Positions 1 to 64,000 of a DNA stretch of 64,000 nucleotides are shown piece by piece. How positions within the stretch are numbered: position 1 is the first letter of the stretch; each line of letters begins with the position of its first letter. The translations under genes and the position numbers were made by a program. Source of the DNA: Maribacter sp. HTCC2170. Its GTDB lineage: Bacteria; Bacteroidota; Bacteroidia; Flavobacteriales; Flavobacteriaceae. Location: assembly GCF_000153165.2 (NCBI RefSeq), contig NC_014472.1, forward strand, positions 2,043,501 through 2,107,500. Direction: 5' to 3'. The notes under the pieces are model-generated. The model was not told the DNA's origin. It did no database searches and was given only the letters and a program-made list of their open reading frames with translations.

Positions 1-612
1 GACTTTGGCGATTTCCAAGATATTAAAAGTTAAAGCCCCACCATCAGCATTAGAGTTGAAATAAATCCCTAAAATGGCAACCAGAAGAACGGCTGAAGCA
101 CCCATCAACATCAAGGTTAATTTCATCGCCGAATATTCTTTGGGACCAGTTCCCCAAATGCCAATCAATAAATACATGGGAATCACAGCAATTTCAAAAA
201 ACACGAACATGGTGAACAGATCAAGGGAAATAAAGAAACCGTAAACACCTATTGAAAGGACTATTAAAGAAACAAAAAACTCTTTCGGAAGATCATTCAT
301 TTTCCAAGAAATGAATACCCCAGCCAAAACAACAATCGCAGTCAATAATAAGAGGGCCACTGAAATACCATCTACACCTATATTGTAATGAATGTTAAAA
401 TCCTTGAACCAGACCACATCTTTGGTGAATACCATGATGTCATTATTCACGGCCTTTTCTTTGAAATAGACAAATACTAAATTGATGGCCATACCTAACT
501 GTACAAGACTCCCAATCATCGAAACAATACGTGCTTGTTTCAAACCTTTGGTAAAGACCAAGGCGATGATGGTCAATATTGGTACAGTTATAAAGAGTGT
601 TAGAATATCCAT
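1..612 (-). CDS. nuoM: NADH-quinone oxidoreductase subunit M, N-terminal part (cut by window edge)
   Basis: The reading frame opens with ATG at 612 (MDILTLFITVPILTI) and runs off the left edge without a stop, giving about 204 residues. The visible part is a chain of hydrophobic segments typical of the Mrp-antiporter-like proton-pumping subunits of complex I. It starts 9 bp after the stop of nuoL and is the last visible gene of the leftward run. NuoM forms one of the proton channels in the membrane arm. The identification rests on gene order plus the hydrophobic pattern; nuoN would be expected beyond the edge. Confidence 0.88.
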   Translation of the reverse strand, partial: MDILTLFITVPILTIIALVFTKGLKQARIVSMIGSLVQLGMAINLVFVYFKEKAVNNDIMVFTKDVVWFKDFNIHYNIGVDGISVALLLLTAIVVLAGVFISWKMNDLPKEFFVSLIVLSIGVYGFFISLDLFTMFVFFEIAVIPMYLLIGIWGTGPKEYSAMKLTLMLMGASAVLLVAILGIYFNSNADGGALTFNILEIAKV

Positions 613-621
613 TTCAAATTT

Positions 622-2541
622 TTAATTCGTCCAGAAATAAATAAATACTAAGGCTATGACCACTATTCCTGCAATAAATGCGTATGCATAGTCTTGCACC
701 TTTCCAGATTGCAGTCCTTTTATTTTCTCTGAGGTCAGTACCGTTTTGTTTCCAATCCCCACCATTGTACCATCAACATATTTCTTATCAAATTTGGCAA
801 TCGGAGCTGAAACTCGGTTGAACAATATTTTTTTGGTCACAAAAAGATAAATCTCATCGAAATAGAACTTATCACTGGTCCATTGATACAAGGGCCCAAA
901 GAAATTCGCCATCTTATCTGCCAGATTGTTTTCCTTTTTATAGAATACCCAGGCTAGTACAATACCAATCAGTCCAACTCCCACTGCGATAGCTGCCAAA
1001 GGATAATTCAAGTGAGCCTCAAAACCTACTTTATCTGCGGAAACAAATTCACTGAAAGGGATAAACCCTCCAACTATACTCAATAATGCGAGAAACATTA
1101 AGGGAAATGTCATAGATATTGGCGATTCATGTGGTTTATGCTCATATTTTGTGTCTTTTCCCCAGAAAATGCCAAAGTAAATCCTGAACATATAAAAGGC
1201 GGTAAGACCAGCTACCAAGATTCCGACAGTGTAAATCAATTTATTATGTTCAAAAGCTGCGACCAATATTTCGTCTTTACTAAAGAATCCTGAAAAAGGA
1301 GGAACACCAGCTATAGCCAAAGCTGCTATCAAAAATGTAATGTTGGTAATAGGCATGTATTTTCGTAAACCACCCATGTCTTTTAGATAATTACTGTGCA
1401 CAGCATGAATTACTGAACCTGCACATAGGAATAATAACGCCTTGAACATGGCGTGGGTAAATAAATGGAACATTGAGGCCATATACCCAAGCCCTTCATG
1501 ACCTTCATAACCTGAAACGCCCAATGCCAACATCATATAACCTAACTGTGACATGGTTGAAAATGCTAGTACACGTTTAATATCAGTCTGGGTGATGGCA
1601 ATTATGGCAGCGAACAGGGATGAAAAGGCACCGACATAAGCGACAATATTTAGGGCAAACCCATCTTCAACAAAATAGAACATAGGGAATAATCTGGCTA
1701 CTAAAAATACACCTGCAACTACCATGGTCGCGGCGTGGATTAATGCTGAAACGGGAGTAGGACCCTCCATCGCATCAGGCAACCAAATGTGTAATGGGAA
1801 CATTGCAGATTTACCCGCACCTCCTATGAATATGAGTATCAAGGCCCATGTTAGAACTGACAATCCCATAAATGAAGTTGATGCCCAATTAAGAATGGCA
1901 TTTCCTTCCGGATTGTTCAAGGTTTCAAAATCATAGGTTCCGGTGTAATAACCCATTATCAATATACCTACTAGGAATCCTAAATCTGCAAAACGAGTTA
2001 CAATGAAAGCTTTTTTGGCTGCAGAAACCGCAGATGGTTTTGTATAATAGTACCCAATCAATAAGTAGGAGGAAACCCCCACCAATTCCCAGAAAATATA
2101 GATTTGAAAGAGGTTGGTTGCCAATACCAATCCGTACATTGAAAAAGAGAACAGACCCAGAAAGGCAAAAAATTTGGTATACCCATCATCACCTTTCATA
2201 TAACCTCTGCTATATATATGAACCATTAAAGAAACTATGGAAACCACAATAAGCATCATCACAGATATTGGGTCTATTTGTATTCCCATATCAATGGCCA
2301 GGGTGTCGGTGAAATTCATCCAAACCGTTTTTTCCACAAAAGTTTGATAAGCGCCATCGGTTTTACCATTAACAAAGAAGTACTGGTAGGCTGTATTGAT
2401 TGACAATAATGTAGATATCAAAAGTCCTGCAACACCAATATATCCTGAAATACTAGGTTTGATTTTTTTATTGAATATTCCCAAAAGCAGGAATACTGCA
2501 AAAGGAATCAAGGGAATCAATATAATAGTACTAAAGTTCAT
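622..2541 (-). CDS. nuoL: NADH-quinone oxidoreductase subunit L
   Basis: The 639-residue integral membrane protein is close in length to E. coli NuoL (613). It has the family features: an N-terminal run of helices, the antiporter core around residues 130-350 (including GVSSYLLIGYYY and the segment with HIWLPDAMEGPTPVSALIHA), and a C-terminal extension with the long lateral helix and a final helix. NuoL is the distal proton-pumping subunit of complex I. It lies 11 bp after nuoK and 9 bp before nuoM, so co-transcription is almost certain. Nothing in the sequence suggests damage. Confidence 0.97.
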   Translation of the reverse strand: MNFSTIILIPLIPFAVFLLLGIFNKKIKPSISGYIGVAGLLISTLLSINTAYQYFFVNGKTDGAYQTFVEKTVWMNFTDTLAIDMGIQIDPISVMMLIVVSIVSLMVHIYSRGYMKGDDGYTKFFAFLGLFSFSMYGLVLATNLFQIYIFWELVGVSSYLLIGYYYTKPSAVSAAKKAFIVTRFADLGFLVGILIMGYYTGTYDFETLNNPEGNAILNWASTSFMGLSVLTWALILIFIGGAGKSAMFPLHIWLPDAMEGPTPVSALIHAATMVVAGVFLVARLFPMFYFVEDGFALNIVAYVGAFSSLFAAIIAITQTDIKRVLAFSTMSQLGYMMLALGVSGYEGHEGLGYMASMFHLFTHAMFKALLFLCAGSVIHAVHSNYLKDMGGLRKYMPITNITFLIAALAIAGVPPFSGFFSKDEILVAAFEHNKLIYTVGILVAGLTAFYMFRIYFGIFWGKDTKYEHKPHESPISMTFPLMFLALLSIVGGFIPFSEFVSADKVGFEAHLNYPLAAIAVGVGLIGIVLAWVFYKKENNLADKMANFFGPLYQWTSDKFYFDEIYLFVTKKILFNRVSAPIAKFDKKYVDGTMVGIGNKTVLTSEKIKGLQSGKVQDYAYAFIAGIVVIALVFIYFWTN

Positions 2542-2552
2542 TTCTTCAGAAT

Positions 2553-2870
2553 TTAGTGTTTCATGGTTTCAATATCTTTTACTTCAACTGAACTAATCTG
2601 TCTATATAGCCCTATTATGATTGAGACAGCCAAAGCCGTTTCTGCAGCTGCAACTGCAATGATGAATAATGAAAATAGTGCTCCCTGAAGCATATCTGGA
2701 TATAAATATTTATTGATGATTACAAAGTTCACAATAGAGGCATTCAAAATCAGCTCCACCGAAATCAAGATTGAAATCAAGTTTTTTCGTGTTATAAAAC
2801 CATATATACCAATAAAAAACAGAATCGAGGTTACTGTTAGGATCTCATAAATGCTAATTCCTGGAATCAT
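2553..2870 (-). CDS. nuoK: NADH-quinone oxidoreductase subunit K
   Basis: A 105-residue protein with three hydrophobic helices, the usual size and fold of NuoK. The conserved acidic residues within the helices are visible (Glu in SVELILNASIV and in AAAETALAVSI); these are part of the proton path in the family. Its start overlaps the stop of nuoJ by 4 bp (ATGA type), which points to translational coupling. It sits in the membrane arm between NuoJ and NuoN. Confidence 0.97.
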   Translation of the reverse strand: MIPGISIYEILTVTSILFFIGIYGFITRKNLISILISVELILNASIVNFVIINKYLYPDMLQGALFSLFIIAVAAAETALAVSIIIGLYRQISSVEVKDIETMKH

Positions 2871-3391
2871 ACCGTTTCGTTATTTTTATCAGTTAATTTT
2901 TTCCCTTTTGCAATAATGATTGCCCCAATCATGGCTGCTAAAAGTAAAACACTGATTACTTCGAACGGCAAAATAAATCCGCCTTCCCCATAACTTAATA
3001 ATTTGGCTCCTATGTCTGCAGTTGTTGTGGTCAAGGCGTTTTCGACTACATTGAATTCGTGACCGTAAATAGTGGTCAAGAACACTCCCAGACCTAATAA
3101 ACAAGCTACTGCAGTAAGAATCTGTTTTGAAGTTTTTGCAATTTCCAATTCCATCTCAATGTGATGAACAAGCAAAACAGAGAATATGATCAGTACAATA
3201 ATACCACCCGCGTATACCGTAAGTTGAATCGCTGCCAAAAAATTATAGTCAATCAAGAAATAAATCCCAGCGATTCCGCAGAGTACAAACAACAAATAAA
3301 TGACCGACCGTAACATTTTCCGGCTGGTGACCGAAGCAATTGCGAAGACAATCATTATAATTGCTAAAACGTAAAAAATTATTCTTTCCAT
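2867..3391 (-). CDS. nuoJ: NADH-quinone oxidoreductase subunit J
   Basis: A 174-residue protein with five hydrophobic segments, including the glycine-rich helix (LTVYAGGIIVLIIFSVLL) that corresponds to the flexible TM3 of NuoJ near the quinone site. It starts 4 bp after nuoI ends and overlaps nuoK. Its role is in the membrane arm of complex I, linking quinone chemistry with the pumping subunits. Confidence 0.96.
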   Translation of the reverse strand: MERIIFYVLAIIMIVFAIASVTSRKMLRSVIYLLFVLCGIAGIYFLIDYNFLAAIQLTVYAGGIIVLIIFSVLLVHHIEMELEIAKTSKQILTAVACLLGLGVFLTTIYGHEFNVVENALTTTTADIGAKLLSYGEGGFILPFEVISVLLLAAMIGAIIIAKGKKLTDKNNETV

Positions 3392-3395
3392 TTTC

Positions 3396-3872
3396 TTAAT
3401 CTTCTACTCCTGGTAATAATTTAGAGCCTGGTTTATTCAATACTCGTGTAAGAGCCGTTCTGTCATAGACCGAATTTTCAAAATTTTGCCCCCATTTTAT
3501 GGCATCCGTTGGACAAACGTCAATACAGAGCCCACACATGGTACACATACTTAAATGGTATACAAACTGATCTATTTTCTTTTTCTTTTTGCCGGTTTCT
3601 TCATCAATTCCTCTGTCCCAGATAATTTCAATGGTACCATTTGGGCAAGCAATCTCACATTTTTGGCAACCCGTACATCGGTGCCTGTTCTCTTCATCAT
3701 GCGGCATAATTACTTCACCACGAAACCGGTCGAACATTTTCAACGTTTCCCGATTATCTGGATATTGTTGGGTTATGGCCCCTTTCCTGGAATGTAGAAA
3801 GTACTTTCCAGTAACACTCATACCGGTCAGGAGTGTTTTAATGCCTTTAAAAATGTCTGAAAAATAGCTCAT
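3396..3872 (-). CDS. nuoI: NADH-quinone oxidoreductase subunit I, 2x[4Fe-4S]
   Basis: A 158-residue ferredoxin-like subunit with two complete tetracysteine motifs: Cys66, 69, 72, 76 and Cys110, 113, 116, 120, each ending in CP. These bind clusters N6a and N6b, which pass electrons to NuoB. It is preceded by nuoH (4 bp gap) and followed by nuoJ (4 bp gap). Because nuoEFG are missing from this cluster, NuoI is one of the candidate surfaces where a soluble ferredoxin could donate electrons; that is inference. Confidence 0.97.
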   Translation of the reverse strand: MSYFSDIFKGIKTLLTGMSVTGKYFLHSRKGAITQQYPDNRETLKMFDRFRGEVIMPHDEENRHRCTGCQKCEIACPNGTIEIIWDRGIDEETGKKKKKIDQFVYHLSMCTMCGLCIDVCPTDAIKWGQNFENSVYDRTALTRVLNKPGSKLLPGVED

Positions 3873-3876
3873 AGCA

Positions 3877-4941
3877 TTAAAATCGTATTATTAGGTTTTG
3901 CCAAACAATTAAGGCCATTATTACTAAATTCATCAGATTCAATGGAAGTAAGTATTTCCATTCCAAAGTCAATAACTGATCTACACGCAGTCTAGGGAAT
4001 GTCCACCTAAACCACATCATCAAGAAAACCAAAAACATAGTCTTGGCCAAAAACCAGAACACCCCTAGAATTGGAATAGATTCCGTGATTCCAAATGGAG
4101 ATAACCATGCTCCAAAAAATACTGTGGTCGCTATGGCCGCAATAATGAACATGTTAATGAATTCTGCCAAAAAGAAATAAGCGAATTTCATACCCGAGTA
4201 TTCAGTGTGAAAACCGGCACCTAATTCAGATTCTGCTTCGGCCATATCAAAAGGAGCCCTGTTAGTTTCTGCGGTACCTGCAATCATATATATCATAAAG
4301 GCAATTATAGCAGGAATGTGCCCCTGAACAATCAACCATCCACTTTTCTGAACCTCAACAATTTCGGAAAGCTGAAGAGAGCCAGTAATTAAAACCATTG
4401 TGAGCAGTGATAATCCTATTGACAATTCATAACTTATGGTCTGAACACCACTACGCATAGCCCCGATCAAAGCAAATTTGTTATTACTGCTCCATCCTCC
4501 CAGCAGAATTCCAATAACACCTATTGAGGAAATTGCGATGAGGAATAAGATTCCTATATTAATGTCAAATGCTTGAAAGTCTTGGGTAAAAGGGATTACA
4601 GCCAATGCCATTAAAGCCGTGATAATCACAAAATAAGGCGCCAGATTGTACAAAAACTTATCTGCCTTTACAGTCCCTGTAAGCTCCTTGGATACTAATT
4701 TAAGAGCGTCGGCCATAGTTTGTAACAACCCTTGAAAACCAACTCTATTTGGTCCTATTCTCAATTGAAACCAAGCGGCAACCCTACGCTCTATCAATAC
4801 CAAAAACAAACCTGCAACAGCAAAAACTGCTAGATAAACCAGTGCAATCAATACCATTTCAACCACGTAGGCGACATTTTCGGACATTACGCTGTAAAGC
4901 CAATCATGAATACCTCTTGTTATGCTAAATGCTCTTATCAT
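3877..4941 (-). CDS. nuoH: NADH-quinone oxidoreductase subunit H
   Basis: A membrane protein of 354 residues with about eight helices and NuoH signatures such as ERRVAAWFQLRIGPNRVG and APFDMAEAESELGAGFHTEY, which line the quinone chamber. The chosen start is ATG at 4941 (MIRAFSITRG), 4 bp after nuoD ends; a TTG at 4956 would extend the protein by five residues into nuoD and is less likely. It follows nuoD directly, where most bacterial clusters carry nuoE, nuoF and nuoG. Confidence 0.96.
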   Translation of the reverse strand: MIRAFSITRGIHDWLYSVMSENVAYVVEMVLIALVYLAVFAVAGLFLVLIERRVAAWFQLRIGPNRVGFQGLLQTMADALKLVSKELTGTVKADKFLYNLAPYFVIITALMALAVIPFTQDFQAFDINIGILFLIAISSIGVIGILLGGWSSNNKFALIGAMRSGVQTISYELSIGLSLLTMVLITGSLQLSEIVEVQKSGWLIVQGHIPAIIAFMIYMIAGTAETNRAPFDMAEAESELGAGFHTEYSGMKFAYFFLAEFINMFIIAAIATTVFFGAWLSPFGITESIPILGVFWFLAKTMFLVFLMMWFRWTFPRLRVDQLLTLEWKYLLPLNLMNLVIMALIVWQNLIIRF

Positions 4942-4945
4942 TGTA

Positions 4946-6067
4946 TTATCTGTCAATATCAGGAATTACAAGGTCCAGTGTCGCCATGGTTGCCACCAAA
5001 TCACCAATCTTACCGCCAACAGCTATATGGTTCAGCAAGGACAGATTTGAGAATCCGGGTGAGCGGAATTTCAATCGATATGGATTTTTAGTCCCTGTAC
5101 TTATTATATATACCCCTAGTTCTCCTCTGGCTGTTTCAACTCTTTGGTAAAACTCTCCTTTAGGTAATTTTATGACCGCTTTGGTGTCTACACGAAATTC
5201 CCCTTCAGGTATGTTATCTATTAATTGTTCGATGATGGACATAGATTCCCACATTTCCTGAATACGCACTTGATAACGGGCAAAAGTGTCGCCCTCTGTA
5301 TTAAGCGCTTCGTTGAACGTTACCTTATCCAAAGCACTATACGGGTGATGCTTTCTAACATCGCAAGAATATCCAGAAGCTCTTCCAACAGGACCAGATG
5401 CACCAAATGAGATGGCATCTTCTTTGGTCAATATCCCCACTCCCTTGGTTCTTTTATGAAAAATGACATTCCCGGTCAACAATCTATCGTATTCAGGAAG
5501 TTTGGTCTTAAAATGAGCAATAAAATCCTTGACCCTTTTAATAAAATTAGGATGAATATCGAACATTAATCCACCTGGAACGTTATAATTCATTGTCAAA
5601 CGTGCTCCACAGGTTTCCTCAAAAATATCGTTAATCATTTCTCGGTCCCTAAAGCCATAAAAATATGTGGTCAGTGCACCAACATCCATTCCCATAACTC
5701 CCCACCATAAACAATGGGAAGAAATTCGTGTCAATTCCCCTATAATGGTACGTATAACTTTAACACGATCTGGGACTTCAAGTTCGAGGGCGTTTTCCAC
5801 AGCTAAGCAGACCGCTTCATTATTTATGTTTGAGGATAGATAATCCATTCGATCCGTAAGATGAACTATTTGTTGATAGCTATCCCGTTCGCACATTTTT
5901 TCGATGGATCTATGTATATACCCTAAATCTGGCTCAACTTTTTTGATTATCTCACCATCAATGGTCAATAAAAGACGTAGAACACCATGTGTGGCAGGGT
6001 GCTGAGGTCCCATATTGATGAAATATTCCTCAGATTTAAAGTTGTTCGCTACAGTAGTTGTTTCCAT
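4946..6067 (-). CDS. nuoD: NADH-quinone oxidoreductase subunit D (49 kDa)
   Basis: A 373-residue subunit related to the large subunit of [NiFe] hydrogenases. It contains the motif around MGPQHPATHGVLR near residue 19 and the conserved blocks GYIHRSIEKM and ELTRISSHCLWWG, which form the quinone-reducing site with NuoB. NuoC and NuoD are separate genes here, unlike the NuoCD fusion of E. coli. It starts 6 bp after the stop of nuoC. The C-terminus (DLVIPDIDR) is intact. Confidence 0.97.
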   Translation of the reverse strand: METTTVANNFKSEEYFINMGPQHPATHGVLRLLLTIDGEIIKKVEPDLGYIHRSIEKMCERDSYQQIVHLTDRMDYLSSNINNEAVCLAVENALELEVPDRVKVIRTIIGELTRISSHCLWWGVMGMDVGALTTYFYGFRDREMINDIFEETCGARLTMNYNVPGGLMFDIHPNFIKRVKDFIAHFKTKLPEYDRLLTGNVIFHKRTKGVGILTKEDAISFGASGPVGRASGYSCDVRKHHPYSALDKVTFNEALNTEGDTFARYQVRIQEMWESMSIIEQLIDNIPEGEFRVDTKAVIKLPKGEFYQRVETARGELGVYIISTGTKNPYRLKFRSPGFSNLSLLNHIAVGGKIGDLVATMATLDLVIPDIDR

Positions 6068-6073
6068 GGTCAG

Positions 6074-6634
6074 TTATTTGATAACCATATTTATTTCGTC
6101 TTCATAATCCTTTCTCAATGGGAATCCGTCCCATTCATCGGTCAAGAATAGTCTTTTCAAATTAGGATGATTATTGAATTTTATGCCAAAAAAGTCATAT
6201 ACCTCGCGTTCGTGAAACTCAGCAGTCATCCATATATCACAAACAGAATCTAGAGTAGGGTTCTCCCTATCAGATGTTTTTACTTTTATCACTATGCTAT
6301 GCCTGTGAGTGGTCGACTCCAAATGATATACGACCCCCAAATCAGTTCCCCAGTCTACGCCTGATAAGCAAAACAGATAATCAAAATGGGTATTTTGATC
6401 AATCTTCAATTGAGTCATCAAGTAATAAAACTGTTCGGGTTGAACTGTAATGTTCAAGAATTGGGAACCTTCTACACTGAATTCTAAAAGACTGGGATTA
6501 ACTACTTTTACAGGTGTTGTTTTTTCTTCTGAATTCTCATCTGCGTCAGAAGCTTCCACTTGATTGGATTCCTTTTCAACATCTGGATTTGGATACCAGC
6601 TACTTATTAGTTCTTGTAATTCTTGGTTGGTCAT
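6074..6634 (-). CDS. nuoC: NADH-quinone oxidoreductase subunit C (30 kDa)
   Basis: The C-terminal part carries the family signature (REVYDFFGIKFNNHPNLKR, then DEWDGFPLRKDY). With the start at ATG 6634 (MTNQELQEL) the protein has 186 residues and begins 19 bp after nuoB. ATGs at 6667 and 6679 in the same frame would overlap nuoB and cannot be excluded. Residues about 17-42 form a low-complexity, very acidic stretch rich in Glu, Asp and Ser between the first helix and the folded domain, which is unusual for NuoC. Confidence 0.93.
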   Translation of the reverse strand: MTNQELQELISSWYPNPDVEKESNQVEASDADENSEEKTTPVKVVNPSLLEFSVEGSQFLNITVQPEQFYYLMTQLKIDQNTHFDYLFCLSGVDWGTDLGVVYHLESTTHRHSIVIKVKTSDRENPTLDSVCDIWMTAEFHEREVYDFFGIKFNNHPNLKRLFLTDEWDGFPLRKDYEDEINMVIK

Positions 6635-6653
6635 AATTTCTTCGTCTAAATCA

Positions 6654-7211
6654 TCATAGTCCTTCATCAAACCCTTCAATAGGATTCTTTTTATTTTTCA
6701 TGCTCTCGGTGCGTATCTTGTCCTGCAACATTAACATGCCTTCCAAAAGTGCTTCTGGTCGCGGAGGGCATCCAGGCACATAAACATCTACCGGAATTAC
6801 ATGATCAGCTCCTTTTACCACCGAATAGGTGTTATAGAAAAATGGTCCTCCAGAAATGGCACAAGCGCCCATCGCAATTACGTATCTAGGCTCTGCCATT
6901 TGGTCGTACAAACGCCTTAAAACAGGTGCCATTTTATTCACAATGGTCCCTGCGATAATAATTAAATCAGCTTGTCGTGGGGAGGGTCTGGCCACTTCAA
7001 ATCCAAATCGGGAATAATCATGTCTTGCCGCTCCAGTCTGCATCATTTCGATGGCGCAACAGCTAGTTCCAAAATATAATGACCAAAGTGAATTGGAGCG
7101 TCCCCAATTTATAATTTTATCCAACGAGGTGACGATGACATTTGCACCATTGCCCGCCGGAATAACCTTTCCTGGAAAATCTTCAGGTATTTCTGGTTTG
7201 TCTATTCCCAT
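6654..7211 (-). CDS. nuoB: NADH-quinone oxidoreductase subunit B, [4Fe-4S] N2
   Basis: This subunit holds cluster N2, the last electron carrier before quinone. The ligand motifs are visible: the double cysteine in [11 protein letters not shown], the cysteine in [10 protein letters not shown] and that in [14 protein letters not shown]. The start at 7211 ([12 protein letters not shown], 185 residues) overlaps the nuoA stop by 10 bp; an in-frame ATG at 7232 would add seven residues. It belongs to the connecting arm together with NuoC, D and I. Confidence 0.95.
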
Positions 7212-7552
7212 TTTAAAGCTCCTTTCTTCCATGCATAAAGTAATCCCAATCCCAAAATCACTAGAAAGATGAGGACTTCAATAAATGCGATTGCCCCAAA
7301 ATCCTTGAACACTACTGCCCAAGGTATCAAGAACGCAACTTCTACATCAAAAATCAAAAACAAAATGGCAAATAAATAATAGCCAACCTTAAATTGCACC
7401 CAAGTAGGCCCAATGGTCTTCATACCACTTTCATAAGGTTCTCTTTTTGAAGGATTATCGGATTTGTGCGAGATTAAATTTGATAAAAAATTTGCTCCAG
7501 CTACCAATACAATTCCAGCAATGAGAAATACAATAATTGCTTCTGATCCCAT
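7202..7552 (-). CDS. nuoA: NADH-quinone oxidoreductase subunit A
   Basis: A 116-residue protein with three transmembrane helices and the conserved loop [21 protein letters not shown] followed by [15 protein letters not shown], both diagnostic of NuoA. It lies 16 bp after the stop of korB, with no terminator between them, so it is probably transcribed from the same promoter as korA-korB. It anchors the peripheral arm near NuoH. Confidence 0.96.
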
Positions 7553-7568
7553 ATAGTATTTCTATAAT

Positions 7569-8579
7569 TTAAAATACATTATAAATATCACCCGAAAAGA
7601 ATAAATCGTCGGTTTTGGAAAAATTTGAATTTGCTTTTACCTGTTCGGTAAGTGCATCTTCTCTTTCTTCAAGAGTAACATCATCAAAACTTCTAATAAT
7701 ACCAGTAACCATTGGGTATTCGGAGCGAACCAACATTTGATGTAATGTTGGGTCTTCTTCCTTGGCATTATGAACCAATAAATCTTCTTCTTTTATTCCG
7801 TCTTCTCCAATGGTAACGACTTCAAGCTTGAGCCCATTTAGAACCAAACCTTTGTCACGTTGTTTTCCGAAAATCATCGGTTTTCCGTGTTCAACAAAAA
7901 GCTGCCGATCTTCCCGTACTGCCTTATCGGTGAATTTTGTATAACAACCATCGTTGAAAATAGGACAGTTTTGTAAAACTTCTATCAAAGAAGTTCCTTT
8001 GAATTTTTCAGAATCTATGAATATTTGGGTCATTTCTTTTGGGGTATTCCCCGAAATTCTCGCAAAGAATCTAGCTTGTGCCCCTAATGCCAATTCACCC
8101 GCAGAAAATGGTGGTTGGGTGTTTCCATAAGGAGATGATTTTGTTTTTTGACCAACTAATGAGGTTGGTGAAAACTGTCCCTTGGTCAGGCCGTAAATTT
8201 CATTGTTGAACAAAACAACATTCAGGTCAAGATTTCTTCGCAATACGTGAATAAAATGATTACCACCTATGGCCATTGAATCCCCATCACCTGTAATCAC
8301 CCAAACACTTAAATCTGGATTGGCCAATTTTACTCCAGAAGCAATTGCCGGGGCTCTACCATGAATACTATGCATACCGTAAGTATCCATATAATATGGG
8401 AATCTGGAAGAACACCCTATTCCTGAAATAAAGACCACATCTTCTTTTTTGACCCCCATTTCGGGAAGTGCTTTTTGCATTGCACGTAAAATAACGTAGT
8501 CATCACAGCCTGGGCACCATCTAACTTCCTGGTCACTGGCAAAATCTTTATATGTATATTCTTTTACTGCTGCTTCCAT
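7569..8579 (-). CDS. korB: 2-oxoacid (2-oxoglutarate):ferredoxin oxidoreductase, beta subunit
   Basis: A 336-residue thiamine-diphosphate-binding subunit. It has a CPGC motif at residues 22-25, the TPP/Mg motif beginning GDGDS at 97 and ending with NNEIYGLTKGQ near 125-135. It catalyses oxidative decarboxylation of a 2-oxoacid with transfer of electrons to ferredoxin. The gene starts 2 bp after korA and ends 16 bp before nuoA. The size and domain order fit the two-subunit 2-oxoglutarate type; a preference for another 2-oxoacid cannot be excluded by eye. Confidence 0.93.
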   Translation of the reverse strand: MEAAVKEYTYKDFASDQEVRWCPGCDDYVILRAMQKALPEMGVKKEDVVFISGIGCSSRFPYYMDTYGMHSIHGRAPAIASGVKLANPDLSVWVITGDGDSMAIGGNHFIHVLRRNLDLNVVLFNNEIYGLTKGQFSPTSLVGQKTKSSPYGNTQPPFSAGELALGAQARFFARISGNTPKEMTQIFIDSEKFKGTSLIEVLQNCPIFNDGCYTKFTDKAVREDRQLFVEHGKPMIFGKQRDKGLVLNGLKLEVVTIGEDGIKEEDLLVHNAKEEDPTLHQMLVRSEYPMVTGIIRSFDDVTLEEREDALTEQVKANSNFSKTDDLFFSGDIYNVF

Positions 8580-8581
8580 AA

Positions 8582-10441
8582 TTATTTTACTAAAGATTTA
8601 AATTTTTGAATCAATTCGTTATTCGCAAATGGTAACCCTTGAACTTTGTTGAATTGTAAGAAATCAAATCCGTCGAAATTGATTTTCAATATCTGTACAA
8701 ATTGACCACGGTTTAATTCACATACTATAACCTTCTTGAATTTCTTCAATACTTCCTCCGTATTCTTAGGAAGTGGGTTTATGTAGTTAAAATGTGCAAA
8801 ACCTATATTGTCATATCCCTCATCATTCATTTGTTTCACAGCAGAATGTAAACTGCCGTAAGTACCTCCCCAACCAATAATCAATAATTCACCTTCTTGG
8901 GCAAACTCTATTTCAACATCAGGTATATAATTTTTAACCCTTTCCACTTTTTCGGCTCTTATTTTAATCATATACTCATGATTTTCAGGCACATAAGAAA
9001 CGTTGCCTGAAGTCTTGTCCTTTTCAAGACCTCCGACTCTATGTTCTAAACCTTCAGAACCTGGTATTGCCCAGCCTCTTGCCAAGGTATCTTCGTCTCG
9101 GTCATATGGATGCCAATTCTCGTCGACCTCCTTTACAATAGTATTATTTATTTCTGGCATGCTTTCTACAGATTGAATTTTCCAAGGAGCAGAACCGTTT
9201 GCAATGTAACCATCGGTCAACAAGACAACTGGTGTCATATGCTCTAAGGCAAGTTTTGACGCCATATATGAAAAATCAAAACAATTGGCCGGTGTACTTG
9301 CTGCTATAACGATTACCGGGCTTTCACCATTTCTACCATACATCGCCTGTAATAAATCAGATTGTTCCGTTTTTGTAGGGAGCCCTGTCGAAGGTCCTCC
9401 ACGTTGTACATTAACAACAACCAATGGTAATTCTATCATCATTGCTAACCCCAATGCTTCACCTTTTAAGGCTAACCCGGGACCCGATGTTGTTGTAATG
9501 GCCAAATCACCAGCGAATGCAGCGCCAATTGATGAGGTGATTCCCGCAATTTCATCTTCTGCCTGAAAAGCTTTTACGCCAAAATGCTTGTGCTTCACCA
9601 ATTCATGCAAAATATCGGTTGCCGGTGTAATAGGGTATGAACCTAAGAACAGCTCCAAACCTGACTTTTCAGCAGCTGCCAAAAATCCCCAGGCTGTTGC
9701 AGTGTTTCCCATTATTATTCTATATGTACCAGCTTCCATTTTTGCTGGCGCAATTGTATATGAATTAGGAATCAATTCGAGTGTATTCGCAAAATTATGA
9801 CCAGCCTTTAATACCTTAGTATTTGCCTCAATGATTTGAGGTTTATTCTTGAATTTCTTATTGAAGAAATCAATTGTGTATTCTGTTGAGCGATCATACA
9901 TCCAATAAACCATTCCCAAAGCAAACATATTTTTACTTCGAGTAATACTCTTATTATCCAATCCCTCAACTTCTTTTAAGGATTCTTTTGTTAAAGAGGT
10001 CATAGCTACTTCAATAACCCTGTAATTCTCTAGGCTACCATCTTCTAATGGGTTTGACTCATAAAGGGCTTTTTCTAAATTCTTCTTTGTAAAAGAATCA
10101 GTGTCAACAATTACTGTATGCCCAGGCTTGAGTGCATGTAAGTTGGTTTTTAATCCAGCCGGGTTCATAGCGACTAAAAGATCAACATTATCCCCTGGTG
10201 TACTGATTTCCACACTTCCTATATGTACTTGAAATCCTGATACACCGTATAAACTTCCTTGAGGGGCCCTTATCTCGGCAGGATAATTGGGGAAAGTGGC
10301 AACATCGTTACCGAACATTGCTGAAGTATCTGAGAACTGGGTTCCCGTCAATTGCATTCCGTCCCCTGAATCTCCAACGAATCGAATGATTACCGCTTCT
10401 AAGACTTCCTGATTTTGATTTTCTGCTATTAATGGAATCAT
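8582..10441 (-). CDS. korA: 2-oxoacid (2-oxoglutarate):ferredoxin oxidoreductase, fused gamma-alpha subunit
   Basis: A 619-residue protein. Residues about 15-205 are the gamma-type domain beginning with GDSGDG (23-28); residues about 235-600 are the pyrimidine-binding alpha domain with GSYPITPATD and a C-terminal transketolase-like domain. This fused layout is typical of KorA-type subunits. With KorB it would oxidise 2-oxoglutarate to succinyl-CoA in the TCA cycle while reducing ferredoxin. It is the first gene of the leftward kor-nuo run; the ferredoxin gene starts 152 bp away in the opposite direction. Confidence 0.93.
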   Translation of the reverse strand: MIPLIAENQNQEVLEAVIIRFVGDSGDGMQLTGTQFSDTSAMFGNDVATFPNYPAEIRAPQGSLYGVSGFQVHIGSVEISTPGDNVDLLVAMNPAGLKTNLHALKPGHTVIVDTDSFTKKNLEKALYESNPLEDGSLENYRVIEVAMTSLTKESLKEVEGLDNKSITRSKNMFALGMVYWMYDRSTEYTIDFFNKKFKNKPQIIEANTKVLKAGHNFANTLELIPNSYTIAPAKMEAGTYRIIMGNTATAWGFLAAAEKSGLELFLGSYPITPATDILHELVKHKHFGVKAFQAEDEIAGITSSIGAAFAGDLAITTTSGPGLALKGEALGLAMMIELPLVVVNVQRGGPSTGLPTKTEQSDLLQAMYGRNGESPVIVIAASTPANCFDFSYMASKLALEHMTPVVLLTDGYIANGSAPWKIQSVESMPEINNTIVKEVDENWHPYDRDEDTLARGWAIPGSEGLEHRVGGLEKDKTSGNVSYVPENHEYMIKIRAEKVERVKNYIPDVEIEFAQEGELLIIGWGGTYGSLHSAVKQMNDEGYDNIGFAHFNYINPLPKNTEEVLKKFKKVIVCELNRGQFVQILKINFDGFDFLQFNKVQGLPFANNELIQKFKSLVK

Positions 10442-10466
10442 AATAGGTAATTTTTTTTGTGATTAA

Positions 10467-10486
10467 ATACCATAAACTTTTGGTAT
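10467..10486. promoter_or_regulatory. inverted repeat upstream of korA (possible operator)
   Basis: ATACCA and TGGTAT form a 6-bp inverted repeat with an 8-bp spacer, centred about 35 bp upstream of the korA start in the shared korA/ferredoxin control region. Its location suggests a regulator site, but the arms are short and AT-rich, so chance is possible. Confidence 0.25.
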
Positions 10487-10593
10487 ATTTAGGTGTTAAA
10501 TATAAATTCACCTTTAGGAAAGAAACATGACATATATCATTAAAAGACAATGATCTTTGCTCTAATTTCGTTCGCTATATAAAAATAAGCAAA

Positions 10594-10944
10594 ATGGCTA
10601 TCATAATCACAGATGAATGTATAAACTGCGATGCTTGTGTATCTGAGTGTCCCAACAACGCAATCTACGAACCCGATCAAGAATGGTCTTATTCTGATGA
10701 AACTGCTTTATCCGGTACGGTTACAACTCCTGATGGAAGGGAAGTTGATGCCGATGAGGAAAATGAACCAGTTTCTGATGAATTCTATTTTATTGTTACT
10801 GACAAGTGTACCGAATGTAAAGGTTTCCATGACGAACCTCAATGTGCATCGGTTTGTCCTGTTGACTGTTGTGTTCCAGATGAAGATCATGTTGAGACTG
10901 AGGAGACTTTACTTGAGAAAAAAGCTTGGCTTCACGCAGAATAA
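10594..10944 (+). CDS. 2[4Fe-4S] ferredoxin
   Basis: A 116-residue ferredoxin with two cluster motifs. The first is Cys9, 12, 15, 19. The second has a seven-to-eight-residue insertion between its second and third cysteine (Cys72, 75, 84, 88) as in the Allochromatium type, followed by further cysteines at 92-93. The insert between the motifs (residues about 30-65) is strongly acidic, suited to docking with oxidoreductases. It is divergent from korA-korB-nuo and precedes the PFOR gene, so it is the obvious shared carrier (inference). A near-consensus -7 element GATCTTTG lies at 10552-10559. Confidence 0.93.
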   Translation: MAIIITDECINCDACVSECPNNAIYEPDQEWSYSDETALSGTVTTPDGREVDADEENEPVSDEFYFIVTDKCTECKGFHDEPQCASVCPVDCCVPDEDHVETEETLLEKKAWLHAE

Positions 10945-10964
10945 TCATTCTCTTTTAAATTTTA

Positions 10965-11012
10965 ATAGACAGTTAGTGGGGGTTTGGATCCAAACCCCCA
11001 CTAACTGTCTAT
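10965..11012. terminator. perfect 48-bp palindrome after the ferredoxin gene
   Basis: Two 24-bp arms are exact reverse complements with no spacer, centred on GGATCC between 10988 and 10989; the arms contain GTGGGGGTTTGG. It starts 20 bp after the ferredoxin stop and is followed by AGTTTTAC. The transcript would form a very stable hairpin, acting as a terminator or mRNA-stabilising element. The T-run after it is short. Confidence 0.65.
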
Positions 11013-11017
11013 AGTTT

Positions 11018-11049
11018 TACGTAACAATTATTGCAAAAATTGTTACGTA
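11018..11049. repeat. second inverted repeat, 12-bp arms
   Basis: TACGTAACAATT (11018-11029) and AATTGTTACGTA (11038-11049) are exact reverse complements with an 8-bp spacer. It sits 5 bp after the large palindrome. It could be a DNA-binding site for a dimeric regulator acting on nifJ or a second hairpin of the ferredoxin terminator. Confidence 0.55.
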
Positions 11050-11271
11050 TCTTCTTCTTGCAAATTTTCAGATTTCCAAATACAATTCCTTCTTATTAAT
11101 TGTAAAATCCAAGGTTTAAAATACCTGATAAATGTCATAGTCTAGGGTATGTACTGTGCGTAATTTTAACCCAAATTTTAAACCCAATACCGCTGTAATT
11201 GTTGAGTTACATTCAATTTAGGGTTCTTTTTTCTCTATGCGCCCCGGTATTGTTAATTAGCAATATTTATC

Positions 11272-14200
11272 ATGGAAAAAAAATCTGAAAAATTAATTTG
11301 CGACGCCAATGAAGCGGTTGCCAGAGTGGCACATAAAACGAATGAGGTTTGTGCCATTTATCCTATTACCCCGGCCTCACCTATGGGCGAACATGTAGAT
11401 GTATACAGCTCCAAAGGTCAAAAAAATATATGGAACAATGTTCCCAGGATTGTTGAAATGCAAAGCGAAGGTGGTGCATCGGGTGCCGTACACGGTTCTT
11501 TGCAAGCAGGTGCTTTAACTACAACATTTACCGCATCACAAGGATTGTTGTTGATGATTCCTAATATGTACAAAATGGCTGGTGAATTGTTACCATCTGT
11601 TATACATGTAGCGGCGAGAACAATAGCAACGCATGCGTTATCAATTTTTGGTGATCATTCCGATGTAATGGCAGCGCGCCAAACCGGTTTTTCCATGTTA
11701 TTTGGAGGTTCTGTACAAGAAGCGCAGGATATGGCGCTGATTTCACAAGTAGCCACATTAAAATCGAGAATACCATTCATGAATATTTTTGATGGATTTA
11801 GAACCTCCCATGAGATTTCTAAAATTGATGGTATTTCTGATGAGACCATCAAAGCGATGATGCCAGAGGATGAAATGATGGAGCATAGGAAAAGATCCCT
11901 GGATCCAGATAATCCTGTAATAAGAGGAACATCACAGAATCCAGATGTATTCTTCCAAGCAAGGGAAGCGGCAAACCTTTATTATGATAAAGTTCCTGGA
12001 ATAGTAGATGACACAATGAAAAAATTCTACAAGCACACGGGAAGAAAATACAGTCTATTCTATTATGTGGGTCATCCAGAGGCAGAAAAGGTTGTAGTTA
12101 TTATGGGCTCTGGCCAAGGTCCTGTAATGGAGGCTGTTGACACCATGGTGAAAAATGGTGAAAAAGTAGGAGCTATTATAGTACGCTTGTTTAGACCATT
12201 CTCTATTTCTCATTTTGTTGATGCCTTGCCAGAAACAGTCAATAAAGTTGCAGTTTTAGACAGAACAAAAGAACCTGGAAGTGTTGGTGAGCCTCTTTAT
12301 CAAGATGTTGTTACTGCTTTCATGGAAAGTAACCGGGTCATGCCTGAAATTATTGGTGGACGTTACGGGTTATCTTCTAAAGAATTCGACCCAGCAATGG
12401 TTAAGGCAGTTTATGACGAATTAGATAAAAAAGAACCACTAAACCACTTCACAGTTGGTATAAATGATGATGTATCTTTCAAAAGTATAGATGTAGGAAG
12501 CAGATTGCATACAGTCAAGAACACTTTTAACTGTATGTTCTATGGTTTAGGTTCCGATGGTACCGTTGGAGCGAATAAAAACTCTATTAAGATTATTGGT
12601 GAAACAACTGATAATTACGTGCAGGGTTATTTTGTTTACGACTCCAAGAAAGCGGGAGCACAAACTGTTTCACATTTACGTTTTGGGCCTGAGCCAATTT
12701 ACTCAACCTATCTCATTCATAAGGCAAATTTTATAGCTTGTCATCAATTTAATTTCATTGAAAAATATGACATTCTTAAGAACATTAAAAAAGGCGGAAC
12801 GTTCTTATTGAACTCTCCTTTTGATAAAGATGCAGTTTGGGAAATCCTTCCTAAAAAAATGCAGGAAGAAATTGTTGAGAATGAATTGGAATTCTACGTG
12901 ATTGATGCGTCTAAAGTGGCTCAAGAAGCAAATTTAGGTAAGCGCACCAATACGGTTTTACAAACGTGTTTCTTTGCCATTTCCGGTGTTTTACCAAAAG
13001 ATGAAGCAATTCAGAAAATTAAAGAAGCCATTGTAAAATCATACTCTAAAAAAGGTGATGCTGTAGTTCAAATGAATTTTAACGCAGTTGATAAATCATT
13101 GGAAAACCTTCAAAGAGTTGATTACCCTAAACAAGTTACGAGTGATACCGAATTGAAACCAATGATGACTGGTGATGCAGACCCATTTGTGAAAGAGGTT
13201 TTAGGAAAAATATTAGCAGGAAAAGGAGATGAGCTTCCAGTAAGTGCATTCCCAGTTGATGGTACATTCCCAACAGGAACAACACAATTTGAGAAGCGCG
13301 GAATTGCCGATAAGGTTCCGGTTTGGGATGGTGAGGAGATCTGTACGCAATGTAATAAGTGTGTAGTTATTTGTCCACATGCCGCGATTCGGGCAAAAGT
13401 TGTTTCTAACGGAGAATTGGCAAATGCGCCTTCAACATTAAAATCGGTTCCCGCGAAAGGAAGACCATTTAATAAAGAAGAAGAATCGTATGTATTGCAA
13501 GTATCTCCACAAGATTGTACAGGTTGTGACCTTTGTGTGGAAGTTTGTCCCGCTGTAAGTAAAGAAGATCCAGACTTTAAAGCTATCAATATGCATAGCA
13601 AGCTTAAGGTAGAAGGTGCTGAAGATCCAAATTGGGATTACTTTATTGATCTTCCAGATTATGACAGAACAGAATTGAATATTACAAACGTAAAAGGTTC
13701 TCAGTTCCTTGAGCCATTGTTTGAATTCTCTGGAGCTTGTTCTGGTTGTGGTGAAACACCATACATCAAGTTGTTGACCCAATTATACGGAGATAGTATT
13801 TTAATTGCTAACGCAACTGGTTGTTCATCTATTTATGGTGGAAACTTACCAACAACACCTTATAAAACCAATAAATTTGGTAGAGGGCCAGCTTGGGCAA
13901 ATTCATTGTTCGAAGACAATGCTGAATACGGTTTAGGAATGCAATTGGCACTTACTAAAAAACAGGAAATTTCCGCTAACCTATTAAAAGGATTAGAAGC
14001 TGAAGTTGGTACAGAATTAGTTGATGCAATATTGAACAATCCTGAAAAGACTGAAGGGGAAAAAGAAGAAAACTTTGCAAACCTTGATAAGCTTAAAGAT
14101 AAGTTGGCAGGTATTGATAATGCCGATGCTAAAAAACTATCACAATTGACCGAGTACTTGCGTAAAAAATCTGTGTGGATACTAGGTGGTGATGGTTGGG

Positions 14201-14802
14201 CCTATGATATAGGTTATGGTGGTGTTGACCACGTATTGGCATCTGGAGAAAACATCAATATTATGGTGTTGGATACCGAGATCTATTCCAATACAGGTGG
14301 GCAAATGTCTAAAGCGACGCCATTAGGTGCAAGTGCTAAATTCGCAGTTTCTGGTAAACGGACAGGTAAGAAGAGCTTGGCATTACAAGCAGTATCCTAT
14401 GGTAATGTTTATGTAGCTCAAATAGCGGTCGGAGCCAAAGATTTGCAAACACTTAAAGCTATCGAAGAAGCTCAAGCGTATGATGGGCCATCCTTGATCA
14501 TTGCATATTCGCATTGTGGAGATCATGGCTACGATCTTAAAGATGGGGCTGTACATCAAGAAAAAGCTGTAGAAACGGGCTACTGGCCATTATTTAGATT
14601 TGATCCTTCTAAACCAAAAGGAAAGAAGTTTAGATTGGATTCGAAAGCACCAGCTGCACCTCTTGAGGAATTCATGTATACTGAAACTAGATTTACTAGA
14701 GTTGTTAAAGAGAATGCGGAGTTAGGAGCTAAACTTCTAAAACAAGCGCAGGAAGAGGTTGATACCAAATGGGAACGTTTGGAGCTTTATAGAGATATGT
14801 AA
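11272..14802 (+). CDS. nifJ: pyruvate:ferredoxin (flavodoxin) oxidoreductase, single chain
   Basis: The 1176-residue length matches the homodimeric PFOR family (about 1,170-1,200). Domains in order: pyrimidine-binding domain with YPITPASPMGEH near residue 30; transketolase-C-like domain; gamma domain (from about 415, FYGLGSDGTVGANK); two [4Fe-4S] motifs at Cys691, 694, 697, 701 and Cys749, 752, 755, 759; then the TPP domain with SGACSGCGETPY and GGDGWAYDIG near 972, ending in EIYSNTGGQ. It converts pyruvate and CoA to acetyl-CoA and CO2 and reduces ferredoxin. It lies beside the ferredoxin and divergent from the kor-nuo run. Confidence 0.97.
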   Translation: MEKKSEKLICDANEAVARVAHKTNEVCAIYPITPASPMGEHVDVYSSKGQKNIWNNVPRIVEMQSEGGASGAVHGSLQAGALTTTFTASQGLLLMIPNMYKMAGELLPSVIHVAARTIATHALSIFGDHSDVMAARQTGFSMLFGGSVQEAQDMALISQVATLKSRIPFMNIFDGFRTSHEISKIDGISDETIKAMMPEDEMMEHRKRSLDPDNPVIRGTSQNPDVFFQAREAANLYYDKVPGIVDDTMKKFYKHTGRKYSLFYYVGHPEAEKVVVIMGSGQGPVMEAVDTMVKNGEKVGAIIVRLFRPFSISHFVDALPETVNKVAVLDRTKEPGSVGEPLYQDVVTAFMESNRVMPEIIGGRYGLSSKEFDPAMVKAVYDELDKKEPLNHFTVGINDDVSFKSIDVGSRLHTVKNTFNCMFYGLGSDGTVGANKNSIKIIGETTDNYVQGYFVYDSKKAGAQTVSHLRFGPEPIYSTYLIHKANFIACHQFNFIEKYDILKNIKKGGTFLLNSPFDKDAVWEILPKKMQEEIVENELEFYVIDASKVAQEANLGKRTNTVLQTCFFAISGVLPKDEAIQKIKEAIVKSYSKKGDAVVQMNFNAVDKSLENLQRVDYPKQVTSDTELKPMMTGDADPFVKEVLGKILAGKGDELPVSAFPVDGTFPTGTTQFEKRGIADKVPVWDGEEICTQCNKCVVICPHAAIRAKVVSNGELANAPSTLKSVPAKGRPFNKEEESYVLQVSPQDCTGCDLCVEVCPAVSKEDPDFKAINMHSKLKVEGAEDPNWDYFIDLPDYDRTELNITNVKGSQFLEPLFEFSGACSGCGETPYIKLLTQLYGDSILIANATGCSSIYGGNLPTTPYKTNKFGRGPAWANSLFEDNAEYGLGMQLALTKKQEISANLLKGLEAEVGTELVDAILNNPEKTEGEKEENFANLDKLKDKLAGIDNADAKKLSQLTEYLRKKSVWILGGDGWAYDIGYGGVDHVLASGENINIMVLDTEIYSNTGGQMSKATPLGASAKFAVSGKRTGKKSLALQAVSYGNVYVAQIAVGAKDLQTLKAIEEAQAYDGPSLIIAYSHCGDHGYDLKDGAVHQEKAVETGYWPLFRFDPSKPKGKKFRLDSKAPAAPLEEFMYTETRFTRVVKENAELGAKLLKQAQEEVDTKWERLELYRDM

Positions 14803-14853
14803 TTTTAAATTGCAGGGTAGAAATACCTTAATAATTGACTTTGTTTTTTGAAA

Positions 14854-14891
14854 CCATACATTCTGGGTTCTTGACGACCCGGGGTGTATGG
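14854..14891 (+). terminator. stem-loop after nifJ
   Basis: CCATACA and TGTATGG form the outer stem, with an inner GGGT/ACCC pairing. It lies 50 bp downstream of the nifJ stop and just before the HEPN-like gene. There is no long T-run after it, so it may slow or trim transcription rather than end it fully. Confidence 0.4.
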
Positions 14892-14914
14892 TACAAAGTC
14901 TTAAATATTGGATT

Positions 14915-15292
14915 ATGGATGTCAGAGCCAAAAACTTATACGCCGAAGCGATTCAAAAATTAAAGGAAGCCAACGATGAGTTGTGTAGACCAGAAGAGGA
15001 TGTGGTATCATCTTTGGTTTGCCGTAATTCACATGATGCGATTGAAAAGTATTTGAAAGGATTCCTGATTGAAAATGGTACTGAGGCCAATAACGATGAA
15101 TCTGTTGATAGTATGTATGAAAAATGCAAGAAAATAAATCCGCATTTTGAAGAGGTACATTTATCTGGTTTTGAGTGTAATGCCCATAAAGATGAATCTA
15201 GATTCTGCAATGAGTCATCTGAATTTAGTAGGTGCTTTGATATCGCCGATAGTTTGGATACCTTTTTAAGGCGTGAAAAAATTATCAGTTAG
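14915..15292 (+). CDS. HEPN-like domain protein
   Basis: A 125-residue, mostly helical, acidic protein starting MDVRAKNLYAEAIQKL. The segment SHDAIEKYLKGFLIENG resembles the core helix of HEPN proteins (the AAEKALKA-like pattern). The RNase-type R-x4-6-H motif is not evident: only R-N-S-H is seen. An in-frame ATG at 14888 lies within the preceding stem-loop, so the later start is preferred. It is the only gene between nifJ and the convergent dipeptidase. Its function is unknown; a link with PFOR is only positional. Confidence 0.7.
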   Translation: MDVRAKNLYAEAIQKLKEANDELCRPEEDVVSSLVCRNSHDAIEKYLKGFLIENGTEANNDESVDSMYEKCKKINPHFEEVHLSGFECNAHKDESRFCNESSEFSRCFDIADSLDTFLRREKIIS

Positions 15293-15307
15293 TTCTGATT
15301 CCCAAAC

Positions 15308-16378
15308 CTATTTTGAGGTCCAAGTTTTTTGTAAAAACCGAAGGAAATTATTATGCATAATGCCATCAATGTCTTCTGGTGAATATCCCCTTTGTTGGAG
15401 CATTTTGGGAACCTTTTGCAAATCAGCGATAGTATCAAGATCTGATGGGCATTGTTCTGTACCAAAACCGCCATCAAGATCGGTACCTATACCTACATGA
15501 TTTGCATTTCCTGCAATTTGACAAATATGATCAATATTGTCTATCATTTGCCTTAGAGTTACACTAAGACCTTGAGGGGTAGATAGCCCTCTTATCCAGT
15601 TTGAGGTCATCATCCATGCATCCAAGGCCACGCCAATAACGGCGTCTCTTTTGATAAGTTCTTTAATTTGATCATCAGAAAACTGACGGTTGTGCTCTAC
15701 CAATGTGCGGCAATTATTATGACTCGCCCAAATAGGTCCATTATAATTATCCATGGTTTCCCAAAAACTATCGTCACAAAGATGCGTAGCATCGAGAATC
15801 AATCCTAAACGGTCTATTTCTTTTAATAATTCTTTTCCCTTAACGCCAATACCACCCGTAGCATTAGTTCCTTGAGCGTAGGTTCCTGGTCCATAATGTG
15901 CCGGTCCAATGGCCCTTAACCCTTGTTCGTAAGATTTCTCCAAATAATCCATGTTGATAATCGAATCTGCGCCTTCCAAGCTTAGAATATAGCCAATAGG
16001 CTTTTTATTACTGTTCGATTTCCATAAATCAAGGTGGTCCTTCAGTTCTTTACCATTTCTAATCTGCACCATTTCACCAATGTCTTCCATTGCTTTGTGC
16101 CAAGCGAGTTGCCCTTGGGTTTGGGCCCATGCTTGCTGAGGCGACTTCCAACCAGGAAGCGGATTGGCTTTTTTTGTATATCGAGCAATTTGCGTGGCTA
16201 CACAAAGTCCAATATTCCCTTTTCTCATAGCATCTAAAGAAACCGTATTTTTAGAACGATCAGGTTTGTCGCTCATTCCTATTTCACTCTTACGAATTTC
16301 CTCAACAGTCCAGGTTAAATTCCGGTTCCATTCCAAGGCATTCATCGATAGGTCTAAATGGGCATCAAATATGAACAT
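15308..16378 (-). CDS. membrane dipeptidase family protein (peptidase M19)
   Basis: A 356-residue protein starting MFIFDAHLDLSMNALEW. The metal-site motifs of the M19 family are visible: H-x-D in DAHLD, the glutamate in SLEGADSI, the histidine in DATHLCDD and ASHNNCRTLVEHNR. There is no signal peptide, so it is likely cytoplasmic. M19 enzymes cleave dipeptides, including ones with a C-terminal D-residue. It is the last gene of the GntP-RidA-aldolase operon (4 bp after the previous gene), which suggests a role in processing D-amino-acid-containing dipeptides. The start at 16378 is preferred over 16438, which would overlap the previous gene. Confidence 0.9.
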   Translation of the reverse strand: MFIFDAHLDLSMNALEWNRNLTWTVEEIRKSEIGMSDKPDRSKNTVSLDAMRKGNIGLCVATQIARYTKKANPLPGWKSPQQAWAQTQGQLAWHKAMEDIGEMVQIRNGKELKDHLDLWKSNSNKKPIGYILSLEGADSIINMDYLEKSYEQGLRAIGPAHYGPGTYAQGTNATGGIGVKGKELLKEIDRLGLILDATHLCDDSFWETMDNYNGPIWASHNNCRTLVEHNRQFSDDQIKELIKRDAVIGVALDAWMMTSNWIRGLSTPQGLSVTLRQMIDNIDHICQIAGNANHVGIGTDLDGGFGTEQCPSDLDTIADLQKVPKMLQQRGYSPEDIDGIMHNNFLRFLQKTWTSK

Positions 16379-16382
16379 AATG

Positions 16383-17495
16383 TCAAATATTAATTTTTTG
16401 GTTTCTGGCAGCCACTTTCCAACTGCCAGCAATTTCATTGCTCAAAACAGTGAAAACTTCTTCATATTTAGCTACTGTAGGGCATATGTGCATGGGAATA
16501 GCGTAAAAAACATCACCAACTTCATGAGCGTCAGCATTTTCACATTTTACCACTAAATGCTCCTCACTATGGCCAATTTGCTCGCAATTCTCCAATCCAA
16601 AAATTTTCATTCTAGGAAACTCCATTTCAGGGGCAATAGATTTATGACCTAAATCAAAGCAAAGTAAGCCTTCTTTTGGTTTGCTGATCAATCGGGTGAT
16701 CAATACAGCAGATGTAAGAAATTTCGACTCTGCAAATGAGCTACCATAACGCTCATCCCATAATAATGTTGTGCCAGGTGAGCATTCAACATCCTTTCTT
16801 TTGGAGTGTATCGGAAAAGATGGTGATCCACCCGCTACCATTTCAATGGGGCCAAGACTTTTTTCTTCTAAAAGCTTTTTGAACTCCAATACTGGCTTAA
16901 AAGTAGTATTGCATACATTCTCCCGTTCTGTGATTTGCTCATTTCTGATGTGACCATCATAAGTGTGTAGCCCTTTGGACACAACAAATGGGGAGTTGTT
17001 AATGACCTTGTAAATTGATAATGCCTCCGTGCCGACCTTTATTCCAGTACGATCCATTCCATTGTTAATATCCAACCAGAGGGATGTTTTCATTCCTCTT
17101 TTTTTAGAATGTTCAATAAATTCGTTTGCTGTTTTTTGATTATCAACCAAGGTTGAAAAGTCCGAAGATGAATATTTATCCATTAGTTCAAAATACCTTG
17201 TCATATTGGCTCCAACAGGTTGCATGGCCAATAGAATATCTTCAGCGCCACATTGGGCAAGTAATTCTGCTTCAGCAATGGTGGCACATTTGAACTTGCG
17301 AATACCATGTTGCATTTGCATATTTACGATTTCGGCCATTTTATGCGTCTTGATATGGGGACGTAAAAACTCTGTTCCCCCGGCCATTTTGACCATGAGT
17401 TGAATATTTTTTTCTATCCTATCGGGATACACCATTAAGGACGGCGAAATCACTTCTGCAGTATCTTTTAATCGATACCAATCCATAGTTTGCAT
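16383..17495 (-). CDS. D-threonine aldolase / D-serine dehydratase-like PLP enzyme
   Basis: A 370-residue alanine-racemase-fold protein. The PLP lysine is expected at Lys49 in RPHIKTHK, and the C-terminal metal-binding motif HICPTV (His336, Cys338) is that of the D-threonine aldolase and eukaryotic-type D-serine dehydratase family. The enzyme would act on D-beta-hydroxy amino acids, giving glycine plus an aldehyde or an oxoacid plus ammonia; the exact reaction cannot be read from the sequence. It is 5 bp after ridA and 4 bp before the dipeptidase gene. Confidence 0.88.
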   Translation of the reverse strand: MQTMDWYRLKDTAEVISPSLMVYPDRIEKNIQLMVKMAGGTEFLRPHIKTHKMAEIVNMQMQHGIRKFKCATIAEAELLAQCGAEDILLAMQPVGANMTRYFELMDKYSSSDFSTLVDNQKTANEFIEHSKKRGMKTSLWLDINNGMDRTGIKVGTEALSIYKVINNSPFVVSKGLHTYDGHIRNEQITERENVCNTTFKPVLEFKKLLEEKSLGPIEMVAGGSPSFPIHSKRKDVECSPGTTLLWDERYGSSFAESKFLTSAVLITRLISKPKEGLLCFDLGHKSIAPEMEFPRMKIFGLENCEQIGHSEEHLVVKCENADAHEVGDVFYAIPMHICPTVAKYEEVFTVLSNEIAGSWKVAARNQKINI

Positions 17496-17500
17496 ATTTA

Positions 17501-17968
17501 CTATTTATGTAATTCAAACATAGCCTCAATCTCAACAGGAATATTTCCAGGAAGCATCATACCAACAGCACTGCGTACGCCAACTCCGTTTTCATTGCCA
17601 AACACATCTGCCATCAACTCACTAAACCCGTTTATAACCAAAGGGTGCTGCCCAAACTCTGGAGTAGAATTTACCATGCCCAGAACTTTGACTACCCTTT
17701 TGATCCTATCCACTGAGCCAAAATGGGTGATGATAGTCGAAAGCATTGTAAGGCCAACTTGCTCTGCGGCCAATTTTCCTTGCCCTAGGTTTAAATCATC
17801 ACCAACACGACCAATCATCAATGATCCGTCAGTTTTTACTGGGCCTTGCCCTGAGACATAGAGGAAATTATCCACTACAAGTACGGGTTTGTATACACCT
17901 GCTGGTGGAGGTGCCGGTGGTAATATGAGTCCCAGTGCTTTTATTCTTTCCGAAGGTAAATTTTCCAT
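17501..17968 (-). CDS. RidA family protein (enamine/imine deaminase-like)
   Basis: A 155-residue protein of the YjgF/YER057c/UK114 family, with the conserved C-terminal block GVGVRSAVGMMLPGNIPVEIEAMFEL, whose arginine is the usual carboxylate-binding residue. RidA proteins remove reactive 2-aminoacrylate formed by PLP dehydratases. Its place 5 bp upstream of a D-serine dehydratase-like gene fits this role. It starts 10 bp after the permease gene ends. Confidence 0.9.
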   Translation of the reverse strand: MENLPSERIKALGLILPPAPPPAGVYKPVLVVDNFLYVSGQGPVKTDGSLMIGRVGDDLNLGQGKLAAEQVGLTMLSTIITHFGSVDRIKRVVKVLGMVNSTPEFGQHPLVINGFSELMADVFGNENGVGVRSAVGMMLPGNIPVEIEAMFELHK

Positions 17969-17978
17969 TATTATTATT

Positions 17979-19295
17979 TTAGATGAATATGTCCAATACT
18001 AGTACTCCAAGTAATCCCATTACACCGACCGTAGTTTCCATGACTGTCCAGGTTCTTAGTGTATCTTTGACCGAGAGGTTGAAGTATTCCTTATAGAGCC
18101 AAAAACCACCATCATTTACATGCGACAGCATTAAACTTCCTGACCCAATTGCCAAAACCATCAATTCTGGACTAACACCTGATGTTGACAATAAGGGAAG
18201 GGCAATCCCTGCGGCTGTAAGCCCGGCCACAGTCGCTGACCCAACACATACACGAATCACGGTTGCAATCAACCAAGCTAGAATAAGAGGAGATATTGTT
18301 GAGCCTTTAAGCATTTCACCAATATATTCGCTAACACCACTATCAATCAATACCTGCTTTAGACCTCCAGCCCCAGCGATAATAAGAAGCACCATAGTAA
18401 TACCTGCTACAGCATGCGAAACAGAATCCATTACTTCTTTCATGTTTCGTCCCCGTTTTAATCCTAAGGTATAAACAGCAACTAAAACAGATAGGAGCAT
18501 AGCGATAACAGGATTCCCCATTATCGAAGTAATTTTGTTCAGAACATGTTCTTCAGGAATCAATACATTCACTAAGGCGGCAATGCCAATTAAGATTACT
18601 GGAAGTAAAGCAGTGATAATGCTCGTTGCCGTGCTTGGCATTTCATCATCCTTCAACACTTTGGTGTTCACAAATTCTTTAAGCGGAGTTGCTTCTATAT
18701 TCTTAATGGTTCTTGAGAATAAAGGACCAGCGACGACGATAGCAGGAATAGCAACAATAATTCCATATAATAGGGTCTTGCCAATATCAGCGTCGAACAT
18801 TACGGCAATTCCTGTTGGTGCGGGATGCGGTGGCAAATAACCATGGGTAACAGAAAGAGAGGCCAACATGGGCAATCCTACATAAATCAATGGAAGGCCA
18901 GTTGCGGCGGCGACAGTAAAAACCAATGGTATAAGAATTACAAAACCTACGGTGTAGAACATAGGTATTCCCACAATAAAACCAGTTAGAACCACTGCCC
19001 ATTGAATGTTCTTTTTGCCAAATTTATTGACCAATTTTGTAGTAATTCGCTGTGCGGCACCACTATCAGCTACAAGTTTACCCAGCATTGCCCCAAAACC
19101 AAGAATCATGATCAAACTACCTAAAGTCTTTCCTACACCATCTTGAATTGAACTGAGAACTTGAAGTAAATCCATGCCTTCGGCTACTCCAACTAACAGG
19201 GAGACAATGATGAAGGAAATGAAAGCATTGAGTTTTAAACGAGCAATAAGTAGGAACAGTAATACTATCCCTAGGATAACAATTAGTAATGGCAT
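17979..19295 (-). CDS. GntP family permease
   Basis: A 438-residue membrane protein with about 12 hydrophobic segments, the standard length of gluconate/D-serine permeases of the GntP family. Motifs such as GFGAMLGKLVADSGAAQRI, YLPPHPAPTGIAV and the C-terminal HVNDGGFWLYKEYF are characteristic. Gluconate is the classic substrate, but members related to DsdX carry D-serine, which fits the following genes. It is the first gene of the leftward operon; an aquaporin terminator lies just upstream. Confidence 0.92.
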   Translation of the reverse strand: MPLLIVILGIVLLFLLIARLKLNAFISFIIVSLLVGVAEGMDLLQVLSSIQDGVGKTLGSLIMILGFGAMLGKLVADSGAAQRITTKLVNKFGKKNIQWAVVLTGFIVGIPMFYTVGFVILIPLVFTVAAATGLPLIYVGLPMLASLSVTHGYLPPHPAPTGIAVMFDADIGKTLLYGIIVAIPAIVVAGPLFSRTIKNIEATPLKEFVNTKVLKDDEMPSTATSIITALLPVILIGIAALVNVLIPEEHVLNKITSIMGNPVIAMLLSVLVAVYTLGLKRGRNMKEVMDSVSHAVAGITMVLLIIAGAGGLKQVLIDSGVSEYIGEMLKGSTISPLILAWLIATVIRVCVGSATVAGLTAAGIALPLLSTSGVSPELMVLAIGSGSLMLSHVNDGGFWLYKEYFNLSVKDTLRTWTVMETTVGVMGLLGVLVLDIFI

Positions 19296-19350
19296 ATTTA
19301 GGTTTTATTGATGCAAAAATCAATTCATTAAATATACCATAATTGTTCGA

Positions 19351-19380
19351 AAAAAAAAGGGGCGATACATCGCCCCTTTT
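19351..19380 (-). terminator. intrinsic terminator of the aquaporin gene
   Basis: GGGGCGAT (19359-19366) pairs with ATCGCCCC (19369-19376), flanked by A-run and T-run that extend the stem. Read on the minus strand the hairpin is followed by eight or more T residues, 3 bp after the aquaporin stop. Confidence 0.85.
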
Positions 19381-19382
19381 CA

Positions 19383-20078
19383 TTAGTCATTTTTTTCTGG
19401 AGAAAGGTATTTATAAATAAGTCCGGCCAATAAAGCTCCTATTATAGGGGCAACCCAAAATAACCAAAGTTGGTCAAGTGCCCAATCGCCAACAAACAGT
19501 GCCTGACTTGTACTTCTTGCCGGATTTACCGAAGTATTGGTAACAGGAATACTGATTAAGTGAATCAAAGTAAGACATAGTCCTATAGCCAGCCCAGCCA
19601 AATATTTTGGAGCTTTGGAATGCGTAGCCCCCAGTATTACAAAAAGGAACATGAAGGTCATGACCACTTCGGTGACCAAGGCTGCGGTCATACCATATCC
19701 GTCAGGAGAATGGGCGCCATATCCATTGGCTGCAAAGGTTCCAATAGTGGCTCCTGCTTTTCCAGTGACTATCAAATAAAGAATTCCAGCACCCGCGATG
19801 CCTCCCATTACCTGAGCTATAATATAAGGTACTAATTCTTTGCCGTCGAAACGACCACCCATCCAGAGTCCTATTGAAACTGCCGGATTCAAATGGCATC
19901 CTGAAATATGCCCTATGGCATAGGCCATGGTAACAACTGTTAAGCCAAACGCCAATGATACGCCTACAAAACCAATTCCAAGTTCGGGAATGCCTGCGGC
20001 TAGCATGGCACTACCGCATCCACCTAGTACCAGCCAAAGGGTACCAATAAATTCTGCTACTAATTTTTTCATCTTCAA
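19383..20078 (-). CDS. aqpZ: aquaporin Z-like water channel
   Basis: The 231-residue length is the same as E. coli AqpZ. Six helices and both NPA boxes are visible: NPA at 64-66 ([11 protein letters not shown]) and NPA at 185-187 (NTSVNPARS). The residues before the second NPA (NTSVNPAR) and the small, hydrophobic helices fit a water-selective channel rather than a glycerol facilitator. It is a single-gene unit with its own terminator. Confidence 0.95.
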
Positions 20079-20130
20079 TGTTTTAGTTAATGATTATTAA
20101 ATGTTAGTGTACCCCAAGATAAGAATTTTT

Positions 20131-20150
20131 AACATTGGTTTAACAATGTT
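20131..20150. promoter_or_regulatory. inverted repeat upstream of aqpZ
   Basis: AACATTG (20131-20137) and CAATGTT (20144-20150) are exact reverse complements with a 6-bp spacer, 53 bp upstream of the aqpZ start in the 249-bp gap shared with the divergent propeller gene. It could be an operator; the sequence alone does not name the regulator. Confidence 0.3.
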
Positions 20151-20327
20151 GGTTAATACCACATGGCCTGTTGTATTTAATTGGTTTTCAGGTAACAAAA
20201 TAGTTAGGTTTTCAGTATCTTGTTAGTTAATTCGAATTGGGAATTCTCTTTGGAGATTTCACACGGATTAATCTGCTTTAGAGGGCGGTTTTGATAGCTA
20301 ATTGATTTTTTTGAACGACTAATTAAA

Positions 20328-23300
20328 TTGAAAATGAAAAAAACTATGTTACTCGTATTTGGGTTCTTTTTCGTGTTAGGGTCTCTCGTGGGAACCGCAC
20401 AGGATAAGACCGAATCTATTTGGGATGAAAAGAACTTTGAAGGATTAAAATTTAGAAGTATCGGACCGGCATTTATGTCGGGAAGGCTTTCAGATATCGC
20501 AATTGATCCTGCCAATGAAAATGTATGGTATGCTGCGGTTTCTTCAGGTGGATTATGGAAAACTATAAATGCTGGTACTACATGGAAACCTTTGACGGAT
20601 AAAGAGTCTTTTTACGCCACAGGATGTGTTACCATTGATCCAAACAATAATGGGGTTATTTGGTTGGGCACTGGTGAAAACAACGGAGGGCGACATATTG
20701 GTGTAGGTCATGGAGTTTACAAAAGCACGGATGGAGGTGATTCTTGGAAAAACATGGGACTTAAAAAGTCTGAACATGTTTCCAAGATTATAGTGCATCC
20801 AGACAATTCTGATATAGTATGGGTGGCTTCCCAAGGGCCACTATGGAGTTCAGGTGGAGATAGGGGACTATATAAATCTATTGATGGTGGGAAGACATGG
20901 AACCAAACCCTAAAGATAAATGAATGGACAGGAGTCACTGATTTGATTATAGATCCTCGTAATCCTGATGTTATGTACGCCGCCACTTGGCAACGCCATA
21001 GAAATGTTGCTGCTTATATGGGTGGTGGTCCTGGTACGGCTTTATACAAAAGTACTGATGGAGGTGAGACATGGAAGAAATTGGAAACTGGACTTCCAAA
21101 AGAAGATATGGGTAAAATTGGCTTGGCCATTTCACCTATGCAACCAGATGTATTATATGCTGCAATTGAATTACAAAGAAGAACTGGCGGTGTTTATCGG
21201 TCTACAGATCAGGGAGGTAGTTGGACAAAAATGTCAGATACGGTATCAGGTGCTACAGGGCCTCATTATTATCAGGAACTTGTTGCTTCACCCCATGTTT
21301 TTGATCGTATTTATCTAATGAACAACAACGCTTTGATTTCTGAGGATGGTGGTAAGACCTTCGTCGGGATGAAAGAAGAAAAGAAACATGGTGATAATCA
21401 CTCTTTGGCATTCAAGGCCCATGATCCCAATTATTTATTAATGGGTTCTGATGGAGGAATTTACGAAAGCTTTGACAATTCAGAGACCTGGAAATTTGTG
21501 AGCAATTTGCCAATCACACAGTTTTATAAAGTAGCAGTTGACGATGCCGCACCGTTTTATAATGTTTTTGGAGGTACTCAGGACAATAATTCAGAAGGGG
21601 GTCCGTCTAGAACATTTAATGAAAGGGGTATTGCGAATCAAGATTGGTTTGTTTTGCTAGGCGGTGATGGTCATCAGCCAGCAACAACACCAGGCGACCC
21701 AAATATTGTATATGCCCAATCGCAACAAGGGAATCTGCATAGGGTTGATCGTACCACAGGTGAGGCAGTTTATATTAAACCATATTCAAAACCAGGCGAG
21801 GAATATGAGCGCAATAATTGGGATTCGCCAATTTTAGTGAGTAATCACGATCCAAAACGACTTTATTTTGGTTCTCAACGTGTTTGGCGTTCCGATGATC
21901 AAGGCGATAGCTGGAAGCCTATTTCCGGTGACCTGACCAAGAACCAAGAGCGCTTGTCATTGCCAATTATGGGGAAAAGACAAAGCTGGGATGCCGTATG
22001 GGATGTATATGCAATGTCTACCTATAATACAATAACCTCATTGTCCGAATCCCCATTGGATGAAAATATCATTTTTGCAGGAACAGATGATGGTCATATT
22101 CAATACACAACCACTGGAGGTGATAGTTGGTCCAAGATCAATGTAAATGCGCTGCCAGGAGTTCCAAGCACAGCTTTTGTAAATGACATCAAAGCAGATT
22201 TGCATGATGCGAACAAAGCTTATGTGGTATTGGATAACCATAAATTCGGGGATTATCAACCTTATGTTTATAAAACAACCAATGGAGGTAAATCATGGAG
22301 TGCCATCAACAATGGGCTACCAAAAAATGAAGTTACATGGCGATTGGTCCAAGATCATGTAAATAAAAACCTTCTGTTTTTGGCCACTGAATATGGTATT
22401 TATGTCTCGTTTAATCAAGGGGCAAAGTGGATTAAATTCTCCAACGGATTGCCAACTATTTCTTTTAGGGACCTTGCGATTCAAAAACGTGAGAACGATT
22501 TGATCGGGGCATCTTTTGGAAGAGGTTTCTACATTTTTGATGACTATAGTCCGTTACGTGAGGTTTCTGAGGAAATGTTACGCAAAGAAGGTGTACTATT
22601 TAAACCAAGAAAGGCATTACAGTATACCCAAGAGTCAGGTAGAACTAGACAGGGAGGTGATTTTTATACTGCTGATAATCCGCCATATGGCGCAGTGTTC
22701 AACTATTATTTATCAAAAGCTGATAAAACTGATGCGGCAAGTAGAAAGGAAAGTGAGAAAAAATTAAAGAAAGCCAAAAAGGATATTTCTTTCCCAGGAT
22801 GGGAAGCCCTGGAAAATGAAAAAAACCAAAGTAAACCTTCCGTTGTTTTGGTAGTGAAAAATTCTGATAACGCAGTCGTGGCCCGAGTAAAGGGACCTTT
22901 AAAAAAGGGATTCCAACAAGTTTCTTGGGACTTAACACAATCTATGAAAGCAACATTGTCAACCAAAAATGAACCTGAAAATCCATGGTTTAGAAGAACG
23001 GCGATGATTGATCCAGGAATGCATAGCGTGACCTTATATAAATCAGTTGATGGGAATGTAACACAACTTGGGTCTTCACAGAATTTTGAAGTTGAGCGTA
23101 TACGTGAAAATGTACTTACTAATCCGAATGAAAGTAGCATAACAAATTACAAGAAAGATGTAAAGGAGTTTTCTGCTAAGCTAGAAGTGGCGTTACACGA
23201 TTTTCAAAAAATGGCCAAGAGGGTTAAGGCCTTTGAAAAGGCGTTGAATTTAACCAATGCTGCTCCGGGGGCATTGGAAGAAGAGGTTGCCAAGTTAAAA

Positions 23301-23579
23301 AGGACCATGCATTCTTTGAATACCACCTTGTTTGGTAATTCTGCAAAAGCCGAAGTAGGTGAAAAAGAAGATCCTACTGTCAGTGATCGAATGATGATTG
23401 CACAACGCGGCTTTTTTGGAAATACGTACGGGCCAACAAAAATGCAGATGGAAAGTCTAGAGATGGCCAAGAAACAATTTTCTGGGATTATGCCTGAGTT
23501 ATTCAAATTCATGGAAACTGATGTTCCTAGGGTTGAGAAATTATTGTTTGATGCTGGGGCACCACCAATTGTAGATTAA
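20328..23579 (+). CDS. secreted sortilin/VPS10-like beta-propeller protein
   Basis: A 1083-residue protein with a signal peptide (MKMKKTMLLVFGFFFVLGSLVGTAQ). At least nine Asp-box/BNR-type motifs of the form S-x-D-G-G-x-S/T-W are seen between residues about 80 and 700, for example STDGGDSWKNMG, SIDGGKTWNQT, STDGGETWKKLE, SDDQGDSWKPI and TTNGGKSWSAI. This is the pattern of large beta-propellers of the VPS10/sortilin and WD40/YVTN-like glycosyl hydrolase annotation. The C-terminal 350 residues are a linker plus helical region. Such proteins are common in marine Bacteroidota; substrate and catalysis are unknown. Confidence 0.82.
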   Translation: MKMKKTMLLVFGFFFVLGSLVGTAQDKTESIWDEKNFEGLKFRSIGPAFMSGRLSDIAIDPANENVWYAAVSSGGLWKTINAGTTWKPLTDKESFYATGCVTIDPNNNGVIWLGTGENNGGRHIGVGHGVYKSTDGGDSWKNMGLKKSEHVSKIIVHPDNSDIVWVASQGPLWSSGGDRGLYKSIDGGKTWNQTLKINEWTGVTDLIIDPRNPDVMYAATWQRHRNVAAYMGGGPGTALYKSTDGGETWKKLETGLPKEDMGKIGLAISPMQPDVLYAAIELQRRTGGVYRSTDQGGSWTKMSDTVSGATGPHYYQELVASPHVFDRIYLMNNNALISEDGGKTFVGMKEEKKHGDNHSLAFKAHDPNYLLMGSDGGIYESFDNSETWKFVSNLPITQFYKVAVDDAAPFYNVFGGTQDNNSEGGPSRTFNERGIANQDWFVLLGGDGHQPATTPGDPNIVYAQSQQGNLHRVDRTTGEAVYIKPYSKPGEEYERNNWDSPILVSNHDPKRLYFGSQRVWRSDDQGDSWKPISGDLTKNQERLSLPIMGKRQSWDAVWDVYAMSTYNTITSLSESPLDENIIFAGTDDGHIQYTTTGGDSWSKINVNALPGVPSTAFVNDIKADLHDANKAYVVLDNHKFGDYQPYVYKTTNGGKSWSAINNGLPKNEVTWRLVQDHVNKNLLFLATEYGIYVSFNQGAKWIKFSNGLPTISFRDLAIQKRENDLIGASFGRGFYIFDDYSPLREVSEEMLRKEGVLFKPRKALQYTQESGRTRQGGDFYTADNPPYGAVFNYYLSKADKTDAASRKESEKKLKKAKKDISFPGWEALENEKNQSKPSVVLVVKNSDNAVVARVKGPLKKGFQQVSWDLTQSMKATLSTKNEPENPWFRRTAMIDPGMHSVTLYKSVDGNVTQLGSSQNFEVERIRENVLTNPNESSITNYKKDVKEFSAKLEVALHDFQKMAKRVKAFEKALNLTNAAPGALEEEVAKLKRTMHSLNTTLFGNSAKAEVGEKEDPTVSDRMMIAQRGFFGNTYGPTKMQMESLEMAKKQFSGIMPELFKFMETDVPRVEKLLFDAGAPPIVD

Positions 23580-23593
23580 ATGTATTAAAGAAT

Positions 23594-23630
23594 GAAGCGC
23601 GGCAACTATTTTTTGACCGCGCTTCTTATT
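23594..23630 (+). terminator. terminator of the propeller gene
   Basis: GAAGCGCGG (23594-23602) and CCGCGCTTC (23617-23625) are exact 9-bp arms around a 14-nt loop, followed by TTATTT, 14 bp after the stop codon at 23579. Confidence 0.75.
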
Positions 23631-23660
23631 TACCATAATTCCAACAAGATCAAATAAATC

Positions 23661-24923
23661 ATGAAGAAGAGAGACTTTCTAAAAAAAATGGGTCAGGCAG
23701 CGGTATTGTCCCCATTTTTACCAATGGGTTTACAGGCACAGTCCACATACAATGATGAACCCTATCCCAAGGACAATGATAAGGAGTTTTGGAAACGAAT
23801 CAGGAAGGATTATGCCTTAAAACCCGATTACATTAATCTTGAAAATGGGTACTATAATTTTGCTCCACAGCCCACTTTGAACAAATTCATCGAACATGTA
23901 AAAATGGTGAATTACGAAGCATCACATTATATGCGCACCGTTCAGTGGGACAATAAGAACAATGTGGCAGCCCGACTGGCAAAAATGGTTGGGGTACAGC
24001 CAGAAGAATTGATTATTACTCGAAATACCACGGAATCATTGGATATGATTATTGGAGGATTTCCATGGGAAGAAGGTGATGAAGCCATATTCGCAGTACA
24101 GGATTATGGATCCATGCAAGACCATTTTAACCAGATAGCAAAACGCTACGGAGTAGTAAACAAGGTGGTTTCTGTGCCAAACCATCCTAAAAATGATGAG
24201 GAGATAGTTAAATTATATGAAGAACAGATTACCCCTAAAACAAAATTGATCATGGTCTGTCATATGATTAATATTACGGGTCATATTCTTCCAATCAGAA
24301 AGATATGTGATATGGCCCATAAACACGGAGTTGAGGTTATGGTTGATGGGGCGCATTGCATTGGCCATTTTGATATTAATATTGCCAAATTGAATTGTGA
24401 TTATTATGGTTCAAGTCTACATAAATGGTTGAGTACGCCATTGGGAGCCGGACTACTTTATGTTGCCCAGGATAAAATTCCCAAAATCTGGCCCTTACTG
24501 GCAGATTATATCAAGAATGAAGACAAAATACAACGGTTGAACCACACGGGAACCCATCCTGTTCATACGGATCTGGCTATTAATGATGCTATTGATTATC
24601 TCGAAATGATCGGTATGGAACGCAAGGAAGAAAGAATGCGTTTTATTCAACGGTATTGGAGTGATCAATTACGTGATGTAAAGCATATTGTTATTAATAC
24701 ACCCATAGAAGAACATCGTTCTTGCGGAATCGCCAATGTGGGCATTTCACATATGAAGCCAGCAGATTTGGCAAAAACATTATTGGATGAATTTAAAGTG
24801 TTTACGGTCGCTATTGACTATTCCAATGTACAAGGCTGCAGGATAACACCCAATGTCTATACGACCATTGATGAAATGGACCACTTCGTTGCTGCCATGA
24901 AAACTATGGCAAGCAGGGCTTAG
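23661..24923 (+). CDS. exported class V aminotransferase-like PLP protein
   Basis: A 420-residue protein of the aminotransferase class V / isopenicillin-N-epimerase-like group. The PLP lysine is expected in SSLHKWLSTPLGAGLLYV, preceded by the aspartate of VMVDGAHCIGHFDI. The N-terminus KKRDFLKKMGQAAVLSPFLPMG looks like a Tat-type leader with a Lys-Arg variant of the twin arginine, which would fit export of a folded cofactor-containing enzyme. It follows the propeller gene by 81 bp but is separated by a terminator. The substrate is not known. Confidence 0.83.
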   Translation: MKKRDFLKKMGQAAVLSPFLPMGLQAQSTYNDEPYPKDNDKEFWKRIRKDYALKPDYINLENGYYNFAPQPTLNKFIEHVKMVNYEASHYMRTVQWDNKNNVAARLAKMVGVQPEELIITRNTTESLDMIIGGFPWEEGDEAIFAVQDYGSMQDHFNQIAKRYGVVNKVVSVPNHPKNDEEIVKLYEEQITPKTKLIMVCHMINITGHILPIRKICDMAHKHGVEVMVDGAHCIGHFDINIAKLNCDYYGSSLHKWLSTPLGAGLLYVAQDKIPKIWPLLADYIKNEDKIQRLNHTGTHPVHTDLAINDAIDYLEMIGMERKEERMRFIQRYWSDQLRDVKHIVINTPIEEHRSCGIANVGISHMKPADLAKTLLDEFKVFTVAIDYSNVQGCRITPNVYTTIDEMDHFVAAMKTMASRA

Positions 24924-24970
24924 ACAATTGTTCTATAATAATTTTTGAGCTCCTGCTTAATAATAGGCTC

Positions 24971-26623
24971 TTAGTTTCTGATTTGCTCCAGGTCCTTATT
25001 GCTTCCGGTCATTTGCCATTGTCCTAAAGAAATAGGGATATTACCAATCGCATTCAATTGGTCAAAAAAGTCCTTCATCAAAAAGGGTTCGTTTTTTGTT
25101 TCCTTCATTTTTGCAAACTCTGCCATGGTATTTTCAAGTAGGTATTTTCCGGTGATGTAACTACTGCCATAGCCAGGTTGACGTAGATACAGGTGTTGTT
25201 CAAACAAAAGGAGTTCTTTTTCGGTTTTCATCCATCCCCTCGGGGTATATTCAGAATGTATTCCACCAGCCTCTTCCATGGTCATTTCATTGGCATGGGC
25301 ATAGAGGGAGCCTAACCCACGGGCAGCTCGTTGCGCTATCATGATATATACCAATTCGCGAGCTCTCGGGCTGTCTTCATACAATCCGGCATGCATGAAC
25401 ATTTCTTCAACTGCAGTGGCAGTACCTTCGTTGCGTGAATCAAAGATATTGTACAATAAGGGCCCACGGCGAATCTCACTTTTATGGGGTTCGGTATCCA
25501 TTCGTGCCAATTCGAACCAATGATAAAAATGGGAATACAATGGTCGCTGATCATAATGGGTTACGATCCAGAAGAAATTACGTTTCTCGGCGGGAATGTA
25601 TTTTCCCATATGGGGTCGTAACGCAGGTTCAAAATAATCCTTAACGGTGACCATTTCGTCCTTTTCAAGAAAGTTGAGAAAACTCTGGGCCGATTTTTCA
25701 GCCATTGCAGCATACATTTTCGGGGAATTGGCATCTTTTAGTTCTGGCAAATTTCGGTTTCTGTGTTCCTCAAGTTTTAAAGAGGACCATGCACGTGCCA
25801 GTTCCCGTTTTAGAATCATTACCTCATCTTCCCAGGTCAAGGGAACCAAATGTACATTTTGCAGATACCAGGTATAGTTTTCCTTACCAATTCCTGATGG
25901 GCCTGTTTTTGATGGTGCTTGTTTCTCTAACCAAACTACTAGGCTATCAGTAGAGGTAATGGCCGCTTGGATTGCCGATATTAGTTTTCTGTCGTTTTTT
26001 ATATGTGGCCATTGTAGTAGTTGCTTTAGGTTTTCACTTTGGTATTTTATATCGCGTATACCGGCAATCCAAAGTTCTTTAGCGTTTCCAGTGAGGTTTA
26101 TTTTTGCCTGTTCATTCAATGAGGGGATGACATTAAGGTCGTACAGCAATCTGGCTTTTTCGCTTTTGATCAAAGGAAATTCATACGTCCAGATTTCTGT
26201 GGTACCATGATGTGTGGGTCCTTCATGGGCAGGCACATCACTACGGGACATCCAGAGCGATTTGTAAAAGGCTGGGTCGCGCGCCCACGGCTTTAGTATG
26301 CGATGGTTAAAATCATACCCATTCATTTCAGCCTTTACAATATTCCAGTCTACCTGTTGTTCAATTGACCATTCGGAAATATCCATAGCGAGCAACTCAC
26401 TTTGCAATTTCTTGAATTTGGGCCAGCGTTTTGCGAAAGTTTCAGCTGTATAATCCGGAGCGCTATCCTTCAATGGAGGGTTTTCAAAGGTCCGCCATTC
26501 TTTGAACAAGGCTGTCAATTCACCGTATTCGACAATGGACTTTGTTTGGCCCATCGCCAATTGAAACCCTACAAGGGTGATGATCATAAGTGAAATCTGT
26601 TGAATCGATGCTATTTTTTTCAT
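24971..26623 (-). CDS. DUF885 family secreted protein
   Basis: A 550-residue protein with an N-terminal signal peptide ending near MGQTK. The C-terminal half has blocks that resemble the DUF885 family: [38 protein letters not shown] and [20 protein letters not shown]885 proteins are helical putative metallopeptidases; the usual HExxPGH motif is not evident, since the glutamate pair is followed by MFMHAGL instead. It is convergent with the aminotransferase gene. Catalytic activity is therefore uncertain. Confidence 0.7.
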
Positions 26624-26671
26624 GGGATAAATATACCTTTAGTGATTATAAACGTTGTATTGTCACGCTCC

Positions 26672-27157
26672 TCAGAGCGCCCTTGTCATTTTTCCAATAT
26701 TCATTTTTTCGCCTTTATTAAAGTGAATCTCCCGAACCATTGTCATATCGTTCCATAGATATTTATGGCCTTTTAAACTACGGGTCAAATTCATGCGACG
26801 TTTCAAGGCCCTCATTTCAGTTTCGGTAGCTTCCCTACGCTTGCCAAGAGTACCATATAATCTAAAAGCAGGATAGGTTTTAAAGTGCCCTTTGAACAAT
26901 GATTTCAACCAAAAAAGTTTGCTGCTGTTCACGGCCAAGATGCAGATATTGTTATTGGTTGTAGCATGCTTTGGTAGTGTAGAAACGAACTTTTCAAAAT
27001 AAAACCCCGTCTGGTCTTTATTTAGGAATACGGTACCAACTGGAGTTACCGTTGGTGCGTTGTCCGCATCGACTGATGCTATAGCGACATGTAGGCTTGA
27101 ACCAAAACTTTGGCTAAAATGTTTTCTTATTTTATCCCAATCCTTAATTAATTCCAC
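26672..27157 (-). CDS. pyridoxamine 5'-phosphate oxidase-like (PPOX split-barrel) protein
   Basis: A 161-residue flavin-type split-barrel protein, with the N-terminal strand pattern LHVAIASVDADNAPTVTPVGTVFLN and the typical KHATTNNNICILAV strand. Family members bind FMN or F420 and reduce or oxidise small molecules, but the substrate here cannot be told. Its start codon overlaps the last base of the DUF1080 gene, so the two are probably translationally coupled. Confidence 0.78.
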   Translation of the reverse strand: MELIKDWDKIRKHFSQSFGSSLHVAIASVDADNAPTVTPVGTVFLNKDQTGFYFEKFVSTLPKHATTNNNICILAVNSSKLFWLKSLFKGHFKTYPAFRLYGTLGKRREATETEMRALKRRMNLTRSLKGHKYLWNDMTMVREIHFNKGEKMNIGKMTRAL

Positions 27158-27945
27158 TATAATTTCCGAAGCCAGATATTCCTGAATTGTGTTTTGTTCC
27201 CATGATCTTGTAGCTTAATAACGTCATCCCCGTGCGAATCAGGGTACATATGAAGCCCAATGTAATTGGTTAAACCGGCGATAGTGACATTGTTCTGTAC
27301 CAAAACGCCATTGTGCAAAACTGTAATTCGGGCGGGTGAGTCCAATCGGCCATCTTCCTTGAATCTTGGTGCCGTGTACACCACATCATAGGTGTTCCAT
27401 TCCAATGGGTTGCGCATTGCGTTCACCAAAGGAGCATGGTCTTTATAGATACTGGCGGCTTGCCCGTTGCGATAGGTTCGATTGTTATAGGAATCCAAAA
27501 TTTGCAGTTCGTAGCGGTCCTGAAAAAATACACCACTGTTACCACGTCCTTGTCCGGCACTCTCTACCTTATCAGGAGCACTGAATTCTATATGTAATTG
27601 GATATCCCCAAATTTCATTTTGGTCTGAATGTAACCAGAACCCGGTACCACTTCCATAATATCATTATCTACAATTTTCCAAGGGGCAGGCTTTGTATTA
27701 TCTATTTGACTTACCCACTGATCTAAGTTAGATCCGTCGAATAAGATAATGGCATCTGAAGGAGCATCACCTAAAACCTTGGCAGGGGTAACCACCGTAA
27801 CTTCGGGTTCCCATATTTCAGTCATTTCCGGTTTCATGGGCATAGGGGAAACCTCTGGTGGCGTACTGGGGTAATTATGTTGTGCTTGCGTAGTGATGGT
27901 GAAAGTAATGGCAATAAGTGATAGCCAGACTAATTTAGATTTCAT
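27157..27945 (-). CDS. secreted DUF1080 protein (3-keto-disaccharide hydrolase family)
   Basis: A 262-residue protein with a signal peptide (MKSKLVWLSLIAITFTITTQAQ) and one concanavalin-like DUF1080 domain from about residue 65: AIILFDGSNLDQWVS, GRGNSGVFFQDRYELQILDSY and the final TQFRNIWLRKL. Some members of this family act on 3-keto-glucosides made by Gfo/Idh/MocA-type oxidoreductases. A Tat-exported oxidoreductase of that type is encoded 4 kb away, but in another unit. The gene overlaps the PPOX gene by one base. Confidence 0.85.
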   Translation of the reverse strand: MKSKLVWLSLIAITFTITTQAQHNYPSTPPEVSPMPMKPEMTEIWEPEVTVVTPAKVLGDAPSDAIILFDGSNLDQWVSQIDNTKPAPWKIVDNDIMEVVPGSGYIQTKMKFGDIQLHIEFSAPDKVESAGQGRGNSGVFFQDRYELQILDSYNNRTYRNGQAASIYKDHAPLVNAMRNPLEWNTYDVVYTAPRFKEDGRLDSPARITVLHNGVLVQNNVTIAGLTNYIGLHMYPDSHGDDVIKLQDHGNKTQFRNIWLRKL

Positions 27946-28030
27946 AGGTATTTAATTTTAGTATGTATAGTACCAAAGATATTATAAAAATAATTCACTT
28001 TAGTGGGTTAATTTCTGGAAGATTTTTGAA

Positions 28031-28630
28031 TTATTTACCGTGAATCCCCAGCCCTTTTAATATCATTTGAAGTCCCCATTGCAATGTTTCTTTAGAGGCT
28101 TGGTCTGACAATTCACATACATCTTTGGTTACGATGAATGCTTCAATACCCATAAGAAGGGTGGCAATATTTGTAAGTTTGGTGAGTTCTGTCTTGTTTA
28201 TATTAAATTGCTCGCTGTCGATGGCCAATTGCAAGGTATTCGTTCTTCTTGCACCTCTTTTTGCTTTTGGGGCGGCTGATGCTAAGACAACACTTAAGTA
28301 TTTTCTAAAAGCGGCTTCATTGTCTATGGTTAAATTGTTGAAATACTCTTGAATTCCCAAAATCTTTTCGATGGGCCCTACATCTCGAAGTTGATTATTT
28401 ATTTCTACTGGGCTTTGGGTATTTAGGTCTAATCCAGCTTCCGAAGAAAGTACATCAACATTTGAATAATAACGGTAAATAGTAGCTCGGGACACTTGTG
28501 CCTCTTTAGCAACATCTTCCAAAGAAAAATCGATTCCTTTTGTCAAGAATTGTTGAGCTGTGTTGAGAATGGAATTCCTTGTTTTGAGCTTTTGTTTTTT
28601 CCGGCCAGAATCTATGTACTTGTTATTCAT
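28031..28630 (-). CDS. TetR family transcriptional regulator
   Basis: A 199-residue protein. The N-terminal helix-turn-helix is clear (SLEDVAKEAQVSRATIYRYYSNVDVL, residues about 36-62); the C-terminal 130 residues are the ligand-binding/dimer domain. It is divergent from the cupin gene. Two near-identical palindromes in the 72-bp gap (one covering its own start codon, one just downstream of the cupin -7 element) strongly suggest that it represses both itself and the cupin gene. Confidence 0.92.
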   Translation of the reverse strand: MNNKYIDSGRKKQKLKTRNSILNTAQQFLTKGIDFSLEDVAKEAQVSRATIYRYYSNVDVLSSEAGLDLNTQSPVEINNQLRDVGPIEKILGIQEYFNNLTIDNEAAFRKYLSVVLASAAPKAKRGARRTNTLQLAIDSEQFNINKTELTKLTNIATLLMGIEAFIVTKDVCELSDQASKETLQWGLQMILKGLGIHGK

Positions 28631-28646
28631 AAGACAAATATCTTAT
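28629..28646. promoter_or_regulatory. TetR operator 1 (overlaps tetR start)
   Basis: ATAAGA-CAAATA-TCTTAT is a perfect 6-bp inverted repeat with a 6-bp spacer. It shares the core AGACAAAnATCT with the palindrome at 28683-28698. It overlaps the start codon of the tetR gene, fitting autorepression. Confidence 0.65.
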
Positions 28647-28652
28647 AAGAAT

Positions 28653-28682
28653 TTGGAAAATCAAAACTTGTTTTTATATTTG
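28653..28682 (+). promoter_or_regulatory. promoter of the cupin gene
   Basis: TTG (28653-28655), 19-bp spacer, TATATTTG (28675-28682) is an exact match to the Bacteroidota promoter pattern TTG-N19-TAnnTTTG. The start of transcription would fall inside TetR operator 2. Confidence 0.7.
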
Positions 28683-28698
28683 TGAGACAAAAATCTCA
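28683..28698. promoter_or_regulatory. TetR operator 2 (cupin promoter)
   Basis: TGAGA-CAAAAA-TCTCA is a perfect 5-bp inverted repeat with the same 6-bp spacing and core as operator 1 (centres 53 bp apart). It begins at the base after the -7 element, so a bound repressor would block transcription start. Confidence 0.65.
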
Positions 28699-28702
28699 TA
28701 AA

Positions 28703-29137
28703 ATGAAACAATCAAACACGCAATGGGTCTTGGGGCATAAAGTTACTCCGTACGATACAACCGGTGATTATGATTTAATGATGGGGGAGACCCCTCCCCA
28801 AGTTCCTGGGCCACCACCTCATCTACATCACAGTTACAAAGAATCTTTTCTGATTGTAGAGGGCGAAATGGAATTTATGATGAATGGTGAAATTAAATTG
28901 GTAAGGGCTGGAGAAGCGATTGATATTCCGCCTGAAACCTTGCACACATTTGGGAATAAAAGCGACCAAATTTGCAAATGGGTGAATATTCATAGTCCAA
29001 AAGGATTTCGTAAGTTTTTCGAACAGACGGGAATACCTGTTGGTGATGATAATGCCCAATCAAAATCTGTGGACCCAGCTGTTATTCAAAAAGTGATTCA
29101 AACCGCTGCGGATTATGACATGCATATCGAAATTTAA
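28703..29137 (+). CDS. cupin domain protein
   Basis: A 144-residue single-domain cupin, start MKQSNTQWVLG. Cupin motif 1 is seen as GPPPHLHHSYKESFLIVEG (G-x3-H-x-H, then E and G) and motif 2 around IPPETLHTFGN, giving a likely metal site. Targets could be a small molecule detoxified or sensed under TetR control; the reaction is not known. The stop codon overlaps the stop of the convergent methyltransferase gene in a shared TTAA. Confidence 0.87.
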   Translation: MKQSNTQWVLGHKVTPYDTTGDYDLMMGETPPQVPGPPPHLHHSYKESFLIVEGEMEFMMNGEIKLVRAGEAIDIPPETLHTFGNKSDQICKWVNIHSPKGFRKFFEQTGIPVGDDNAQSKSVDPAVIQKVIQTAADYDMHIEI

Positions 29138-29769
29138 ATTTTACGGGCTACAACAATCATATCGGTGAAAATACGACCATCGGGCTCAGGACAGGCTTGT
29201 TTTATAAAGTGTACTATTTCAAAACCATTACGTTTTAAATTTTGTTTTATGGCCGCTGCTTGATGGTAATGAATATAGACTTTGTCGTCACCGCTAAATG
29301 TAGTGTTTTCAAAACCCGATTGGTTGTAATCACCTTCCATAGTACTTATAAAGAGTGTGCCGTTACTATTCAATAGAGAAGCACAATCCAAGATCAATTT
29401 GGCGGATTCCTCTAAATTCAAATAGGGCATAACAAAAGCACCAACAATTGCATCGAACTTTTGATTTAGGGTAGTAATCTCCCGACAATCCAACTTAAAA
29501 AACTCGGCATCGGGATTGTTTTTTTTGGCCAAAGCAAGCATTTTCGAGGCCAAGTCCGTTCCGGTAATATGAAGGTCGGGTCTTTTGTTCAGTACATATT
29601 GGGTTACATTACCAGGCCCGCAACCCAGCTCTAAGATGTTGGCGTTTTGAGGCAACAATTCTAGAAAAGCATCATACCATGTATTGTATTGGTCCACGGT
29701 TTCCACCTTTTCCCAATAGGCGTCGGCAGCCTTGTTGTAGCTATTTTCGGTAAATGACTTCTTATTCAT
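29134..29769 (-). CDS. class I SAM-dependent methyltransferase
   Basis: A 211-residue protein with the SAM-binding motif I ILELGCGPGNVTQ (residues about 60-72), motif II ITGTDLASKML and a following FKLDCREI. The substrate is unknown. It stands alone, tail to tail with the cupin gene. Confidence 0.88.
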   Translation of the reverse strand: MNKKSFTENSYNKAADAYWEKVETVDQYNTWYDAFLELLPQNANILELGCGPGNVTQYVLNKRPDLHITGTDLASKMLALAKKNNPDAEFFKLDCREITTLNQKFDAIVGAFVMPYLNLEESAKLILDCASLLNSNGTLFISTMEGDYNQSGFENTTFSGDDKVYIHYHQAAAIKQNLKRNGFEIVHFIKQACPEPDGRIFTDMIVVARKI

Positions 29770-29803
29770 TAGAAACCCTAAAGTTAGTCAACATTGTAGA
29801 ATG

Positions 29804-30082
29804 TTATACAACTATTGCCCAAATAAGTAGGGTAATCAATGCTATGGAGACGATAAATGATAAGAGATAAAGGCTGATTTTTTGTAATCTGTCTTTTTTG
29901 GCTTGTGCGATGATTTTATCACGTATTTTTTTCCGCTCAAACTCACTGATGTTTTTGGTCGCCACAAAAGTATCCCCAGAGAATTTCACATACTTCTTTC
30001 TAAGCTCAGTGAAAGACCTGCTTTTTTTGAGCAAAGCCCTATTGGCTTTGATTACTTTCATAGGTTGACCTGAATACCCCAT
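29804..30082 (-). CDS. small protein with C-terminal membrane helix
   Basis: A 92-residue protein, very basic over residues 8-68 (many Lys and Arg) with one predicted transmembrane helix at the C-terminus (YLLSFIVSIALITLLIWAIVV). The layout is that of a tail-anchored membrane protein. No family was recognised. It is 50 bp downstream of the TerB-like gene on the same strand. Confidence 0.6.
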   Translation of the reverse strand: MGYSGQPMKVIKANRALLKKSRSFTELRKKYVKFSGDTFVATKNISEFERKKIRDKIIAQAKKDRLQKISLYLLSFIVSIALITLLIWAIVV

Positions 30083-30132
30083 AACTATGTGTAGTGAAAA
30101 TGAGGGTTTTGTTACAGGTATGGGAGTGGGTA

Positions 30133-30468
30133 CTATTGTTCCTTAAGGTCTTGACCAATACCTACTTCATGAAGAATATTAAAGATCAAGCGGTATTCTT
30201 TCTTGTTTAATTCGCCATCAACACTTGCCATTTCATTTAGCACTTTGGATAGTGATTGCTTTTTTTCGAAGGTCATATTTTTAAGGATCGATAGACTTTC
30301 TTTGGCCGAAATACCACGGGCCTCCTCAACAAGTATACGATCAAAATTCAAGGTATCCATTAATTGGCTCATAAAGACCATTTCCTCTACGTCCACATTA
30401 CCATCTACGTAGATCACTTCATCCACTGCCTTTACCAAGGCCAATTTTTCAGCTATACTAAATTCCAT
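30133..30468 (-). CDS. TerB-like domain protein
   Basis: A 111-residue acidic, all-helical protein. The two repeated acidic patches, DEVIYVDGNVDVEE and EMASVDGELNKKEY, match the metal-binding pattern of TerB/DjlA-type domains. No other tellurite-resistance genes are nearby, so the role is unclear. It probably forms a two-gene unit with the following small membrane protein. Confidence 0.65.
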   Translation of the reverse strand: MEFSIAEKLALVKAVDEVIYVDGNVDVEEMVFMSQLMDTLNFDRILVEEARGISAKESLSILKNMTFEKKQSLSKVLNEMASVDGELNKKEYRLIFNILHEVGIGQDLKEQ

Positions 30469-30760
30469 AAGGTTGTTTTAAGACAACTACTAAGGTAATT
30501 AAAAACAGTACACGCTTTTAATGAAAATTTGATAATTCAGTCTCGGTAGTTGTGAATGAAACACCAATAATTATTTTGACATCCGTTCTAACGAGAATAA
30601 TTAAAAGCAAAAAAGACTCTTTGACCCTAAGGGGATTAATGCTGCACAAAACGTCACTTCGTGTGATTCTGAGCGAAGCGCAGTATTGGTTTGAGAAGCA
30701 ACACATTTGATGCACTCAATACTAAAAACAGTATCTTGGCAAACATTAAGTAAACACTAT

Positions 30761-31051
30761 ATGCCGAAAAGTAACAGATCCAGATCTTGGATAGATATTT
30801 TGAGTGAATTGATTGAGGTCTTTTTTAAGAGCGCTGGCCGCAGCAAACGCGGTAGAACCTGGCACCAACATGTGGTACCCTATGAAGACGATTGGGCGGT
30901 ACGTCGCGAGGGGAATAAACGTATTACCTCTAAACACCGGCGCCAGGATACGGCCATTCGTAAAGCAAAAACACTGGCCAGAAAACACAAGGCCGATGTG
31001 ATTATTCATAGGTCAGATGGTACTATTAGGGACCGTATCAATTATGATTGA
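30761..31051 (+). CDS. DUF2188 domain protein
   Basis: A 96-residue, strongly basic protein. The last 60 residues (HVVPYEDDWAVRREGNKR...HRSDGTIRDRINYD) match the DUF2188 pattern of W-x-V, a lysine/arginine-rich helix and the terminal H-x-x-D-G-x-I-x-x-x-x-Y. ATG 30761 (MPKSNRSRSW) is the preferred start; 30707 is possible. Function unknown. A decayed copy of its middle part lies about 290 bp downstream. Confidence 0.7.
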   Translation: MPKSNRSRSWIDILSELIEVFFKSAGRSKRGRTWHQHVVPYEDDWAVRREGNKRITSKHRRQDTAIRKAKTLARKHKADVIIHRSDGTIRDRINYD

Positions 31052-31085
31052 TCTCTGGTCATTTAATGTTCCAAGGTTTGTACGT

Positions 31086-31140
31086 TCGAGCGCAGTCGAG
31101 AACTAAGGCAAACTGAAATTTAGGTCTCGACTACGCTCGA
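31086..31140. repeat. inverted intergenic repeat, 16-bp arms
   Basis: TCGAGCGCAGTCGAGA (31086-31101) and TCTCGACTACGCTCGA (31125-31140) pair with one mismatch around a 23-bp spacer. The motif resembles the TCGA-rich intergenic repeats found in many Flavobacteriia. A related degenerate element (CACTTCG...CGAAGCGCAG) occurs at about 30655-30682. Confidence 0.6.
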
Positions 31141-31249
31141 CCTGACAATCTAAGTGCAAGTAAGAAGATTAATAGTAATAATAAGAGAAGGGAGTTTTTC
31201 ATTGATGGTTTATTTGAACTTTTAATAAACTGCCAAGTCTTTTGAAAAG

Positions 31250-31307
31250 TACGCTTCAAAACAAAAAGACTGGCCCAGAAATACAAGGCCAATGCGAACA
31301 TACAAAG
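31250..31307 (+). pseudogene. remnant of a DUF2188-like gene
   Basis: The stretch ACTGGCCCAGAAATACAAGG (from 31269) and its flanks line up with 30973-31010 of the intact DUF2188 gene with about four in five bases the same, but with small insertions and deletions and no open frame. It looks like a decayed tandem duplicate. The similarity is short, so this is tentative. Confidence 0.35.
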
Positions 31308-31514
31308 AAAAGTTGGTAGTGAACACGATTGTATTTCTTCTGATTAAGAAAGCCATTTCAAAACTTCAACGCCAAAATGATTTTTTGATTCAATTTTGGG
31401 TTCCCTATTTCAAATCTGATAAAAGTCATATTAAGTATTCCCCAAGTAGCCTAATTTCGATATTTTTATAAATGAATATTTTTTAAATAGGTCATAACAA
31501 AGAAACCATGTAGT

Positions 31515-32003
31515 ATGATAACAATTAGAAATGAAAAACAGCTGAAGAACAGCATGATATTGTTGCGGCTGTTCATAGGTTGGCACTTCTTATATGAAGG
31601 CATAATAAAACTATATAATCCCGATTGGACCTCTTTTGGGTACTTGGCATCGGCCCAGGGCCCTTTTCGTCCCTTATTTTTATGGATGACCAGCGATTCG
31701 CTCATAAGCATTGCCGATTGGGGCAATATGATCGCCCTAACCTTTGTGGGGCTCTCCTTGGTACTCGGTATTTTTGAAAAATGGGGTGCTTTGGTAGGTG
31801 CCTGTTTATTGGCATTGTACTATCTGGCACACCCTTCATTCCCCTGGGTAACCCAATTGAACGTGGAGGGTAGCTATTGGTTCATCAATAAAAACTTGAT
31901 AGAACTTGTTGCCTGTGTCGTGATTTATCAAATACCCACTTCGCAGTTTTTTGGACTACAGCGAATTTTGTACAATAAAAAGGAAGAACCTAAACTTAGT
32001 TAA
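31515..32003 (+). CDS. DoxX family membrane protein
   Basis: A 162-residue membrane protein with four hydrophobic helices. The N-terminal motif LLRLFIGWHFLYEGIIKLYNP is typical of DoxX/DoxD-related proteins, which are often linked to respiratory or redox functions. It ends 1 bp before the start of the Tat-exported oxidoreductase, so the two form an operon and may work together at the membrane. Confidence 0.85.
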   Translation: MITIRNEKQLKNSMILLRLFIGWHFLYEGIIKLYNPDWTSFGYLASAQGPFRPLFLWMTSDSLISIADWGNMIALTFVGLSLVLGIFEKWGALVGACLLALYYLAHPSFPWVTQLNVEGSYWFINKNLIELVACVVIYQIPTSQFFGLQRILYNKKEEPKLS

Positions 32004-32004
32004 C

Positions 32005-33591
32005 ATGAAATTTACAAGAAGAGACGCATTAAAGGGTTTGGGAGGAATTCCGCTGATGGGAGCCGTATGGTGGGCAGGTGCCGCTAACACAGTTGCCAAG
32101 AAAAGAGAACGTTCCGCAATATTGGAACAATTGAACATACAACCCTCATTACCAACTGCGGTACCCGCCATTGGTGGAAAACCCATTCGAGTGGGTATCA
32201 TAGGTTTTGGTATTCGTGGTGAACAACTTTGCCGTGCCCTTGGTTTTGCCACCAATGAATGGAAAGATGATATGCGATTGGCAGCAGAAGAAAACCCCAA
32301 ACATTCGGCCTTGAAGGATTTTGAGGCGCAAGATAAATTGAACGTGCAATTAGCAGGTATCTGCGACATTTTTGACTATCGTGCGAACAGGGCACTAAGT
32401 TCATTCAATACGGAGGATAACAAAATGGAGCGTTTTAGAACCCATCAAGAGATGATCCGTTCCGGTAAGATCGATGCCGTTGTCATAGCCACTCCCGACC
32501 ATTGGCATGCACCAATGTCTATTGATGCTTTGGAGAACAATATTCACGTGTATGTTGAGAAACCAATGACCCATACGGTTGAAGAGACCTATAGGTTGCG
32601 GGAAGCTGCACGCAATTCTAAAGCCACACTTCAAGTAGGGCACCAACATCGGCAAACATTAAGTTTTCAAACGGCGAAAGATATTATCCAAAAAGGAACA
32701 CTGGGGCACATATCGTTGATACAGACCAATACAAACCGTAACGACGATAATGGCGCTTGGATGTATGATATTCACCCTGAGGCAAGTCCTGAAACCATTG
32801 ATTGGGAACTATTCTTAGGCCCAGCACCCAAAGTACCTTTCAATAAAAATCATTTTTTTAGATGGCGTAAATGGTGGGCCTATGGCTCCGGTCTTTCCGG
32901 TGATCTTTTGTCCCACGACTATGATCGTTTGAACTGTGTTCTCGAAATGGGAATTCCGGATTCGGTGATGACCTCTGGTGGTATTTACACGCATAGAGAT
33001 GGGCGTAATGTTCCCGATGTGCTTAATGTGAATATGGAGTATCCCAATTTTAGCACAGGAAGCAGTCAAAAGTCTGGTAAGGAAAAGGGGATGACCTTTG
33101 TTTATAGCGCCACTTTAGGAAACGGTTTTAGCCGTCCTACACACCTTATGGGTCATGACGGAACCATGGAACTTGGCAATCGTTTGACCATTTGGCCCGA
33201 TAGCAGGTCTACCCGATATGCTGATATGGTAGAGGAAGGAAAAATGAGCCCAGGGGTTCCTATTTATCAATATGACCCCAGTGCATCTTCTCCTGATGCC
33301 GTAGCATCGGCCACATCGCAATATTTTGCCGATAAAGGTTTAATGTGGACCTATATTAACGGGGCACGGGTTGATTCTACTTTCTTGCATATGCGTGAAT
33401 GGTTGAGCAGTGCCCGTAACGGAGGAAAACTGAGTTGTGGAATAAAAGAAGGTTTTGAAGAGGCAATTGCTTCCCATATGGCCGGACTTTCCTATAAATT
33501 GGGCAGGCGTATCGAATGGGATAACGAAACAGAAACTTTAAAATCTATAGAAGGTATTGACTTTGATGAGGCACTTCTTGCTTCTATTTAA
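32005..33591 (+). CDS. Tat-exported Gfo/Idh/MocA family oxidoreductase
   Basis: A 528-residue protein. The start at 32005 gives a twin-arginine leader (MKFTRRDALKGLGG...). The Rossmann motif GIIGFGIRGEQL follows near residue 64, and the family EKP motif is in HVYVEKPMTHTVEE. Such periplasmic, NAD(P)-binding enzymes oxidise or otherwise act on sugars and glycosides. The gene follows doxX with a 1-bp gap and ends before a strong terminator. Start at 31951 was rejected because it overlaps doxX and lacks the leader. Confidence 0.92.
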   Translation: MKFTRRDALKGLGGIPLMGAVWWAGAANTVAKKRERSAILEQLNIQPSLPTAVPAIGGKPIRVGIIGFGIRGEQLCRALGFATNEWKDDMRLAAEENPKHSALKDFEAQDKLNVQLAGICDIFDYRANRALSSFNTEDNKMERFRTHQEMIRSGKIDAVVIATPDHWHAPMSIDALENNIHVYVEKPMTHTVEETYRLREAARNSKATLQVGHQHRQTLSFQTAKDIIQKGTLGHISLIQTNTNRNDDNGAWMYDIHPEASPETIDWELFLGPAPKVPFNKNHFFRWRKWWAYGSGLSGDLLSHDYDRLNCVLEMGIPDSVMTSGGIYTHRDGRNVPDVLNVNMEYPNFSTGSSQKSGKEKGMTFVYSATLGNGFSRPTHLMGHDGTMELGNRLTIWPDSRSTRYADMVEEGKMSPGVPIYQYDPSASSPDAVASATSQYFADKGLMWTYINGARVDSTFLHMREWLSSARNGGKLSCGIKEGFEEAIASHMAGLSYKLGRRIEWDNETETLKSIEGIDFDEALLASI

Positions 33592-33630
33592 TTTGTGGTT
33601 ATTGCATCACAAATGATTTGTTGAATTCGA

Positions 33631-33658
33631 AAAAAGCGGACCCATGGGTCCGCTTTTT
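33631..33658. terminator. terminator of the doxX-oxidoreductase operon
   Basis: A perfect 28-bp palindrome: AAAAAGCGGACCCA pairs with TGGGTCCGCTTTTT, giving a GC-rich stem flanked by A and T runs. It lies 39 bp after the stop. Confidence 0.85.
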
Positions 33659-33810
33659 AGTTAATCAGATTATTTTTTCAAGCAATTGTTGGGAATGTTA
33701 TTTCATTTGATGCTTTTTTTTGATAATACAACCGAAAACGTTGGATAATTTTCATATTTCCAGAAAAGTGCCCAAAAATTATCATTTTGAAAAAAAAGAC
33801 CCATTTAAAC

Positions 33811-33853
33811 TGACAAATGTCATATTCAGTGCTCAAATACCGCCGTAAATTTG
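33811..33853 (+). promoter_or_regulatory. likely promoter region of the tonB gene
   Basis: TAAATTTG (33846-33853) matches the -7 consensus TAnnTTTG, 22 bp before the start codon. About 23 bp upstream is the small palindrome TGACA-AA-TGTCA (33811-33822), and the sequence ACAAATGTCAT occurs again at 33867-33877 overlapping the start. The -33 TTG is not exact. Confidence 0.4.
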
Positions 33854-33875
33854 GGTAATTCATAAAACAAATGTC

Positions 33876-34604
33876 ATGCAAGTTAAGAAGAACCCAAACG
33901 TTGATTTAAATCGCAATAGTGGCCTCTATTTTGTTATTGGCCTAACCATGGTCCTTTTTCTCACGTGGAGAGCCTTGGAATATAAATCTTATCCTAAAAA
34001 CGATCAGATTGTAGAAATGATGAACGTGGTAGAAGAGCTTAAGGAAGATGTTCCGATTACCGAACAGATTAAAACACCGCCTCCGCCTCCGCCTCCGTCA
34101 GCACCGGAGATTATTGAGATTGTAGAGGATGCCGCAGAGATTGAGGAAACAGTTATTGAAAGTACTGAATCCAGTCAAGATCAGATTGTAGAAGAGGTAG
34201 TTGATGTTGATGATGTTGAAGTAGGAGACGAAGAAGAAGATATTTCAGTTCCGTTTGCAATTATTGAGAATGTGCCAATTTTTCCTGGTTGTGAAAGTGC
34301 AAAAGGGAATGCCGCACGTAAGGCTTGTTTCCAACAGAAAATACAACAGCACATCAAGAAAGAATTCAGTTACCCCCAAATTGCTGCAGAAATGGGTATT
34401 CAAGGACGGGTATTTGTTCAGTTCGCTATAAATTCAAAAGGATATATAGACGGAATTAGGACAAGAGGTCCAGATCCAGGGTTAGAGAAAGAAGCTGCTC
34501 GTATAGTTTCTTCGTTACCAAAAATGACACCTGGTATGCAAAGGGGTAGAGCGGTAACTGTACCTTACAGTATCCCCGTAAACTTTAAGTTGGCGATACA
34601 ATAA
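33876..34604 (+). CDS. energy transducer TonB
   Basis: A 242-residue protein: one N-terminal transmembrane helix (residues about 15-31), a proline-rich stretch (TPPPPPPPSAP, residues about 67-77), an acidic periplasmic linker rich in Glu, Asp and Val, and a C-terminal TonB domain (residues about 150-242, with GIQGRVFVQFAINSKGYIDGI and VPYSIPVNFKL). It carries proton-motive energy to TonB-dependent receptors such as the SusC of this window. No exbB or exbD is adjacent. Confidence 0.93.
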   Translation: MQVKKNPNVDLNRNSGLYFVIGLTMVLFLTWRALEYKSYPKNDQIVEMMNVVEELKEDVPITEQIKTPPPPPPPSAPEIIEIVEDAAEIEETVIESTESSQDQIVEEVVDVDDVEVGDEEEDISVPFAIIENVPIFPGCESAKGNAARKACFQQKIQQHIKKEFSYPQIAAEMGIQGRVFVQFAINSKGYIDGIRTRGPDPGLEKEAARIVSSLPKMTPGMQRGRAVTVPYSIPVNFKLAIQ

Positions 34605-34628
34605 AAAAAATACTAACCAAAGAATTAG

Positions 34629-34658
34629 GGCCTGGGATTATTAATCCTGGGCCTTTTT
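34629..34658 (+). terminator. terminator of the tonB gene
   Basis: GGCCTGGGATTA (34629-34640) pairs with TAATCCTGGGCC (34642-34653) through ten regular and two G-T pairs, followed by TTTTT. The stop codon of the convergent phosphoesterase gene lies inside the hairpin. Confidence 0.7.
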
Positions 34659-35543
34659 GTAATCTATCAATTTTTGAGGGCCTTCAAGTAAAATACGAAC
34701 AATTTGCAGGGTGCCATCATCCTTGGTGGCAATTTGCCATTTTATGAGGGAAATGGTTCCATTCTCAATCTCTATTCCCGTTATACTTCTTGGGTGAACG
34801 CAACTACCATCATTAAATAGAGGAATGTCGCCTGGTTCAGGAAAACGCGGTCTATGGGTATGGCCTACAACGGTCATCATTAACTTTTTGCTCAATATCC
34901 AACGTTTGATCCGTCGCTCTACTTTAATAAGTTCTTTGTAGTTTTTTGCCGGGCTTGTGGGATCGGCAATTCCCCAGACCTGTAGCGGTTTCCATAGAAC
35001 ACGAACCAAAAAACGGCCCCATCGCCAAAAGGTATAGTTCCACCAGTCTGCCTGGTGCCCATGGGTAAGAAAAATTTCTTGATTTGTTTCACTGTGTTTT
35101 AAGACCACACCTTCATGGTATTGAATACCTTCAAAAAGCTCTTTGTCTTTTTCATCAATGGGTTCAAAGTAATGCCATAGATTCTTTTTAACATATGCCT
35201 GGTCTTTGTAAACCATGTCGTGGTTTCCCCAAATCATATGCAATCTATTCTCTAAATGGTATTTTCTCAGTAATTGAAATACATTTTTATGGGCATCAAA
35301 TATTGATTCGAAAGAACGATTTTCCCATAGTTCGTCGCCATCACCCAATTCACAATAAGAAAAACCATTGTTATAGTAGTGCTTTATAGCATGAAAATAG
35401 ATGTTCCTGTTATTGGCAAAGTCATCTGCAAAACTGTTGTCTCCCCTGTGGCAATCACTAAATAATATGAATTTGGTCTTGTCATCAAAAGGCACCACTT
35501 TGGCATTTTCGTATGCTCTGGATAGTCTGAAGTTTGATGACAT
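34641..35543 (-). CDS. calcineurin-like metallophosphoesterase (LpxH-like)
   Basis: A protein of 300 residues with all five phosphoesterase motifs: SDCHRGD, GDGDELWE, GNHD, THGHQADW and GHTHRPRF. The layout resembles the UDP-2,3-diacylglucosamine hydrolase/LpxH-type group, though it is longer than LpxH. The preferred start is ATG 35543 (MSSNFRLSRAY); upstream ATGs up to 35603 would add a hydrophobic, poorly typical stretch. It is divergent from the GAF gene. Confidence 0.82.
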   Translation of the reverse strand: MSSNFRLSRAYENAKVVPFDDKTKFILFSDCHRGDNSFADDFANNRNIYFHAIKHYYNNGFSYCELGDGDELWENRSFESIFDAHKNVFQLLRKYHLENRLHMIWGNHDMVYKDQAYVKKNLWHYFEPIDEKDKELFEGIQYHEGVVLKHSETNQEIFLTHGHQADWWNYTFWRWGRFLVRVLWKPLQVWGIADPTSPAKNYKELIKVERRIKRWILSKKLMMTVVGHTHRPRFPEPGDIPLFNDGSCVHPRSITGIEIENGTISLIKWQIATKDDGTLQIVRILLEGPQKLIDYKKAQD

Positions 35544-35658
35544 TTTCGAATTTTTTATAAATATCCAAAAAAACGAGGAATACCCTTGGTTTTCCATTAA
35601 CAAAATTCTACGGAATGTTTTGTAATTTTACAGGTCCAACATAGACCAATATAAAGGT

Positions 35659-38031
35659 ATGGGTAAAATTAACGAAGAAGATTTTCCGTTACAACGCTTG
35701 ATCAGTTTTCATAAACTGTTGGAGGAATATGATCGCATGGCTAATGGCGAAGACGAGTTTTTGGCTAAAAGGGCGCAGCAGGTTTTGGACGCCCAAGCGC
35801 CTTATCCTGAATTACGTGATGGCTTTTCCGATGTTTCATTAGTAAAGAAACATGAGAAGGTAATTAGGATGATTTTACAGGATTCCTTTGCGAACGTACT
35901 AACCAAAAATGAGATTAAAACGGCATCATTACCTTATTATGATATCATCTTTAACAGCTCTGACCGTTTTGAGGAGATTTTGGCTGCCGCAGGCGAAGAT
36001 TTTGAGCTGAAAGCGCGGGGTGTTCCTGAAAGCTTAAGTTATATAATGGGGTGTACCGTAATCCTTAATTTCTATTACGGCTATAGATTGGACTTTAAAC
36101 GCCCTCTTTTTTATGATATTCCTGATGAAAAAGGAATAATGAAGCATTACCGCATTTTATATAATGCCGATTTCATTGAATTGATACCCACAGATAAAGC
36201 AAAGGATCTAACACAAAACGATGTTGATGAATTGCTTGAAAATTTTGATGATATTGACCTTTGGAAAGAAAAGATACCTCCTGGAAGTTTTATTTCAAAA
36301 GGCTTTGTTATTTCAAATATGTTCGATGCGACCACGGAACATTCAATTTCTGAGATAAAATCGAACTTAATAACTAACGATAAACGAGCCAACGATAATT
36401 TTGTTGAGAACCTCCAAAATGTTTTTAGGTCTTTCTTTAATATTCCGGATATTAACGTAGGTTTTGTTACTTATAATCCTGACGAGCATAAGTTTGAAAA
36501 AGTGCATGGAAAACAGATGAAGAGTTACCTTCTGCACAACAAAGAAATGGAATCCTGCAACAGTACCTTGTGCCAAGGTTCCTATGAGAAATTACTCAAA
36601 GAGAAAGACTATTTTGCTATTGCCGATGTGGACAAATTTTTTGAAATGTCAGACGGGCATCCACCTTACAAAGGGTTAAAGGCCCAAGGAATAAAAAGTG
36701 CAATTTTTGCACCTATAGCAAACGAAGGTAATTTGCTTGGTGTTCTAGAACTTGTGTCCAACAAAGTAAATGACCTCAATAGCATAAATGCACAAAAGTT
36801 GGAGGATATAATGCCTTATATCGTAACTGCCGTTCTTCGTTCTGCGGCTGAAGAGGCAAATTTGATTGATGCTATTATTCAACATGAATGTACAACGGTA
36901 CATTCTTCGGTCTATTGGAAATTCAAAGAGGAAGCAAGACGATTTATTGTCGATGACCTTAGTGGGAAGCAACCCTCTTTCGAAGAAATAGTTTTTAAGA
37001 ATGTTTATCCTCTTTATGGTCAAATTGACATCAAGGATTCTTCGAGGGCACGTAATGCGGCCATACAAAATGATTTAATGATTCAACTTTCAACTATAAG
37101 CGCAATCATCACTGCGGCTAGGAAAAAGAATGAATTGCCAATTTATGAAGAACTACAATATAGAGTGAACAATCTTCTTGAAGAAATCAAAGAAGTTCTC
37201 AATACCAATAGTGAACAGGCCATATTTGATTTTGTAAAGGAGGAGGTGCTACCAGTGTTGGATCATTTGAAAAATACAGATTCTGATCTAGTGGAGAGGA
37301 TTGAGGCATATGAGGAAGGTATTGACGCAACTACCGAATCGTACTATGACCATCGCAAGAATTATGATGAAAGCGTAATGCGCATCAATAAAGAATTGGC
37401 CTTGGTAATTGATCAAAGGCAGGAAGAAGCTCAAGCAATGTTCCCTCATTATTTTGAACGTTATAAGACTGATGGTGTTGAGCACAATATGTACATTGGT
37501 GAGGCTATTTCAGGACATTTACCATTCAATCAATTGTACTTACACAATTTACGATTGTGGCAACTGCAGATTATGTGTGAAATGGAAAATACACACTATA
37601 ATTTAAAACCTGATCTCACCGTACCTTTGGATGTAGCATCTTTATTATTGGTGTACAGTACATCGCTCTCTATTCGTTTTCGTATGGATGAAAAACGTTT
37701 TGATGTTGATGGTACCTACAATGCCCGATACGAGGTTATTAAAAAGCGAATTGATAAGTCGTACATAAAAGGTACCAACGAACGTTTAACACAAACAGGG
37801 AAGCTTGCCATTGTATATTCCCAGAAAAAGGATGAGTTAGAATACTTGAGGTATATAAGTTTCCTAAAATCCAAAGGTTATTTTACCAATAATATTGAAA
37901 TAGTTGACCTTGAAGGTCTACAAGGGGTAACAGGTCTTAAGGCCATTAGGGCCGAAATTCTTTATACAAAAGGCAAAGAAAAAGAGCAGACCTATACCTA
38001 TGACGATTTAATGGAAGAACTTAAAGCCTAA
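35659..38031 (+). CDS. GAF domain-containing protein, large
   Basis: A 790-residue cytoplasmic protein. Residues about 250-400 look like a GAF sensory domain (NVGFVTYNPDEHKFEKVHG ... KSAIFAPIANEGNLLGVLELVS). The rest is largely helical, with charged segments around residues 480-580. No kinase, cyclase or DNA-binding domain was recognised, so its output is unknown. It ends at the base before the convergent HD-PycTM gene stops, i.e. the two genes abut tail to tail. Confidence 0.78.
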   Translation: MGKINEEDFPLQRLISFHKLLEEYDRMANGEDEFLAKRAQQVLDAQAPYPELRDGFSDVSLVKKHEKVIRMILQDSFANVLTKNEIKTASLPYYDIIFNSSDRFEEILAAAGEDFELKARGVPESLSYIMGCTVILNFYYGYRLDFKRPLFYDIPDEKGIMKHYRILYNADFIELIPTDKAKDLTQNDVDELLENFDDIDLWKEKIPPGSFISKGFVISNMFDATTEHSISEIKSNLITNDKRANDNFVENLQNVFRSFFNIPDINVGFVTYNPDEHKFEKVHGKQMKSYLLHNKEMESCNSTLCQGSYEKLLKEKDYFAIADVDKFFEMSDGHPPYKGLKAQGIKSAIFAPIANEGNLLGVLELVSNKVNDLNSINAQKLEDIMPYIVTAVLRSAAEEANLIDAIIQHECTTVHSSVYWKFKEEARRFIVDDLSGKQPSFEEIVFKNVYPLYGQIDIKDSSRARNAAIQNDLMIQLSTISAIITAARKKNELPIYEELQYRVNNLLEEIKEVLNTNSEQAIFDFVKEEVLPVLDHLKNTDSDLVERIEAYEEGIDATTESYYDHRKNYDESVMRINKELALVIDQRQEEAQAMFPHYFERYKTDGVEHNMYIGEAISGHLPFNQLYLHNLRLWQLQIMCEMENTHYNLKPDLTVPLDVASLLLVYSTSLSIRFRMDEKRFDVDGTYNARYEVIKKRIDKSYIKGTNERLTQTGKLAIVYSQKKDELEYLRYISFLKSKGYFTNNIEIVDLEGLQGVTGLKAIRAEILYTKGKEKEQTYTYDDLMEELKA

Positions 38032-39225
38032 TTATAAGGGCATACGATCTGGTCCGTAATATTGAAAAGCAACTGCAAAAGCTATTACAGATAGTACAGT
38101 GCCAATCATAAATATTGTATACGTCCACCGTAAGATTTTGTATTTACGATTTAGAACCAATCCTAGAAAGTAGAGGTCTTTTGTTAGACTGGAATAAATA
38201 TATTCCTTGTCCTTTACAAGTTCGCTAATAGCCCATTGGTAATCCTCGAGTTTCATTTTATGAAAATTGCCAAAGAACAATAAATTCACTTTTTTGTTTT
38301 TTACATCTTCCTTTGTAAACTCCCCACTCGTTACATTTGGTCGGGTTGCCAAAACTGCCAAAATCATTGATATTACCGAAAAAACCACAAAAATCACGCT
38401 AGGTACAATAAGATAATGGTTTGACGGGTTGTCCAATTTTGGGATGAGGTTCGACAGCGCCAACGAAATTATAATCGCGTTTACCGATAAAAGAATATTT
38501 GCCTTGGTGTCAGCTATATCACTTAAGGTTAAATGATTCTTTAAGGTGACCCTGAAAAGGGTTTGTATTCCGCGATCAGGACTTTCACTTTTATATTTTG
38601 CCTTCAGGGCTTCCTTTTTGGCTATTTGTTTTTCTGCTTTCTGTTCTTTTGCCAATTTTTTTAGGTTTTTATCTTTTTTGGGTTGCCAAAATTCTTTTGC
38701 ATAGTCGGTATAATACTTATGTTCCTTACCTAGCATTTTCATATTGGCCTTTACCCATTCTTTTTGCGAATATTCAGCGAGACCTAGTTGTGAAAGTTCT
38801 GAACGTAACAACTCACAGGTTTCCGTATAACTTTTTTGAGCAAAATGAGAAGCATCTGCATCTCTAATAATCTCCTCTTTTAAGTTGCTGGGTGAATGAT
38901 ACCGTTTTGTGGATAAAATGATGTTAACCACATCCTTGATCCGCTCACTATCATAATTCTCATTTTCAAGATATTCCCGGGCAATTGCACTACCGGCTTC
39001 CTCATGGTTTTCGCTCCCTTTGATATAGCCTACGTCATGCAGCCAGGCTGCTAAAACAAGGTCTTCACTATCCTTGAGGTCAAGATCCAAAGAGTTAATG
39101 ATTTCTTTAGTACTTTTAACTACACGTCTGGTATGGGTAAGATTATGGTATAAATATCTACTATCCAGCTTAGTGGTCAATAAATCTGATACAAAAGATT
39201 CAGTTTTGGCAATTATTTCCGACAT
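38032..39225 (-). CDS. HD domain protein with C-terminal Pycsar-effector (PycTM, DUF5706) membrane domain
   Basis: A protein of 397 residues. Residues about 20-150 form an HD-type phosphohydrolase domain: NLTHTRRVV with His31, then LHDVG with His63-Asp64, and Asp in DADASHF. A lysine-rich coiled linker (about 180-210) leads to the membrane domain: FRVTLKNHLTLSDIADTKAN with two helices, then a loop and a last helix near the C-terminus. The motif ADTKANILLSVNA is typical of the PycTM effector domain of Pycsar anti-phage systems. No nucleotide cyclase gene is nearby, and the HD fusion points to a nucleotide-linked housekeeping or regulatory role. The start at 39225 is preferred over 39264. Confidence 0.85.
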   Translation of the reverse strand: MSEIIAKTESFVSDLLTTKLDSRYLYHNLTHTRRVVKSTKEIINSLDLDLKDSEDLVLAAWLHDVGYIKGSENHEEAGSAIAREYLENENYDSERIKDVVNIILSTKRYHSPSNLKEEIIRDADASHFAQKSYTETCELLRSELSQLGLAEYSQKEWVKANMKMLGKEHKYYTDYAKEFWQPKKDKNLKKLAKEQKAEKQIAKKEALKAKYKSESPDRGIQTLFRVTLKNHLTLSDIADTKANILLSVNAIIISLALSNLIPKLDNPSNHYLIVPSVIFVVFSVISMILAVLATRPNVTSGEFTKEDVKNKKVNLLFFGNFHKMKLEDYQWAISELVKDKEYIYSSLTKDLYFLGLVLNRKYKILRWTYTIFMIGTVLSVIAFAVAFQYYGPDRMPL

Positions 39226-39280
39226 AAGGAGCGTTTTATTGAATACACAAATTACAAAATTCAAATCTTATATTATTAAT

Positions 39281-42200
39281 ATGCGTAAATATTACTCCTG
39301 TCTTATACTATTGTTTTTAGTTAGTAGCTGTGCTACCCATAAAACAAAATACGCCAATTTGGAAAGCACCCACGATGTGCCTACAAGTAAAGAGGTTTCC
39401 CATACTTTTTATCTGATTGGTGATGCGGGAAAATCACCCATGGGCGATATGAACCCTGCCCTAAAATTGTTTAAGAAACGATTGGGTCAGGCTGAGAAGA
39501 ATAGTACTGCGATTTTTCTTGGGGATAATATTTACCCAGCAGGTATGCCTGATAAAAAGGATTCTACCGAAGAATACGAACTCGCAAAGAATCACTTGAA
39601 GGCTCAAATAAACACGCTCGACGATTTTAAGGGTAAAACGATTTTCATTCCTGGAAACCATGATTGGTACAACGAAGGTCTTAAAGGGCTGGAAAGACAG
39701 CAGAAATACATTGAAAAGAAACTGGATAGCAAAAAAGTATATTTTCCTCAGGATGGTTGCCCAATGCAAAAAATTGATGTGAACGATGACGTTGTCGTAA
39801 TTGCTATTGATACAGAGTGGTACCTTACCAATTGGGATAATCACCCAACAATGAATGATGATTGTGAGATTAAAGACCGTGAAAAGTTTTTTGAGGAGTT
39901 GGAAGGTTTAATTAAAAAGAATGCAGACAAAACAACGGTTTTGGCTTTGCACCACCCTATGTTCAGTTATGGTCCGCATGGTGGGCAGTTCTCTCTTAAA
40001 AGGCAATTGTATCCTAGTGCAGGAAAAGTGCCACTACCTATTATTGGAACCTTGGTTAGTTTGCTTCGGGAAACCACTGGAGCCTCCCCGGCCGACCTTC
40101 AAAACAAAAGATACCAACATATGAGGAAACGTATCATTACGTTGGCCCAGTATTCTGAGAAGGTGATTTTCACTTCTGGCCATGAACATACGTTACAGTA
40201 CATCGTTGAAGAGAATACCCCGCAGATCATTAGTGGGGCAGGGGCAAAAAAGGGTGCCACGCGATTGCTGAATGGCAGTAAATTTTCAACAGGACATATG
40301 GGATATGCTACATTGGAAATTTATACTGATGGTTCATCCAGGGTCAGATTTTATGGGGTTAAAGATGATGGGTCGGAAGAGTTTTTGTATACAAGTCAAG
40401 TATTGGAAGAGGAGAAACAAACCAGCAGTGAAGAATACTCCAGTGAATTCCCTGCCGAAGTAAAAGCTTCTATTTACACAGAGGATGAGGTAGATAAAAG
40501 TAAATTGTTCAAAACCATTTGGGGAGAGCGTTATCGTGATGTTTACGCAACCAAGGTTACGGCCCCAACAGTTGATTTGGATACCCTTTTCGGAGGCCTG
40601 AAAGTGATTCGTAAGGGAGGAGGGCATCAATCAAGGTCGCTTAGGCTTGTGAACAATGAGGGCAAGGAGTATGTCATGCGGGCAATACGGAAAAGCGCAG
40701 AGATTTATTTACAGTCAATGGCATTTAAGGAGCAGTATGTTGTGGGTGAATTTGAGGATACATTCACCGAAAGCTTACTAGAGGATTTTTATACAGGATC
40801 ACACCCCTATGCACCTTTTACCATTGGAAGATTATCAGATGCGGTGGGTATTTACCACACCAATCCAACCCTTTATTATATTCCAAAACAAAATGTGATA
40901 AAGGACTTTACCGATGAATTTGGAGATGAGCTTTATATGATTGAGGAACGCACGGATAGCGGTCATGGAGATCAAGAGAGTTTTGGTTACTCGAATACTA
41001 TGGAGAGTACTGATGATATTCTTAAAAAACTTAGGACCGATGAAAAGTATGCAGTTGATAATACGGCATATTTAAAAGCCCGCTTGTTCGATATGATGAT
41101 CGGTGATTGGGACAGGCATACAGATCAATGGCGTTGGGCCAGATTTAAGGACAAAAAGAATGATAAAATTCTTTATAAACCCGTTCCCAGAGATAGGGAT
41201 CAAGCGTTTTCAATAATGGGTGATGGCCCTTTAATGAATTTAATTACCCGCATTATTCCTGGCCTTACACTAATGGAAGGATTTAAGGATGAAATAAGAA
41301 GTGTTAAAGGTTTTAACGGATCTCCCAAGACCTTTGCATTGGATATGGTGCTGCTGCCGGAAACCACTCTTGATATCTGGAAAGAACAGGTTGTTTTTAT
41401 TCAGAAGAATATTACCGAAGAGGTTATTGATGATGCTTTTAAGGCTTTTCCGGAAGAGGTTCAAGATGAAACAATCGACGAAATAAAAAGGGTTCTTTTG
41501 GCCAGAAGGGATAATCTGCTTGGTACAGCTGAGGAATATTACAAACTGTTGAATAAATATGCAGTGGTCACTGGAACCGATAAGGACGATTATTTTACCA
41601 TCACCCAATTATCAAACGGCGCTACCAAGATTGTTGGTAATAGAATTAAAAATGGAAAAAAAGGTGAAGTGTTCTTTGACAAGTCTTTTGATCAAAACAT
41701 AACCAAAGAGGTTTGGATTTATGGGCTGGATGACGATGATCAATTTGAGGTTAATGGGAAAAAAGGAAGAATAAAGCTTCGCTTGGTAGGTGGTCAAAAT
41801 AATGATGTTTATGACGTGGTTGACAGTAAGGGAGTATATGTCTATGACCATATATCAAAAAAGAACACATTCAAAAATATCAAAAGTGCCAAGTTGCGTT
41901 TAACAAACGACTATGAAACCAATACGTACCAACCAATAAAATTGAAAAGCAGTTCAAACCAACTAACACCGTTAATTGGATCCAACCCGGATGATGGTTT
42001 TAAAATAGGGTTTACGAACATTTACACATTCAACGGTTTTAAACAGAACCCTTTTACAAGTCAGCATACGATTAACACCTCTTTCTACTTTGCAACCAAT
42101 GGTTATGATTTTGGTTATAAAGGTGAATTTGCCCATGCCATAGGAAAAGCCAATATTGAGTTGGATGCTAAGTTCACTAGCCCAAACTACAGTGTAAATT

Positions 42201-42991
42201 TCTTTGGGTTGGGGAATGATTCTGAAAATCTGGATGATGATTTGGAGCTGGATTATAATCGTGTGAAATTAGAGACTATTAAGGTTACACCATCTTTGGT
42301 TTGGCGCGGTGATTTAGGTTCTAAATTTCGTTTAGGTATAACATATGAGAGTATTGAAGTTGAAGAGACGGAAGATCGATTCGTAAATACTTTTTATGTG
42401 GCCAATGGGGAGGAGAGTAGTAAAGATTTTGTAGGAGCTGATGCCCAGTATACCTATTCAAATTTTGATAATGCCGCATTCCCAACCATGGGTATGGCCA
42501 CTTCTCTTCATGTTGGTTATAAAAGCAATTTGGAGGAAGGAAGACAGAACTTTGGTTACATAATCCCAAGTTTATCCTTTGATTATAAGTTAGTGCCCAG
42601 CGGCAGGTTGGTGCTGGCAACAAAATGGAAGGCCCACTTTAATATTGGCAATGGATTCGAGTTTTATCAAGGCGCCAATATTGGAGGCGTGGATGGATTA
42701 CGAGGCTTTAGAAACCAACGTTTTACTGGGAAAAAAGCATATTATCAAAATACCGATTTGAGGTATAGCCTTAAAAGAATGAAAACTGGGTTGTTGCCGG
42801 TAACCTTTGGCGTTTACGGGGGCTATGATTATGGTCGCGTTTGGATGCCAAACGTAGATTCCGATTCTTGGCATACGTCATACGGTGGCGGGTTCTTTTT
42901 TAATGCTTCTGAAATAATGTCTTTGACCTTTGCTTACTTTGATAGTACAGATGGGGCCAGGTTTACCTTTGGTTTAGGTTTTGGATTTTAG
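39281..42991 (+). CDS. metallophosphoesterase-BamA/Omp85-like fusion lipoprotein
   Basis: A lipoprotein of 1236 residues; the signal peptide ends in the lipobox VSSC (Cys17). Residues about 35-330 are a calcineurin-like phosphoesterase with IGDAGKS, LGDNIYPAG, GNHDW, LHHPM and SGHEHTLQY. The middle (about 400-820) is an uncharacterised region with kinase-like wording (EYVMRAIRKSAEIYL, MIGDWDRHTDQWRW). The last 300 residues are beta-rich and look like an Omp85/BamA-type outer-membrane barrel (GANIGGVDGLRGFRNQRFTG, ending in FGLGFGF). The start 39281 is used because upstream sequence overlaps the divergent gene; the gap between the two starts is 55 bp. Confidence 0.85.
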   Translation: MRKYYSCLILLFLVSSCATHKTKYANLESTHDVPTSKEVSHTFYLIGDAGKSPMGDMNPALKLFKKRLGQAEKNSTAIFLGDNIYPAGMPDKKDSTEEYELAKNHLKAQINTLDDFKGKTIFIPGNHDWYNEGLKGLERQQKYIEKKLDSKKVYFPQDGCPMQKIDVNDDVVVIAIDTEWYLTNWDNHPTMNDDCEIKDREKFFEELEGLIKKNADKTTVLALHHPMFSYGPHGGQFSLKRQLYPSAGKVPLPIIGTLVSLLRETTGASPADLQNKRYQHMRKRIITLAQYSEKVIFTSGHEHTLQYIVEENTPQIISGAGAKKGATRLLNGSKFSTGHMGYATLEIYTDGSSRVRFYGVKDDGSEEFLYTSQVLEEEKQTSSEEYSSEFPAEVKASIYTEDEVDKSKLFKTIWGERYRDVYATKVTAPTVDLDTLFGGLKVIRKGGGHQSRSLRLVNNEGKEYVMRAIRKSAEIYLQSMAFKEQYVVGEFEDTFTESLLEDFYTGSHPYAPFTIGRLSDAVGIYHTNPTLYYIPKQNVIKDFTDEFGDELYMIEERTDSGHGDQESFGYSNTMESTDDILKKLRTDEKYAVDNTAYLKARLFDMMIGDWDRHTDQWRWARFKDKKNDKILYKPVPRDRDQAFSIMGDGPLMNLITRIIPGLTLMEGFKDEIRSVKGFNGSPKTFALDMVLLPETTLDIWKEQVVFIQKNITEEVIDDAFKAFPEEVQDETIDEIKRVLLARRDNLLGTAEEYYKLLNKYAVVTGTDKDDYFTITQLSNGATKIVGNRIKNGKKGEVFFDKSFDQNITKEVWIYGLDDDDQFEVNGKKGRIKLRLVGGQNNDVYDVVDSKGVYVYDHISKKNTFKNIKSAKLRLTNDYETNTYQPIKLKSSSNQLTPLIGSNPDDGFKIGFTNIYTFNGFKQNPFTSQHTINTSFYFATNGYDFGYKGEFAHAIGKANIELDAKFTSPNYSVNFFGLGNDSENLDDDLELDYNRVKLETIKVTPSLVWRGDLGSKFRLGITYESIEVEETEDRFVNTFYVANGEESSKDFVGADAQYTYSNFDNAAFPTMGMATSLHVGYKSNLEEGRQNFGYIIPSLSFDYKLVPSGRLVLATKWKAHFNIGNGFEFYQGANIGGVDGLRGFRNQRFTGKKAYYQNTDLRYSLKRMKTGLLPVTFGVYGGYDYGRVWMPNVDSDSWHTSYGGGFFFNASEIMSLTFAYFDSTDGARFTFGLGFGF

Positions 42992-42996
42992 AGGTA

Positions 42997-43851
42997 TTAT
43001 TTAATTTTTAGAGAATATAGATTACCTCCGGTATTAGCTCTTTCTTCATCAGAAATCAATAGAATACCGTTGCTCAGAAAACAGATAGATTCAAGTTGGG
43101 TGGTTGCCCCAAGCTCTATGGTCTTTAAAGTTCCTTTAGAAAAATCATCATTCTTAAAATCAGTAAAAATCCATAATTTACCATACCCAAGAAGGGCGAT
43201 GGTATTTTCATCTTGTGATATATCCGCGGCTGTTATTTGGCAGATGACTTCTTCTTTACAAGTTATGAACTTTCCGACCAGTTGTGCTTCGTATTCGCCT
43301 TTGACAGCTGGGACTTTATAAATAAAAGCCTCACCCGTAAACGGAATGGTCCTATTTTTTGTAATAACATAGAGGAACCCATTTCGATAAAAGAAAGCCT
43401 CAGCATCAAAATTTAATTTTGAATTCTTTGGAGGAAATGTGGTTTGCTCGGGATATCGGAACTTAATTTTTTCTGCATCAATCTTATCGCCTTTTTCATT
43501 TTCAGGATTGGGTAGTTTATAGATGACCAAATCTTTCCTGTTATTATGGTTATTGCCAAAATCACCGATGTATAAATTACCAGCTTTATCAGTCGTTAAA
43601 TCTTCCCAGTCCTCATTTTTGGCATTCTTAACATTGAATTTCTTGATCAAATTACCCTTGAGGTCAACTTCAGAAATGTTATCATTATTGCCATGATCTT
43701 CAATTACCCATAATGTGGAATCGTTAAAGGTGGCAATGCCTGAGTTTTCACTTAGTTTTTCAGGAAGTTTTGTTAGATAGGTGAGCTTGCCATAATTCTT
43801 GCACCCTACGGCAAAAGCGAAAACCAATACCAATAAAAATTTGATCTTCAT
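42997..43851 (-). CDS. propeller-type lipoprotein of unknown function
   Basis: A lipoprotein of 284 residues, start at ATG 43851 (MKIKFLLVLVFAF), lipobox AVGC. The body repeats beta-sheet blades with conserved acidic words such as GNLYIGDFGNNHNNR and LWVIEDHGNND, and looks like a beta-propeller of the SdiA-regulated or esterase-like type. It is convergent with the fusion lipoprotein (5-bp gap). Function unknown. Confidence 0.68.
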   Translation of the reverse strand: MKIKFLLVLVFAFAVGCKNYGKLTYLTKLPEKLSENSGIATFNDSTLWVIEDHGNNDNISEVDLKGNLIKKFNVKNAKNEDWEDLTTDKAGNLYIGDFGNNHNNRKDLVIYKLPNPENEKGDKIDAEKIKFRYPEQTTFPPKNSKLNFDAEAFFYRNGFLYVITKNRTIPFTGEAFIYKVPAVKGEYEAQLVGKFITCKEEVICQITAADISQDENTIALLGYGKLWIFTDFKNDDFSKGTLKTIELGATTQLESICFLSNGILLISDEERANTGGNLYSLKIK

Positions 43852-43865
43852 ATGGTTAAGATAAA

Positions 43866-43892
43866 AGAAAAAGAGTTGGATAACCAACTCTT
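43866..43892 (-). terminator. terminator of the sodium:solute symporter gene
   Basis: AAGAGTTGG (43871-43879) and CCAACTCTT (43884-43892) form a 9-bp stem with loop ATAA. On the minus strand it is followed by TTTCTTTTATC. It lies 20 bp after the symporter stop. Confidence 0.75.
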
Positions 43893-43912
43893 CTTTATCG
43901 TTTCAATATTTC

Positions 43913-45565
43913 TTAATTCCAAAATAGGGAATACAACACTACCAAAATAATCATAACGGCAAAAGAGCCAATATTAAATAGTGGACTAGTCTTGAACATC
44001 TCTTTGCTTATTTCAATGCCTTTTTCATCATCTGCCCCTTTGTGTTGTTTTAAACTGTATAAAATAATCACAATCATGGTCAAAATCAGAGTGTATCCCA
44101 TCTGATCCATAAAAGGTACATCAACAAAGAAAGAATTTGTGGATATTCCTTTTGGTGCAACTTTAAAATACATTGCGATTGGAATGGAAGATAATGCTCC
44201 CACAATGGCAGCCTTGTTCGTGGTTTTTTTCCAGAACAATCCCAAGAGGAACACGGCCAATATACCTGGACTTACAATACCGGTATATTCCTGTATAAAC
44301 TGAAAAGCTTGATCAATTCCTCCTAAAAGCGGAGCCATAATGCAAGCAATTATCAATGCAATTCCAGCTGATAGCCTCCCTGTATTTACGGTGGCCTTGT
44401 CACTGGCATCTTTATTTATATACTGTCTATAAATATCCATTGTAAAAATCGTAGATGTCGAATTTAACATAGAGGCCAATGAAGAAACTATTGCTGCAGC
44501 TAGAGCCGCGAATGCAACACCTTTTAATCCAGTTGGCAGAAATTGTAAAAGCCACGGATAGGCCTTATCGGCTTGCTCTAATGAAGGCAGGTTCATTAGG
44601 CCTGCATCACCCAATCTTGCCATGATCTCAGGGTCATTTATCATAACATATGCAGCGATTCCTGGGATGACTATTATCAACGGTATTACTAATTTCAAGA
44701 ATGCTGCCAACAAAATTCCTTTTTGTGCCTCTTTCAGTGATTTGGCCGCTAATGTTCTTTGAATTATATACTGGTTGAACCCCCAATAATATAAATTAGC
44801 AACCCATAAACCTCCTACCAATACAGCAATTCCGGGAAGATTTTTATACTCGGGGTTAGACTCATCAAGAATCATTACAAACCGTTCTGGCGAGGCCTCA
44901 TAGATTGTTTTAAGACCGGCGAAGACGCCTTCTCCACCAGAGACAGTATTCAAGGCCAAATAGGTGGTTACCAAACCGCCCAAAACCAAGAAAACAACTT
45001 GGATGACATCTGTCCAAGCAACTGCCGATAGACCTCCGTATAAGGAGTAAGCTGCTGCAAAAAGGGCAAGACCAATCACTCCATATATCATTGGAATACC
45101 CATTATAGTTTCCAAAGCCAGGGAGCCTAAATATAATACTGAGGCTAGATTTACGAATACATAAAGAGCAATCCAGAAGACTGCCAATATGGTTTTTAAA
45201 TTTGTGGAAAATCTTTTTTCGACAAATTCTGGAATCGTGTATATTCCTTTCTCGATAAAAATGGGAAGGAAATATTTACCTACAATAATTAGGGTCAAGG
45301 CTGCCATCCATTCATAGGATGCAATTGCCAATCCAGAAGCAAATCCTGACCCTGACATTCCTATAAACTGTTCTGCTGAAATATTGGCAGCAATCAAAGA
45401 AGCCCCAATGGCCCACCATGGGAGTGATTTACTGGCTAAAAAATAATCCTCTGCATTTTTTTGATGCCCTTTTTTATCTCTTGATACCCATAATCCTACT
45501 CCGAGGATTAAAAGGGCATAGGCAATAAAAATGAAATAATCCCAAAATTCGAAAGCTGTGGTCAT
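43913..45565 (-). CDS. sodium:solute symporter (SSS family, sugar-type)
   Basis: A 550-residue protein with 13-14 predicted membrane helices. SSS-family words are visible: SLPWWAIGASLIAANISAEQFIGMSGSGFASGLAI (helix 2 region), the SLYGGLSAVAWTDVIQ segment and AAIVSSLASMLNSTSTIFTMDIYR around the sodium site. The closest known group is the SGLT-like sugar transporters, although the substrate cannot be told. It lies 238 bp downstream of the haloperoxidase gene and ends in its own terminator. Confidence 0.9.
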   Translation of the reverse strand: MTTAFEFWDYFIFIAYALLILGVGLWVSRDKKGHQKNAEDYFLASKSLPWWAIGASLIAANISAEQFIGMSGSGFASGLAIASYEWMAALTLIIVGKYFLPIFIEKGIYTIPEFVEKRFSTNLKTILAVFWIALYVFVNLASVLYLGSLALETIMGIPMIYGVIGLALFAAAYSLYGGLSAVAWTDVIQVVFLVLGGLVTTYLALNTVSGGEGVFAGLKTIYEASPERFVMILDESNPEYKNLPGIAVLVGGLWVANLYYWGFNQYIIQRTLAAKSLKEAQKGILLAAFLKLVIPLIIVIPGIAAYVMINDPEIMARLGDAGLMNLPSLEQADKAYPWLLQFLPTGLKGVAFAALAAAIVSSLASMLNSTSTIFTMDIYRQYINKDASDKATVNTGRLSAGIALIIACIMAPLLGGIDQAFQFIQEYTGIVSPGILAVFLLGLFWKKTTNKAAIVGALSSIPIAMYFKVAPKGISTNSFFVDVPFMDQMGYTLILTMIVIILYSLKQHKGADDEKGIEISKEMFKTSPLFNIGSFAVMIILVVLYSLFWN

Positions 45566-45803
45566 AATTATTGTAATTGGTTGGTTGAATAAACCAAAAT
45601 AAACGTTTTTAAATAATTAGACTATCTAATTTGGTTAATTTTAGGCAACAAATGGTAAATATTACAGTAAAAGCCACAAATGTTATTAAATTTTCAATTG
45701 TACTTCACTAGATGATTTCAAGTTTAATAAAAGGTCAGACTACTTTCTGCCACTTTAAAAGAGTTTTATTACCACATGAGTTTCCTGGTAATGTCGTCGT
45801 TCA

Positions 45804-47126
45804 CTAATTTTTCATCTTTATTTTCTTGTTGAGTAGATCACCAATACTGCGCCCTTGACCAACTCCAATATCTACTGCAGCTCGATAATGAATTCCGCCA
45901 TACATTCTGCTAATAGCGGCTTCATCGGCAGCTTTGTTGAAGGAAGAAAATTTTCTTATAGGCAATCCATAAGGTAATTCGGTATCATCCTCAAAGGCGA
46001 AGTTCTCCCCAAAAATAGAGGTCAAGGCAACACCAGCTGCCCCAGAAACCACGCTATGTCCACTTGTATATTCTGGAAATGGAGGTGTTTGTAATATTGG
46101 TTGCCAATTTTCATCTATATGTTGATTGATCAAGGTCTCTGGCCGTATTAGGTTACTTCTATATTTTTCATCCCAACAACTAATAAAAGCATCAGCAATG
46201 GCAATTGAAGTTTTGGCATATGCGAATACCGCTTCACCAAAATCACTATTGGTCTTTCTACTGGCTATTTTTGTAATGCCTATCCAATGCGCTCCTGGGG
46301 TAATCTTTTTTGTCGCAAACATTAGATGTCCTCTAGTTACCGAGACGTAAGGGTTGCAATCCCAGAATTTGGCAATGGCTATCTCTTCGGAATCATCACC
46401 ATTTACTGTTATTTTCTTGCTAATGTCATACACTTCTTTTAGTTCCTGAAAAAATTTTGAACCGGGCTCCATGGAAAAAGGCGGCGGGGAAACAGGCTTA
46501 AACTGTGCGGCAGAATCAAGAAAAAATGGACGTATTTTATTCCAATGAGGTTCTATACCATCCATGTATGCAGGGGGAGTAGGTTGCCATCTTGTGGGGT
46601 CATCAGTGTCAACCGAGTATTTAGGCATGGTACGGGTTTGGTTATAGTTGTCCTTTTCCATCCAGTTTTTAATATGGTTCGCTACCTGGTCGCCATAAAT
46701 TTTTGAGGCTTCAAATTCTTTTTCATTCAGAGCATTCCACTTGTTAAAAAGACTGTCTTGAAGAACATCAAATTTATCTTCTGAAAAAATCAATTGCTTG
46801 CTAATATTCATATGGGCTATTAGTGCCGCTAATTCTGGATTAACGGTTGGGTCAGAATTTGCGGGAATCGCCGTTAGCTCGTTTACTTGTCCGGCCAGGG
46901 ACTTGTATTCAGGATGCTCTTGGGCCATGATTTCGTAGGCTGCAATATTTGGATAGGCAAAAATTCTACTGGCAACCGGAGGAGAAAAAATGTCATGTAT
47001 CATTATCTCCACAACTTTATCAACTACGGTATGTAAATCTTCCTGAGTAAGTTCAATGTGCTCTTCTTTTTTATTACAGGAAAAAATAAGTGAACCAACA
47101 CACAAAAACATTAGTATTCTCTTCAT
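45804..47126 (-). CDS. vanadium-dependent haloperoxidase / PAP2-type lipoprotein
   Basis: A 440-residue lipoprotein (lipobox IFSC, Cys17). The PAP2/vanadium peroxidase signature is complete: KYRSNLIRP (Lys321 to Arg328-Pro329), SGHS (355-358) and SRMYGGIHYRAAVD (Arg407, His413). It binds vanadate or phosphate; it may be a vanadium haloperoxidase or an acid phosphatase of the same superfamily. The halide specificity is not visible. It is 22 bp downstream of the third VCBS/UnbV gene, likely in the same operon. Confidence 0.87.
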   Translation of the reverse strand: MKRILMFLCVGSLIFSCNKKEEHIELTQEDLHTVVDKVVEIMIHDIFSPPVASRIFAYPNIAAYEIMAQEHPEYKSLAGQVNELTAIPANSDPTVNPELAALIAHMNISKQLIFSEDKFDVLQDSLFNKWNALNEKEFEASKIYGDQVANHIKNWMEKDNYNQTRTMPKYSVDTDDPTRWQPTPPAYMDGIEPHWNKIRPFFLDSAAQFKPVSPPPFSMEPGSKFFQELKEVYDISKKITVNGDDSEEIAIAKFWDCNPYVSVTRGHLMFATKKITPGAHWIGITKIASRKTNSDFGEAVFAYAKTSIAIADAFISCWDEKYRSNLIRPETLINQHIDENWQPILQTPPFPEYTSGHSVVSGAAGVALTSIFGENFAFEDDTELPYGLPIRKFSSFNKAADEAAISRMYGGIHYRAAVDIGVGQGRSIGDLLNKKIKMKN

Positions 47127-47148
47127 CGGGTTTCTATTTAGTAGTATA

Positions 47149-50100
47149 TTATTTAATCGATTTTAGGTTTATTTTAATAGCCGTATTATTATTACTAATA
47201 GCTATGAATTGATCATCGTTGATCTTAATTATTTTTCTAAATTCAAAACTTTTGGGTAAATCCAATTCTTTATTCGTATTGAATGAAGTGCCATTAAAAT
47301 TGCTGAGTATGCCACCAGGATTACCATTATTGTTTCCGATTTCGGTAACAAAACCAAAATAGTTTCCAAGATATAGAACACCATTTTTAGAATTGACAAT
47401 ATCATTAATTGTACTGGACTGAGCCATCTTAGGTAATGGATGGCCTTTAAGCGATTCACCTGAATTCATGTATATCATGGATCTTACTTCATGGATTTCC
47501 TTGGATATATTTATTTTATTTTTGGGTACACCGGTAAGATCCTCGATATTCTTGACTTTTGAATACTGTTCATATGTTTTAAATCTTTTAGCTAAATAGG
47601 GTAATTGTGCATTAAGAGCGTCACGATTACCGAAAGGAACGTATTGGTCGAATAGGGGATAAAAAATTATAGGATCAGGTTGGCCATTTTCATCAAAATC
47701 ATGGATGTATAATTTCACCGGCAAAGAATCACTTGCCTGCCATTTAAAATTTTCACCAACATTACCAGCAATGATATCGGGAAATCCATTATCATCTATA
47801 TCTGCTATTTCAATGGTATTCCAAAGACCAGCTGTTTTGGTTAGACCAAGATTTGGGGTGTCGTATTTGAACTTCCCATTTTTTTGGTTCATTAGTATGC
47901 TAATGGGCATCCAATCACCTACAATGACAAGATCAAGGAAGCCGTCTTGATTTATATCCGCCCACTCACTATCGGTCACCATACCCATTTGGTCTTGGGC
48001 CTCAACCGTGAAACCTCCTTCACCAGTATTTTTAAGTATAAGACTTACAGGAGGTACTCCATACGCACCAGGCATAGATCTGCCACCCACAAAAAGATCC
48101 GTAAAGCCATCATTGTTATAATCCCCGGCAGCTAAACTACCACCATTGGTTGTTGGCAATTGTGCTTGTAATCTTTCAAAATTCCCTCCGCCTAGATTTA
48201 TATACATACGATCCTCAAATAATGGATCTCCTTGGGGCATATCATTACCGCCACTTTGCACATACAAATCAAGGTCACCATCGTTTTCCAAATCAAAGGC
48301 AACGGCGTCTATATCTTCATAGCGCTCATCGCCACTGAATGCTGGAACATCGACCAAAGCGAACCCATTGTTTTTTTCGCCCTTAAAAAAGGTGGGTTTT
48401 GAATACCTGGCTCCACCAATGAACAAATCCTTAATGCCATCACCATCTAAATCCTCATAAACTGCAGCCGGACCTTCGGTTGATAGTTTTTCGGGCATTA
48501 ATGGTTCCCGAACATAATCTAAATAATCATTCTCAAAATGCAGGAACGGAAATTTTTCTTGAGTATTTGTAATTGCCGTTTTTAAAGGATTAAAAGTTAT
48601 GTTACTTTCCTGCTTATGAATTGTTGTTTTTGAGTTGATCCTAATCTTGTTTTCAGTCTGTACTGTACCATCTGGCCAGAAAACTTGTATTGAATCAATG
48701 GTTTCCGTTTTACCCAAACCAAAATGTAGGATTCTTGTCGAGGAAGATTGAAACCCCCTGCTTCCGGCTAGTTGTTTTTCTTGTATGGTAGAATCGGAAA
48801 AAACATGAATTTTAACTCCTAATGCATTGGAATTAAGTTGATTATTGGCAAATTGGAATTGGACATAATTGCCATCTTCATTTGAGGACGTTTTATTTTC
48901 CAATATAGTTGCAGACTCATTGATATTGTTTACTACAAGGTCCAAATCTCCATCATTATCTAAATCAGAATAGGCGGCACCATTTGAATAAGAAGCTTTT
49001 AATCCAGCGGTTTTGCTCATTTTTTCAAATGAATAATTGCCTTGGTTCATAAACAGGAAATTGGGGAGTTTTACCATTGGCATTTTGTCAATGAGTTTTT
49101 TCTCAAGACCTGATTGTTCCGATTCACTGAACTTGGCAAAATCTGTCGTACTTAAGTATTTAACATAATCAAGGTCATTTGGACGTTTGTAAATCCCATT
49201 CGTTACGAAAATATCATTGCGGCCATCATTATCAAAATCCTGAATCAATGCGCTCCAACTCCAGTCAGTGGCATGGGTTTTTGTTAATGGGGCTATATCG
49301 GCAAAACCATTACCCTTGTTTATTTGCAAAGTATTTCTGGCATATTGGGTATGATATCCAAATTTTGATTTTATCTGAGTCACCTTGTCTGTGTCTTCAC
49401 CAGCAGATTTTAAGTGTATTTCCCTATCATAGGGCATCATATCCAAGGTGAAGATATCTGGTTTGGTATCACCATTGATATCACCTATATCCATACCCAT
49501 TGAAAATCTACTTGTATGTCCAAAAAAATCTTTGGAGCGTTCTTGGAATGTAACCTTCTGTGATTTGGGATCCCGACCGTTGTTTATATACAGGTAATCG
49601 TTTTCATGAAAATCGTTGCTTACATAAATGTCAGTTAAACCATCACCATTTACATCAGATGCATTAATACCCAAACCATAGCCAAGAGCACTGGAATAGA
49701 TACCTACATCATCTGTAATATTCACAAAGTTTAATTGGCCTTCGTTCAATTTATTTTCATAGAATTGATCACCAGAAAGACTGTCTTTTACTTTTCTGCG
49801 ATCTGTATTGCCATAACTTCTCAGGGTATGAACGGCATGGTTGAGTAAATACATATCCATATCCCCATCGTTGTCATAATCCAAAAAGGCAGCTTGGGTA
49901 CTGTAGCCTTTAAATCCAAGGCCTATTTCCTTGCCCATTTCCTTGAATTTAAGATTACCTTGATTTATGTATGCAAGGTTTCGTGAATTTTCATGGAACA
50001 CCCCTACCTTGGAAACATAAATATCAATAAGACCATCATTATTGATATCCTCCATGGTTACTCCCGTAGACCAAGTGGAGTCTATTTTTACCCCAGCTTT

Positions 50101-50433
50101 TGCCGTTATATCTTCAAACTTTAGATTACCCTTGTTCAAGTATAGCTTATCCGGCAATTGATTGCCAGTAAAATAAATATCATCTAGGCCGTCATTATTA
50201 ATATCTCCTAAGGCAACACCCCCACCATTGTAATAATACAGATAGTCTATTATATTAATATTTTCCACATAAGTTAAAGTGTTGGAAAAATCAACATTAC
50301 TATGATCTAATGGAACTTCCTCGAAAAGAGTGGTTCCATTAAACTCGTTATTTTTACTCTTATCCTTGGTACATGATAAATGAAGAAGGAATAGTACGAG
50401 AATGAAAATTATATTTTTATTGTTTTTTTCCAT
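47149..50433 (-). CDS. VCBS/FG-GAP repeat and UnbV lipoprotein, paralogue 3
   Basis: A lipoprotein of 1094 residues, preferred start ATG 50433 (MEKNNKNIIFIL), lipobox HLSC. It carries about a dozen calcium-type repeats of the form D-x-[DN]-x-D-G-x-x-D-[IL], for example DINNDGLDDIYFTG, DVNGDGLTDIYVS and DLDGDGIKDLFIGG. Around residues 540-605 is an ASPIC/UnbV domain (LGVKIHVFSDSTIQEKQLAG ... ILHFGLGKTETIDSIQVFWPDG). It overlaps the upstream paralogue by 17 bp. Proteins of this class are common beside SusCD and may be surface-exposed binding proteins. Confidence 0.88.
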   Translation of the reverse strand: MEKNNKNIIFILVLFLLHLSCTKDKSKNNEFNGTTLFEEVPLDHSNVDFSNTLTYVENINIIDYLYYYNGGGVALGDINNDGLDDIYFTGNQLPDKLYLNKGNLKFEDITAKAGVKIDSTWSTGVTMEDINNDGLIDIYVSKVGVFHENSRNLAYINQGNLKFKEMGKEIGLGFKGYSTQAAFLDYDNDGDMDMYLLNHAVHTLRSYGNTDRRKVKDSLSGDQFYENKLNEGQLNFVNITDDVGIYSSALGYGLGINASDVNGDGLTDIYVSNDFHENDYLYINNGRDPKSQKVTFQERSKDFFGHTSRFSMGMDIGDINGDTKPDIFTLDMMPYDREIHLKSAGEDTDKVTQIKSKFGYHTQYARNTLQINKGNGFADIAPLTKTHATDWSWSALIQDFDNDGRNDIFVTNGIYKRPNDLDYVKYLSTTDFAKFSESEQSGLEKKLIDKMPMVKLPNFLFMNQGNYSFEKMSKTAGLKASYSNGAAYSDLDNDGDLDLVVNNINESATILENKTSSNEDGNYVQFQFANNQLNSNALGVKIHVFSDSTIQEKQLAGSRGFQSSSTRILHFGLGKTETIDSIQVFWPDGTVQTENKIRINSKTTIHKQESNITFNPLKTAITNTQEKFPFLHFENDYLDYVREPLMPEKLSTEGPAAVYEDLDGDGIKDLFIGGARYSKPTFFKGEKNNGFALVDVPAFSGDERYEDIDAVAFDLENDGDLDLYVQSGGNDMPQGDPLFEDRMYINLGGGNFERLQAQLPTTNGGSLAAGDYNNDGFTDLFVGGRSMPGAYGVPPVSLILKNTGEGGFTVEAQDQMGMVTDSEWADINQDGFLDLVIVGDWMPISILMNQKNGKFKYDTPNLGLTKTAGLWNTIEIADIDDNGFPDIIAGNVGENFKWQASDSLPVKLYIHDFDENGQPDPIIFYPLFDQYVPFGNRDALNAQLPYLAKRFKTYEQYSKVKNIEDLTGVPKNKINISKEIHEVRSMIYMNSGESLKGHPLPKMAQSSTINDIVNSKNGVLYLGNYFGFVTEIGNNNGNPGGILSNFNGTSFNTNKELDLPKSFEFRKIIKINDDQFIAISNNNTAIKINLKSIK

Positions 50434-53400
50434 AATTGATTTGTACCACTGAATCATTATTTCTTGCAACTAGAAGTTTGTTCGAATTGGGTATTTTCTT
50501 GATACTTCTTATTTCACCATCAATAAAGAATCCCTTATTTGACAAATGTGTTTGAAACTTAAGTTTTCCTTTGTTTTCAATATATAAACCATAAGAGGCA
50601 TCGTAACGACCCACTTCAGGTTTGGTTTTATATAGATTTCCACCCATTATTATATCCATGTCCCCATCTTCGTCAAAATCAACAGTTTCTATGGCGAAAA
50701 TTGGAGTTAATTGTGCTTCGATCGGTAATTCCAGACTACTAAATGTGAATCCGCCTTCATTTATCAATAGGGTAGTGGCCAATGTATTTGCCTCTAAAAT
50801 AGTAACGCTCTGCATTTGTGCCTCATCAAACATATCATTGATTGTTGCATCTTGAAATGAATCATAATCAGGAAATTTCTTTTTGAGCTCTTTAATCTGA
50901 TCAATTAGGTCGTGACGCAATGCATAAGGATAGTCTTTACCGTTTTCGGATGTAAAGGTCATAATAGGATCAATACGACCATTGTTATCAAAATCGTTGA
51001 CATAAAGCTTTGTTGGGCTTTGCGTAGTTGCTGTGAACCTACTGTTTAACCCATGATTACCAATAATTAGGTCTTGGTCGCCATCACCATCAATATCTGC
51101 ACTTTCCACAGTGTTCCACCAACCTGAGAGTTGAGGAACTTTGTCTTCTGATATTTTTTTAAAGCTACCATTTTGATTACTGAAAATACTAATATCCATA
51201 AACTCGCCTACAACCACTAAGTCTAAGAGTTCATTCCCATCTAAATCAACAAATCTGGCATCTGTGATCATTCCCATATTGATTAAATCAGGTGCTAGGT
51301 CAATAGTTGACTCTTTAAAATTTCCTTCCCCATCATTCACTAGAATAAAACCGGATGCCTTAACGCCATATTTACTTGGGATAACCCTTTCCCCAACAAA
51401 AAGGTCAATATCACCATCAAGGTCAATATCTGCAGCGGTAACTGTACTCGAACTATTATGTGAATTCTCCTGAGGTAGTATTTGGTCAGAAAGGTCAAAT
51501 TTACCATGGCCATCATTAATATATAGCCTATCATGATAATTGGATGAGAAAGGGGTGAATTCTACACCGCCACTACAAACATATAAATCCAGGTCATTGT
51601 CCTTATCTGCATCAAAAAATACAGCATTAACATCTTCAGAGGCCGAGTGTTTTATAAATGCGGGTTGATTACTTTGAACAAAGCCTGATCCAGTTCCTAG
51701 AAGTAATGAAGAAACCTGACCTTTTGCTCCCCCAATGAAAACATCTTCAATCCCATCATTATTAATATCGCCAACGGCAATATTGGGACCTTCTGTACTC
51801 ATCATACTGTTCAACAGACGATCCCTATTAAAATCAACATAATTATTTTCCTCATGAACAAATGGAATTTTTGTGCCATCAGTTTGGAAAAGAACCATTT
51901 CATCTTCAATTGGTTTCTTATAGTTGTTCAAGGCCTCATCTTGAGAAAATGTCAATGTCGAGGAAGTGTTCACATTTTCACTCAATGTAGTTTTCCCGTC
52001 GGGCCAAATGATTCTTACCGAAGCACTTTTAGCACTGCCAACACCTATATTTGGACGAAGATCCATACTTGATTGGAATCCTCTTATAGGCTGTTGCTCA
52101 TAATACAATGTGTCATTTGGTAAATAGACCTCTATCTGTGATCCAATTGCGAAAGGATTGCCTTCAGTCCCCTTCAATATTAATTTTAAATAGTTGTTTT
52201 GATATATTTCGTTCGCGTTGTTCTTATATAAGAACATTTCTGAATTAACATTATTGACCACAAGATCTAAATCACCATCATTATCAAGATCGCCATAGGC
52301 CGATCCATTGGAGAAACTTGGCTCTAACAATCCAGATTCTTTATAAAGGTCAAAACTTAATTGGCCTTTATTATGATAAGCTTGATTGGGTACTTTATTC
52401 GAAGGGATGATTTCAATTAATTTTTTATAATCGATCTCATTATTGATTACAATACTTTTTACAATCTCTTCGTTCGAAATATAATTCAAATAGTCCTGGT
52501 CGGTTAGATCTTGGTACACTCCATTAGCAATATAAAGATCCTTTAAACCATCATTGTCCATATCAAAAAAAAGTGCTCCCCAACTCCAATCAGAAGCCTC
52601 AACGCCGCTAAAACGACCAATCTCACTAAAAGTACCATTACCATTATTACGCTGTAACATATTTCGTGTGAATTGATGATAATATCCATTCTTAACGTTG
52701 TATTGGTATTTGTTCCAATCTTCGAAAGTGGTGACGGTTTTAAGTCTCTTGTAATCACTTGGTAACATTTCGGTCACAAAAATCTCTTTATGACCGTCAT
52801 TGTCAACATCTGCTAAATCGGCTCCCATAGAAGCACCACTTAAAGATTTTATTTGATCAACCAAAACCTCTTCAAAGGTTCCATCTTGCTTGTTAAGGTA
52901 TAAATAGTCTCTTTCAAAGAAATCATTGGATACATAAATATCTTCCCAGCCATCATTATTTGTATCACCAACGGTTACTCCTAGTCCAAACCCGATAACA
53001 CTACCATAAATGCCGGCTTTTTCGCTAACGTCAACAAATTTCCCATTTCTGTTTTCCATGAGCTTGTCGCCACCTTCCTCATCACGTTTTGGCCTTTCGT
53101 TTTTTCTGAGATTAAAACTACCGATCGCCTGATACGAATTATTCAAAAGATAAGCATCTAGATCGCCATCCTTGTCATAATCAAAAAATGAAGCATGTGT
53201 AGAATATCCTTTATCGGCAAGGCCGTATTGTTCAGCACTCTCAGTAAATGTGAGGTCACCGTTATTTATGAAAAGTTCATTTTGCTTGTTGTCGCCTTTA
53301 ACATCACCAGAATTACAAACATAAATGTCTAAAAATCCGTCAGAATTAATGTCTACCATGGTTACTCCCGTAGACCATGCTTTGTTCCCTGCAACTTTGG

Positions 53401-53737
53401 CAACATTGGTAACGTCTTCGAATTTGAAATCACCCTTATTCAAAAACAATTTGTTTTCAGTTGCATTGGCCGTTAAATACATATCTATTAAACCATCATT
53501 GTCAACATCGCCTAAAGCAACTCCACCGCCATTATAATAATTGCGATAGGTATACACATTAAAGGCATTGTTAAAAGGAAGGGTATTGTTAAAGCTAATT
53601 CCTGAATCTTCAGAATTTACTAAAGAGAAGAGGGGTTCATTAACCGATTTTTCTTCTTCTTTTTTTTGATTGCATGACAAGAAGAATATGGAAAAAATTA
53701 AAAAAAACAGCGTATTGTTATTACAATTCCTTCGCAT
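50417..53737 (-). CDS. VCBS/FG-GAP repeat and UnbV lipoprotein, paralogue 2
   Basis: A 1106-residue lipoprotein (lipobox FLSC). It has the same layout as its neighbours: calcium-type repeats from about residue 70 (GDVDNDGLIDMYLT, DINSDGFLDIYVCNSG, DYDKDGDLDAYLLNN), the ASPIC/UnbV domain near residues 535-600 (IGSQIEVYLPNDTLYYEQ ... VRIIWPDGKT), then more repeats to the end. Its start overlaps the end of the small lipoprotein gene by 17 bp and its end overlaps the next paralogue by 17 bp. Confidence 0.9.
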   Translation of the reverse strand: MRRNCNNNTLFFLIFSIFFLSCNQKKEEEKSVNEPLFSLVNSEDSGISFNNTLPFNNAFNVYTYRNYYNGGGVALGDVDNDGLIDMYLTANATENKLFLNKGDFKFEDVTNVAKVAGNKAWSTGVTMVDINSDGFLDIYVCNSGDVKGDNKQNELFINNGDLTFTESAEQYGLADKGYSTHASFFDYDKDGDLDAYLLNNSYQAIGSFNLRKNERPKRDEEGGDKLMENRNGKFVDVSEKAGIYGSVIGFGLGVTVGDTNNDGWEDIYVSNDFFERDYLYLNKQDGTFEEVLVDQIKSLSGASMGADLADVDNDGHKEIFVTEMLPSDYKRLKTVTTFEDWNKYQYNVKNGYYHQFTRNMLQRNNGNGTFSEIGRFSGVEASDWSWGALFFDMDNDGLKDLYIANGVYQDLTDQDYLNYISNEEIVKSIVINNEIDYKKLIEIIPSNKVPNQAYHNKGQLSFDLYKESGLLEPSFSNGSAYGDLDNDGDLDLVVNNVNSEMFLYKNNANEIYQNNYLKLILKGTEGNPFAIGSQIEVYLPNDTLYYEQQPIRGFQSSMDLRPNIGVGSAKSASVRIIWPDGKTTLSENVNTSSTLTFSQDEALNNYKKPIEDEMVLFQTDGTKIPFVHEENNYVDFNRDRLLNSMMSTEGPNIAVGDINNDGIEDVFIGGAKGQVSSLLLGTGSGFVQSNQPAFIKHSASEDVNAVFFDADKDNDLDLYVCSGGVEFTPFSSNYHDRLYINDGHGKFDLSDQILPQENSHNSSSTVTAADIDLDGDIDLFVGERVIPSKYGVKASGFILVNDGEGNFKESTIDLAPDLINMGMITDARFVDLDGNELLDLVVVGEFMDISIFSNQNGSFKKISEDKVPQLSGWWNTVESADIDGDGDQDLIIGNHGLNSRFTATTQSPTKLYVNDFDNNGRIDPIMTFTSENGKDYPYALRHDLIDQIKELKKKFPDYDSFQDATINDMFDEAQMQSVTILEANTLATTLLINEGGFTFSSLELPIEAQLTPIFAIETVDFDEDGDMDIIMGGNLYKTKPEVGRYDASYGLYIENKGKLKFQTHLSNKGFFIDGEIRSIKKIPNSNKLLVARNNDSVVQINYGKKQ

Positions 53738-54299
53738 CGTATTTATTATTTAGATTTTCAATTTGAACTGAAACGTCTTTATTGTTGGGGTCATTATAAA
53801 CCTTTATCTGTCTATTGCCATCAACTTTTATATGTACTATTTGTCCATTTTCAAGATTCACTTTGAGAAAGTCGTTACCTGGGAACCAAGTTAAAAGAGA
53901 GTCCTTTACTTTAGGCGCTAGCACATAGTTGTATAATTGCTTATTCCATGGGGCCCAACCAGAATGGTAAAATTTAATGTCCATACCATCTATGATGCCA
54001 TTATCTTGATTGGTGGCGTAGAAAAGCATGATTATATTGGTGCTGTCGGCACCTGGTTTTAGGTTATATTGGGCATATTTATTGCTCGGCCCTTGTATTA
54101 CGAGACCTTTCTTATTTAATTCTAAGCATCTATCAAAAAAAACTTGCTTGTGATCCCCAAACTTTAGACCGAACAATAATGAATCTTTTTGTATTCCTTT
54201 CTTTAGTTCGGTTTTCACCATTTTACTATAGTCAGATTGGCAATTAATTGTAATAATTGCCAAAGAGCATATTAAGATTGTTTTTTTAATGAGATTCAT
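53721..54299 (-). CDS. small lipoprotein between VCBS paralogues
   Basis: A 192-residue protein with a lipoprotein signal (MNLIKKTILICSLAIITINC, lipobox Cys20). No family was recognised. It overlaps the VCBS/UnbV gene before it by 14 bp and the one after it by 17 bp, so it is translated as part of the same operon. Its small size and position suggest an accessory surface protein. Confidence 0.65.
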   Translation of the reverse strand: MNLIKKTILICSLAIITINCQSDYSKMVKTELKKGIQKDSLLFGLKFGDHKQVFFDRCLELNKKGLVIQGPSNKYAQYNLKPGADSTNIIMLFYATNQDNGIIDGMDIKFYHSGWAPWNKQLYNYVLAPKVKDSLLTWFPGNDFLKVNLENGQIVHIKVDGNRQIKVYNDPNNKDVSVQIENLNNKYDAKEL

Positions 54300-57200
54300 A
54301 CTGGTAAAATTTTACTTTATCATTGTTCAGTACAACGATAATTGTTTTTCTTTCGGCTTCTTTTATCACTCTCATATCTCTAATTTGACCTGAAACACCT
54401 AGAATTTCAGGCTTTTGGTATTGAATGGATTTGACGTCAGGATTACCAAATACCAACCATCCTTTTGAGGCATCTAATTTACCAAATTGGGGCTTGACGA
54501 GCTCTTGGTTTCCTCCTAAAATTAGATCTAAATATCCATCATTATTGAAATCTGCACTTTCGATAGCGTAGATATTACTATACTGTATTTCTTTAGGTAA
54601 ACTCATTGTTTCAAAGACGTCACCATTATTAATAAAGACAGACGTTTCTGTAATATTTAATTCGGCGTGATAAGACTTGGAAAATATTTCTGGATCTATG
54701 ATTTCTTGTAGATCAAAATTTGCATAGTCTTTATAGTAAAGTAATTTCTTTTTAAGGGAAGGCAGTTGCGAAATAAGTTCATCTTTATCTAATAATGGAA
54801 AGTACTTTCCATTTACATTTTGACAAAGAATTTGTTCCGATTTACCATTACTGTCAAAATCATTAACAAAGATTGAAGTCCCTTTTTTATAGACATAATT
54901 GTTGCCGATATTACCTGCGATTATATCAAAGTCTCCGTCTTTATCAATATCTGCGATATGTAGGGAAGACCATATGCCGTTGGTGTCTTTGAGACCATAT
55001 GAATCAGTGGCATTCGTAAATGTGCCACTTTTGTTGATGAAAATGGATATTGGCATCCATTCTCCTACCACGATTAAATCTAACCAAGAATCCTTGTTGA
55101 TATCTACCCAATAGGATGATGTAATCATTCCAAGATTTGAGAATGGTTGGGAATTATCCAATTCAAACGTATTGTCACCATTATTCTTTAACAAATAACC
55201 ATTTACAGGCTCTCCGTAAGAATCTGGATTAAAACGCTCCCCTACAAATAGGTCAAGGTCACCATCTTTGTCATAGTCAGCAGCACTAACTGTAGATGAA
55301 CTTATTGTTTTTTCAAAGGGCAACTTAATACTCGCTTCTACAAAATTCCCTTTTCCTTCATTAATATAAAGGCGGTCGTTAAGTTTGCTGTCGTATTTTG
55401 AAAATGATTTGCCGCCGCTACATACATAAAGATCCAGGTCACCATCATTATCACTATCAAAAAAGATTGAGTTCGTGTCTTCACTTCCGATATCTTTGGC
55501 AAAAGGGTTTTCTTTAGCCTCATACCCCTTAGAAGTGCTAATGAATAATTTGCCGCCTTTTCCTTTTGAACCACCTAAAAAGTAATCTTGTTTTCCATCC
55601 TTATTAATGTCTGCAATGTCAAAAGCAGGTCCTTCATTGCTCACCATGCGATCTAATAGTTGTTCCTTTTTAAAATCGATGGCATTGTTTTCAATGTGAA
55701 CATAATCAAAAAGAGGATTTATTTCTTTAACTACATTTTCGGTTTCTTTTTGGAAGTTGAAATTTACGGGCAGGGCATTACTTTGCTCTATTACCAGTGT
55801 TGTGTCGACAACTAGATTTAATAAGTTGGTAACGTCATCACTTGGCCAAATTATTTTTAAACTATCAATGGTCTTGTTTAAACCCAAACCAATAACAGTT
55901 TCTGCAGGGGTAGAGCTTTGAAACCCTCTAGAAGAATAATTCTCAGAAAACACTACCGATCCATCTGGGCAATAAGCATAGATTTTAGCCCCTATGCCCT
56001 GGGTATTCTTATTTAGACCTTTGAATCGAAGCTTTATATAATGGTTATCAAGCTTTTCGGAGTTGTTTTCATAAATAAAAGACGGCATATTCACATTGTT
56101 TACAACAAGGTCTAAATCACCATCATTATCTAAGTCGCCGTAAGCGCTACCATTACTAAAACTTGGTTTTCCAAGACCTAAAGAGTCGGAATTCTGTTTA
56201 AAAACCAAATTCCCTTTATTGAGAAATGCTGCATTTGGGATAGCCTTTGACGGTATTAAGTCTATCATTTTCATAATAGCTTCGCTATTATTTTCCATTA
56301 ACGCTTTTACCGTGTTGGTGTTCGACATATAATTCAAATAATCCCGATCAAGTAAATCCTTATAAATGCCATTACTGATGAAGATGTCTTTTAACCCATC
56401 ATTGTTCATGTCAAAAAAGAGTGTGCTCCAACTCCATTCGGTAGCATCAACACCCGTTATTCTTGATAGTTCAAAAAAACCATTGGCACCCATATTTTTT
56501 TGAAGAACATTTCTAGGGTATTGGGAAGCATATCCATTTTTAACGGCTAAGGAATGTTTGTCCCAAGATTCAAATGTGGCTTTGGTCTTTTTTCGTGCCT
56601 GGGAGGTTGGCAGCATTTCGGCTACCATTATTTCAGCTAAGCCATCGTTGTCTAGATCACCGGCATCAGCACCCATACTTCCCATAGATTGGGATGTAAA
56701 AGAATCGTCTGATTTTTCATTGAATTTAACACCCTTGTCATTGAGGTATAAATAATCTTTTTCAAAGTAGTCATTGGAAATGAACAGATCGGTCCAATTA
56801 TCATTATTGAAATCTGAGAGTGTAATCCCAAGGCCAAAGCCAATTGCACTCGAATAAATACCTTTCTCCGTAGAAACGTCATAGAACTTTCCATTTCTGT
56901 TCTCCATAAGCTTATTGCCATTAGGGGACGGGATTTCTCGCTGATCTTTTATTAAATCATATCCGCCAACAGACCGTATGGAATTGTTTAAAAGGTAGCA
57001 GTCCAAATCCCCATCTTTGTCGTAATCAAAAAAAGCGGATTGTACAGATAAACCAGTTACATCCAAGTTGTATTCCTTACTTTTTTCGGTAAATGTAATT
57101 TGTCCTGAGTCTTTGGATTGACCATTGTTGATAAATAGCTCATTGTGTCTATTTATTCCTCCTGGCTGTCCAGATTTACAGACGTAAATATCTAAAAGGC

Positions 57201-57579
57201 CATCGGCGTTTATATCTACAAAAGTAGCGCCTGAAGACCAAATATTCGGACAGGCAACCCCAGCGGCACTTGTTATATCTTCAAATTGCCAGTTGCCTTT
57301 GTTTAAATAAAGTTTGTTGTTTACGAGATTTCCTGTGAAGTAAATGTCCAATAGGCCATCGTTATTGATATCTCCTAGAGCGACTCCGCCTCCATTGTAA
57401 AAATTCCGATAAATGTAAGGATTGAAATTTTCGGTATAAGTAAGCGTATTCTCGAAGAGTATACCCGTTTCATTGGTATACAGTTTAAACAAAGAACTGG
57501 GTATTTCTTCCTTTTTGCACGAAAGTATAAACAAAAGAATTGTAAAAAGAAGAAGGGAATGGCGCCTACACATTATCAA
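54286..57579 (-). CDS. VCBS/FG-GAP repeat and UnbV lipoprotein, paralogue 1
   Basis: A 1097-residue lipoprotein (start MIMCRRHSLLLF, lipobox ILSC). The repeat motifs include DINNDGLLDIYFTG, DINADGLLDIYVCKSG, DLDNDGDLDLVVNN and DYDKDGDLDLFVGE; the ASPIC/UnbV domain lies near residues 530-600 (GIGAKIYAYCPDGSVVF ... LKIIWPSDD). It is the first of three tandem paralogues, 68 bp downstream of susD with a hairpin in the gap. The three proteins share order, length and domain plan, so they arose by duplication. Confidence 0.9.
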   Translation of the reverse strand: MIMCRRHSLLLFTILLFILSCKKEEIPSSLFKLYTNETGILFENTLTYTENFNPYIYRNFYNGGGVALGDINNDGLLDIYFTGNLVNNKLYLNKGNWQFEDITSAAGVACPNIWSSGATFVDINADGLLDIYVCKSGQPGGINRHNELFINNGQSKDSGQITFTEKSKEYNLDVTGLSVQSAFFDYDKDGDLDCYLLNNSIRSVGGYDLIKDQREIPSPNGNKLMENRNGKFYDVSTEKGIYSSAIGFGLGITLSDFNNDNWTDLFISNDYFEKDYLYLNDKGVKFNEKSDDSFTSQSMGSMGADAGDLDNDGLAEIMVAEMLPTSQARKKTKATFESWDKHSLAVKNGYASQYPRNVLQKNMGANGFFELSRITGVDATEWSWSTLFFDMNNDGLKDIFISNGIYKDLLDRDYLNYMSNTNTVKALMENNSEAIMKMIDLIPSKAIPNAAFLNKGNLVFKQNSDSLGLGKPSFSNGSAYGDLDNDGDLDLVVNNVNMPSFIYENNSEKLDNHYIKLRFKGLNKNTQGIGAKIYAYCPDGSVVFSENYSSRGFQSSTPAETVIGLGLNKTIDSLKIIWPSDDVTNLLNLVVDTTLVIEQSNALPVNFNFQKETENVVKEINPLFDYVHIENNAIDFKKEQLLDRMVSNEGPAFDIADINKDGKQDYFLGGSKGKGGKLFISTSKGYEAKENPFAKDIGSEDTNSIFFDSDNDGDLDLYVCSGGKSFSKYDSKLNDRLYINEGKGNFVEASIKLPFEKTISSSTVSAADYDKDGDLDLFVGERFNPDSYGEPVNGYLLKNNGDNTFELDNSQPFSNLGMITSSYWVDINKDSWLDLIVVGEWMPISIFINKSGTFTNATDSYGLKDTNGIWSSLHIADIDKDGDFDIIAGNIGNNYVYKKGTSIFVNDFDSNGKSEQILCQNVNGKYFPLLDKDELISQLPSLKKKLLYYKDYANFDLQEIIDPEIFSKSYHAELNITETSVFINNGDVFETMSLPKEIQYSNIYAIESADFNNDGYLDLILGGNQELVKPQFGKLDASKGWLVFGNPDVKSIQYQKPEILGVSGQIRDMRVIKEAERKTIIVVLNNDKVKFYQYESH

Positions 57580-57593
57580 CCATTTAAAAATAC

Positions 57594-57625
57594 AAAGAGG
57601 GTAACTTATAAAAGTGACCCTCTTT
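57594..57625 (-). terminator. hairpin between susD and the VCBS genes (attenuator)
   Basis: AAAGAGGGT (57594-57602) pairs with ACCCTCTTT (57617-57625) around a 14-nt loop. On the minus strand it is followed by GTATTTTTAAA. It lies 22 bp after the susD stop. Such a hairpin could reduce transcription of the VCBS genes relative to susC-susD or protect the susCD message from decay. Confidence 0.65.
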
Positions 57626-57647
57626 TAAATTTATGAATATTATTTGA

Positions 57648-59276
57648 TTAGTACCCGGGGTTCTGGGTCAATGAACCACCAGCTGCATCAATTTGATCTT
57701 GCGGAATAGGCATTAACTCAGTATGAGCACCAGCATCAACTGGCTTTTCCCACCAGGCATCAGCCCATTTCCCAAAGCGAATTAAATCTCTTCTTCTTGT
57801 TGTTTCCATGAACATTTCTCTTCCTCTCTCGGCTAAGAAACTATCGGCATCAACACTAGCTAATGCAGCTACACCTGCTCTTTGGCGAATTATGTTAACA
57901 TCAGCCAAGGCCATAGACCAATCGGCAGCGTTACGAGCGGCAGCTTCTCCACGAACCAAGTACATCTCACCTAAACGAACTATAGGCCAGTCGTTGTTCA
58001 TTTCGTTCTTCCCATATTGTTGGAAACTGAATTTACCCAAACGGGTACCACCATCTCGTTGAGCATTTGGTTCCAATTCATTTACATTAGTTGTATAGTT
58101 AAGTGGTGGATCTGCAGAATCTGAGTAATCCACAATTTGGTTACCACCTGCATCTAGTTGAGGCCCTGCTATAAAGTTAATGGACTTTCTAGCGTCACCA
58201 TCTTCATATGAATTGTAAAATTCTTCTAAGGCCACATAACCATTCCAAGGCTGAGCTTGAAGATTCCATGAAAACTGACTAGAATAATGTAAGGTCATTT
58301 GAGTATAGTTCATACCGCTAGCAGTAACATCATCATATTCTATTGACCAGATTATTTCTGGATTGTTTTGATTGTTAGGTGCAAAAACCGTCGCATACCC
58401 ACTAAGCATTTCTGGATCCGTGTCAACACCAGGGCGTTTTCCTAAGTTGTTCTTTTCAAAACTTGAATCAACCAAGGTATAACCACCATTACTAATAATG
58501 TAATCAGCTGCATCGTGAGCTTCTTGCCAACGAGCAGTACCCGTATATACTTCAGCATTCAGGTACAATTTTGCCAAAACACCCAAAGCAGCAAATTGAT
58601 TGATACGATATTTGTCATCAGCTACAGTTAAATCACTACCCGATAAGTCCATTGCTGGGCTAACTGAGGCTATTCCCAATGTACTCAGTAATTCGCTTTC
58701 AACGAAAGCAAATACCGCAGCTCTATTCGATTGAGGAGCATCACCACCTGGAGTAGTTACTATTTTAACGTTACCATATAGATCACAAAGTCTTAGGTAA
58801 AAGAAAGCACGTAATGCTTTAACCTGAGCTAGTTCATTAGCGTTTAATCCTCCGTTTGCAATTTTGTCATTACATTCTGCAACACCACCATAAAGGTTAC
58901 CCCAAGCACCACCAATTGGTCCGTTAGTTGGTCCTGCAGTGTGACGGTGAACATCTAACCATATACCACCATCGTACCAGTCACCACCTTTTTGGGTAAT
59001 TGCCATCTCGTCGGTTGATACTGATTGTACTGACCAGTAACCACCATGGTTCGCACTACCATCACGTAGTTTTGAATAAGGGCCCAGCAAAGAAGCTGAT
59101 CCACCCCCGTTACCACCATTACCATTACCTTCTGCACTCGCAGCATTGCCGTCTACACTAAATTGTTCTGTTATCTCGTTTTGTAATTCTTCCTCTAAAT
59201 CAGTACATGCTGCACCGAAAACCAAGAGACCAGAGACCAACCCCTTGAGAAGTATACTTTTATTTGGAAATTTCAT
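57648..59276 (-). CDS. SusD/RagB family outer-membrane lipoprotein
   Basis: A lipoprotein of 542 residues, preferred start ATG 59276, lipobox GAAC (Cys24). The TPR-like SusD fold is seen in words such as ALRAFFYLRLCDLYGNVKIVT, RWQEAHDAADYIISNGGY and the C-terminal VRLGEMYLVRGEAAAR with RRRDLIRFGKW. It would cap the partner SusC barrel and bind the glycan or other nutrient. It begins 31 bp after susC ends. In-frame ATGs at 59300 and 59321 are less likely because they add a poor signal peptide. Confidence 0.94.
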   Translation of the reverse strand: MKFPNKSILLKGLVSGLLVFGAACTDLEEELQNEITEQFSVDGNAASAEGNGNGGNGGGSASLLGPYSKLRDGSANHGGYWSVQSVSTDEMAITQKGGDWYDGGIWLDVHRHTAGPTNGPIGGAWGNLYGGVAECNDKIANGGLNANELAQVKALRAFFYLRLCDLYGNVKIVTTPGGDAPQSNRAAVFAFVESELLSTLGIASVSPAMDLSGSDLTVADDKYRINQFAALGVLAKLYLNAEVYTGTARWQEAHDAADYIISNGGYTLVDSSFEKNNLGKRPGVDTDPEMLSGYATVFAPNNQNNPEIIWSIEYDDVTASGMNYTQMTLHYSSQFSWNLQAQPWNGYVALEEFYNSYEDGDARKSINFIAGPQLDAGGNQIVDYSDSADPPLNYTTNVNELEPNAQRDGGTRLGKFSFQQYGKNEMNNDWPIVRLGEMYLVRGEAAARNAADWSMALADVNIIRQRAGVAALASVDADSFLAERGREMFMETTRRRDLIRFGKWADAWWEKPVDAGAHTELMPIPQDQIDAAGGSLTQNPGY

Positions 59277-59307
59277 TTGTTTATTTTTTAGAATTTTCAT
59301 AGCTATA

Positions 59308-60915
59308 TTAAAACTTTGCAACTAGACCCAAACTAAAGGTTCTTTGGGTAAAGTAGTTGTTACGCCGGTCGATACCAGGAGTCAAAGGATCTGCATTGGT
59401 GCCTGGATCACTGCCATTATCAGCATTACCAACATCTTGCAATGAAGCTTCAGGATCATTACCTGTATAGCTCGTAATCGTAAACAAGTTCTGGCCAGCT
59501 ACATTTGCTGTTAAGCTTTTAAGGTATTTAGACAAGTTTTCACCTAAATTGAATGAGTAAGAAACGCTGAGGTTGTCCAGTCTAAAGAAATCAGCTTTTT
59601 CTACATAATGAGAACTGAATTTAGCTGTTTTGATGTTCTCATCTGCCAACTCGGTATTAACAAAATTGTAACCGGTTTGTGATCCAACTCTAGGCTCAAA
59701 GAAAACTCTATAGTTGTTTACTAAGCTATGGCCAAACTGCCCTCTAAAGAAAGCGTTTACATTCCAATTGCCTACGGTCAGTTGATTCGTCCATCCTAAT
59801 TCGAAATCTGGAATACCGTTACCTAATACTGCTAAATCACCATCGGTAAAGTTTTCTTTTGTTTGATCAGTTTCGATTGTACCATCACCATCAACATCTT
59901 CGAATATCTGGCTTCCATCTGCATCAACTTCACCTGACCATACCGAACCAACTATTTGACCAATTTGCTCACCTTCCTGCACTAAAACAACCTCGGTGTC
60001 ATTTTGACCAGGAGCACCTAAGCTTCCTCTTAATTCAATAGGGTTAAGATATTCTTTAAGAGTAGATTTGTAAGATGAAAGAACAATTCCTGAATTATAA
60101 TTCAACTTATCATTTTGGATAAAATCATAATTGGCAGCCAATTCAACACCATTTGTTTGGATTTTTCCTGCATTACTGAATTTAGTTCCAGAAGGATGTT
60201 CTGAAGCTTCAATAGTAAATGGAATAATAAAATCTGTATTGTTTCTGCTGTAAACATCAACAGTCGCACTTAAACGGTCAGTAGCAAATTCAAGACCAAA
60301 GTTTATTTCTGCTTTTTCTTCCCATTTTAAATCGGGGTTTGGAGCACGCCCACCGTCAAAGGTTGTAGCCCATCCCGTTTCAGAGCTATTACCTGTATAA
60401 CCATAGATTTCACGAGAGTACCCATTACCACCAGGTAATGCTCCTGTGACACCATAACCTACTCGAAGTTTTAAGAGATTTACGTTAGGCAATTCTAGAT
60501 AGTTGTTCAAGTCTACACCTAAACCTACAGCTGGGAAGGTACCCCACTTGTTTTCTTCACCCAATCGTGTAGAACCTTCATGACGAACAGATGCATTTAA
60601 GAAAATTGCATTATCCCAAGTATAGTTCACACGACCAAAGAATGCGATGATCCTATCTTCCGGAGATAACCAACTACCGCCACCGATTCTACTTGCACCA
60701 CCAAGCTGAAAAGCACCGGCAATACCATAATTATTTGACCAATCTATCGCATCGTTTGGAAAATCACGTAAAGTAATGCTGTTATTTTGCCATACTTGCT
60801 CCTGCCAAGAATAACCAACTGTTGCAACCAAGCTAGAGTTGCCACCTAATTGTGGAGTGATTGTGGCATAAGCTTCAAACAAATCAGACTCATAGTCATC
60901 ACTCATAGTCATCAT
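59308..60915 (-). CDS. SusC TonB-dependent receptor, C-terminal part (frameshifted gene)
   Basis: The 535-codon frame holds the second half of the SusC barrel: beta-strand-rich sequence with GVTGALPGGNGYSREIYGYTG and the C-terminal RRNNYFTQRTFSLGLVAKF, the usual end of SusC proteins. It has no signal peptide, and its first residues (MMTMSDDYE) come from the duplicated 13-bp unit, so this is not a separate gene. Joined with the upstream part it completes one receptor. In the current sequence it would only be translated by re-initiation. Confidence 0.88.
   Translation of the reverse strand: MMTMSDDYESDLFEAYATITPQLGGNSSLVATVGYSWQEQVWQNNSITLRDFPNDAIDWSNNYGIAGAFQLGGASRIGGGSWLSPEDRIIAFFGRVNYTWDNAIFLNASVRHEGSTRLGEENKWGTFPAVGLGVDLNNYLELPNVNLLKLRVGYGVTGALPGGNGYSREIYGYTGNSSETGWATTFDGGRAPNPDLKWEEKAEINFGLEFATDRLSATVDVYSRNNTDFIIPFTIEASEHPSGTKFSNAGKIQTNGVELAANYDFIQNDKLNYNSGIVLSSYKSTLKEYLNPIELRGSLGAPGQNDTEVVLVQEGEQIGQIVGSVWSGEVDADGSQIFEDVDGDGTIETDQTKENFTDGDLAVLGNGIPDFELGWTNQLTVGNWNVNAFFRGQFGHSLVNNYRVFFEPRVGSQTGYNFVNTELADENIKTAKFSSHYVEKADFFRLDNLSVSYSFNLGENLSKYLKSLTANVAGQNLFTITSYTGNDPEASLQDVGNADNGSDPGTNADPLTPGIDRRNNYFTQRTFSLGLVAKF
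60888..60913. repeat. exact 13-bp tandem duplication inside susC
   Basis: ACTCATAGTCATC occurs twice head to tail (60888-60900 and 60901-60913). Thirteen is not a multiple of three, so the second copy shifts the reading frame and creates a stop at 60899-60901. With one copy the coding strand reads ...VFNDDYESDLFEA..., continuous, and the gene has exactly 997 codons including the stop. Confidence 0.92.
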
Positions 60916-62311
60916 TAAATACGTCTGCTCTACCTTTTATTGTTGATGCCGCCTCACCTCTAAAGTGCGAAGTAGGAGAGTAATACTGTCTGTTATTATT
61001 TCTATTAAGTTGTTTTGAATATGTCGCAGTCAATGAAATATTATCAGTAAGTGCATATTTTAAATCAACTCCCGCCAAGAATTCGGTTCTTCTTCCAGTA
61101 TTTGAATTTTGCTCAACAATAGATACTGGGTTAAAAGAATCAAACAATCCTAAGGCTTCGAAGTAGCCCCCGAATTGTGCAGCGTTAAAAGCAAAAGGTG
61201 AATCAGCACCATTAACTGGAGCCGTTGGGTTATACAATACACCATATCTTAATGCTTCATAAAAGCCAAATTCACTTTTTCTGTTGGTCAACGAGCTATT
61301 GAATCCAATTTTTAATTTGTCATTCAAAATAGAAGTCGAAATATTCGCACGTGTATTGAATTGATCAAATCCACTATTTTGTAATATTCCATCTACATTT
61401 CTGAAGTTGGCAGAAACACGGTAGCTGGTATTTCCTGATGATCCAGAAACAGCAAAATTATTGACGTAAGTAGTTCCATTTTGTGTCACTAAATCTAACC
61501 AATCATTACTAAAACCTAAATCTACACCACCTGCAGCTCTGAATTCAGCAGGAGTCATTACATCCACAGTTTTAGCTACTGATGATACTGAAGCTTGACC
61601 ACTGTATTCAAAACTAGTAGCTTCTCCGGTACCTTTTTTCGTAGTTACCAAAATTACACCACTTGAACCACGAGAACCATAGATTGCAGCGGCAGAACCA
61701 TCTTTAAGTACGTTGATATTCTGAATATCATTAGGGTCTATATTGTTTAATGAAGCACCAATAACTCCATCCACAACAACTAGAGGCTCCGTGTTGGCAC
61801 CAATAGTGTTCAAACCTCTTAAACGAATAGTACCGTTCGAGTTAGGGTCACCACCTCTGTTAGAAATTGTAAGACCGGCCACTTTACCTTGAAGCAATTG
61901 GGCTGGTGAGTTAACAACACCTTTGTTGAATTCCTCAGCATCCAATTGGACAACTGCAGAAGTGATTTCTTTCTTGTTCTGAGAACCATAACCTACAATT
62001 ACAACCTCATCCAATGCCTGGGCATCTTCTTGGAGTGTAATATTGATTGTAGATTGTCCATTCACGGCAACTTCTGTAGTGCTGTAGCCAATATAGCTAA
62101 TAACCAAAGTCGCATTGTCACTAACAGTTATGGTGAAATTCCCATCAAAGTCAGTTTGAGTTCCATTTGTGGTTCCTTTTTCCACAACACTAGCTCCCGG
62201 TAAGGGACCATTTGCATCAGAAACGGTTCCTGATACTTCTTGAGCTTGAGCAATACCAAAGCATAAAAATGCTCCGAAAAGCATAAAGCTTTTTAGCAAT
62301 GTAATCTTCAT
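60899..62311 (-). CDS. SusC TonB-dependent receptor, N-terminal part (frameshifted gene)
   Basis: A 470-residue piece: signal peptide (MKITLLKSFMLFGAFLCFGIAQAQ), a carboxypeptidase-like domain (GTVSDANGPLPGASVVEKG, residues about 27-95), the TonB-box region EVVIVGYG near residue 106, the plug domain (LLQGKVAGLTI, IRLRGLNTIGANTEPLVVVDG, VLKDGSAAAIYGSRGSSGVI) and the first strands of the barrel. The frame stops after GRADVFNDDYE because of the 13-bp duplication. As it stands the barrel is incomplete and the receptor should not insert properly. Confidence 0.9.
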   Translation of the reverse strand: MKITLLKSFMLFGAFLCFGIAQAQEVSGTVSDANGPLPGASVVEKGTTNGTQTDFDGNFTITVSDNATLVISYIGYSTTEVAVNGQSTINITLQEDAQALDEVVIVGYGSQNKKEITSAVVQLDAEEFNKGVVNSPAQLLQGKVAGLTISNRGGDPNSNGTIRLRGLNTIGANTEPLVVVDGVIGASLNNIDPNDIQNINVLKDGSAAAIYGSRGSSGVILVTTKKGTGEATSFEYSGQASVSSVAKTVDVMTPAEFRAAGGVDLGFSNDWLDLVTQNGTTYVNNFAVSGSSGNTSYRVSANFRNVDGILQNSGFDQFNTRANISTSILNDKLKIGFNSSLTNRKSEFGFYEALRYGVLYNPTAPVNGADSPFAFNAAQFGGYFEALGLFDSFNPVSIVEQNSNTGRRTEFLAGVDLKYALTDNISLTATYSKQLNRNNNRQYYSPTSHFRGEAASTIKGRADVFNDDYE

Positions 62312-62404
62312 AAAGAGTTAATTTTAGTTGAGTTAAATTTAATTCCAAGTTTTAAAAATATATAAAAAAATGTTAACACACACGTTTGAACCTGTTAATA
62401 CCTT

Positions 62405-62420
62405 ACGAAAACGGTTTCGT
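62405..62420. promoter_or_regulatory. LacI-family operator
   Basis: ACGAAAACGGTTTCGT is a 16-bp palindrome centred on CG with one mismatch, the classic form of LacI/GalR-family operators. It lies 94 bp upstream of the susC start and 286 bp upstream of lacI, placing it to control susC-susD and the genes behind them. Confidence 0.7.
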
Positions 62421-62543
62421 GTTAATAAAAACCAAACATTCATGTAAGAATTTCACAAAAATATGCCAATATTACTTGTGATTAAAATCGTATTTTGTCA
62501 AAAACTGATATGATTTTAGGGCTATTATTTACAAGCTCCGGTA

Positions 62544-62573
62544 TTGAAAGTTGAATTGTAGAGCATATCTTTG
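62544..62573 (+). promoter_or_regulatory. promoter of lacI and pgmB
   Basis: TTG (62544-62546), a spacer of exactly 19 bp, and TATCTTTG (62566-62573) match the Bacteroidota consensus TTG-N19-TAnnTTTG perfectly. The start of transcription would be about 110 bp upstream of the lacI start codon. Confidence 0.65.
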
Positions 62574-62690
62574 CATTCAATTCTCATGGTTCATTGAGAT
62601 GGAGTACATTTACTGATATATGTAATATATCCAGTTTGGAAAGAATGCTCATTCTTCGATTATTGAGGTGTATTCAAATAATAGAAAAGG

Positions 62691-63725
62691 ATGATGAAAA
62701 GAAAAATAACGTTAAAACACATAGCAAGAGAGTTGGATGTATCTATTTCAACGGTTTCCAAAGCACTTAAGAATAGTCCAGAAATAAGTGTTGATACAAA
62801 AGAAAAAGTTCAAGCCTTTGCAAAACTTTATAATTATAAGCCCAATAATGTAGCGATTAGTCTTAAAAACAAGCGTACCAAAAACATTGGGGTTATTATT
62901 CCGGATATTGTACATCACTTTTTCACCACGGTATTTAGGGGAATAGAGCAATACGCGAATAAACTTGGTTACAATGTTGTTGTTTGCGTCTCAGATGAAT
63001 CTTTTGACAAAGAGGTAATAAATATGGAGATGTTGGCCAATGGGAGTGTTGATGGTTTTATCATGTCATTGTCCGCAGAAACACAAAGGCTAAACGACTA
63101 TAATCATTTAAAGGAAGTTACCGATCAAGGAATACCTTTAGTATTGTTTGATAGGACTACCGATGTCATACAATGTGACAAAGTAATAATAGACGACAAA
63201 GAAGGAGCCAAATTAGCGGTTAAAAAGTTCATTAACAATGATAAAAAAAGAATTGCCCTTGTTACCACTGAGAATTATTTTAGCGTAAGCAATGAACGTG
63301 AAGCTGGGTATAGAGAAGCACTAGGTGAGGCGAAAATTAAAATAAACGAAAATCACATATTAAAGTTGCCAAATATGGAGGTTGATGAAAATGCGATACA
63401 GGAATTTTTCAACACTCAAGAAGTTGATGCAGTACTTTGTGTAAATGAGATTTTTGCAATACACTGTATGAATTTAGTACAAAATATGGCAAAGAATATC
63501 CCCGGGGATATTTCATTTATAGGATTCACCGATGGTATTTTATCGAAATACGCGAATCCAGGTTTAACATCAATTGCCCAACATGGAGAAAAAATGGGTG
63601 AAGTCGCTGCTCGCATGCTCATAGAGAAAGTAGAATATGAAACTGAAGATGAAGAAGAACAAGAAGTTTATCATACTGAGGTAATCAACTCTACTATAAT
63701 AGAACGAGGCTCAACAATCAATTAA
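62691..63725 (+). CDS. LacI family transcriptional regulator
   Basis: A 344-residue repressor-type regulator. The N-terminal helix-turn-helix and hinge are clear (TLKHIARELDVSISTVSKALKNSPEIS, then NNVAISLKNKRTKNIGVIIPD), followed by a periplasmic-binding-protein-like sugar sensor domain (from about residue 65) ending in SFIGFTDGILSKYANPGLTSI. It is divergent from susC and 11 bp upstream of beta-phosphoglucomutase. Its operator candidate is at 62405-62420. The effector is probably a sugar or sugar phosphate. Confidence 0.94.
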   Translation: MMKRKITLKHIARELDVSISTVSKALKNSPEISVDTKEKVQAFAKLYNYKPNNVAISLKNKRTKNIGVIIPDIVHHFFTTVFRGIEQYANKLGYNVVVCVSDESFDKEVINMEMLANGSVDGFIMSLSAETQRLNDYNHLKEVTDQGIPLVLFDRTTDVIQCDKVIIDDKEGAKLAVKKFINNDKKRIALVTTENYFSVSNEREAGYREALGEAKIKINENHILKLPNMEVDENAIQEFFNTQEVDAVLCVNEIFAIHCMNLVQNMAKNIPGDISFIGFTDGILSKYANPGLTSIAQHGEKMGEVAARMLIEKVEYETEDEEEQEVYHTEVINSTIIERGSTIN

Positions 63726-63736
63726 TTTACTGTTAA

Positions 63737-64000
63737 ATGCATAAAATTGGATTTATTTTCGATTTGGATGGTGTCATAGTGGATACAGCCAAATATCACT
63801 ACCTCGCATGGAAAAAACTTGCAAGTGATTTGGGATTTGAATTCACCCATGAACAAAATGAACTGTTTAAAGGAGTGAGTCGAAAACGATGCCTTGAAAT
63901 ATTACTCGATATAGGTAAAATCAAAGCTACCAAGGAACAATTTGATAAATGGATGGTTGACAAGAACAAAGATTATCTTGAATATATAGATAGGATGGAT
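63737..64000 (+). CDS. pgmB: beta-phosphoglucomutase, N-terminal part (cut by window edge)
   Basis: The frame starts with ATG at 63737 and is open to the right edge (88 codons). It has the HAD-superfamily motif FDLDGVIVDT with the nucleophile and acid/base aspartates, followed by the cap-domain start (FKGVSRKRCLEILL) that is typical of beta-phosphoglucomutases. These convert beta-glucose-1-phosphate, the product of maltose or trehalose phosphorylases, to glucose-6-phosphate. This suggests that the locus handles an alpha-glucoside, with the remaining genes beyond the edge. Confidence 0.88.
   Translation, partial: MHKIGFIFDLDGVIVDTAKYHYLAWKKLASDLGFEFTHEQNELFKGVSRKRCLEILLDIGKIKATKEQFDKWMVDKNKDYLEYIDRMD

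Follow-up and report, generated by a model that had tools for sequence, protein, structure and literature searches.

The nearest analogues of the structure described here would seem to be short duplications in pneumococcal capsule genes. In PMC4022640, phase variation through spontaneous sequence duplications is described for the type 3 locus and for cap8E and tts of types 8 and 37, and the work is attributed to Waite et al. (2001, 2003). According to the same source, these duplications lie inside an open reading frame and are accompanied by loss of a surface product, a likeness to the susC gene analysed here. There are also differences: in the pneumococcal case switching was seen in culture and the target is a capsule gene, whereas here we have one state in one assembly, and the gene concerned codes for a nutrient receptor in a genome of Flavobacteriaceae type. 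The capsule duplications are reportedly exact and head to tail, and are said to revert precisely. A second group for comparison is that of the simple-sequence-repeat contingency genes, which have persistently unstable sites with numerous copies of short units, whereas the susC site has two copies of 13 bp, an arrangement absent in relatives. Genes of this group are known for example from Neisseria meningitidis, where, according to PMC5084427, the reading frame is set by the tandem copy number, as it is in susC.

The window, i.e. the whole 64-kb stretch of DNA analysed (C1:2043501-2107500 of the genome), contains two exact head-to-tail copies of the 13-bp unit ACTCATAGTCATC at 60888-60913, within a gene for a SusC/RagA-type TonB-dependent receptor (Table 1). 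The period-13 run has 27 bases in total, and the flank common to both copies is at most 1 bp. With up to one mismatch allowed, the two copies are the sole matches to the unit in the window (0.05 are expected from shuffled sequences), and the doubled form, with up to two mismatches, occurs a single time in the 3,868,304 bases of the single-contig genome. One exact tandem with a unit of 13-60 is seen in the 64 kb of the window, as compared to a mean of 0.01 per 64 kb in 100 sequences simulated with an order-3 Markov model; therefore the two copies reflect a true duplication, not a resemblance by chance.

Table 1. Features of the interrupted susC gene and its surroundings (window coordinates).
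Feature	Position	Strand	Remarks
13-bp unit ACTCATAGTCATC, copy 1 (+ strand order)	60888..60900		exact, head to tail with copy 2
13-bp unit, copy 2	60901..60913		period-13 match extends one base beyond, to 60914
susC 5' part, 470 aa	60899..62311	-	CarbopepD_reg_2 (26-105), TonB plug (113-219), barrel start; TIGR04056 and TIGR04057
susC 3' part, shifted frame, 535 aa	59308..60915	-	barrel remainder (PF00593; TIGR04056 positions 472-981)
SusD-family gene	57648..59321	-	length as in relatives; likely true start ATG 59276 (by eye)
FG-GAP/ASPIC-UnbV protein 1	54286..57579	-	conserved neighbour of the SusCD pair
192-aa protein	53721..54299	-	no Pfam domain matched at E<=0.001; conserved, flanked by the ASPIC genes
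FG-GAP/ASPIC-UnbV protein 2	50417..53737	-	part of the conserved cluster
LacI-family regulator	62691..63725	+	divergent from susC
HAD/beta-PGM-like gene	from 63737, past window end		after LacI; further on, outside the window, GH65 and GH13 genes (L118)

Since 13 is not a multiple of three, the reading frame shifts at the duplication. In reading order the first frame stops at TGA TGA, immediately past the GAG of the first copy, and the remainder of the gene continues in a different frame that has no stop over 535 aa; the other two frames of the minus strand contain 37 and 67 stops. The domains that mark the SusC/RagA type (TIGR04056, plug, CarbopepD_reg_2 and barrel) are all present but are spread over the two open reading frames. 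TIGR04056 passes its cut-off on the 5' piece (378.8 bits versus 368.25), while the 3' piece scores 235.5 bits, which is below the cut-off when this piece is taken alone. Among solved structures, the top match of the 5' piece is the SusC homologue 8aa4 (E = 3.5e-60). The susD gene lies directly downstream, as indicated by PF07980 in the next gene and by relatives with the same order. What the gene lacks, in comparison to a functional SusC, is a single uninterrupted frame. The initial annotation had thus correctly described an exact tandem duplication inside a SusC gene, the break after 470 residues and the openness of both remaining pieces, and its arithmetic for the one-copy gene is also right (3004 - 13 = 2991 bases, i.e. 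997 codons including the stop).

The surroundings of the gene were surveyed in 24 relative loci from 23 genomes (20 stretches, L138-L157, and the four named loci L002, L003, L006 and L008). All 24 contain both SusC parts together with SusD and the 192-aa protein. Two separate places matching ASPIC proteins are found in 22 loci by best match and in the remaining two when all matches are considered; of these last two, L008 is cut by the end of the locus and in L140 the match is in two frames. A LacI match is present in 22 of the 24 loci, at 63-83% identity in 13 and at 26-39% in nine, and in two of the latter (L152 and L002, from one genome) the LacI gene is about 7 kb away. The neighbouring genes of the window align over their own length with those of the relatives, their lengths are comparable and no other frame break is found. 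SusC, SusD, the 192-aa protein and two large FG-GAP/ASPIC-UnbV proteins thus form a conserved cluster (50417-62311), located beside GH65 and GH13 genes; a literature search for ASPIC/UnbV together with SusC under the term Flavobacteri found no paper. Judged by gene families, the GH65, GH13 and beta-PGM-like genes after LacI point to maltose- or trehalose-type alpha-glucosides as the substrate. SusD begins just past susC, so the loss of susC translation might reduce SusD expression, an effect that may be softened if translation restarts at the ATG codons inside the duplication.

A few further observations concern the same region. The cluster is followed (43913-50469) by genes for a sodium:solute symporter, a protein of the PAP2 superfamily and a third protein of the ASPIC type. 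Most of the 24 relative loci end near the cluster edge; within them the symporter was matched once, weakly, and PAP2 not at all. At 38032-39264 a protein of 410 aa is encoded that combines an HD domain with a PycTM domain (Pycsar effector). In a member of the genus, G011 (L140 881-8003), the ASPIC1-type gene is matched in two frames, with their junction at 7248-7260, and the largest two of the ASPIC frames reach only 829 and 833 aa, yet SusC is open. Frame breaks in the cluster are not unique to the window, and sporadic gene breakage occurs elsewhere in the cluster as well, as in this genome.

The state of the gene before the duplication can be deduced from comparison with its relatives. In the genus (12 genomes including our own), five other genomes have an orthologue with 55-58% identity and an open frame of 989-1018 aa, and the remaining six have weaker matches only, 28-35% identical at best. 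In the family, the 3' piece was used as query at E<=1e-140, with up to three first-look candidates scored per genome, and 36 of the 397 genomes were matched, our own and 35 others. In each of the 35 others the gene is a single stop-free frame of 946-1035 aa, as compared to 542 for the frame of our own 3' piece. The alignment contains 36 relative rows from 35 genomes (L002 and L076 are the same gene), drawn from four of the 28 named loci and from 32 loci of the genus and family searches. The motif DDYE occupies the same columns on both of our pieces, at the end of the first and near the start of the second, so that the two pieces meet in the alignment and overlap in DDYE alone. In 35 of 35 aligned relatives there are no added residues at this site and the frame continues straight through. 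The shared DDYE columns and the relatives without extra residues indicate that one copy of the unit is ancestral and the duplication derived, in line with the single-copy ancestor that had been proposed. A repeat at the site, constant or variable, is found in none of these relatives, whose identity in the 3' half does not exceed 58%, so that this is a genus- and family-level comparison. Exact tandems with a unit of 10-60, judged by coordinates, were not found inside the scanned SusC orthologues. The intact SusC genes of the same cluster (e.g. L031, or L002 of Algibacter luteus) are the same gene with the same SusD and ASPIC neighbours, with one copy and one frame, unlike the two-copy split gene described here.

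We consider it likely that a single spontaneous 13-bp duplication caused a loss-of-function mutation that is reversible in kind, with no evolved switch behind it. The 13 bp within susC would have been copied through slippage or template switching at a site offering no more than 1 bp of homology, and the resulting shift would lead into the TGA TGA directly after residue 470. Flanking homology of at most 1 bp is typical of spontaneous short duplications, and the common flank seen here fits a chance-type duplication better than it fits an array. The truncated half-barrel would form no receptor, and the second open reading frame could restart at the ATGs of the duplication, but its product, without a signal peptide, would stay intracellular. 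SusC receptor function has therefore probably been lost in the sequenced strain, because the barrel is divided and the second piece has no signal peptide; the sequenced cell would have been without a receptor whose substrate is probably an alpha-glucoside. Because the copies are perfect, precise loss of one of them could restore the gene, which would make the lesion more reversible than an ordinary frameshift.

A rather unlikely alternative is that the duplication is the off state of a contingency (phase) switch, in which one and two copies interconvert at high rate and turn the receptor on and off, and that phage pressure, or growth in the absence of the substrate, maintains this state. The copies are perfect and in principle reversible in one step, the product is a surface protein and both pieces are open. 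Copy number does alter the frame at this site, the relatives being single-copy, and pneumococcal capsule genes are reported to be phase-variable through spontaneous duplications (PMC4022640). Against the switch are the presence of two copies only, the lack of a second copy in 35 of 35 aligned relatives and the lack of tandems of unit 10-60 inside the scanned SusC orthologues. RNA folding at the duplication site is also unremarkable (z = -1.25), and among the literature matches listed no case of SusC control by de novo short tandem duplication was met (the word start 'SusC' also matches 'susceptible'). The proposal of the initial annotation that the repeat is a phase switch that helps to evade phages thus lacks support, given the two copies and the lack of such tandems in the scanned orthologues.

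We also considered whether frame-breaking duplications are a habit of this genome as a whole. The sample consisted of the window and 20 stretches with 1,000 bases common with the window (464 kb). It contains six exact tandems with a unit of at least 10 that is not a multiple of three (the cut at 10 was our choice) and six more with a unit of 8. A genome-wide habit was rejected, as five of the six longer-unit tandems stay within a single open reading frame and the susC tandem alone spans two. In relatives, two tandems of unit 10-60 were found in 684 kb and two in 400 kb (the sets share sequence), but these samples are mostly coding receptor loci and their rates are not fairly comparable with that of our sample. 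Both tandems of the 400-kb set are located between susC and a LacI-type gene; exact 11-bp A-rich tandems lie in this gap, as placed by match positions, at L149 12303-12324 and L150 12317-12350. Elsewhere in our own genome, a SusD-like gene carries an exact 11-bp tandem close to its end (L133 2534-2559), and by eye the end of its protein looks normal. Many exact tandems with units of 9, 18, 27 and 36, all multiples of three, are found at L121 12398-19933 (C1:112398-119933), and DNA units such as AAAGGTGAC suggest collagen-like coding repeats.

That an assembly or sequencing error doubled the 13 bases is unlikely, although the single open frame in the 35 matching relatives is what one would expect in that case. 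The 27-base array is well inside one read, exact 13-base duplications are an unusual type of sequencing error, and the neighbouring genes show no other frame break. In addition, 32 of the 37 Plug matches of this one-contig genome are in frames of at least 706 aa. These last two points speak against a poor assembly as a whole, though less against an isolated error at this site. The five in frames below 700 aa measure 611, 636, 472, 584 and 230 aa. The frame of 472 is the split susC, that of 611 has counterparts of similar size (611-637 aa) in three further genomes, and those of 584 and 230 are weak matches. It is highly improbable that the two-copy gene still works, through a +1 frameshift of the ribosome at the stop or through co-translation of two half-proteins: the ATG codons at the start of the second frame, inside the duplication, overlap the first stop and would allow a coupled restart, but a programmed frameshift or split-protein function is ruled against by the relatives (0 of 35 aligned have the second copy) and by the absence of strong local RNA structure, and, judged by eye, the 535-aa piece has no signal peptide and no prfB-like shift motif was recognised at the site.

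Several measures bear on the age of the lesion. In the 3' piece about 4.1% of single-base changes would give a stop, and since none is present, unconstrained change would amount to no more than about 72 changes (4.5% of sites) at the 95% level. Of the columns invariant among the relatives, our 5' part keeps 91 of 92 (leave-one-out mean of the relatives 0.989) and the 3' part 101 of 104, i.e. 0.971 versus a leave-one-out mean of 0.994 and a minimum of 0.963. Other measures speak against a recent event: the 3'/5' identity ratio of our SusC (0.898) is the lowest of 36. With a length of 0.543, as compared to 0.292 in the 5' part, the terminal branch of the 3' part is longer than any other among the 36, and the 3'/5' branch ratio is the sixth highest of 36. 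As a control, SusD, the 192-aa protein and ASPIC2 are the lowest and ASPIC1 the second lowest of 21 in mean identity, and LacI, beta-PGM-like, GH65 and GH13 are mid-range among the same 21. The 3' SusC half deviates most (0.542 versus a mean of 0.623 in the relatives; SusD 0.597 versus 0.657). Because its neighbours on the susC side are also lowest or second lowest, it appears that in this lineage the locus has diverged along its entire susC side, which would explain much of the 3' deviation. An old pseudogene was considered and rejected: the 3' piece is the most deviant, but its 535 codons are open and other genes of the operon are also among the most divergent. We give the open frame more weight than the 3' divergence and lean to the earlier view that the event is probably recent, because 535 codons have stayed open, though the 3' half is unusually divergent.

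Provided that the two-copy state is real, the strain is expected to have an alpha-glucoside-type locus that is complete except for its receptor, and growth tests with this strain could therefore mislead about its lineage. One-copy molecules in the same culture, if found, would provide a clean case of reversible SusC receptor loss.
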